Shown here piece by piece: positions 1 to 33,981 of a stretch of DNA of 33,981 nucleotides. Positions within the stretch are counted from its first letter, which is position 1. Every line of letters begins with the position of its first letter. The translations under genes were made by a program, and so were the position numbers. The notes under the pieces are model-generated. The model was given only the letters and a program-made list of their open reading frames with translations, was not told the DNA's origin and did not search any database. The DNA lies in the NCBI GenBank assembly GCA_030625965.1, contig DAOUPV010000019.1, positions 1-33,981 on the forward strand, read 5' to 3'. Origin of the DNA: Clostridia bacterium. GTDB taxonomy: Bacteria; Bacillota; TC1; UBA5767.

Positions 1-255
1 AGAGTCTACCTCTTGCAATGCACCTTCTGCGGTTTGCAGCATGGAGATGCCATCCTGTGCATTGCTGGCTGCTTGATCCAATCCGCGAATCTGAGATCTC
101 ATCTTCTCGGAAATGGCCAATCCGGCTGCGTCGTCAGCCGCACTGTTGATGCGAAGACCGGAACTCAGTTTCTCCAAAGACTTGGACTGTTTGGAACCAG
201 TCGCACTCAGGTAACGGTGGGCGTTCATAGCCATCAGGTTGTTGTTAATTCTCAT
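1..255 (-). CDS. hag: Flagellin, N-terminal part (runs off left edge)
   Basis: This is the filament subunit, exported through the flagellar type III apparatus and polymerised under the FliD cap. The visible 85 codons start [14 protein letters not shown] and contain the classic D0/D1 coiled-coil signature: [20 protein letters not shown], then a segment resembling [11 protein letters not shown], then the [16 protein letters not shown] region. The gene continues beyond position 1, so total length and C-terminus are unknown. The ATG at 253-255 follows an SD (GGAGG, minus strand 263-267) in a leader carrying two CsrA sites. It is the last gene seen downstream of fliD-fliS-fliT. I found no convincing sigma-28 promoter in the 82 bp before it, so it may be read from upstream or use a diverged promoter. 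The family call is secure. The symbol (hag or fliC) is by convention only. Confidence 0.96.
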
Positions 256-261
256 AATAAT

Positions 262-294
262 ACCTCCGTGTATTTTTATTGGACATCCTTGTCC
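262..294 (-). promoter_or_regulatory. Two CsrA binding sites in the flagellin leader
   Basis: On the minus strand the flagellin leader contains ACAAGGATGT (283-292) inside a hairpin, GGACA-AGGA-TGTCC (281-294), with GGA in the loop. This matches the CsrA consensus ACANGGANGU perfectly. A second copy, ACACGGAGGT (262-271), also matches and includes the Shine-Dalgarno sequence. The arrangement (upstream site in a hairpin, second site over the SD) is the one known for Bacillus subtilis hag, where CsrA blocks translation and FliW antagonises it. csrA and fliW are both encoded nearby at 3364-4022. Sites are seen directly; regulation is inferred by homology. Confidence 0.85.
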
Positions 295-317
295 TTGTTC
301 ACTATCTATAACGGAGG
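263..317 (-). promoter_or_regulatory. Possible SD/anti-SD fold in the flagellin leader
   Basis: The minus-strand sequence CCTCCGT (311-317) is perfectly complementary to ACGGAGG (263-269), which contains the flagellin Shine-Dalgarno sequence. Pairing would enclose the upstream CsrA hairpin and hide the ribosome binding site without protein. It matters only if the transcript starts upstream of 317, for instance by read-through from fliT. The complementarity is seen; the function is inferred. Confidence 0.5.
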
Positions 318-337
318 CCTATTAATTTTCTGAAGGG

Positions 338-658
338 CTAAAGACAACTTTTATAACTATCTAGCACTTTTTTTCGTTGATTCGTTGTTTGGATCTGTTG
401 TCCCAAAGCACTCTTGGTAGTGATTAGGACCCTGGAATTGGAGTTCTCCAAAAGGGAGATTCTCTCTATCAATTCCCTAGGGTCTTCTAAATCCGGCCAC
501 TGCTCATCCTTCAACACAACCTGCAGTTGATTAATCACCAGCTCTTTTTCCCGGATATGCCGGTTTAGGGTTTCCATGTCATTTTCTTCGATGGCCTGCT
601 TCTGTTGTTCGGTCAATTCAAGATATCTCGAAAGATATGTACGTATATTAAATGGCAC
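338..658 (-). CDS. FliT-like flagellar chaperone candidate
   Basis: A small 106-residue, probably all-helical protein directly after fliS, overlapping it by 11 bp. Size, helical character and position match the FliT class, which elsewhere acts as export chaperone for the cap protein FliD. Sequence similarity to characterised FliT is too weak to see by eye, so the call rests on position and size. The start is GTG at 656-658 with a GAGGG motif about eight bases upstream inside fliS. The charged middle (LEDPRELIERISLLEN) and a basic tail (NQRKKVLDSYKS) suggest a helical bundle. It is the last gene before the flagellin leader. Confidence 0.6.
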   Translation of the reverse strand: MPFNIRTYLSRYLELTEQQKQAIEENDMETLNRHIREKELVINQLQVVLKDEQWPDLEDPRELIERISLLENSNSRVLITTKSALGQQIQTTNQRKKVLDSYKSCL

Positions 659-1049
659 TTTTCATACCCTCTTCATCGCTGATTTTCATGGCCTGGTACC
701 AAGCATCCCGAAACTCGACGACTAAATTTATCGCATCGTCCAGCAGCTGCAGGTCCTTTTTAAAGTTGCCCTGAATCAGAGACTGGAGAATGTACTCGTA
801 GAGTTTCTTCATATCTTCTGCCACAGGATAAGCGGGATCCAAGGTATATAATAGCTCCCCGATAATCAGTTGTGCCTTCTGAATGGACATATTGGCCTTG
901 TCGAACTGCTTTTGAGTGATGTACTCTTTCCCGATGCGGATATCCTTGATGCAAGCGTTATAGAGCATCAGAGTCAGTTCAGCTGGAGTAGCCGTCATCA
1001 CGCTATGTTCCTGATAGGTGTTGGCAAAATTCTTATTACGATTGTACAT
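648..1049 (-). CDS. fliS: FliS, flagellin export chaperone
   Basis: FliS binds the C-terminal disordered part of flagellin in the cytoplasm, prevents premature polymerisation, and in Firmicutes also takes part in the FliW-CsrA loop by freeing FliW from flagellin. The 133-residue length is typical. The N-terminal segment has Y-x-x-x-x-V-x-T-A (YQEHSVMTATPAELTLMLYNACI), the family hallmark, followed by the helical bundle with KANMSIQKAQLIIGELLYTLD. The ATG at 1047-1049 follows a GGGAGGG SD. It lies 12 bp after fliD, in the late operon, and overlaps the FliT-like gene. Confidence 0.97.
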   Translation of the reverse strand: MYNRNKNFANTYQEHSVMTATPAELTLMLYNACIKDIRIGKEYITQKQFDKANMSIQKAQLIIGELLYTLDPAYPVAEDMKKLYEYILQSLIQGNFKKDLQLLDDAINLVVEFRDAWYQAMKISDEEGMKSAI

Positions 1050-1061
1050 GGTTTTCCCTCC

Positions 1062-2972
1062 CTATTCTGTGAACTGGGAATAAAGCCACTCGCTCTGGGC
1101 ATTCATCCGCTGTATCGCAGTTTCCATGGCGGTAAACTGCTTGAAGTAATAGTCTTCCTTAGCATTCATCTTCTCTATGGCCTCTTTAATCTTCTCTTCC
1201 ACCGCAAAAATTTTCTCATTAAGCAGGTTATTGGTATCAGTATAATCTCCATCCAGCCCCGCCTTTTCTACTAAAAGTCCCTTGTAGCCAAACCGATTCC
1301 TGTTGGTGCGCATATTATCTTCCAAAATATCATGGAGGCGCTGGGCAAATCCTGATGATTCATAGCGATCCGCGCGATCAGCAGAACTCATAGTGGCGCT
1401 GTAGGCGATTCCCTCTTTGTTGAATAGCTCCAATACCTGAACCGTATCGTCAGCAATAGCCTTCTTAAGCTTGGTCTCGTCAATCTCCAGTTCGAATGTG
1501 TTATAGTCATCAGAATTCTCGATTCCAATATCATAAAGAGACATGTTGGTACCGTCAATCTTGTCCCAGAATGCATTTCGGAAATCCTTGACCAAGTCCT
1601 GTAGGATGGAATCGTTTCTCAGGATACCGCTTTTGGCCTGTTCCTCCCAGTTCTCGATTTCACTCTCGCTCATTTCATCGCGTTGCTCGTCGCTCAAGGG
1701 CGCATAGTCTAAATCGACTTTCTCGCTTACCTTCTCACTGATAGATTCGAAAAGCTCGTTGAAATTCTTGACAAAATTCTCAATCTTGTCATATACACCT
1801 GCAGTATTACTCCCAACTGTGTAGTCTATGGCTTCCGTAGTCGTCTGCTTCAGTTGCATGTTGACTCCGTCTATGGTGGTGAAATTGCTGCTACGGTATA
1901 TGGGATCCAACTTATTGGGATCATTAAGATAGAAAACGGCATCCTGACCGTTCTGCACCAAGCCATCCCCAATATTCAGATAACTGTCAGCGCCGAATAA
2001 ACGTCCCGTCAGATTCTCAATTTCCAGCTTTGAACTAGCTCCCGTCTCCTTGGATGTTAATGTGAAACGATCCGCCATACTGCTGTAGGTCATATTGACA
2101 TTCGCTTCTGAACTGTTTATTTCACTCATGATGTTGCGGATGGAAACCGTCTTATCGAATGTAAACAGTTCCCCATTTATACGAAAAGACAAGTTTTCGC
2201 TTTCCCCGAAGATCGCCTCTGAACTGCCATCCAGGTTGACGATGTTCTTGGCACCACTGGTCATACCTATCTCGCTCAAGAAGTTCGCACCGTCCGCTCC
2301 GCTGGTCACGGTAAGTATTGAATTACCAGCTGATAGTGACAATGTGTTGTCTACTGTGAGAGAAGCTTCAATTCGACCTGCGCCGAAAACGTCTTCCAGT
2401 TTCTGATTCATCCCATCTACGAGAGCTGCCTCATCAGCATAACTGCCGCTCATGTCAATTTCCCTAGTAAGTCCATCAAGATTTACGTTGAAAGTCTTAT
2501 CCGTATAATCAGTTGGGTAGGAGAGATTCGACAAGTTTGTAGAAGCCTCGATGCTTCCTTTGCAATCCGCTCCGCTGCTGATGGATGCACCTGTCGCCAG
2601 CTGGGTTATCTCATTGATGATATAAGCCCCCTCAATGGCTTCTGAACCAGCAGACATCTCCAGATAGCGCGTGGAATCGCCGTCCACATTATAAATATCC
2701 ACAGATTTAACGCCGCTGGTCGATAGAATATTATTATCCGAATCGAGAACTTCAAAAAAATCGTCCTCAAAATCCTGCAAGTTGTCCATAATATCCCGGT
2801 AGGCTTCTTGCTCCCATTCGATTTTCTGCTTACTGGCCTCATAGGAGGCCACCTTGTTCTTCTCGAAAGAAAGTAACTTGTCCACCGTTGCCTCGGTGTC
2901 CATACCGCTGACCAGGCCGCTGACCCTCAGGTCCTTATAGGATGCTGTGCTTTCACTGACTGAACTAACCAT
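1062..2972 (-). CDS. fliD: FliD, filament cap protein
   Basis: FliD (HAP2) forms the cap at the growing filament tip and folds incoming flagellin. The 636-residue product has the FliD_N signature near its start (LRVSGLVSGMDTEATVDKLL) and a long N-terminal coiled coil with IEWEQEAYRDIMDNLQDF. Variable central domains follow. The C-terminal FliD_C region contains the LYDIGIE segment and the terminal helices ending in MNAQSEWLYSQFTE. The start is an ATG with an AGGAGG SD. It is preceded by flaG and followed by fliS at close spacing, the usual late-operon order. At 636 residues it is a somewhat long FliD, the extra length being in the variable middle. Confidence 0.97.
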   Translation of the reverse strand: MVSSVSESTASYKDLRVSGLVSGMDTEATVDKLLSFEKNKVASYEASKQKIEWEQEAYRDIMDNLQDFEDDFFEVLDSDNNILSTSGVKSVDIYNVDGDSTRYLEMSAGSEAIEGAYIINEITQLATGASISSGADCKGSIEASTNLSNLSYPTDYTDKTFNVNLDGLTREIDMSGSYADEAALVDGMNQKLEDVFGAGRIEASLTVDNTLSLSAGNSILTVTSGADGANFLSEIGMTSGAKNIVNLDGSSEAIFGESENLSFRINGELFTFDKTVSIRNIMSEINSSEANVNMTYSSMADRFTLTSKETGASSKLEIENLTGRLFGADSYLNIGDGLVQNGQDAVFYLNDPNKLDPIYRSSNFTTIDGVNMQLKQTTTEAIDYTVGSNTAGVYDKIENFVKNFNELFESISEKVSEKVDLDYAPLSDEQRDEMSESEIENWEEQAKSGILRNDSILQDLVKDFRNAFWDKIDGTNMSLYDIGIENSDDYNTFELEIDETKLKKAIADDTVQVLELFNKEGIAYSATMSSADRADRYESSGFAQRLHDILEDNMRTNRNRFGYKGLLVEKAGLDGDYTDTNNLLNEKIFAVEEKIKEAIEKMNAKEDYYFKQFTAMETAIQRMNAQSEWLYSQFTE

Positions 2973-2982
2973 GTGCTTCCTC

Positions 2983-3339
2983 CTAAATACTTACATCCAC
3001 CTGGATACCTAGATACTCGAACAAACCCTGAGCATAATCCAGAATCTTCTGTGCCGGAATCTGCTGAATCAGCTCTTCCGTCTTCTTATCCTTGATGCGG
3101 ACCACGTAACGCCCCGTCTCTTCGTGAAAATAACATTCCACCTTGTTGTCGGCCAGAACCTGCTCATCTTGTAGATGGTTCAGCGCTTCCTTGACGTCTT
3201 CTTGCCGGATTACACTGTCCAGCTCAAAATTTATGCGTTCCACCGTCTCCTTGGGTTTTTCCGCCGAATTACGTGACAGGTCCCGACCTACACTTTCAAA
3301 ACTGATGGATTTCACTGATCTAATGGTTTGCACGTCCAT
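2983..3339 (-). CDS. flaG: FlaG family protein
   Basis: FlaG proteins are small late flagellar proteins that affect filament length in several bacteria; their exact mechanism is uncertain. The 118-residue product has a variable N-terminus and the conserved FlaG C-terminal domain: LDSVIRQEDVKEALNHLQ, then YFHEETGRYVVRIKDKKTEELIQQIPAQKILD, with the typical V-x-V-x-D and IRQIP-like (here IQQIP) motif. The ATG at 3337-3339 is preferred because GGGGGAG lies six bases upstream; a GTG six codons earlier would put the SD inside the gene. It is located between csrA and fliD. Confidence 0.93.
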   Translation of the reverse strand: MDVQTIRSVKSISFESVGRDLSRNSAEKPKETVERINFELDSVIRQEDVKEALNHLQDEQVLADNKVECYFHEETGRYVVRIKDKKTEELIQQIPAQKILDYAQGLFEYLGIQVDVSI

Positions 3340-3363
3340 GAAACACTCCCCCTTCACAAATAT

Positions 3364-3600
3364 CTACTTACTCTGACGACTCAGCGGCAAAAGAACACTT
3401 ACATCGATCTCTTCAATATCCAGCATGGCCTCCTGATTACTCTTCTCAATCTGGTCTAGGATCTCCTTACGCACGATCCTACAGCTTTTCGGAGCCTGAA
3501 TACCAATCTTCACTTTGCCATGTCCTATTTCTATAATCTGAATCTCAATATCCTCTCCGATGAGGATCGATTCCCTATTTTTTCTGGTTATTACTAACAT
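3364..3600 (-). CDS. csrA: CsrA, translational repressor of flagellin
   Basis: CsrA is a dimeric RNA-binding protein recognising A(N)GGA motifs in hairpin loops. The 78-residue product starts MLVITRKNRESILIGEDIEI and has the conserved KVKIGIQAP segment and a C-terminal helix (VRKEILDQI). The longer Firmicute-type C-terminus, to which FliW binds allosterically, is present. It sits 11 bp after fliW, as in most Firmicutes. Its likely main target is visible in this window: the flagellin leader at 262-294. Confidence 0.98.
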   Translation of the reverse strand: MLVITRKNRESILIGEDIEIQIIEIGHGKVKIGIQAPKSCRIVRKEILDQIEKSNQEAMLDIEEIDVSVLLPLSRQSK

Positions 3601-3611
3601 ATGGGTCCTTC

Positions 3612-4022
3612 CTACGATCCAGCCTTCAAGTCGAAGTGCACTGGATATGGACTATCATTCAATATAATCTGCCTACCCTTATTCGAGGACATGGACAAAA
3701 TCAACGGGCTCTTAAGATTGGCCGATAAGGTGCGGTCCTTCCCTGAAAAGGATACGATGCTCATGACCAGCACATCCGACTCGTCCTGCACCCCGATGCT
3801 TTCCAGCTCAAAGTCCTCTATTTCAATATCGTAGTCCTCATGAATCTCATGAGGTGAAACCACGATGAAGCTTACCTTCGAATCATCAAGAGAATGCATC
3901 ATCTTGAAAGGGCTTTCCAGATCGTCCTCACAGTCGACAAGCTGATATCTTTTTAAATGCTCCAGACCATACAATCCCTTCTCAAAAGTGATTCCCTGGT
4001 CCATGATTTTATCATTCATCAT
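3612..4022 (-). CDS. fliW: FliW, CsrA antagonist and flagellar assembly factor
   Basis: FliW binds CsrA non-competitively and also binds flagellin, so that free flagellin titrates it and restores CsrA repression. The 136-residue product has the FliW core: ITFEKGLYGLEHLKRYQLVD near the start, FKMMHSLDDSKVSFIVVSP in the middle, and the ending TLSANLKSPLILSMSSNKGRQIILND, which is the family's most conserved segment. The first of two adjacent Met codons is used here, with GGAGTG upstream; the second is three bases later. It lies between flgL and csrA. Confidence 0.97.
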   Translation of the reverse strand: MMNDKIMDQGITFEKGLYGLEHLKRYQLVDCEDDLESPFKMMHSLDDSKVSFIVVSPHEIHEDYDIEIEDFELESIGVQDESDVLVMSIVSFSGKDRTLSANLKSPLILSMSSNKGRQIILNDSPYPVHFDLKAGS

Positions 4023-4031
4023 CTTTCACTC

Positions 4032-4952
4032 CTATCGCAGGAAATCGACCAGCGTGGGCTGGATAATTTTGGCACCTACAGCCAACGCCGCATTGTAGAC
4101 CATTTCCGTGGTCCTGAAATCTGTGATGGCCTGTTCAATGTCCACATCTTCAAGACTAGAGAGATAACCAGATAGGCTATATTGACTATCCGTAGACTGT
4201 GTCTCCATGACCTCAAGGTTGGAAACCCGAGAGCCTACAGATGACACCAGCTTCTCTACCCGGCCGAAGAAATCGTCAATTTTTTCCGTCTGGCCCTCAA
4301 AAGCCGATAAATCGTCACCATTCGTAAGACTCTGCTGGATATCATCCAACAGTGTCAATAAATTATCCGCTCCATAACCGGTAATCTCAAGGCCGGGTAG
4401 AGACACAGCCATATCCGTACTACGTCCCGTCTTGATTTTTATCCGCTGGTTATTCAGTTCTATAGCCTCTGCATCACCCATGATTTCAATCGTCTGACCA
4501 TTATACCCTTCAGAAGAAAACGGCGCCGATGCCGAATTGTATCCACCAAACAGATAGCTACCACCATATTCGCTGTTCAGAAGGTTCACGATGTTGTCCT
4601 TCATACTGCTAACGACCTGTGCCATCGAATCCCGATTCTCATCGTTCATGGTCCCGTTCATAGCCTTCTGCAATATGGTTTTCACTTCAATCAGCGAATC
4701 CGAGACACCACTTAGTGCATTCTCACTTTCCATGAGTTGGCTCTTGGCTCTATCTATATTTTTCTCGTACTGCTCCATACGCTCAAGTTCCCGCGTGACA
4801 TCCATACTTTGCAATGCACTGATGGGATCCTCTGATGGTTTCTGAAAAGCCTTACCGGTGGATACTTTGGTATGATCATCAGTGAGCTGGCGATAGACAT
4901 TATTTAAATTACTCATGAACTGCCGTGACAACATTTTGCTGCTTATTCTCAT
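4032..4952 (-). CDS. flgL: FlgL, hook-filament junction protein 3
   Basis: FlgL (HAP3) forms the second junction ring between hook and filament. The 306-residue product has the flagellin-like N-terminus (MRISSKMLSRQFMSNLNNVYRQL, then VSTGKAFQKPSEDPISAL) and the flagellin-like C-terminal helix (EQAITDFRTTEMVYNAALAVGAKIIQPTLVDFL). It immediately follows flgK (8-bp gap) and precedes fliW. Length and both ends agree with the family. Confidence 0.97.
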   Translation of the reverse strand: MRISSKMLSRQFMSNLNNVYRQLTDDHTKVSTGKAFQKPSEDPISALQSMDVTRELERMEQYEKNIDRAKSQLMESENALSGVSDSLIEVKTILQKAMNGTMNDENRDSMAQVVSSMKDNIVNLLNSEYGGSYLFGGYNSASAPFSSEGYNGQTIEIMGDAEAIELNNQRIKIKTGRSTDMAVSLPGLEITGYGADNLLTLLDDIQQSLTNGDDLSAFEGQTEKIDDFFGRVEKLVSSVGSRVSNLEVMETQSTDSQYSLSGYLSSLEDVDIEQAITDFRTTEMVYNAALAVGAKIIQPTLVDFLR

Positions 4953-4960
4953 AATTCGTC

Positions 4961-6406
4961 TTATCCTCCGACTACATTGATGAGGGTATTCAACATCTCA
5001 TCGACCACAGCTATTAATTTGGCGGCCGCATTGTAGGATTGCTGGTACTGCACCATGTTGGCCATCTCTTCGTCGATAGACACCTCAGATACAGAGAGCT
5101 TTTGATTCTCTATATGTTCTGTTAGTTCCCGCTGACTTTCACTGCGATTCTTGTAGTAGCTGGTATTGATGGCCAGGTCTGATACAACACTCTGGTAGAA
5201 GGACTCCATGTTGCCGATTGAACGGCCATCCACAGCGACGTCCGACTCCTCCCGGATACCACTAAGGAGTATCAGATTCCCATTGTTGCCCCAATTATTA
5301 TCTCCAACTTCTTCCGATGCCGCAGCAATGTTTCCACCACTCTGCAGCAGAGCAGAGGAGACCCTAATACTTGCCGCCGTAGTCAAATCCGAATCAAAGA
5401 AATCCACATTCTGTCTGGATTCATTGCCATCAACAGGGAGAGTATATCCCTCACGGTTGACCTCGTTGAATCGCGAAATGACGGACTTAGCCAGTAGGTC
5501 CAGCTGATCCATGTAGTACGGGATACCCTGATCATCCCCAGTTGCACCGTCCCGTATAGAGAACAGTCCACCCAGTTCGCCTCCGGCCATATCCACTGGA
5601 CTGTCGTTGCCCTCCCAGTAGAGTTGATTTAACTGATCACCTCTGTAGGGTGTATCCAAAGTGGGTATCACCGCCAGAGAGTTCATTTCCATGTTGTTGA
5701 TAAAGGGGTTTGAACCCATAAAGAGGCGATATTCACCCGATTCCGTCTCGCTCACCTCGACCGGAGCCATCCCGGAAAGAGTATCAACCAACAGATTGCG
5801 CTGGTCCCTCAGGTCGTTGGCATTGGCTCCACTAATCTCGTACTGATGAATGGTCTCGTTGAGTCCCAGAATCTGTACCCCTACCCGGTTGATTTCCTGG
5901 GCAACCATGGTGATGTTGTCGTCAATCTTCCCTAGATAATCCCCGAGTGAACCGCTGATGGTCCTGAAGGCATCTGTCAACTTGACGGCATTTTGCACCA
6001 CAGTTTCCCTGATGCTCAGATTATGAGGCTCGCTTCCCAACTGTTCCATAGAGTTGAACAGGTCGGATAATGAGGCGCTGACACCAAAATCAGATGGCTC
6101 ACCCAGCACACCCTCAACGTATTCCAAGGCCTGCATTTTGGTATCCAACTCACCGCTCGAGGAATTTTCACTGCGATAGTGATAATCCAGAAAACGATCC
6201 CGTATCTGCACCAGATCATCAGTACTTACACCTTGGCCCGAACCGAACTCTACGGATGAGATTCCAGGGATAGAGGAAAGTTCCAACCGTTGACGACTGT
6301 ACCCTTCCGTATTGGCATTTGCAATATTATGGCCTGTCACTTCCAACGCTTTCTGGCTGGTGAACAGGCCGGTTTTGGCTACCTGTAATGAGAAAAAACT
6401 ACCCAC
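4961..6406 (-). CDS. flgK: FlgK, hook-filament junction protein 1
   Basis: FlgK (HAP1) is the first junction protein on the hook tip. The 481-residue product begins with the rod-type motif (LFTSQKALEVTGHNIANANTEGYSRQR) and ends with the rod/hook C-terminal motif (VSIDEEMANMVQYQQSYNAAAKLI), both diagnostic. The start is GTG at 6404-6406, preceded by AGGAG at good spacing. It lies 9 bp after flgN, which encodes its predicted chaperone, and just before flgL. Confidence 0.97.
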   Translation of the reverse strand: MGSFFSLQVAKTGLFTSQKALEVTGHNIANANTEGYSRQRLELSSIPGISSVEFGSGQGVSTDDLVQIRDRFLDYHYRSENSSSGELDTKMQALEYVEGVLGEPSDFGVSASLSDLFNSMEQLGSEPHNLSIRETVVQNAVKLTDAFRTISGSLGDYLGKIDDNITMVAQEINRVGVQILGLNETIHQYEISGANANDLRDQRNLLVDTLSGMAPVEVSETESGEYRLFMGSNPFINNMEMNSLAVIPTLDTPYRGDQLNQLYWEGNDSPVDMAGGELGGLFSIRDGATGDDQGIPYYMDQLDLLAKSVISRFNEVNREGYTLPVDGNESRQNVDFFDSDLTTAASIRVSSALLQSGGNIAAASEEVGDNNWGNNGNLILLSGIREESDVAVDGRSIGNMESFYQSVVSDLAINTSYYKNRSESQRELTEHIENQKLSVSEVSIDEEMANMVQYQQSYNAAAKLIAVVDEMLNTLINVVGG

Positions 6407-6415
6407 AGCTAACTC

Positions 6416-6883
6416 CTATATGCTTTCATCGACCAGCGATTTGCCGGCAGTAACTTCAGATGCCTGTCTTGAGCGCTCCATGACCTGGCGGGACAGTTTG
6501 ACCCACTGCAGCCTATTTTCAATCAACATGTTGTTGCTCTGATTGATGCTCGATAGCTCAGCACAACGCTCAGTGATATCCTTCCGGATTCGCTCCATCC
6601 GGGTATTCTGTTCGGCGCTGAACAAGGCCTGAATCTGATTCAGATGCAAGGTTCCGGTTCCCATTCCCATTTCCCGGGCCAAATCACTGGCGATGGCTTC
6701 CCTGCGTTTCTCAAACCCAGATAGTTTCATGGTCAGCGCGGTTTCCAGTTGGACAATCTCATCGATTTTCTTGATGTTATTCTCCTTAATGGCCTGTTTC
6801 ATATTCTTGGAGAGGTCCACCAGTAAAGCGCACAGTTCCTGCTGCCTGCCTAGAACCGTAACCATTTGTTCGGTTTTCATCAT
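6416..6883 (-). CDS. flgN: FlgN-type export chaperone
   Basis: FlgN chaperones the junction proteins FlgK and FlgL to the export gate. The 155-residue product is strongly helical with the FlgN layout: N-terminal LGRQQELCALLVDLSKNMKQAIKENNIKKIDEIVQLE, a glycine-containing break, then a long charged helix with TERCAELSSINQSNNMLIENRLQWV. Position between flgM and flgK is the usual Firmicute order. Two adjacent ATG codons are possible starts. Confidence 0.92.
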   Translation of the reverse strand: MMKTEQMVTVLGRQQELCALLVDLSKNMKQAIKENNIKKIDEIVQLETALTMKLSGFEKRREAIASDLAREMGMGTGTLHLNQIQALFSAEQNTRMERIRKDITERCAELSSINQSNNMLIENRLQWVKLSRQVMERSRQASEVTAGKSLVDESI

Positions 6884-6896
6884 CGTCCCTCTTTCC

Positions 6897-7211
6897 TTAT
6901 AGAATATGATCCACTATGGAGGTTGCGATGACCTCTGGATTCAGTTCATAGGTTCCGTTTTCAACCTGAGCGCGGATGGCGTTTACCCTGTCCATGTCCG
7001 AGGGTTCTTTGGCTCCCATTTCTTCCATAGCTTTCAGGTAGACGGCCGCTTCCTCGGATATTTCGATACGGTCCTGATAACGGTTCGTATCCTCTGTCTC
7101 TTTTACAACATCCCCAGTAATCCGCCCGGTTGTCTGAGCTTTTTCGGTTTGGGTCCGTTGGGTGTGATATTTCTGCAATATGTTATTGTACTCTGCAGGC
7201 TTGATTTTCAT
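6897..7211 (-). CDS. flgM: FlgM, anti-sigma-28 factor
   Basis: FlgM binds FliA and holds it inactive until the hook is complete, when FlgM is exported. The 104-residue product starts MKIKPAEYNNILQKYH and ends in the FlgM C-terminal sigma-binding region (DRIEISEEAAVYLKAM, then RVNAIRAQVENGTYELNPEVIATSIVD), which matches the family closely. The ATG at 7209-7211 is preferred because GGAGGTG lies five bases upstream; a GTG six bases earlier overlaps that SD. It lies in the sigma-28-driven late operon, so FliA would induce its own inhibitor. Confidence 0.95.
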   Translation of the reverse strand: MKIKPAEYNNILQKYHTQRTQTEKAQTTGRITGDVVKETEDTNRYQDRIEISEEAAVYLKAMEEMGAKEPSDMDRVNAIRAQVENGTYELNPEVIATSIVDHIL

Positions 7212-7226
7212 CGCCACACCTCCTCT

Positions 7227-7994
7227 CTACTTTCTCAAATGATTAGCCATGGACTGCATCTCGTCGATGGTCTGCATGACTTTGGTATTGAATTCAAAAA
7301 TCCTCTGGTTCTTGATCAGCTCGCTCATCTCACCAGCCAAATCCACATTGGAGAGCTCCTTGAATCCCTGACGCACCAATCGCGCTGGCTGATTCTCGGC
7401 TTCCCCAGATTCCTGTGTTGCCTGATAGAGTCCCGCTTCCGCTATGTCCAACCCTGCGGGGTTCTGGAACTGCACCAGCTTGAGTCCTGTCTGTACTGCA
7501 TTATCCCCATAACCGATCATGCCGGCATGATCGATTTCTATCTTCTGAATATCACCCGGGATGATAATCTTCTTGCCATCCTCATCTGTTAGATAGGCAC
7601 CCGAAGTAAGCCTCAGATATTTGTCTCCATCCTCAGTCAGTTCGAACGAATAGCGACCACCACGGGAGTAGACCGTTTGTCCTTCCGCATCAACCGCTGC
7701 CAGGAAACCGTTCCCCGAAAGCGCGATGTCCGCCATATTACCTGTTTCCACAATGTCTCCCTGCGCCAGGTTGCGGCTGATATCCTCAATCCATACGGAG
7801 CTTCCTGTCTGGAAAGTGTCTCTCACCTGGTCTGGGTATTCCTTCATGCTCTGACGGTACAAGGCTTCTGCGAAGCTGACCTCTTCCTTCTTATAGTAAT
7901 CTGTATTGATGTTGGCCATGTTGTTGGCGATGCTGTCCATGTTCTTCTGCCTGGCCCGAATGGACGCCTTAGCGTTGTAAAATCCCTGTATCAT
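7227..7994 (-). CDS. flgG: Flagellar rod/hook-basal body protein (FlgG/FlhP type)
   Basis: This is one of two adjacent rod proteins of the FlgF/FlgG family, corresponding by position to FlhP of Bacillus subtilis. The 255-residue product begins MIQGFYNAKASIRARQKNMDSIANNMANINTDYYKK, the rod N-terminal motif. It has the FlgE/F/G central motif (ALSGNGFLAAVDAEGQTVYSRGG) and ends with the rod C-terminal motif (RQGFKELSNVDLAGEMSELI, then NTKVMQTIDEM). The ATG at 7992-7994 lies one base after the upstream stop, with AAAGGTG eight bases before it. An in-frame Met 17 codons earlier would overlap the upstream gene and lacks family similarity. Whether it is functionally FlgF or FlgG is not decidable from sequence. 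Confidence 0.93.
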   Translation of the reverse strand: MIQGFYNAKASIRARQKNMDSIANNMANINTDYYKKEEVSFAEALYRQSMKEYPDQVRDTFQTGSSVWIEDISRNLAQGDIVETGNMADIALSGNGFLAAVDAEGQTVYSRGGRYSFELTEDGDKYLRLTSGAYLTDEDGKKIIIPGDIQKIEIDHAGMIGYGDNAVQTGLKLVQFQNPAGLDIAEAGLYQATQESGEAENQPARLVRQGFKELSNVDLAGEMSELIKNQRIFEFNTKVMQTIDEMQSMANHLRK

Positions 7995-7995
7995 C

Positions 7996-8760
7996 TTAGC
8001 GCACCTTTCCAATCTGATTAGCTGCCAGGCCCTCAATCTCATCAAGCATCTGCACCAGACGTTGATTGGTCTCGTATAGCCGGCTCACCTGCATCATGCT
8101 GATCACCTCATCAGCCAGGTCCACATTGGAACTTTCAGCAAAGCCCTGTTTTAGGGAACCGTCAGCCGGGCGTTTGTTACCCTGACCGGCTAGATTGGCG
8201 AAGAGGTTGTCCCCGATTTTCTGCAACTGGTCCAGATCGTTGAAATCCGCCAGTAGAATACTACCGACCGTCTTCCCTCCGGAAATCACTTGGCCGTTCT
8301 CATCGATCCTATACTCGCCATCCACCCGTATGGGTCCGTTTTCTCCTAGGAGCAGGTCATTCTGGCCGCTCATGAGATATCCGTTTCCATCAGTTTTCAG
8401 ACGACAACTTCTGGTATAGAAGGTCTGGCCTTCACGCTCAATGCCGATAAATCCGTTACCGGAGACCGCAAGGTCTGTCATATCTCCCGTTTCCTGCAAG
8501 AGGCCTTGGGAGAATGAGGTATAGGTCCTATCGGAGAATACACCTGGCTTGAACTGTAGCACTCCTTGGCCGTAGCGTTTCTCCGCCTCCGGCAGGAACT
8601 TCTCCATCTCGTCCGAAAAGATGGCATTGAAGGATTTGCCTACTAACTCATCCTTCTTGAATCCGTCCGTATCACTGTTGGCGATGTTGTTCGAAATCAC
8701 GGTTATCCGTTCCTGCAGGTACTTCATATTGCTACCCAAAACATTAATGCTGTTAGCCAT
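7996..8760 (-). CDS. flgF: Flagellar rod/hook-basal body protein (FlgF/FlhO type)
   Basis: This is the first gene of the late block. The 254-residue product has the rod N-terminal motif (VISNNIANSDTDGFKKDELV), the central DLAVSGNGFIGIEREGQTFYTR motif, and the rod C-terminal motif (LKQGFAESSNVDLADEVISMMQVSRLYETNQRLVQ). It corresponds by position to Bacillus subtilis FlhO. It is preceded by a strong sigma-28 promoter and an AAGGAG SD. The predicted leader is only about a dozen bases. The distinction FlgF versus FlgG is by gene order only. Confidence 0.92.
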   Translation of the reverse strand: MANSINVLGSNMKYLQERITVISNNIANSDTDGFKKDELVGKSFNAIFSDEMEKFLPEAEKRYGQGVLQFKPGVFSDRTYTSFSQGLLQETGDMTDLAVSGNGFIGIEREGQTFYTRSCRLKTDGNGYLMSGQNDLLLGENGPIRVDGEYRIDENGQVISGGKTVGSILLADFNDLDQLQKIGDNLFANLAGQGNKRPADGSLKQGFAESSNVDLADEVISMMQVSRLYETNQRLVQMLDEIEGLAANQIGKVR

Positions 8761-8779
8761 CGGTTTCTCCTTATTAGTA

Positions 8780-8806
8780 TTATCGGTAAGTCCTATATAT
8801 TCTTTA
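8780..8806 (-). promoter_or_regulatory. Sigma-28 (FliA) promoter of the late flagellar operon
   Basis: On the minus strand TAAAGAAT (8799-8806), an 11-base spacer and ACCGATAA (8780-8787) match the sigma-28 consensus TAAAGTTT-N11-GCCGATAA. It lies in the 51-bp gap between fliA and the flgF-type gene, so FliA would drive flgF through at least fliT. The -10 ends about eight bases before the AAGGAG ribosome binding site, giving a very short leader. Confidence 0.85.
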
Positions 8807-8811
8807 ATCTT

Positions 8812-9534
8812 CTAATTCCAATTGGCTCTTATTTTCCCCAGTAGTTTTTTCATGATCTGGGATACGCGCGATTCGGAGATATCTAACACCTCACCGATTT
8901 CTTTAAGCGTTAGTTCTTCCTTATAATATAAGGAAAGAATCAGCTGCTCCCGCTCATTCAGCTTGCCAATCTCGCATGCCAGCCTCTGCTTTATCTCATT
9001 TCGGACCAACGTCTCCTCCGGACCGTCGGCGTAGGAGTTCAGACAAACGTCCGCAATGCCCTTTTCCATGCTTTGCTCGAAGGAAACCAAATTGGCGTGG
9101 TTCACCTTAGCCAGCACATCATGGTATTCCGCCAGGCTGACGCCAGCCAGCTCAGCGATTTCCTCGTCCTCCGCCTTCCGCCCCAGCATCTGCTCCAGCT
9201 CCTGGCGGGCTTGCTCGATGGCGGTCTGTCTCTCTCTCACCCCACGAGAAGCGAAATCCTTCTTGCGCCGGAAATCCTTGATGCTTCCCTTGATGCGTAT
9301 GGAGGCATAGGTTTCGAATTTGGCCTGTTTTAAAGGATTGTACTTATGGACCGCGTCAATAAGGCCTATGACCCCAACGCTGTAATATTCTTCACAGGTC
9401 TGTTTGCTGAACGAACGTCCACCCATGGTATTAACAATCTTCTTCACCAGCGGAAGATATTCGAGGATCAGCCTGTCACGCAAAGCCAGATCGTTCGACT
9501 GCTGATATTCCTGCCAAAGGCCCTCTTCTTCCAC
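8812..9534 (-). CDS. fliA: FliA, sigma-28 flagellar sigma factor
   Basis: FliA directs RNA polymerase to late flagellar and chemotaxis promoters and is inhibited by FlgM. The 240-residue product has region 2 (LVKKIVNTMGG, EEYYSVGVIGLIDAVHKYNP, FETYASIRIKGSI), region 3 (LEQMLGRKAEDEEIAELAGV) and region 4 (LNEREQLILSLYYKEELTLKEIGEVLDISESRVSQI). Region 2.4 is atypical: the usual WVPRSVR appears as FASRGVR. The charged positions equivalent to Escherichia coli FliA R74, D81, R84, R91 and R94 are all kept (R80, D87, R90, R97, R100). The start is GTG with an AGGAGG SD. It lies 15 bp after flhA; the usual intervening flhF and flhG are absent. Confidence 0.96.
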   Translation of the reverse strand: MEEEGLWQEYQQSNDLALRDRLILEYLPLVKKIVNTMGGRSFSKQTCEEYYSVGVIGLIDAVHKYNPLKQAKFETYASIRIKGSIKDFRRKKDFASRGVRERQTAIEQARQELEQMLGRKAEDEEIAELAGVSLAEYHDVLAKVNHANLVSFEQSMEKGIADVCLNSYADGPEETLVRNEIKQRLACEIGKLNEREQLILSLYYKEELTLKEIGEVLDISESRVSQIMKKLLGKIRANWN

Positions 9535-9549
9535 GATGATCCCTCCTTA

Positions 9550-11574
9550 TCAGATGCTGATGCTGCCTACCGAATTGAGCTCGTAGCTATTCACTATCTC
9601 TGTAACCGACATGACATCGATCAGTTCTCCGCTCTGGCTGAGCAAGTCCCTCAAATGCCGTCTTAGCAGCGGCGCCGTTACCAGCACAGGATTGTATCCC
9701 TGATCCACGGCCTGGTTGTACTCCTCTACCGCTTTTCTTGTGAACATCTGTATCTCCTGGGGATTGAGGAGTGCACCCGAGGAAGCATCCTGCACCAGGG
9801 TCTCAGCAAAGCGCTGCTCCAGATTTGGTTCCAATAAGAGCAGGTCCAACCTGTTATTGTAGGAAAACTTCTCGCAGATTTCCCGTTTCAGTCCCTGCCG
9901 CACCTTCTCTGTAAGCTCGGTTATATCCATCACGCTCGGTGCGTAATCCGCAAGGATTTCCAGGATAGCCGGCAGGTTCTTGATTTTGATGCCTTCCTCC
10001 AGCAGGTTGCATAGCACCTTCTGGAGAGTTCCCAGCGTCACCAGATCCGGTATGCTGTCTTCCACCAATGCCGGATAGCGCTTCTCCAACGCCTCGACCA
10101 GGGTTTTCACCTCCTGGCGGCCCAGCAGCTCATGTCCGTGGCTGCGGATTACTTCAGAGATATGGGTTGCCATGACTGAAATGGCGTCGATGACTGTATA
10201 GCCCTGCATCTCCGCTTTCTCAATCTGGGATTCCTCGATCCAAGTCGCCGGCATTCCGAAGGCTGGTTCCATCGTCTCAATTCCCTCCAACTCACCCGGT
10301 ACATCATCCGACTGGATGGCCATGTAGTGGCTGGTCAGGATCTCCCCCTGGGCCGCCACGATGCCATTGATCTTAATATGGTAGACGCTGGGCATCAATG
10401 CTGAATTGTCCTTGACCCGTATCTTTGGTACCATGATGCCCCATTCAACGGCCATCTGCCGACGGATCATCAGTAATCTGTCTAAAAGCTTGCCACCCTG
10501 GTTGCGATCCACCAAAGCCACTAGGTTGTAGCCGAACTCCACAATAATGGGATCCGTGAATATGTGATCGGCCAAATCATAGGTTTCGACAGCCTTTTTC
10601 GCCGGTCTAACCTCAGCCATGCTGGCTTTTTTCGCCTTACCGTCGTACGTCTTGTAACCCAACCCGAGCAAGAAAGTTCCCAAGATAATCAATGGAATTT
10701 TGGGAAGCCCCGGTATGAAAGTCAGCAAAAGTAAGGTGGCACCACTGATAAACAGAACCACGTACTGCGATGTAAGCTGTCCTATAATCTCATCGTTTAG
10801 AGTGTTCTTGGAAGCAGATCGTGTCAGAATGATACCAGAAGATACCGATATCAGCAGGGCCGGCAGCTGGGAGACCAGTCCGTCACCCACAGTGGCCAGG
10901 GTGTAGATGTTCACTACATCGGCAAAACTCTGCTTGCCCATCACCAGGCCGATGACGATGCCTCCAATCAGGTTGATTAGGGTAATGATGATACCGGCGA
11001 TGGCATCACCCTTGACGAACTTGCTGGCACCGTCCATGGAGCCGTAGAAGTCAGCCTGGCTCTGGATTTCCTCGCGCCTCTTCTTTGCCTGCTTGTCGTC
11101 GATCAGGCCAGCGGAAAGGTCGGCGTCGATGGACATCTGTTTTCCCGGCATGGCGTCCAGTGTGAAGCGGGCAGCCACTTCGGAAACCCGTTCCGCACCC
11201 TTGGTGATGACCACAAACTGGATGACCACGATAATCAGAAAGATGATCAGACCCACAACCGGGTTGCCGCTTATTACGAAGTTACCAAAAGTTTCAATAA
11301 CGTGTCCTGCATTTCCGTTGTCCCCAAGAATCAGACGAGTCGAGGAGATGTTCAGTGACAGCCGAAACAGTGTGACGATGAGCAAAAGTGATGGAAACGA
11401 GGAAAACTGCATGGGTGTCTCGACAAACAATGCCTTCAATAGAATCATCAGCGCCAGGCCGATGTTGACGATCAAAAGCACATCGAGGAACATAGTACTG
11501 AGCGGTACCACGATGATGATGATAATGCCGATGACCAGCATGGCCAGCAAGCTATCCTTAAGATTAGTCAGCAC
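9550..11574 (-). CDS. flhA: FlhA, export gate protein
   Basis: FlhA forms the nonameric ring of the export gate and docks chaperone-substrate complexes through its cytoplasmic domain. The product is about 674 residues. It has the N-terminal eight-helix membrane region, the FHIPEP signature (RVSEVAARFTLDAMPGKQMSID, then ADLSAGLIDDKQAKKRR), and the C-terminal cytoplasmic domain (VTLGTLQKVLCNLLEEGIKIKNLPAILEIL). The GTG at 11572-11574 is preferred because GGGAGG lies eight bases upstream; an upstream TTG would include the SD in the gene. It follows fliQ directly, although fliR and flhB would normally lie between them. Confidence 0.97.
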   Translation of the reverse strand: MLTNLKDSLLAMLVIGIIIIIVVPLSTMFLDVLLIVNIGLALMILLKALFVETPMQFSSFPSLLLIVTLFRLSLNISSTRLILGDNGNAGHVIETFGNFVISGNPVVGLIIFLIIVVIQFVVITKGAERVSEVAARFTLDAMPGKQMSIDADLSAGLIDDKQAKKRREEIQSQADFYGSMDGASKFVKGDAIAGIIITLINLIGGIVIGLVMGKQSFADVVNIYTLATVGDGLVSQLPALLISVSSGIILTRSASKNTLNDEIIGQLTSQYVVLFISGATLLLLTFIPGLPKIPLIILGTFLLGLGYKTYDGKAKKASMAEVRPAKKAVETYDLADHIFTDPIIVEFGYNLVALVDRNQGGKLLDRLLMIRRQMAVEWGIMVPKIRVKDNSALMPSVYHIKINGIVAAQGEILTSHYMAIQSDDVPGELEGIETMEPAFGMPATWIEESQIEKAEMQGYTVIDAISVMATHISEVIRSHGHELLGRQEVKTLVEALEKRYPALVEDSIPDLVTLGTLQKVLCNLLEEGIKIKNLPAILEILADYAPSVMDITELTEKVRQGLKREICEKFSYNNRLDLLLLEPNLEQRFAETLVQDASSGALLNPQEIQMFTRKAVEEYNQAVDQGYNPVLVTAPLLRRHLRDLLSQSGELIDVMSVTEIVNSYELNSVGSISI

Positions 11575-11598
11575 ACGTATTTCCTCCCTTCCCAATAT

Positions 11599-11868
11599 TT
11601 AGATGATGAAACGCAAGATGTCCTCGTAGAGTCCCAAGGTAAAGCTGTGCATCTCCTCAAGAATCCAAGAACCAAAAACGAGAAGTGACAAGAACACCAC
11701 CACGATCTTTGGTACGAAAGCCATGGTCGGCTCATTGATCTGTGTGGTAGCCTGGAACAAGGATACGATGAATCCAATGACCAGCGCTCCCAGCAGCATA
11801 GGGGAAGATACCTTGAGGATGACCGTTACGGCCTCCTTAATGATGATGACTACTTCTTGATTGTTCAT
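11599..11868 (-). CDS. fliQ: FliQ, export gate protein
   Basis: FliQ is a small two-helix membrane protein of the FliP5-Q4-R1 export gate complex. The 89-residue length is standard. The first membrane helix contains LKVSSPMLLGALVIGFIVSLFQATTQINE, with the conserved Q-A-x-T-Q-I-x-E segment, followed by TMAFVPKIVVVFLSLLVFGSWILEEM. The SD AGGAGG precedes the ATG. It sits between fliP (8 bp upstream) and flhA (24 bp downstream). Confidence 0.97.
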   Translation of the reverse strand: MNNQEVVIIIKEAVTVILKVSSPMLLGALVIGFIVSLFQATTQINEPTMAFVPKIVVVFLSLLVFGSWILEEMHSFTLGLYEDILRFII

Positions 11869-11876
11869 CGTTCCTC

Positions 11877-12701
11877 CTAGACAAAGCTGCGGATCAAAGT
11901 CTCAAACAAAAGGTTCCATCCGTCCACCAGGACAAACAGCAGAATCTTGAACGGCAGTGAGATGGTAATCGGTGGAATCATCATCATACCCATGGACATC
12001 AGCACGCTGGCTACGATCATATCCACCACGATGAACGGGATGTAGATGAGAAATCCCATTGTGAAGGCCTTCTTCAGCTCACTCGTGATAAAAGCCATCA
12101 TAACCACAACGGTCGGAGTTTCCTCCAACGACTGGGGCCTGCCTTGACCGTGCAGTTCCAGGAAGAAATTTATGGTCTCAGGATCTGTCTGGGCTTGGCT
12201 GAACATGAATTCCTTCAAGGGTTCAACCGCCAGATCCAATGCTTCCTCAGTTCCGATTTCTCCTTCCATATAAGGCGTATATGCCTCGTCCCGTATGGTG
12301 CCGATGACCGGCGACATGATAAAGAATGTCATAATTAGCGCGATACCGATCAGTATCTGGTTGGGTGGTGTCTGCTGTGTACCCATGGCATTCCTGGTAA
12401 AGGAGAGTGCAATAAGCACCCTGGGGAACGCACTGGCCGTCATGATAATGGCCGGTACGAAGGTGAGCAGTGTCATCACCACTAGCAATCGCACGATATC
12501 CGACGTGTTGGTGCCCTGGTTGATGAAATCGTTCACCACCGAAGGGCTGGCCCAGGCGGCCCGGCCTCCATACACAAGCATCCCGGGAAGCATCAGGGCC
12601 ACCCTGGTGCCCAATCTTCTTATGCTAAGCCGGTTTTCGGCCGATATACTGCTCGAGCAGCGTCTTGAAAGGATGTTCCCCTTCTTCTGATACGTTTTCA
12701 T
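11877..12701 (-). CDS. fliP: FliP, export gate protein
   Basis: FliP forms the core of the export gate with FliQ and FliR. It carries FliP signatures: LLVVMTLLTFVPAIIMTASAFPRVLIALSFTRNAMGTQQTPPNQILIGIAL and, near the C-terminus, AFTMGFLIYIPFIVVDMIVASVLMSMGMMMIPP. A cleavable signal-like segment ends at about RAAWA before SPSV. The start is uncertain. The ATG at 12699-12701 has an excellent GGGAGG SD but lies 77 bp inside fliO and gives a long n-region. TTG at 12612-12614 or GTG at 12600-12602 would give a short signal peptide but have poor SDs. Confidence 0.94.
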   Translation of the reverse strand: MKTYQKKGNILSRRCSSSISAENRLSIRRLGTRVALMLPGMLVYGGRAAWASPSVVNDFINQGTNTSDIVRLLVVMTLLTFVPAIIMTASAFPRVLIALSFTRNAMGTQQTPPNQILIGIALIMTFFIMSPVIGTIRDEAYTPYMEGEIGTEEALDLAVEPLKEFMFSQAQTDPETINFFLELHGQGRPQSLEETPTVVVMMAFITSELKKAFTMGFLIYIPFIVVDMIVASVLMSMGMMMIPPITISLPFKILLFVLVDGWNLLFETLIRSFV

Positions 12702-12957
12702 GCAAATCCTCCCGCGCCACACTACCTAATCTCTCTATACCCTGTTCACTCACACTTAATATGACAATCTCTTCGCCGATTTCAACCAATTCGATCCATT
12801 TGCCGTTCTGCAATGCCAATCGATCGATGGACTGCATGTACCGGCTCTTACGTACGAAATGGTTCCCTTTTCGAAGCTGCTTGCCGCTCCTACTCATAGC
12901 AAACATCAGCAGTCCGAACAGCAGCAGGCCCGCCAGGGCCCTGATTATTGAATCCAT
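12625..12957 (-). CDS. fliO: FliO, export gate assembly protein
   Basis: FliO helps assemble the FliP ring. The 110-residue product has one N-terminal membrane helix (IIRALAGLLLFGLLMFAMSRS), a basic region, and the FliO core (MQSIDRLALQNGKWIELVEIGEEIVILSVSEQGIERLGSV). Poor conservation is normal in this family, so position between fliN and fliP carries weight. Its 3' end overlaps the predicted fliP start. Confidence 0.9.
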   Translation of the reverse strand: MDSIIRALAGLLLFGLLMFAMSRSGKQLRKGNHFVRKSRYMQSIDRLALQNGKWIELVEIGEEIVILSVSEQGIERLGSVAREDLHENVSEEGEHPFKTLLEQYIGRKPA

Positions 12958-12965
12958 AGCCCCTC

Positions 12966-13283
12966 CTATTCGCTTAGGATATGCGTGATACGGATTCCGT
13001 AGGCATCCGCTAGGATGACCACCTCGCCTTTGGCCAGATATGTCCCGTTGACCACCACGTCCATATTGTCACCGGCAAGGCGGTCCAATTCGATCACACT
13101 GCCAACCTTGAGACCTGCGACCTCGCCGACCTTCTTGTCTATTCGCCCAAGTTCCACGCAGAGCTCAACGTCGACCTCATCCAGGAATCCGATGTCCGAC
13201 GCTTCATGGCTCGGTTCGATTCCCTTGATTTCTTCAAACATTACTTTACTTATTCTTTGGGGCTTGTTACCGTTTCCGTTCAT
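12966..13283 (-). CDS. fliN: FliN, flagellar switch protein
   Basis: FliN is the C-ring component at the cytoplasmic base of the motor. The 105-residue product has a short N-terminal tail, then a complete SpoA/FliMN_C domain: FLDEVDVELCVELGRIDKKVGEVAGLKVGSVIELDRLAGDNMDVVVNGTYLAKGEVVILADAYGIRI. No CheC-like or FliM-middle domain is fused to it, so this is a true FliN and not FliY. The ATG at 13281-13283 has GAGGA five bases upstream; a TTG four codons earlier is less likely. FliM, which normally lies between fliL and fliN, is absent from this junction and from the window. Confidence 0.94.
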   Translation of the reverse strand: MNGNGNKPQRISKVMFEEIKGIEPSHEASDIGFLDEVDVELCVELGRIDKKVGEVAGLKVGSVIELDRLAGDNMDVVVNGTYLAKGEVVILADAYGIRITHILSE

Positions 13284-13295
13284 AAGTCCTCGCAA

Positions 13296-13736
13296 TCAAT
13301 GGGTGATGAATTCTTCGAAATAAACGTTCGTTATGGACTGAATACCAATCTGCTTTTCTATGCCGGAGATAACACCGAGGCTTAATTGGTCCAATATGTC
13401 GTCCTGGCGGTAATCGGTCTCGTCATAACTCCTGAGCGTTTCATTGATAATGTTGCGAACACGGGAGTCGTTCTTCTCCAGCAATGGTAGTTCCTCTGCA
13501 TCTTGCAGTTGGAACACCATACCACACTTGACGAACTTTTTACTGTTCTTGATGTTGGTCGTGATACTGCTGTCCAGTTTGTAAATGTACAGTTCTACTG
13601 GCTCTTCGCTCAGTTCCTCTGGTTGGATGTTCGGACCCTTGACCAGATCCGTGACCACCAGTACAGTCACACCTCCGAAGAGGATGACCACCGAGAGCAG
13701 CACTACCAACAATATGAGTAATATCCTTCTTTTCAT
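13296..13736 (-). CDS. fliL: FliL, stator-associated basal body protein
   Basis: FliL is a single-pass membrane protein that surrounds the MotB part of active stators. The 146-residue product has an N-terminal basic stretch and membrane helix (MKRRILLILLVVLLSVVILFGGVTVLV), then the periplasmic FliL domain with YKLDSSITTNIKNSKKFVKCGMVFQL and a C-terminal segment with GIQSITNVYFEEFITH, close to the family's usual V-x-x-V-Y-F-x-x-F-V ending. It sits 18 bp after motB and just before fliN. Confidence 0.94.
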   Translation of the reverse strand: MKRRILLILLVVLLSVVILFGGVTVLVVTDLVKGPNIQPEELSEEPVELYIYKLDSSITTNIKNSKKFVKCGMVFQLQDAEELPLLEKNDSRVRNIINETLRSYDETDYRQDDILDQLSLGVISGIEKQIGIQSITNVYFEEFITH

Positions 13737-13754
13737 ATGTATATCCTTTTCAAC

Positions 13755-14567
13755 TTAAGTATCCAACCGCTTGATCAGCACGATGTCAGTCCTTCGGTTC
13801 TTGGCTCTTCCTTCAGGGGTGTCGTTACTGTCAACCGGATTGTATTCCCCATATCCCATAGGGACCAGTTTTCTGGGTTCGAACCCTCCTTTGTACTTAA
13901 AGAAATACAAAACGCTGAGTGAACGTTCCAGCGATAGCTCGAAATTATCCCTAAATCGCGCTGTGGAAATGGGCAGATTATCCGTATTACCCTCCATGAT
14001 GATCTTGTCCAGCACATCGTCATAACCCTGGACGATGTCCACGATCTCAACCAGCGTCTGCTGGGCGCTTTCCGAAAGACGGGCATCGCCTGATGCGAAG
14101 AGCAGGTTGTCCGATAGCCGCAACCGAATTTCCGTTTTGGACCGGATGATTTCCAGGTTCATCTCGTCCCCAGCATTGACATCCTGCAAGAATCCGTAGA
14201 GTTCCTCGAAACGCGCATTTACCATCTCAAACTCAGCTTCACCCGGGCCCTCGTTCCCCTCAACAGGTTGGTCCACGGGTTTTTCTGGCTCTATCACTAG
14301 TTCTTCCTCAGGGGGGGCCTGATCCCAGGGCTCATCCCCATCATCGAGCAGACTGCTCTGGTCCTCTAGGATAGATATTTCACCCCCCATATCCGTCAGA
14401 ATGCTCTCCCCTGCGAAGGATTCGACAATCTCCTGCCACTTGGCCGCATTGATTTCAGAAAAGGAGAACAGCAGTACGAAGAAGGCCAACAGCAGCGTCA
14501 CTACGTCACTGTATGTGGTTATCCAATCGTTCTCCCCGGAATCCTCCGGTCTCTTCTTACGCTTCAT
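13755..14567 (-). CDS. motB: MotB, stator protein with peptidoglycan-binding domain
   Basis: MotB anchors the stator to peptidoglycan and carries the ion-binding aspartate. The 270-residue product has a basic N-terminus and the channel helix (DWITTYSDVVTLLLAFFVLLFS) with the conserved Asp at residue 21. An acidic, proline-rich linker of about 60 residues follows, then an OmpA-like domain (MEGNTDNLPISTARFRDNFELSLERSLSVLYFF, with MGYGEYNPVDSNDTPEGRAKNRRTDIVL). It overlaps motA by 11 bp. Ion specificity (H+ or Na+) cannot be read from the sequence by eye. The linker is unusually rich in Glu and Pro. Confidence 0.96.
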   Translation of the reverse strand: MKRKKRPEDSGENDWITTYSDVVTLLLAFFVLLFSFSEINAAKWQEIVESFAGESILTDMGGEISILEDQSSLLDDGDEPWDQAPPEEELVIEPEKPVDQPVEGNEGPGEAEFEMVNARFEELYGFLQDVNAGDEMNLEIIRSKTEIRLRLSDNLLFASGDARLSESAQQTLVEIVDIVQGYDDVLDKIIMEGNTDNLPISTARFRDNFELSLERSLSVLYFFKYKGGFEPRKLVPMGYGEYNPVDSNDTPEGRAKNRRTDIVLIKRLDT

Positions 14568-15360
14568 TCATGTCCACCTGCGCAGTTTCCGCCGATTCGC
14601 GATCCTTCTTGTCCCGCATGTTCTCCTCGACGTAGGTCTTAAGCTTCTCCTCAATCATCAGGGGACTTTCCCCTGCCTGGATTGCCATGATGCCCTCCAG
14701 AATCAAATACTTAAAGCCAGCTTCCCGATCGCTCTTGAATTTGAGTTTGCCCGCCAAAGGCAGGAAAACCATATTGGCCAGGAAAGATCCATAGAAGGTA
14801 GTAATCAAAGCTACACCCATGGTAGGACCCAATGTGCTGACATCATCCAGATTCTTTAGCATCAAGATCAGGCCGATCAATGTACCGATCATACCAAAGG
14901 CCGGCGAGTACTTACCGAGCGTCTTCAGCATACCTTCTCCTTCCGAGTGACGATCCGTCATGTTCTCGATTTCCAGCTGCATGATACGCTCGGTCATGGA
15001 TGGGTCGTTACCGTCCACAAGAAGTAAGACGCCTTTCTTAAGATACAAATTGTCCAACCCGTCCACCAGCCGTTCCATGGCTAATAGGCCGTCCCGTCTG
15101 GATACATAGGCCAGTTCACAAATCTGCTCAATCGTGCGCCCTACGTCATAGCGCTCCTCGAAAAAGGCCTTGCGCAAGACGCGCATCAGATTCTTTATTC
15201 TGTCCAAAGGATAACTAAGCATGAAGGCTGCACAGGTTCCCCCGAATACAATCAGGAACGATGAGGTATCCCAGAAGGTGCTTATTGGTCCTTTGGACAG
15301 GATGGCGATCAGGATGAGCAGAATACCTCCGCCCATCCCAAGTACTGTTGATAGATCCAT
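14557..15360 (-). CDS. motA: MotA, stator channel protein
   Basis: MotA is the four-helix stator subunit whose cytoplasmic loop pushes on FliG. The product is 267 residues from the ATG at 15358-15360, one base after the flbD stop and downstream of a GGAGG inside flbD. The TM segments and MotA/TolQ signature are clear: GTCAAFMLSYPLDRIKNLM, then LKTLGKYSPAFGMIGTLIGLILMLKNLDDVSTLGPTMGVALITTFYGSFLANMVFLP. An in-frame Met 28 codons upstream lies inside flbD and gives no family similarity. Confidence 0.96.
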   Translation of the reverse strand: MDLSTVLGMGGGILLILIAILSKGPISTFWDTSSFLIVFGGTCAAFMLSYPLDRIKNLMRVLRKAFFEERYDVGRTIEQICELAYVSRRDGLLAMERLVDGLDNLYLKKGVLLLVDGNDPSMTERIMQLEIENMTDRHSEGEGMLKTLGKYSPAFGMIGTLIGLILMLKNLDDVSTLGPTMGVALITTFYGSFLANMVFLPLAGKLKFKSDREAGFKYLILEGIMAIQAGESPLMIEEKLKTYVEENMRDKKDRESAETAQVDMNEA

Positions 15361-15361
15361 C

Positions 15362-15577
15362 TCAGTCCTCCACTTCTCCAGGCTGCCTGAGCAGATGCAG
15401 CATGCCCGGCAACCGCTGTTCGCGGATGGCCTGCATGATCTCACGGGCGCTTTCGCACACGATATATTTGCTTCCGTTGCTTAGTTGAATTACCGTATCA
15501 GGCACCTCCTCGATCATCTCGATGGACTGGCTGTTGAGGTAAAACTCCTTACGGTTCATACGTGTCAGTTTAATCAT
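15362..15577 (-). CDS. flbD: FlbD/SwrD family protein
   Basis: A 71-residue FlbD-family protein; the Bacillus subtilis homologue SwrD boosts stator power and swarming. It starts MIKLTRMNRKEFYLNSQSIEMIEEVPDTVIQLSNGSKYIV, the nearly invariant family pattern (MIxLTRxNGxxFxLNxDxIExIExxPDTxIxLxxGxKxxV), followed by EIMQAI. It lies between flgE and motA. This matches SwrD's role as a stator helper and the usual Clostridia order. Confidence 0.95.
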   Translation of the reverse strand: MIKLTRMNRKEFYLNSQSIEMIEEVPDTVIQLSNGSKYIVCESAREIMQAIREQRLPGMLHLLRQPGEVED

Positions 15578-15609
15578 CTCAATATTATCCTTCCAGTTCC
15601 GGATTCAGA

Positions 15610-16842
15610 TTAACGCTTCAGGTTCACTAATTCTTGCAGCACCTCATCCGATGTGGTTATGATCTTGGAATTAGCTTGGAATCCACGCTGGGCCACAATC
15701 ATCTCAGTGAATTCCCGGGACAGGTCCACATTGGACATCTCCAGAGAGTTCGAGGAAATGGAACCTCGACCGTCCGCACCTGCGGCACCTAACAAAGCGT
15801 CGCCTGAGTTCCATGAAGTGGCGTACAGATTGCCACCCATCTTCTCCATACCTTGGGGGTTGGTTACCGTAGCCAGCGCAATGGTGGCCACATGGTTGTC
15901 CCTACCGTTGGAGAAATTGCCGATGATGCTGCCCTCGGAATCGATACCCATACCGATCAGGTTGCCGGCTGGATATCCGTCAGGACTACAGAACAATGAG
16001 CTGACCCCGCCATACTGGGTGAACTTCTCTGGATTGAAAACGATGTTCGCACCGGTGATGTCCACTGCTGATGCGCCATTATTAAAGGTGATGCTGATAT
16101 CATCTAGGTTTTGGCTCACAAAAACACCTTCCTCGTTAAATACGATTTCGCCGTCACCACCCGACATGGAGTCGATTTCCGCATCAACGGAGCTGAAGGC
16201 ACAATCATAGTTGTCGGGCGAGGTCCGGTCAAAGGAGATCGTGATGGTGTGTGATTCTCCCAGGGAATCGTATATAGTCATGTTGGATTCGATGTGATCG
16301 GCTCCTTCACTGTCGATGTTGCCTTCGAAGCCAAGTGATGTGGTTTCGCTTGCCGCCATGTTTAGGCTGGACAGATCGATGGTTTCCAGAGGCTGGGTGG
16401 TGTCGATGGATGATGCTGTGCCTTTGTTCCATCCCTGGACCTTTTCGCCGCTGACTGTAACCAGGTTGCCGGCTGAGTCGATGCTGAAATTGCCGGCCCG
16501 GGTGAAGAGGTTGCTGGTTCCATCACTGACTACGAAGAACCCTTCGCCGTCGATGGACAGGTCGTTGGGATTGTCAGTGCTCTGTTTGTTACCGTTGGTA
16601 TAGTTGGTCGATATGCTCCCAATTGAGGTCCCCAAACCCACCTGGTAGGGATTGATCCCGCCCGTACCTTCCTCCGAAGGTGACTGGGAGGTGGAGATGG
16701 TTTGGCTCAAGACCTCCTGAAAGGTTACTGAAGAGCTCTTGTAAGCGACCGTGTTTACATTGGCGATGTTATTACCGATAACATCCAGTTTCTGTTGATG
16801 CACGCGCAAGCCGGATACTCCGGCATACATAGATCTAAGCAT
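15610..16842 (-). CDS. flgE: FlgE, hook protein
   Basis: FlgE polymerises into the hook joining rod and filament. The 410-residue product has the rod/hook N-terminal motif (MLRSMYAGVSGLRVHQQKLDVIGNNIANVNTVAYKS), the FlgE/F/G motif (LSIDGEGFFVVSDGTSNLFTRAGNF) and the C-terminal motif (ISSNSLEMSNVDLSREFTEMIVAQRGFQANSKIITTSDEVLQELVNL). Length is typical of a single-domain-insert hook protein. A 73-bp gap separates it from the upstream small gene, with an AAAGGAG SD near the ATG. Confidence 0.97.
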   Translation of the reverse strand: MLRSMYAGVSGLRVHQQKLDVIGNNIANVNTVAYKSSSVTFQEVLSQTISTSQSPSEEGTGGINPYQVGLGTSIGSISTNYTNGNKQSTDNPNDLSIDGEGFFVVSDGTSNLFTRAGNFSIDSAGNLVTVSGEKVQGWNKGTASSIDTTQPLETIDLSSLNMAASETTSLGFEGNIDSEGADHIESNMTIYDSLGESHTITISFDRTSPDNYDCAFSSVDAEIDSMSGGDGEIVFNEEGVFVSQNLDDISITFNNGASAVDITGANIVFNPEKFTQYGGVSSLFCSPDGYPAGNLIGMGIDSEGSIIGNFSNGRDNHVATIALATVTNPQGMEKMGGNLYATSWNSGDALLGAAGADGRGSISSNSLEMSNVDLSREFTEMIVAQRGFQANSKIITTSDEVLQELVNLKR

Positions 16843-16915
16843 ATTCTCTCCTTTAAGAGAGGTGTGGCAGGCCCGTCTGGCGTTCGGGGTCTGTTAGCTT
16901 CCATAATCAGTCCAG

Positions 16916-17287
16916 CTATCTGTTGACCACACCGTCTACATTCGTAAAAACTTTGCCCTTCATGCTGTCCATTGCAGTTACAATGGTCCTTGAAGAGACA
17001 TTGGCAATATATACAAAATTCCCGGTCACGATGACCGGTGTCTTCATGCCCTTTTCCGAGGCGATATCCAACGCTTCCTCAATCTTACCCATTTCTTCTT
17101 GGTCTAGATTGATATTGCGTTCCTGGATGCGCTCGCTGGCATGTTTGGAAAACTTGACACCTTGGTTCTTCCTTACGGACTGATCCAGCACTTTCTGGAA
17201 CTGGCCCTCAGGGTGAACCTTCGTTTTCTGCTTAACTGCGCTCTCCTGCAGAGACCGTATGCGCAACATTTCGATTGAGTTACTCAT
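16916..17287 (-). CDS. Small flagellar operon protein (TIGR02530 type)
   Basis: A 123-residue protein between flgD and flgE, the place occupied in many Clostridia and bacilli by the TIGR02530 family of unknown function. The diagnostic core is visible: VKFSKHASERIQERNINLDQEEMGKIEEALDIASEKGMKTPVIVTGNFVYIANVSSRTIVTAMD. The family name comes from recall of this SxHAxxRIxxR pattern. The ATG at 17285-17287 overlaps the flgD stop by 8 bp and has GAGGTG four bases upstream; longer in-frame starts lie inside flgD. Role unknown, presumably hook assembly given its neighbours. Confidence 0.88.
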   Translation of the reverse strand: MSNSIEMLRIRSLQESAVKQKTKVHPEGQFQKVLDQSVRKNQGVKFSKHASERIQERNINLDQEEMGKIEEALDIASEKGMKTPVIVTGNFVYIANVSSRTIVTAMDSMKGKVFTNVDGVVNR

Positions 17288-17654
17288 GGCGCACCTCAAT
17301 GATGTCATCCACATCCAGGCTGTATTCGTCCACGCTTAGCTTGAGCTTGTCTCCCTGAATGCTGACGGCTTCCACAACACCCTCAATGATCTGATTGTTC
17401 CTCTCGGCCTGTACTTGCTTACCGATCAGGTTATACACACTGAGCCGTGCCACCTCATCCTTGAGACTTTGAATCTCCTCCAACATAGAAAACTGGCTGG
17501 TCTGTGATATGAACTCGTTGTCCTCCATGGGAGAAAGCGGGTCCTGATACTTCATCTGGGTCACCAGTAACTGGAGAAAAAACTCCTTGTCGATTTTACT
17601 TTCAGTTTCCACACTGGTCGTGAATCCCTGAGCACCTACAGCTGATACTTCCAT
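17280..17654 (-). CDS. flgD: FlgD, hook cap/scaffold protein
   Basis: FlgD caps the growing hook and guides FlgE assembly. The 124-residue product is the short Firmicute form. It has the N-terminal FlgD signature (KEFFLQLLVTQMKYQDPLSPMEDNEFISQTSQFSMLEEIQSL) and a small C-terminal domain (YNLIGKQVQAERNNQIIEGVVEAVSIQGDKLKLSVDEYSLDVDDIIEV). The longer FlgD_ig and FlgD_tudor domains of Proteobacteria are reduced. It follows fliK with a good GGAGGTG SD. Confidence 0.96.
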   Translation of the reverse strand: MEVSAVGAQGFTTSVETESKIDKEFFLQLLVTQMKYQDPLSPMEDNEFISQTSQFSMLEEIQSLKDEVARLSVYNLIGKQVQAERNNQIIEGVVEAVSIQGDKLKLSVDEYSLDVDDIIEVRHE

Positions 17655-17666
17655 CCTTTCACCTCC

Positions 17667-18926
17667 TTAGATCACGATATTAATACCTGTGCCGTCGATT
17701 TCCTGATTTTGTTCTTCCTCCGGCGTTTCCACACTGTAGCCACTAACATCTGCCTTTTCCTTCGCACCCTGATGGGTCTGGGATTCTCCATCTGTCATGT
17801 TCTGCTGCATCATGCCGGATTGGTTGAATTGGTGCATCAGTGATGATTCGGCCACTTCGGGTCTTAGTGTATCCACGATGATCTGGTCAACCTTGATCAT
17901 CCGCTCGGAGAGCAGATTGGCTATCTCCTCGATCCTGGGAGCCAACAACTTCTTCACCGACTGCTTTTGAGCACTGATCCTAGCGACACAGCCGGCCTCG
18001 GTCTTCTGGATATCTATCCTCAGTTCCCCCAGGTACTCCGGTTCCAACCTGACCCGCAGATATTCACCCTTGTCCCATCTGGCATTTTCAATGCTCTTTG
18101 CCATCTGTTGCACGATCTGGTTCCTGTCAGGAATCGTCTCCGCATCAGCAACAAATTCTCCTGATACCGGTTGGGGTTCCAGCTTGATCTCGACCTCGCG
18201 TTTGTCCAAGTTCAGATTCTGAACCATGGCTCTTTGCAGTGGGAACTCTTCTCTCTTCACGTGGTCCGACACGACCATTCCCTTGGGCACGCTCTCTTTC
18301 AGCGCTCTCCGGGGTCCGTGTTGTGACGCCTGGTCTGGGATCAGCGTCCATTGTCCCGGCGGCAAGGTTTTGGTACTCTCTCTGTTTGAAACCTGGACTT
18401 CCGAGAAGGTCTGCTGCAACAAGTGTAACCGCTGCACCTTGTCAGGCGGCTTCTCTGAGTCCGCGGCAACCATGGATATGGCCTGCCCCAGGGTTTCGTT
18501 CTTCAATCCTTCAGTGGCTACCTTTATCTCGGAACCCGGATCCTGAATCTGCAATCCGCATTCATTGTTCGCCTCTTCCAACACTGTTTCCGTTGGTTGG
18601 GTAAGGAGCCCTGACATCTGAATACCGAGAAGCATACGATCACTTGCGTCCATATCCTTCAATAAGTCCTCAGGCAGAAGCATATCTTCCTGAATCTGGC
18701 TTTGTTCCTGGGCTTTCGCCACGACTAGCGGTGTATCGAGTCCGTCCAGCAGGCTCAACGCTTCTTTAGAGACCAGGTCCTGGTTCTGCATGTTCTGGCT
18801 GAACAATTCGGCAAACACCTTGCCCTTATCCTTAGCCTTAACCATATCCGGCCCAATTCCCTCAGGCCGCCCTGCCATGACCGGCATCAGTGATGAAGCC
18901 ACCTCACAGCATACGTTACTGTTCAT
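17667..18926 (-). CDS. fliK: FliK, hook-length control protein
   Basis: FliK measures hook length and switches FlhB to late-substrate export. The 419-residue product has a long low-complexity, Gln/Glu-rich N-terminal part and a conserved C-terminal Flg_hook domain (GEYLRVRLEPEYLGELRIDIQKTEAGCVARISAQKQSVKKLLAPRIEEIANLLSERMIKVDQI). The ATG has an AAAGGAGGTG SD. It lies between the YlxF-type gene and flgD, the usual place. The N-terminal part cannot be assigned domains by eye, which is normal for FliK. Confidence 0.93.
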   Translation of the reverse strand: MNSNVCCEVASSLMPVMAGRPEGIGPDMVKAKDKGKVFAELFSQNMQNQDLVSKEALSLLDGLDTPLVVAKAQEQSQIQEDMLLPEDLLKDMDASDRMLLGIQMSGLLTQPTETVLEEANNECGLQIQDPGSEIKVATEGLKNETLGQAISMVAADSEKPPDKVQRLHLLQQTFSEVQVSNRESTKTLPPGQWTLIPDQASQHGPRRALKESVPKGMVVSDHVKREEFPLQRAMVQNLNLDKREVEIKLEPQPVSGEFVADAETIPDRNQIVQQMAKSIENARWDKGEYLRVRLEPEYLGELRIDIQKTEAGCVARISAQKQSVKKLLAPRIEEIANLLSERMIKVDQIIVDTLRPEVAESSLMHQFNQSGMMQQNMTDGESQTHQGAKEKADVSGYSVETPEEEQNQEIDGTGINIVI

Positions 18927-18961
18927 ATTCTCACCTCCTTTCCATATGTTATTGTTGTATC

Positions 18962-19531
18962 TTATTCCTGAACGCCTGAACTAAAGCGATCTGAAGCAAT
19001 TTCTGCTGCCAATTGGGGACTCAAGTTTTCCATAACGGAGGCTGCCTTGTCTTCCTTCAGCATGAAAATGATGTTGCGCACCAATTCCTTATCCTGCATG
19101 TTGCTTAAAAGTGTAGCCGCACCCTCGTCTTCCATTTCCTCGATAACCTCGGTAATCTCTGCGATGTTTCCGGACACTCCATAAAGGTCCTCTTCCATGG
19201 CCTCCAGCGCCGCTTGTCTCTGACCCAGTTCCTGTTCTTGGAGCAGTAGCGAACCTTCTCGCTCGTTCAGCTGGTTTTCCTTGACGCTTAGCCGTTCCTG
19301 CTCGCTCTTAATAACGGATTCTCTTTCCTGCAGTTGCCTAAGCACCTCAGGGTCCTCGGCTAGCGCTTCCTGTTCAACGGTTATGTTTTCCACGATCCGG
19401 GCAACCAGGTTATCCTTTACACCGCCCACATTCATGGCAAAGAGTCCGACTAGGATCAAAACGATGATGATCAGGCCGAAGCCTGCAAACAGTATCTTGT
19501 CAATGGTCCCCTTCTTGTCCTTTTTAGCCAT
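18962..19531 (-). CDS. ylxF: YlxF/MotE-type membrane protein
   Basis: A 189-residue protein with an N-terminal basic stretch and one membrane helix (KILFAGFGLIIIVLILVGLFAMNVGG), a long coiled coil (QEALAEDPEVLRQLQERESVIKSEQERLSVKENQLNEREGS and onward), and a C-terminal MgtE_N-like domain (LLSNMQDKELVRNIIFMLKEDKAASVMENLSPQLAAEI). This is the layout of MotE and of Bacillus subtilis YlxF, which normally sits between fliJ and fliK. Here it directly follows fliG after 22 bp, with fliH, fliI and fliJ absent. Probable function is as a stator or basal-body accessory; the symbol is by position. Confidence 0.85.
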   Translation of the reverse strand: MAKKDKKGTIDKILFAGFGLIIIVLILVGLFAMNVGGVKDNLVARIVENITVEQEALAEDPEVLRQLQERESVIKSEQERLSVKENQLNEREGSLLLQEQELGQRQAALEAMEEDLYGVSGNIAEITEVIEEMEDEGAATLLSNMQDKELVRNIIFMLKEDKAASVMENLSPQLAAEIASDRFSSGVQE

Positions 19532-19553
19532 ATGCTTCCTTTCCCTTCATCTC

Positions 19554-20561
19554 TTAACCGACCAGCTTGTCGTTGTCCCCTTTGCTTATGATGATCTCCT
19601 GTGTGCGCTCCATCTCCAAGATCTGGCTGACAATCTTCTGTTGTGCCTCCAAGACCTCGCCCAGCCTTACCTTGCCCAGCAAATCCATCTCCTGCTGCAG
19701 AATCTCGCTGACCCTCTGGGAGATGTTTTCGAATACCGTGCGCCTGACCACGTCGGTGGTGGACTTCAAGCCCATAGCCAGATCCTTGTTAGGAACTTTG
19801 GCCAGAACAACTTGAACCGTCTTGCGATCCAAATTGACGATGTCCTCGAAGATGAACATCTGCTTGCGGATCTCCTCAGCCATCTCCTCGTTTTCGATCT
19901 CCAAGGCATCGAAGATGCGTACCTCGGCTGACCTGTCGATGGCAGACAGGATATCGGCCGCTATGTTGATACCCATGGTGTCCGCGACGCTGTCAGGACC
20001 GAAGAAGGTGCTAATCCTGGATTTGATCTCCTCTTGCACCTGGTTTACAACCTCGGGTGATATCTTGCCGATCTTGGCGATTCTCTGGACAATATCCGCC
20101 TGTCGGTCCTCTTCCAGAGAAGCCAACACCGTTGCCGCCTGTTCCGAATCCATGTAGGTCATCACCAGGGCTAGCGTCTGGTTGCGTTCGAACTTCAGTA
20201 TATTTAACAATTCCCCTGCATCCACTTCATCCAGAAAGGAAAACGGTTTGTTCTGGTTATAGGAGGCAATCCTACCGATGATGTCCATGCATTTCTGGGT
20301 ACCCAGCGCTTCAGTGAGCACTTCCTTTGCGTAATCGATGCCGCCCCCGTTGATGTAGCCCTGAGCCAGGCACATCTCGTAGAATTCCAGAGCGATGCTG
20401 TTCTGCATCTCCTTGGTCACCGGTTTGTTGGTGGCGATATGATAGGTCAAACGCTGAATCTCGTCTTCATTCAGTTGCTTGAAGATTTCAGCCGATTTAT
20501 TCTTGTCGATGGAAACCAGCAGCAAAGCCGCTTTTTCCACCCCTGATAAGGCTATCTCCAT
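19554..20561 (-). CDS. fliG: FliG, flagellar motor switch/torque protein
   Basis: FliG joins the MS ring to the C ring and receives torque from MotA. The 335-residue product has all three domains: FliF-binding N-terminus (VEKAALLLVSIDKNKSAEIFKQL, GGGIDYAKEVL), the middle armadillo repeat, and the torque domain (EEMAEEIRKQMFIFEDIVNLDRKTVQVVLAKV, KVRLGEVLEAQQKIV). Residues equivalent to E. coli K264, R281 and R297 are kept, while D288 D289 appear as QE. The middle-domain FliM-binding motif EHPQ is ERNQ (residues 125-128), an unusual change. It starts immediately after the fliF stop. Confidence 0.97.
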   Translation of the reverse strand: MEIALSGVEKAALLLVSIDKNKSAEIFKQLNEDEIQRLTYHIATNKPVTKEMQNSIALEFYEMCLAQGYINGGGIDYAKEVLTEALGTQKCMDIIGRIASYNQNKPFSFLDEVDAGELLNILKFERNQTLALVMTYMDSEQAATVLASLEEDRQADIVQRIAKIGKISPEVVNQVQEEIKSRISTFFGPDSVADTMGINIAADILSAIDRSAEVRIFDALEIENEEMAEEIRKQMFIFEDIVNLDRKTVQVVLAKVPNKDLAMGLKSTTDVVRRTVFENISQRVSEILQQEMDLLGKVRLGEVLEAQQKIVSQILEMERTQEIIISKGDNDKLVG

Positions 20562-22160
20562 TTAATGACCTTCCTCCAAATAGCCCCGCGGGGCGTTTTT
20601 TTCTTCTTTCAACCAAAGACGCAACACCTGGGCTGCGCTCGCCGGGCTGGCTTCAATGATACTCCCAATTTCCTCCAGCACCTTCTGGTCTTTCTCCATG
20701 CTATCCATGTTTTCCAGGATCCCATCACGCTTCAGCTCCAGTTGTATCTCATCTTCACTGAGTCTCCTCGGCTCGTCATAGACGCTATCCTGTGCAGTAT
20801 AGATTTCCTGTACCACCGCTTTACGTGACTTGTTGAACTGTCGCAAGATCAGGATACCCAGCACCATCACCACCAGCAGAGCCACCACAATGATGATGGT
20901 CTCCTCAGATATGGGGAATCCTGCTGTCGTGCTTTCCAAGTCCTGCTGCACCTGCACCATATGTTCTTCGAAGGCAGTGAAGTTCATCTGATTCACACTG
21001 ATCTTGGCCGGCGCTATACCTACCGCCGTGGCCACGATGGCCTGTACATCATTCAACACGCTCTGGTCGACAGCTTCTCCATTGATGAGCACGGATAAGG
21101 AGAGGTCTTCAATGCCCCCCTGCGCCTCGTCGATGGTCTGTCTGAGCTCGTTGACACGGTAGTTGACCACCTTCTGGAAGCGATTGTTCATGCTATCACT
21201 TTCCACACTGTAGGTGCTGACGCTGTCGCTGCTGTTGGAGGATGAATCCGTCAACTTATCGTTCAGTTCCTCGATCAGGTAGGGAATCCCTTGGTCATCC
21301 ACCACCGGGGAATACTCGATCACTTCACTGCTCACCCGGTCCATGTTTACGATGGCATTAACGCCAACCTTGATGTTGTTTACCCCGAACACCGGCTCGA
21401 AAAGATAGAGTACCTTGGCTTCAATTCCCTTCTCAATTTCCTGTTCGAAGTCCAAAACTCCGCTGGCGGACTGTCCGTATCCATCATCGGTCAGAGGAAG
21501 GAGATCCCTCCAATCCTGGTCGATGACCGCTACGTTTTCCTGCTTCAGTCCGGATACACTGGTGGTCAGCAAACGCTGTACCGCCCGGATCTGGTCAACA
21601 CTGGGCTGGAAATTATTCTCCAGGTCCAATACGACGCAAGCACTGATACCTGCAGCTTCCTCATCAAAGCGGAAGACGCTGTCCTCTTCCATGGTGATAT
21701 TGACTACCGCGTTCTCAATGCCGTTCAGCATGGATATGGTGCTCCCCAAACGTTCCTGCAGCTGATAGACCAGCATGATCTTCTTATCCTGGTTGGATGT
21801 GGCGAAGCTGATGCTGTTCATATACAGATCATAGTTGAGACCCGTCTTGGGGTAGCCCTGCATGGCCAGTTGGATGCGGACCTGCTCTTCTTGCTTGGCA
21901 TCCACCAACACGGAACCATTTCCGTCCACAGTGGTCTTGACCCCCAGATCCTGCAGTACCGACAGGACTTCCTGAGATTCACCGGATTCCAGATCCGAAT
22001 AAAGGATGGTGTATTCGGTACGCCCCAAAAGGAATGAGATCAGAGACAGACACACCAGCAACAGGATGGAAAAAAGAACAACTCTTCTTCTGACCTTAGG
22101 TTGCAATGATGACCAGGATGATTTAATTTTATTTATGGTTTCTTGGACTTGCTGGGGCAT
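20562..22160 (-). CDS. fliF: FliF, MS-ring protein
   Basis: FliF forms the MS ring in the membrane, the first structure assembled. The 532-residue product has a first membrane helix (RRRVVLFSILLLVCLSLISFLLG), the YscJ/FliF domain (TEYTILYSDLESGESQEVLSVLQDLGVKTTVDGNGSVLVDAKQEEQVRIQLAMQGYPKTGLNYDLY), the C-terminal FliF domain (INVMDRV-like NIKVGVNAIVNMDRVSSEVIEYSPV), a second membrane helix (IIIVVALLVVMVLGILIL), and a FliG-binding tail (ASAAQVLRLWLKEEKNAPRGYLEEGH). All parts expected of FliF are present. Confidence 0.97.
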   Translation of the reverse strand: MPQQVQETINKIKSSWSSLQPKVRRRVVLFSILLLVCLSLISFLLGRTEYTILYSDLESGESQEVLSVLQDLGVKTTVDGNGSVLVDAKQEEQVRIQLAMQGYPKTGLNYDLYMNSISFATSNQDKKIMLVYQLQERLGSTISMLNGIENAVVNITMEEDSVFRFDEEAAGISACVVLDLENNFQPSVDQIRAVQRLLTTSVSGLKQENVAVIDQDWRDLLPLTDDGYGQSASGVLDFEQEIEKGIEAKVLYLFEPVFGVNNIKVGVNAIVNMDRVSSEVIEYSPVVDDQGIPYLIEELNDKLTDSSSNSSDSVSTYSVESDSMNNRFQKVVNYRVNELRQTIDEAQGGIEDLSLSVLINGEAVDQSVLNDVQAIVATAVGIAPAKISVNQMNFTAFEEHMVQVQQDLESTTAGFPISEETIIIVVALLVVMVLGILILRQFNKSRKAVVQEIYTAQDSVYDEPRRLSEDEIQLELKRDGILENMDSMEKDQKVLEEIGSIIEASPASAAQVLRLWLKEEKNAPRGYLEEGH

Positions 22161-22163
22161 GGA

Positions 22164-22457
22164 TTATACCTGCATTCTCATGATTTCTTTGTAGGCATCG
22201 ACGACCTTGTTGCGCATCTGCATGGTTAGCTGCAATCCTACGCTGGCTTTTTCGGATGCGATGAGGAACTCGTGGAAATCCTCGCTGGATCCGCTTAGGA
22301 GGCCTTCGATGCTTCCGTTGACCTCTGCGATGTTCTCGTCTATCTGTGACAGGGATTTTTCCAAAATGTCACCAAAATCGGCACCGGCTGCCTCGGTTTT
22401 TCTGGATATGATTTCACTTGTGCTGGGCATTATGCCCTTAATGGCTGATATGTCCAT
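22164..22457 (-). CDS. fliE: FliE, MS ring-rod junction protein
   Basis: FliE connects the MS ring to the proximal rod and is the first substrate of the export gate. The 97-residue product has the conserved C-terminal part (ASEKASVGLQLTMQMRNKVVDAYKEIMRMQV), matching the family pattern with L-x-L-x-x-x-V-R-N-K-x-x-x-A-Y-x-E-I-M-x-M-x-V. It lies between flgC and fliF, 3 bp before the latter. Confidence 0.96.
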   Translation of the reverse strand: MDISAIKGIMPSTSEIISRKTEAAGADFGDILEKSLSQIDENIAEVNGSIEGLLSGSSEDFHEFLIASEKASVGLQLTMQMRNKVVDAYKEIMRMQV

Positions 22458-22472
22458 GACTTATTCCTCCGC

Positions 22473-22913
22473 TTATTCCAAGATGCGCATAGCCCTGGTG
22501 AACAAGGACTTGGTTGCTTCCATGACCGTGGCATTGGCCTCGTAGGCCCTGGTCGCCGAAAGCATCTCGATCATCTCCTCGGTAGTATCGATATTGGGCC
22601 GCCGCACGTATCCATCCGCATCGGCCAACGGATGCTCTGGATCGTATTCCAACTTGTAAGGCTCACCCTTGGCATCTTCCACCTGAAGCGAAACCCCGCT
22701 GCCTTCCGCAGGAGCACTGAAGCGTGTAAGCACCTGAGAGAAGGAAACTTCCTGTTTGGATTCGGCCATCAGGGCCACCTTCCTTTGATACGGCTGTAGG
22801 TTGTCGGTGATTACCGTCTCCGCATTGGCAATATTCTGGGCGACGATTTCCATTCGTTTCTTCTGGGCATACAGGCCGCTAGCACTGATGTCCATCGCTC
22901 TAAGAAAGCTCAT
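22473..22913 (-). CDS. flgC: FlgC, proximal rod protein
   Basis: FlgC is a proximal rod protein. The 146-residue product has the rod N-terminal motif (MSFLRAMDISASGLYAQKKRMEIVAQNIANAETV), a central YKLEYDPEHPLADADGYVRRPNIDTTEEMIEMLSATRAYEANATVMEATKSLFTRAM, and the usual length. The DADGYVRxPN segment is diagnostic for FlgC. It follows flgB with a 3-bp gap. Confidence 0.97.
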   Translation of the reverse strand: MSFLRAMDISASGLYAQKKRMEIVAQNIANAETVITDNLQPYQRKVALMAESKQEVSFSQVLTRFSAPAEGSGVSLQVEDAKGEPYKLEYDPEHPLADADGYVRRPNIDTTEEMIEMLSATRAYEANATVMEATKSLFTRAMRILE

Positions 22914-22916
22914 ATC

Positions 22917-23294
22917 CTATCCTTTCGACTCTTCGATAACAGTCCTGAGCAGCTCCAATTGGTTACGTAGCGCCTCTGTGGCCAAATCGTACTTCATCTT
23001 GTTCACCGATAGGGACACCATTTCGGTCTCCACATTCACGTTATTTCCGTTCTCCTTGATGCTGAGGCCTGTACGGTTCAGGATCGAAAACCTTATGTCA
23101 CTGGCTTCGATCGGCTGGACGCTGTCCTTCTTATCCACGTATTTCTGCAGCATCTGTTCGAAATCGAGGTCCTTGGCCTTGTAGTCGGACGATTCGGCGT
23201 TGGCGATATTGTTGGATATGATCTCATTGCGTTTCCATAGACCTTCCAGGCTCTTCTGGAGCAGATCAATATTCTTGTTTATGTTATCAATCAT
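22917..23294 (-). CDS. flgB: FlgB, proximal rod protein; first gene of the early operon
   Basis: FlgB is a proximal rod protein and the first gene of the main flagellar operon, preceded by a c-di-GMP riboswitch. The 125-residue product starts MIDNINKNIDLLQKSLEGLWKRNEIISNNIANAESSDYKAKDLDFEQ, the FlgB pattern, and ends with SLSVNKMKYDLATEALRNQLELLRTVI. The ATG at 23292-23294 has GGAGGTG four bases upstream; a GTG four codons earlier would overlap this SD. A leader of nearly 400 bases separates it from the proposed sigma-A promoter. Confidence 0.96.
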   Translation of the reverse strand: MIDNINKNIDLLQKSLEGLWKRNEIISNNIANAESSDYKAKDLDFEQMLQKYVDKKDSVQPIEASDIRFSILNRTGLSIKENGNNVNVETEMVSLSVNKMKYDLATEALRNQLELLRTVIEESKG

Positions 23295-23352
23295 ATGCAC
23301 CTCCACAGTATATTATTTTGTGTATCACGGTTTCAAAACCCTGCGTTTTTCC

Positions 23353-23373
23353 GTTTTTTTGCAACAAAAAAAC
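23353..23373 (-). repeat. AT-rich perfect inverted repeat downstream of riboswitch
   Basis: A 9-bp perfect stem (G, seven T, G paired with C, seven A, C) with a 3-base loop lies directly after the riboswitch aptamer on the minus strand. The T7 arm (23366-23372) would also be the U-tract of any terminator formed by the aptamer's closing helix. Its role in the expression platform is inferred. Confidence 0.5.
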
Positions 23374-23375
23374 TC

Positions 23376-23462
23376 CTCCTTCGGTAACCGGCTACCCTAT
23401 ACATGCGTACGTAGGCCCTTGGCTTTGCGTCCCAAGCTTTTGCTTGGTTTGCCTTTTTCGGT
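23376..23462 (-). ncRNA. Cyclic-di-GMP-I (GEMM-I) riboswitch upstream of flgB
   Basis: The minus strand carries the GEMM-I signature in order: GGCAAACC (23446-23453), a hairpin CCAAGC-AAAA-GCTTGG (23432-23447), GGGACGCAAAGCC (23421-23433), a second variable hairpin starting CCTACG and ending TAGGGTAGCC (about 23391-23417), and the terminal GGTTACCGAAGG (23378-23389). This binds cyclic di-GMP. In Clostridioides difficile the same class in the same position ahead of flgB acts as a transcriptional OFF switch. Here the first loop is AAAA, not the usual GNRA tetraloop. A 7-bp closing pair ACTTTTC (23463-23469)/GAGGAGT (23372-23378) abuts a T7 tract. Aptamer identity is clear; the expression platform is inferred. 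Confidence 0.93.
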
Positions 23463-23504
23463 GAAAAGTCATCTTAAACAGACAAGACTAATAAACCTTG
23501 TTAT

Positions 23505-23530
23505 GCCCCTTCTCGAAAGGGTGCTTTTTT
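23505..23530 (+). terminator. Terminator-like hairpin on plus strand
   Basis: On the plus strand a 7-bp stem (GC, one bulged T on the 3' side, CCCTT paired with AAGGG) with a CTCGA loop is followed by T6 (23525-23530). It would stop plus-directed transcripts arising from the flgB/riboswitch side before they enter the fliR promoter area. No plus-strand gene lies upstream, so its substrate would be antisense RNA. Confidence 0.5.
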
Positions 23531-23636
23531 CTGTCAAAACTTAAGTCGCCGTAATTCATTCTGTCGCCTGGGTTATGTCCGGCATATGTGTTTGAATGTT
23601 ATGATAATCTTTTGAAAAAAAGTTTTGAAATGAGGC

Positions 23637-23663
23637 TAAAGTTCCCTCGGGAATAACCGATAT
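23637..23663 (+). promoter_or_regulatory. Sigma-28 (FliA) promoter upstream of fliR
   Basis: TAAAGTTC (23637-23644), an 11-base spacer and ACCGATAT (23656-23663) fit the sigma-28 consensus TAAAGTTT-N11-GCCGATAA with the correct spacing. It points toward fliR-flhB, with a predicted start near 23670 and a leader of about 200 bases. A sigma-28 promoter for these two export-gate genes is unexpected because they are needed before sigma-28 becomes active. Confidence 0.75.
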
Positions 23664-23680
23664 ATACTCCAACAAATTCT

Positions 23681-23709
23681 ACGATAGCAAAAAGAAGTTA
23701 CACTGTCAA
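23681..23709 (-). promoter_or_regulatory. Sigma-A-like promoter for the flgB operon
   Basis: On the minus strand a perfect -35 TTGACA (23704-23709), a 17-base spacer and a -10 TATCGT (23681-23686, four of six consensus positions) point toward the riboswitch and flgB. Start would be near 23674, leaving about 210 bases before the aptamer. A second TTGACA at 23532-23537 has no acceptable -10. This promoter faces the plus-strand sigma-28 promoter. Confidence 0.55.
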
Positions 23710-23873
23710 AGTTTTTCGCACTATTGCTTTAAGAAATATTTGTCTTGCAAATCAAAATATATTGTATAAAAATAGGTGATGAGAGTTAAAAATCAAGCAT
23801 TTTAGAAATATTTTTGTAACAAAGGCATGGAGTAGCATGACTACACAGAAGAATCCGGCCAGGAAGGAGCACC

Positions 23874-24644
23874 GTGTCTTTCATAAGCAGCGCAACCAGC
23901 CAGATAGATTTTTTCATCCTGATTCTGCTACGCATTTCGGGATTCATATTCACCTCACCGGTTTTCGGCAGACGGGAAATTCCCAATATCTTGAAGATCG
24001 GATTCTGCCTCTACCTGTCCTATATGCTGTTGCTCTCGGGTCTTGTACCCCAGATGGAAATGACAGCCGGTTTAGGCCCCTATCTGCTCACAGGTGTGCT
24101 GGAACTGTCTAAAGGTATGTTGCTGGGTTGGATCAGTATGCTATTCTTTTCCTTGTTCATGACTGCCGGACAGCTGATTGATATCCAGATCGGCTTCCAG
24201 ATGGGCGGAATCCTAGATCCCCAATTCGGTACCAAGACACCGCTCACGGGTAACCTGTTGAACATCCTGGTGTTCGTGGTCTTCTTTCAGGTCAACGCGC
24301 ATCTGGATATGCTGGCTATCCTGATCGGTTTTTTCAGAGCCACACCCATCGGCAGTCTAATCGGTATCCAGCAGATCTATGCTCTGGTTGTCAATGCATT
24401 CGTGTTCACCTTCTTCCTAGGTGTGAAGATTGCCCTGCCCATGATCCTGATCATCCTCTTCGTCGAGGTGGTGCTGGGCGTAATCGTCAAATTCATGCCC
24501 CAGATGAATGTTTTCGTCATCGGTATCCCGTTCAAGATTTTAGTTGGTCTGGTCTCTCTCCACTACCTGATCGGGCCGATCGGACACTACCTGGACTTCA
24601 TTTTCCAATCCATGCACGATTATATGAGCGGACTGTATCTCTAA
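23874..24644 (+). CDS. fliR: FliR, export gate protein
   Basis: FliR is the single-copy subunit closing the FliP5-Q4-R1 export gate. The 256-residue product has multiple membrane helices and FliR features: FFILILLRISGFIFTSPVFGRREIPNILKIGFCLYLSYMLL, then GQLIDIQIGFQMGGILDPQFGTKTPLTGNLLNILVFVVFFQVNAHLDML, and near the end MPQMNVFVIGIPFKILVGLVSLHYLIGPI. The start is GTG at 23874-23876 with AAGGAG four bases upstream. It is on the plus strand, divergent from the main operon, whereas it normally lies between fliQ and flhB/flhA. It is followed 13 bp later by flhB. Confidence 0.96.
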   Translation: MSFISSATSQIDFFILILLRISGFIFTSPVFGRREIPNILKIGFCLYLSYMLLLSGLVPQMEMTAGLGPYLLTGVLELSKGMLLGWISMLFFSLFMTAGQLIDIQIGFQMGGILDPQFGTKTPLTGNLLNILVFVVFFQVNAHLDMLAILIGFFRATPIGSLIGIQQIYALVVNAFVFTFFLGVKIALPMILIILFVEVVLGVIVKFMPQMNVFVIGIPFKILVGLVSLHYLIGPIGHYLDFIFQSMHDYMSGLYL

Positions 24645-24657
24645 GGGAGGTGACGCC

Positions 24658-25731
24658 ATGTCAGGGGAAAAGACAGAAAAACCTACTCCAAAAAAGAAAC
24701 AGGACGCCCGCAAAGAAGGCAACGTCCTGAAAAGTACGGAGTTGAACAATGTCCTTACCTTGTTCGCTTCCCTGCTGGGCCTTGGCATGCTCTGGCCCCA
24801 GATGTCCCGTTCTCTCAAGGTATTTTTCATCGCCCTTCTCAGCGGAGGCTATGACTCCTTTTCTACATTGGACGGAAACTCACTGCACGCCTTGCTTCTC
24901 ATGAGCGGAAAGACATTCTTCTCGGTCGCAGCGCCTCTGCTCCTGCTATTGTTGGTAATCGGTATGGCCGTGAACTTCCTGCAGGTCGGTATCCTGTTCA
25001 CACCCAAAGCACTCAAACCCAAACTGGAGCGCATCAGCTTCTCCAAAGGCCTGAAAAGAATCTTCTCCATAACCACAGTCAAGAATCTGGTAAAATCCTT
25101 GTTGAAGATTCTGGCAACCGTGCTGCTGGGTTACCTGCTCTTAAAGCCCCTGATCATCAGGACTGTCTCCCTTTTGCCCGCCGACTTGTCGGCCCAGATC
25201 GAGTTTGGCGTCGCCAACATGTTACGCATCGGCAAGTCCCTGCTGATAGCCATGGCAGGCATCTCCGTCATAGACTACGCTTTTTCGTGGTTCGAGCACC
25301 AAAAGAAACTGAAGATGAGCAAACAGGAAGTAAAGGATGAGCACAAGAACATAGAGGGAAATCCGGAAATCAAAGCGAGGATCCGGAGCACCCAGCAAAA
25401 ATTCGCCCAGTCCCGTATGATGCAGCAGGTGCCCCGCTGTGACGTAGTAATCACCAACCCGACCCATTATGCCGTAGCCATTCTGTATGAGCAAGACAAG
25501 AGCCGGGCTCCTGTAGTCGTCGCCAAAGGCGCAGACCTCCTGGCCCTCAAAATCAAGGAAATTGCCAAGAAGAATAAGATCGATATTGTTGAAAGTAGGC
25601 AGCTGGCCCGTTCTCTCTACAGCACCACAGAACCAGGGCAGGAAATACCCATAGAGCTTTTCCAAGCCGTTGCTGAGATCCTAGCCTACATCTACGCTTT
25701 GAAGAAAAAGAAAAGGAGATCACGCCGATGA
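24658..25731 (+). CDS. flhB: FlhB, export substrate-specificity switch
   Basis: FlhB sits beside the export gate and self-cleaves to switch from hook to filament substrates. The 357-residue product starts MSGEKTEKPTPKKKQDARKEGNVLKSTELN, the family pattern. It has four membrane helices, and the cytoplasmic domain with the autocleavage motif NPTH at residues 267-270 (CDVVITNPTHYAVAILYE), the linker LKMSKQEVKDEHKNIEGNPEIKARIR, and the ending SRQLARSLYSTTEPGQEIPIELFQAVAEILAYIYALKKK. All catalytic features are present. It has an AGGGAGG SD after fliR and overlaps the next gene by 4 bp. Confidence 0.97.
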   Translation: MSGEKTEKPTPKKKQDARKEGNVLKSTELNNVLTLFASLLGLGMLWPQMSRSLKVFFIALLSGGYDSFSTLDGNSLHALLLMSGKTFFSVAAPLLLLLLVIGMAVNFLQVGILFTPKALKPKLERISFSKGLKRIFSITTVKNLVKSLLKILATVLLGYLLLKPLIIRTVSLLPADLSAQIEFGVANMLRIGKSLLIAMAGISVIDYAFSWFEHQKKLKMSKQEVKDEHKNIEGNPEIKARIRSTQQKFAQSRMMQQVPRCDVVITNPTHYAVAILYEQDKSRAPVVVAKGADLLALKIKEIAKKNKIDIVESRQLARSLYSTTEPGQEIPIELFQAVAEILAYIYALKKKKRRSRR

Positions 25732-26111
25732 GATCCAGAGAGTCATCTTCATTACATGATCTGTTCCATGACAGAAGGAAAGGTAGCGCCTTCTGGCTCA
25801 AGTTCATCAAGTTCTTCGCTATATTCAATTGGATACTGGCAGCGACCATCCTGATTCTGATTGATGCGTCCCTGCCTAAGTCTGAAACCTTTTTCGACAG
25901 GATTTTCGAGGTTTCGATCCAACCGTTCTGGACCATACAGAACATCGAAATCATCACTGCAATGTTCTGTATCATTTTCCTGGGATCCGGAATTTCTCTG
26001 GTCGCCAACACCCGGTACCTGAAACGCAAGGAGGACCGTCTAAACCTGTCCAACCTTGTCTCTTTCATCGTTTCGTGGATCGCCATTTTCCTGTACTTCG
26101 GCTTTTTCTAA
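25728..26111 (+). CDS. Three-helix membrane protein, unrecognised
   Basis: I do not recognise this 127-residue protein. It starts at an ATG overlapping the flhB stop by 4 bp, so it is very likely co-transcribed and translationally coupled with fliR-flhB. It has a charged N-terminal segment (about residues 1-20, RSRESSSLHDLFHDRRKG) and three strongly hydrophobic stretches at about 24-46, 72-93 and 108-127. The short connecting parts contain FFDRIFEVSIQPFWTIQN and ANTRYLKRKEDRLNLSN. It ends in FLYFGFF. It lies just before the convergent terminator. A role next to the export gate is possible by context only. Confidence 0.75.
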   Translation: MRSRESSSLHDLFHDRRKGSAFWLKFIKFFAIFNWILAATILILIDASLPKSETFFDRIFEVSIQPFWTIQNIEIITAMFCIIFLGSGISLVANTRYLKRKEDRLNLSNLVSFIVSWIAIFLYFGFF

Positions 26112-26129
26112 TTCTGTCCAATCATACAC

Positions 26130-26164
26130 AAAGAGAGACTGCAGCTAAGCTGCAGTCTCTCTTT
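26130..26164. terminator. Perfect 16-bp inverted repeat between convergent operons
   Basis: Two perfect 16-base arms (AAAGAGAGACTGCAGC and its complement) with a 3-base loop TAA separate the plus-strand fliR unit from the minus-strand chemotaxis operon. It probably acts as a two-way terminator, although only three T follow each arm. The stop codon and last codons of the convergent GGDEF/HD-GYP gene lie within the right arm and loop. Confidence 0.7.
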
Positions 26165-27413
26165 GCCCCTCTTCTAATATTTCCAAAAATATTTCCACAA
26201 TCCGGGGGTCGAACTGCAATCCCGAACAGCGTCTCATTTCCTCTGCCGCATCCTCATGGGACCTGGCCTGGCTGTACACCCGCTCGTTGGTCATAGCATC
26301 ATAGGAATCCACCACCCGAATAATACGCGCCAGCAAAGGTATCTCGTCTGTCCTAAGCCCCATGGGATATCCGGTGCCATCCCAATTCTCATGATGGCAC
26401 AACACGGCATGCGAAATGCTGGTCAATTCTGGAGAAGATCTTAAAATCCTGGCTCCCATCACGCAATGTTGCTTCATAGCGTCCCACTCCACCAAATCAA
26501 GCTTGCCTGGTTTCTGCAAGATGCTGTCCGATACGCAGATCTTGCCGATATCGTGTAGCACGGACAGAAGGTACATGCTGTTGGTCTCGGTCTCCGGCAG
26601 TTGAAGTTTTTTGCCGATTTTCATGGCGTACTCCTGAACCCTCCTGGCATGCAGTTCCGTTTCTTGGAACTTCTCCTCCATCAGGTATAGCAACAGGTTC
26701 AACTGATTATTCTTGGAACTGCTGGGGCAGAGCAGCTTGTCTTTCATCATGCTTTCTTCCGCTTCAGCCACTATCTGCTTGAGTTCCATCCCTTCATCTG
26801 TTGCTGAGGCAATCCCCAGCGCGATATCCAGTTCAAGGGATTCATCATCAGATACCTTAGAGCGGATGCTTCTGCAAATATTTTCGCCCTGCTTCAGATC
26901 AACTTCCGGCATGGCCAGCACAAATTCCGCTCCGCTGACCCTGAATAGCTGGGCGGCTTCCGGAGCAGTGCTCCGTAAAATATTGAATACACGCTGAATC
27001 TGATTGTCCCCTTTTTTAAATCCACTCTGCCAGTTGTATTGCCTTAAACCATTGATATCGCCATAAATCACGCTCATGTCCTCGTTGCCATCAATCCTGT
27101 TCTGCATCGCTTGGTTGAAATGATTCCTGTTATAGGCCCCAGTCAGCTTATCCTTTTCATATTCTTCTTCGGGTTGCTCCGGCTTGACCACGGACAAAGT
27201 CCGTGGTTTCCTACCAACGTCCGGCTCGGATTTGATTTTTTCAGTCTTGACTCTGTCCTTTTTCGACTGACGAACCGGGCGCTGGGCGCGATCCCCGACA
27301 TCATCCTTGCGGTCCATGTATAGCATCGCCATGATGCCTAGTATCACCAGAAGGACGATCATGACCAATATGTTTCCCATGTTGATAATCTGAATTATGT
27401 ATTGATCTAGCAT
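26145..27413 (-). CDS. GGDEF-HD-GYP protein, probable c-di-GMP phosphodiesterase
   Basis: This 422-residue protein has one N-terminal membrane helix (about 15-32), a basic linker, a GGDEF-like domain and an HD-GYP domain. The GGDEF signature is SGAEF (residues 160-164), so the metal-binding acidic residue is lost and cyclase activity is unlikely. The HD-GYP part is intact: HDIGK (287-291), HHENWDGTGYP (340-350) and RVVDSYDAMT (366-375). The expected reaction is c-di-GMP hydrolysis, which fits the c-di-GMP riboswitch ahead of flgB. The ATG at 27411-27413 has GGGGG six bases upstream; a TTG one codon earlier is less likely. It is the last gene of the cheR-mcp operon and its stop is inside the terminator hairpin. 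Confidence 0.9.
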   Translation of the reverse strand: MLDQYIIQIINMGNILVMIVLLVILGIMAMLYMDRKDDVGDRAQRPVRQSKKDRVKTEKIKSEPDVGRKPRTLSVVKPEQPEEEYEKDKLTGAYNRNHFNQAMQNRIDGNEDMSVIYGDINGLRQYNWQSGFKKGDNQIQRVFNILRSTAPEAAQLFRVSGAEFVLAMPEVDLKQGENICRSIRSKVSDDESLELDIALGIASATDEGMELKQIVAEAEESMMKDKLLCPSSSKNNQLNLLLYLMEEKFQETELHARRVQEYAMKIGKKLQLPETETNSMYLLSVLHDIGKICVSDSILQKPGKLDLVEWDAMKQHCVMGARILRSSPELTSISHAVLCHHENWDGTGYPMGLRTDEIPLLARIIRVVDSYDAMTNERVYSQARSHEDAAEEMRRCSGLQFDPRIVEIFLEILEEGQRETAA

Positions 27414-27458
27414 CAAATACCCCCGAAATAACTGGTACTAAAACTCTGCTGTCATCGT

Positions 27459-29456
27459 CTAAAATGTGTTGTCATCCTCCAGTGGAATGATGTCCTCAGG
27501 CAAGAACTCATTCTGGCCTACAGCTTTTAGCTGTGCCACAGAGATATCGCTGTTCTTTCGCTTTGACTCTCTGGTGGAACGTACTTTCTTTTTAGCCGGT
27601 GCACTCTTCATTTGCGCTAAGCCTGTTTGCTGCATTTCCTTCTTCAATCCATGGATGATTGCATCCACCTGACTCATGTGCTTGTCCAGCTCACAGGCCT
27701 GAGCTTCCAGTTCCTCAGCAGCCGCAGCAGTCTCTTCAGCCGCCGAGGCATTGACCTGTACAGTGCTCTCCATGTTGCTCATGGCGAAAGATACCTGTTG
27801 CGCTCCCTTGGCCTGCTCTTCACTGGCATTGGAGATTTCCTTGATCAGTTCGGCAACCTTATCCAAGCGCTGCACAACTACTTCAAAGGCATTCTTGGCT
27901 CCAATACTGCGTTCAGCATCTGCCTTAGCATACTGTATGCGCTCCGCCAGGATTTCTTCTGTGTCATTGGCTGCCGCGGCACTCTTCTGAGCCAGATTTC
28001 TCACTTCCTCAGCTACCACAGCAAATCCCTGACCCGCCTCTCCGGCGCGGGCCGCTTCGACCGCCGCATTGAGTGCCAACATGTTGGTCTGGAAAGCGAT
28101 GTCGTCGATGACCTTGATGATCTTGAACATCTTTTTGCTGGCTTCATTGTTTTCATCAAGCCATTTGACCACTTCGCTGATCTGCTCGAATCCGTCCTTA
28201 GAAGCTTCCTGGGTTTCCAAGGTGACGTTCATAGCTTCTTTGGTATTTTCAGCGTTCAGCTGGATCATGGTAGTGGTCTCTTCCATGCTGGCCGAGGTCT
28301 CCTCGATGGAGGCGGCCTGCTCGTTCGAGCTGTCCGAGAGCTGTTGGCTGGAGTTGGCGAGCTGATCCGAGGCCGCACTGATGTGGCTGGTAGCCTGAGA
28401 CAGATCGTCGCTGATACCCGTCAGATCATTGCCGATCTTACGGATGAGCAGATAAAGCAAGATGATAGCGAGCAGCCCTACGATGGCACTAACGATAATG
28501 GCTGTTTTTAGCCCAGCATTTGCAGCCGCCTTGACTTCACTTTCCGGTACGACGACCCCAACAGCCCAGGTTGATCCGGTATCCGCAATTTGTATCGGTA
28601 CAATGGCCGACTCGTATGTCACACCATCCTCATCGAAACTAAATTCCTTGGGGTGGACGTCAAGGATAGCCTTCTCCATATTCGTCACTACATCGGCTGA
28701 AGCCACATCAACCAGATTCTGTCTCTGTAAATCCACATTCTTGTGAGATACGACCTGTCCTTGGTCAGTTACAAGGAAAGCATAGCCGCTATCCAGCATC
28801 TGAGTCTGCTGAACCGTAGCCACCAGATCATTAAGATAGAACTCCATACCCATGACACCGACCACTGCATCCCCAATCCAGATGGGCTCGTATACCCGGA
28901 ACGAATAACGCTTCTCGCCCACGATATCAGCCATGAAGGGCTCACCTACGACGGTCCTCTCGCTCTGTATGCATTTTTTATATTCCTCCGCCTGGCTGAT
29001 ATCCTCCATTTTGGCATATCCAAGCGTATCACCGAATTTGTATACATAGGGAACGAATCGTCCTGTTTCATCCGTGTAGGCACTGGTCGGTGTGCTTGCA
29101 TCACGACCATCGTAGGCATCCGGGTTCCAATAGGCGAAGGCACCGGAAATGTTGGCGCCATATGTCACTTCACGGGCAAACAGGCTAACGATATCCGCCC
29201 TGCTGGATTTGCCATATTCCGCCATCGCTCCGATTGAGTCGCCTAGCGTTTCAGTCATGGTGATGCCGGATTCGATAACCCTCGCTACTTCGCTCACTTG
29301 TCGTTCCGCATCAGTAAGCAGAAGCTCGGCAGACAGCTCACTGGTGGCATCAATATATGACCCGGCAAACATCCCTAGGATGATGGCCAGCCCAACTACG
29401 ATAACCAATGCAGTAGGAATGATGATTCTGGCTTTGATATTCAATGATTTAAACAT
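27459..29456 (-). CDS. mcp: Methyl-accepting chemotaxis protein with dCache-like sensor
   Basis: A 665-residue chemoreceptor. It has a first membrane helix (about 12-32) and a large extracytoplasmic region (about 35-315) of the dCache type ([54 protein letters not shown]). A second membrane helix (about 318-338) is followed by a signalling domain with the hairpin tip at about 451-488 ([20 protein letters not shown], then [12 protein letters not shown]). After the second helix I see no clear HAMP domain; the sequence goes almost directly into the [15 protein letters not shown] coiled coil. The tail ends [12 protein letters not shown], without an NWETF-type motif. The ATG overlaps the cheW stop by 8 bp. 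The ligand is unknown. Confidence 0.95.
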
Positions 29457-29949
29457 AGTCTGTTCTCCTTTGATCGTTAATGCTGGCCTCTTGTATCAAG
29501 AGTTCCTGCTCATCTGGGGCGATAATCCGATCCACGTTAAGAAGCCGAATCAAATCACCGTCCACGTTGCCAATGCCTTTTAGATATTCAATACCGTCTA
29601 GTTGTAGGCAGTCCGGCGGAGATATATTCACTGAACTGATCTTCAGCACTTCCTTAGCCGTATCGGCAACAAAACCACACAGTTGCATCTCATCGTCCTT
29701 TGGAATCTCCACAACGATCACGCTGGTCCGGTCATTGTATGCCTGTTCAGCCAATCCGAACCTAAGACGCAGATCGATGACCGGGATAATCTTACCCCTC
29801 AGATTGATTACTCCTTTCACATAATCCGACATCCCTGGGATGCGGGATACGTCCGGTATGCGAATAAGTTCCTTGACACTGGACAATTCTATGGCATACA
29901 ACTCATCCTGAAGTATGAAAGAAAGGTATTGCTCGTTCCTACTGATCAT
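29449..29949 (-). CDS. cheW: CheW, chemotaxis coupling protein
   Basis: CheW links chemoreceptors to the CheA kinase. The 166-residue product has the CheW core: [59 protein letters not shown], then [30 protein letters not shown] and ends [23 protein letters not shown] short tail ([21 protein letters not shown]) follows the domain. It overlaps mcp and follows cheB by 19 bp with a GGAGG-type SD. Confidence 0.96.
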
Positions 29950-29968
29950 ACTGACACCTCCTTATGAC

Positions 29969-31009
29969 TTATCTTTCCAAGTATTGCAACACATGCTGAC
30001 AGATATTCCGCAAAGGAAGAACCGCTTCGGCAGCTCCAATCTGAATGGCCTCGTTGGGCATCCCGAAGACTGTGGAGCTTTCCTCGTCCTGCGCTATGGT
30101 GTAGGCTCCTTGCATCTTCATACTAAGAAGTCCATTGGCACCATCACGTCCCATACCGGTAAGCAGCACGCCTATGCTTTTATCCTTGGCCTCTTTGGCT
30201 ACCGAGTCGAACAGTACGTCCACAGCCGGCTTCTGGTAATGCACCGGTTCAGTGTCTGCATACTTCACGTAATAGACGCCAGCCCGCTTGCGGATGGTGA
30301 TATGCATGTCACCCGGCGCGATCATAGCCTTGCCCGGGGTCAGGATTTCCATCTCCTCGGCCTCCTTGACCTGGATGGCACACAGGCTGTCTAGGCGTTT
30401 GGCGAAGGATGCGGTGAACTGCTTGGGCATATGCTGCACAATGACCATGGGTGGTGCATCCGGCGGCATATAGCGTAATACCTCGGTAATCGCTTCCACC
30501 CCGCCGGTGGAAGCACCGATAGCCACTACGGTGTTCTTTCTGTGCTTCAGCGAACCGGATTCCGGTGGTTTCACCGGAGCACTTTGTTCCCGTCCACCCA
30601 GTTTGCGAATCGGTATCTTGGCTACCGCCCGGATAGTTTTGGCCAGTTGATTTCCCATCTGGCTGATGGATAAAGAATATCCAGGTTTCTCGATCACATC
30701 GAGTGCTCCGGATTCCAGGGCCTTCAGAGCTACATCACCGCCCTTCTCTGCCAGGGAACTCACGATGATTACCCTGCATGGATAGTGCTGCATCAGTTTT
30801 TGCAGGAATGTGATGCCATCCATTCGCGGCATCTCGATATCCAGCAGGATCACGTCTGGATGCAGGGTAGTAATCATATCGCGAGCCGTATAGGGCTCCT
30901 TGGCCTTGCCGACTACTGTGATATCTTCAAACTTTTCCAGCTGCTGGCTGATGACCTTGCGAACCAATGCGGAATCATCGACAATCAGAACTTTAATGGG
31001 TTGGCTCAT
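29969..31009 (-). CDS. cheB: CheB, chemoreceptor methylesterase
   Basis: CheB demethylates and deamidates chemoreceptors when phosphorylated by CheA. The 346-residue product has a receiver domain (DDSALVRKVISQQ, phospho-acceptor D57 in PDVILLDIEMPRMDG, and K near DVIEKPGYS) and a methylesterase domain with the catalytic triad visible: S167 (AIGASTGG), H193 (QHMPKQFT) and D289 (TGMGRDGANG). Length is standard. Its ATG overlaps the cheA stop (ATGA), so it is translationally coupled to cheA. Confidence 0.97.
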   Translation of the reverse strand: MSQPIKVLIVDDSALVRKVISQQLEKFEDITVVGKAKEPYTARDMITTLHPDVILLDIEMPRMDGITFLQKLMQHYPCRVIIVSSLAEKGGDVALKALESGALDVIEKPGYSLSISQMGNQLAKTIRAVAKIPIRKLGGREQSAPVKPPESGSLKHRKNTVVAIGASTGGVEAITEVLRYMPPDAPPMVIVQHMPKQFTASFAKRLDSLCAIQVKEAEEMEILTPGKAMIAPGDMHITIRKRAGVYYVKYADTEPVHYQKPAVDVLFDSVAKEAKDKSIGVLLTGMGRDGANGLLSMKMQGAYTIAQDEESSTVFGMPNEAIQIGAAEAVLPLRNICQHVLQYLER

Positions 31010-33060
31010 ATCAAATCCGCCTGCCCCGACAGGCTGCCAGCATTGTCGTTTTGCATTGAGAATAATGCATCCACATCCAGAATGACCGAAACTTTTCCGT
31101 CGCCCAGTATCGAAGCCCCAGCTGCATAAGACAAACCCTCGAACTGGCTGCCCAGCTTCTTAGAAACGATCTCCTGGCGTCCGGTAACGCCATCGACCGG
31201 AAGACCCAGCAGACGTCCGTCCTGCTCCAGGAGCACCAGACAGTCAAAGCTATCAATAGGCTGGCCCTTCCCATAACCAAGCATCTGATGGGAATCGATG
31301 ACCGGTACTACCTTGTCCCGGATGTGCACACCGGCCACCCGATTGTTGACCCGTACCCACTGTTCCTTTTCAGGAATCAGGATCTCATTAATGACCACTG
31401 TGGGAACGATATAGCGTTCTTCATTGATTTCTACGATAATACCGTTCAGGATGGACAGATTCATAGGAATCTTGATGATAAAGGTGGATCCTTGTCCCTT
31501 TTCACTCTGTATGTCCACCTTGCCCCGCATCTTTCCGATCTCATCCTCGACCACATTCATGCCCACACCGCGCCCAGAAATCTTGTTGACTTCCTTTTGG
31601 GTGGAAAAACCAGGGGCGAAGATGAATTTGTGGATTTCCGCTTCGCTATACTGCTGATCCGGCTGGGCGATGTTCAATTCCATCGCCTTTTTCATGATTA
31701 AATCTGCGTCCAGTCCCCGTCCGTCATCACTCACTTCGATGTACACATGATCTCTCTTATTGTAGGCCCGGATACCGATGTTCCCCGCAACCGGTTTGCC
31801 CTGTTCTCGTCTGCTTTCCGCATCCTCTATACCATGAGATACCGCATTTCTGACTACATGCATCAGAGGATCAAAGATCTTGTCGGCCACGCTCTTGTCG
31901 ATTTCTGTTGCTTCACCCTCAAGCGATACCTGAATTTCTTTACCAAGTTCCAGCGAGGTATCCCGAACGATCCGGGTCAGCCGGTGCAGAATCGACTTGA
32001 TGTCCACCATGCGTAGAGATAAGGACATGCGCTGTATCTCCCGCACAATCTTTCCCGTACGCTGCAAGGTGTTCTCACCTTCGTTTCCCAGCTCGCCAGC
32101 ACCCAGGTTCTGTTCCAATTGGGCATGCAGAATGGTCAATTCTCCCAGCATGTCGATCAGCTTGTCGATTTTGTCCGCCGGTATCCTGATTACCTCGCCC
32201 TTTGCGGTTTTTCGTCCAGGTTTTGGTTCGGAATTTTCCTCCACCGGTGGCTTAGCCACCTCGGTCGACGGCAATTCCAGCCATTTATCCTGCAACTTCT
32301 GATACTGTACGGCCTGGATATCGATACCGCTCTCAATCTCCTTTACCAGTTCCCCGATGTCGCCCGGAAGTAGCACCAACAGATACAGCTCGTATGCAGC
32401 CGGCTGGTCACTACCCAACAGATCTGCCTCTGAACACCTCTCGGGCACCGAATGAATCAGCGTGCCGTAGTCCTCCACCTTCTGGTAGGCCAGATAGGCT
32501 CGCATCCAGGGCATCTCACTACGCTCATCGATCTGTATATGCACTGCGTAAGGAACCAATCCCCGTCTGGCATTGGTGGCAATCAGCTCACGCAACTCAG
32601 CATCCAGTGAGCCCAGGAAGGCTTCCATATCCCCAACAAGTGCTGCACTTCCACCAATCAGCGGTTCTGCGCCATCTTCTCCTGCTTCCAGACAATCAAT
32701 GACCGCCAGAAGTTCTTCGATCTGCACATTCTGATCATGGCCGTCCCGTTGCAAGATTTCTGCACAATCTTCTAGGAAATCATGGCAACGGAACAATGCA
32801 CGTTCAATCTCATCCGTCAGGTTTCGATTCCCTTCACGAACCTCATAAAGGATGTCTTCCATTCGATGCATGATCTTCTCGATGTTGTGAAACTCCATGG
32901 TTGCGGAATTCCCTTTGATGGTATGGGCCACGCGAAAAACATGGTTGACGCGTTCCGCAACTTTGGTTTGGGATTTCGGTGACAACAAAGCTTCGTTGAG
33001 CGCTAGATTGTTGTCCTTAAGGTCCTCGATGTAAATCATTAACATTTCATTCATATTCAT
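31006..33060 (-). CDS. cheA: CheA, chemotaxis histidine kinase
   Basis: CheA autophosphorylates and passes phosphate to CheY and CheB. The 684-residue product has all five parts: HPt domain with H46 (FRVAHTIKGNSATMEF); a P2-like CheY-binding domain at about 170-255; the dimerisation domain with IRIPADKIDKLIDMLGELTI; the kinase domain with N box HVVRNAVSHGIE (401-412), DDGRGLD (445-451), FAPGFST (481-487) and GRGVGMNVV (496-504); and a CheW-like C-terminus (about 545-670). The presence of P2 implies a CheY in this organism, although cheY is not in this window. Spacing to cheR is 8 bp. Confidence 0.97.
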   Translation of the reverse strand: MNMNEMLMIYIEDLKDNNLALNEALLSPKSQTKVAERVNHVFRVAHTIKGNSATMEFHNIEKIMHRMEDILYEVREGNRNLTDEIERALFRCHDFLEDCAEILQRDGHDQNVQIEELLAVIDCLEAGEDGAEPLIGGSAALVGDMEAFLGSLDAELRELIATNARRGLVPYAVHIQIDERSEMPWMRAYLAYQKVEDYGTLIHSVPERCSEADLLGSDQPAAYELYLLVLLPGDIGELVKEIESGIDIQAVQYQKLQDKWLELPSTEVAKPPVEENSEPKPGRKTAKGEVIRIPADKIDKLIDMLGELTILHAQLEQNLGAGELGNEGENTLQRTGKIVREIQRMSLSLRMVDIKSILHRLTRIVRDTSLELGKEIQVSLEGEATEIDKSVADKIFDPLMHVVRNAVSHGIEDAESRREQGKPVAGNIGIRAYNKRDHVYIEVSDDGRGLDADLIMKKAMELNIAQPDQQYSEAEIHKFIFAPGFSTQKEVNKISGRGVGMNVVEDEIGKMRGKVDIQSEKGQGSTFIIKIPMNLSILNGIIVEINEERYIVPTVVINEILIPEKEQWVRVNNRVAGVHIRDKVVPVIDSHQMLGYGKGQPIDSFDCLVLLEQDGRLLGLPVDGVTGRQEIVSKKLGSQFEGLSYAAGASILGDGKVSVILDVDALFSMQNDNAGSLSGQADLI

Positions 33061-33068
33061 GCCTCAGT

Positions 33069-33887
33069 TCATCTCTTGGGCTTGCGATAGACAGAAGCCC
33101 CCAAATGTTCAAAGTTGTGCTCGCGATAGATCAAGCTTTCGGAATGGCCAATGAACAATAGCCCACCCGGTTGTAAACTGTCATGAAACTTCTGTACAAG
33201 CTGCTGCTGGGTATCTCCTCCAAAATAAATCATCACATTGCGGCAAAAGATGATGTGGAACTTCTTCTTGAAGTTAAAATCCTCCATCAGGTTGAAGAAA
33301 CGGTAGCTCACACGCTTCAAAATGTCTTCACGTACTTGCATGCCCCCACTACTTTTAGTGAAGTAGGCCCGTTTGTAGTAGGCCGGGATACTTTCACACT
33401 CCCGGTTGTTATATACTCCATCACTGGCCTGGCGTAGCACCTTGGTATTTATGTCCGTTGCCAGTATCCGCACCCGCACATCGGGCGGCAATACCTCCTT
33501 AAGCATCATGGACAAGCTTAGCGCTTCTTGTCCCGAAGAACAGCCCGCGCTCCATAGGCGTAACTCCCGGTCCCTGAGTATATCTGGATTCCGTTCCAAA
33601 ATATCAGCCATATTTTTCTCCAGATATCCGATGTGGTCTGATTCCCGAAAAAACTCCGTTGTATTGGTAGTTATATTGTTGATGAAGCCGTAAAACTGAT
33701 CATCCTTATCCCTGTTGGTAAGGGTTTTAAGATACTGGTCGTATGTATCCATGCTGGCCTCATTCATGGATTTCCTGATTTTGAGACGGAATATCTCCTT
33801 TTTGTTGTCACCGGTGGATATCCCCGTTTCTGCCAATACTAACTGCCTGTACTGTTCGAAAAATCTGCCATTCAATGCTTCCATCAT
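33069..33887 (-). CDS. cheR: CheR, chemoreceptor methyltransferase
   Basis: CheR transfers methyl groups from S-adenosylmethionine to glutamates of chemoreceptors. The 272-residue product has the N-terminal helical domain (FRLKIRKSMNEASMDTYDQYLKTL), the TTNTTEFFRESDHIGYLEKNM segment, the SAM-binding motif (LRLWSAGCSSGQEALSLSMML), LATDINTKVLRQASDGVYNN, and near the end FHIIFCRNVMIYFGGDTQQQLVQKFHDSLQPGGLLFIGHSESLI. Two adjacent ATG codons (33887 and 33884) follow GAGGTG; the second has the better spacing. It is the first gene of the chemotaxis operon, behind a sigma-28-like promoter. Confidence 0.97.
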   Translation of the reverse strand: MMEALNGRFFEQYRQLVLAETGISTGDNKKEIFRLKIRKSMNEASMDTYDQYLKTLTNRDKDDQFYGFINNITTNTTEFFRESDHIGYLEKNMADILERNPDILRDRELRLWSAGCSSGQEALSLSMMLKEVLPPDVRVRILATDINTKVLRQASDGVYNNRECESIPAYYKRAYFTKSSGGMQVREDILKRVSYRFFNLMEDFNFKKKFHIIFCRNVMIYFGGDTQQQLVQKFHDSLQPGGLLFIGHSESLIYREHNFEHLGASVYRKPKR

Positions 33888-33925
33888 TTCACCTCATCCA
33901 ATGTCGTCTACTGCACCTATTGATT

Positions 33926-33952
33926 ATTTCGTCAGATATGCCTGATTCTTTA
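33926..33952 (-). promoter_or_regulatory. Sigma-28-like promoter of the chemotaxis operon
   Basis: On the minus strand TAAAGAAT (33945-33952), an 11-base spacer and GACGAAAT (33926-33933; the consensus is GCCGATAA) lie 39 bp before cheR. The -35 box is identical to the one before the flgF-type gene and the spacer is the same length; the -10 is weaker. This would make cheR-cheA-cheB-cheW-mcp-(GGDEF/HD-GYP) a FliA-dependent unit. Confidence 0.65.
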
Positions 33953-33981
33953 GGCTGAATTGGAATATTTTTAAAACTTTC

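Follow-up and report, generated by a model that had tools for sequence, protein, structure and literature searches.

Layout of the main flagellar locus

The window, by which we mean the whole 33,981-nucleotide stretch of DNA analyzed, is contig C132 of a Clostridia bacterium genome (G000) of 2.57 Mb in 148 contigs, which is 97.8% complete with an estimated contamination of 2.6%. Its minus strand carries flgB-flgC-fliE-fliF-fliG and, after 22 bp, a YlxF/MotE-type gene followed by fliK-flgD-(TIGR02530)-flgE-flbD-motA-motB-fliL-fliN-fliO-fliP-fliQ-flhA (Table 1). Past flhA, the same strand continues with a sigma factor gene, flgF/G-type genes, flgM, flgN, flgK, a FlgL/flagellin-like gene and fliW, on to flaG-fliD-fliS. 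The left end of the window (1-249, minus strand) cuts a flagellin gene and a second flagellin gene stands at the left end of contig C11 (G000:C11:32-442), which suggests that a repeat broke the assembly at the window's flagellin. Two open reading frames gave no Pfam match, one of 127 aa beside flhB (25728-26111, plus strand) and one of 106 aa beside fliS (338-658, minus strand). A search of the whole genome found no FlhF above the cut-off, only weaker matches of the kind expected of related SRP-type GTPases.

Table 1. Coordinates of flagellar, chemotaxis and riboswitch features; positions are those of the window unless another contig is given
Feature	Position	Strand	Evidence
fliO, fliP, fliQ, flhA (export gate)	9550..12957	-	Pfam
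Short FliN, 109 aa, the sole gene where fliM-fliY-cheY stand in most relatives	12966..13295	-	FliMN_C, 71.9 bits
motA, motB, fliL	13296..15444	-	Pfam
fliK, flgD, TIGR02530 protein, flgE, flbD (downstream part, normal Firmicutes order)	15362..18926	-	
YlxF/MotE-type protein, 189 aa	18962..19531	-	weak NCBIfam/Pfam matches (MgtE_N, FlbB-collar) and position
fliG-ylxF seam, 22 bp	19532..19553	-	sequence; site of fliH-fliI-fliJ in 40/40 relative loci
fliG, motor switch protein, divergent but complete	19554..20561	-	TIGR00207, 290 bits, E 2e-86; FliG_N, FliG_M and FliG_C all found
fliF, MS ring	20562..22160	-	TIGR00206, above cut-off
flgB, flgC, fliE (start of main flagellar operon)	22164..23306	-	TIGR01396, TIGR01395, TIGR00205
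c-di-GMP-I riboswitch aptamer, flgB operon leader	23380..23463	-	RF01051, 75.9 bits, E 3.1e-13, full length
fliR, flhB (remaining export gate), divergent from flgB operon	23874..25731	+	Bac_export_1, Bac_export_2
cheW, cheB, cheA, cheR, right end of window	29449..33887	-	Pfam
Last 12 bp of window (TTTAAAACTTTC), identical to first 12 bp of C114	33970..33981	.	end comparison
c-di-GMP-I riboswitch, head of displaced fliH operon	G000:C114:5251-5331	-	RF01051, 77.0 bits, full length

The initial annotation had singled out the junction of fliG and ylxF, reporting that the fliG stop and the YlxF-type start are 22 bp apart and that no product of the window has a FliI-like Walker A motif, and both observations hold. 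The seam contains the purine-rich ribosome site that precedes the ATG of the YlxF/MotE-type gene. Searching the window by tblastn with the genome's own FliH, FliI and FliJ returned zero matches, and no Walker A motif of a FliI-family ATPase was present, the sole Walker A motif in a long frame of the window lying within a chemoreceptor. The canonical order, with fliHIJ directly between fliG and ylxF, is thus not found in the window. Also absent from the window are fliM, fliY and cheY between fliL and fliO, their place in most relatives.

The same annotation had described fliG-fliH-fliI-fliJ as the usual order in Firmicutes, and comparison of the junction in relatives bears this out. In a sample of nearly one genome per family, read from tables, fliI follows fliG directly downstream, on the same strand and at a distance of ~0.6-1.3 kb, in every other FliG-encoding genome (46/46); one FliG divided between two contigs was counted by its C-terminal portion, and another, read as two adjacent frames, was included. 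Annotation in detail of 40 loci, a set that overlaps the 46 genomes and has the sister genus G003 in common with them, found the junction filled by fliHIJ in the order fliG-fliH-fliI-fliJ every time (40/40). The seam is not a product of chance, because all other compared genomes carry fliHIJ at that place, and its emptiness is, among the genomes compared, a rare break in a gene order strongly conserved in the phylum.

Several further features of this locus differ from those of relatives. The fliR-flhB pair stands apart from fliP-fliQ-flhA, nearly all relatives having fliR-flhB after fliQ. FliG scores 290 bits against its profile, compared with 390-486 in most relatives. Among named genomes, FliG matches were limited to two loci of distant Kineosporia (36% identity). 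The flagellar proteins form a long branch that is not grouped with the sister genus, and neither FliG nor FliM is encoded by the genus-mates G001 and G002; gain of the flagellar genes by transfer or fast evolution are both possible.

A second operon carrying the missing genes

The genome contains one intact fliH-fliI-fliJ set, on contig C114. The minus strand of this contig carries nifS-nifU, a strong terminator-like hairpin and then fliH-fliI-fliJ-fliM-fliY-cheY, which extends to the contig end. The gene content of this operon is exactly what the window lacks at two distinct sites. The genome contains a single true FliI (624.7 bits against a TIGR01026 cut-off of 379.5, full length), and all remaining matches to the FliI profile lie far below the cut-off, as expected of rotary ATPase subunits. 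FliH and FliM likewise occur as one copy each in the genome, that of FliH on C114, and FliJ on C114 was identified by Pfam. The FliI protein keeps 118 of the 119 columns that are near-invariant across 40 relatives, with intact Walker A (GSGVGKST), catalytic glutamate loop (LIGERGRE) and Walker B (LLMMDS) motifs, and it matches solved structures of FliI and type III ATPases. By these sequence features, it is an intact flagellar export ATPase, with hydrolysis and a role in export predicted. The longer CheC-FliN type FliY of this operon (G000:C114:599-1579) is encoded in addition to the short FliN of the window (12966-13295), and the flagellum may have two FliN-domain switch proteins.

Three features can be read directly from the DNA: fliHIJ are lacking at the seam, the second operon carries intact single copies, and each operon is headed by a riboswitch. 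The best explanation, to which we assign a probability of about 0.9, is an ordinary ATPase-equipped flagellum with a split gene cluster, in which fliHIJ moved as one block to a second operon. The initial annotation had preferred relocation of the ATPase complex as a unit, and fliH-fliI-fliJ do stand in order on C114; the displacement of fliM-fliY-cheY, the second riboswitch and the probable adjacency of the two contigs had escaped it.

The last 12 bp of the window are the first 12 bp of C114. Among 4,950 contig-end pairs, four share 141 bp, the usual assembler overlap in this assembly, the pair of window and C114 shares 12 bp and all others share at most 6 bp. The 12-mer was found only at the right end of the window and the left end of C114 in the 683 kb examined. 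The orientation also fits, as joining the contigs puts cheR-cheA-cheB-cheW after fliH-fliI-fliJ-fliM-fliY-cheY with all genes reading the same way, and fliM-fliY adjoin che genes in four relatives (the sister genus G003, G011, G056 and G193). On the basis of the unique overlap, the orientation and the che content, the window and C114 are probably chromosomal neighbors, which would probably place fliHIJ past the che genes, ~16-18 kb upstream of fliG. A real split with the two operons far apart on the chromosome, the 12-bp overlap being a coincidence, is unlikely: the overlap is indeed much shorter than the 141-bp overlaps of true neighbors in this assembly, but no pair apart from those four exceeds 6 bp, the 12-mer is restricted to these two ends, and orientation and che content agree with adjacency.

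The fragmented assembly and its contamination estimate could also suggest that C114 is a misbinned contaminant, in which case the organism of the window might lack fliHIJ or have them on a lost contig. We consider this highly improbable. Tetranucleotide use of the window and of C114 correlates with that of the background contigs at 0.947 and 0.948, respectively, compared with at most 0.79 for the loci of the 40 relatives. Separate trees of eight window proteins and of FliI plus FliM place both contigs in the same neighborhood of relatives (L132, L133, L125, L139 and L147), support for the exact sister group being weak in the window tree (0.48) and its identity differing between trees. No second FliG, FliI, FliH or FliM is present in the genome bin, the missing and present genes are exactly complementary, the contig ends overlap, and the same very rare split would have to exist in the contaminant as well.

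A flagellum that exports by proton motive force alone, which the initial annotation had raised as the other option, would fit the lack of fliHIJ in the window, and ATPase-independent export does work in Salmonella mutants in which proton motive force and substrate levels are raised (PMC4230889), but this reading is refuted, to near certainty, because intact single-copy fliH, fliI and fliJ, with the catalytic motifs of FliI conserved, are present in the same genome, which is the finding that the initial annotation had named as refuting it.

c-di-GMP-I riboswitches ahead of both operons

The flgB operon and the displaced fliH operon are each headed by a c-di-GMP-I riboswitch aptamer, both far above the RF01051 gathering score of 35. 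A terminator-like hairpin with a T run is predicted between the aptamer and fliH (C114:5165-5206); the fold of the flgB leader is less clear, and the fliH leader is the only one of the two with a predicted hairpin of this kind. The two aptamers show no particular resemblance to each other. Because each is more similar to other copies from the genus, the fliH-operon aptamer is probably not a recent copy of the flgB-operon aptamer, as judged by sequence similarity.

The genome carries 11 c-di-GMP-I riboswitches (Rfam), several of the others preceding genes for surface proteins or an HD-type signaling protein, as judged by translations. Closely spaced pairs occur on contigs C11, C12 and C141, the C11 and C141 pairs standing ahead of genes for putative surface proteins. 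About one quarter of the 40 relatives have a riboswitch near the start of the flagellar operon. Relative L246 (G056) has, in addition to the one near its operon start, c-di-GMP-I riboswitches at 12393-12477 and 18922-19001, just after fliM-fliY and further on. In the open-access literature, covered mostly by titles and abstracts, we found no description of a separate fliH operon with a c-di-GMP riboswitch.

The flgB switch of Clostridioides difficile is an off-switch that works by termination, and class I c-di-GMP switches can be on-switches elsewhere (PMC6366702). Because a c-di-GMP-I riboswitch heads both operons, the displaced block probably remains subject to the motile/sessile control that acts on the main operon. 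In the simplest model, high c-di-GMP would shut both operons together, and the export ATPase and switch proteins would still be made in step with the basal body. It is also conceivable, though we regard it as doubtful, that the differing riboswitch sequences and leaders, and possibly thresholds, allow production of the export ATPase and rotor switch to be turned on or held back independently of the basal body, providing a dosage checkpoint instead of simple co-regulation.

A split gene order compared with known systems

Under the relocation model, fliH-fliI-fliJ would have departed from between fliG and ylxF as a single block and would now head the second operon, which probably lies in the same locus, on its chemotaxis side. 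The move of fliM-fliY to the che side most likely came first, as in the sister genus, with fliHIJ joining later. This order of events is drawn from one sister genus, the genus-mates being without flagella and the genomes compared including no closer relative with the same split; an empty-site comparison in the flagellum-less genus-mates through nifS, which lies beside the fliH operon, gave best matches of only 46% identity, too distant for synteny to be read. The exporter would work in the normal way, FliH-FliI-FliJ docking both on FlhA and on the switch ring. The flagellum itself is a standard one, set apart by an unusual order of its genes and offering no new export mechanism, and the tempting lead of a natural ATPase-free flagellum is closed as wrong. 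The second riboswitch suggests how the parts of a split operon could stay co-regulated and offers a case in which regulatory re-coupling after a rearrangement can be tested.

Compared with the canonical Firmicutes flgB superoperon (flgB-flgC-fliE-fliF-fliG-fliH-fliI-fliJ-ylxF-fliK-...), the locus has the same genes, and these follow the same order before and after the seam. It differs in that fliHIJ and fliM-fliY-cheY form a second operon and that fliR-flhB, too, have been displaced and lie on the opposite strand. The sister genus (G003, L111 and L244) likewise has one c-di-GMP-I riboswitch before flgB, which in G003 heads an undivided operon, and fliM-fliY outside the main operon, there in the che cluster. 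In contrast to the present genome, its fliG-fliH-fliI-fliJ are contiguous, and no riboswitch was found in the che-fliM-fliY stretch of G003. A class I c-di-GMP riboswitch, Cd1, also lies in the flgB leader of C. difficile (PMC6366702), where one switch serves the early-gene operon, whereas here a second switch heads the split-off fliH operon. Finally, Campylobacterota also do not keep their flagellar genes in one cluster, but they spread them over ~30 loci (PMC9321776), compared with two or three blocks, probably in one locus, in the present genome.
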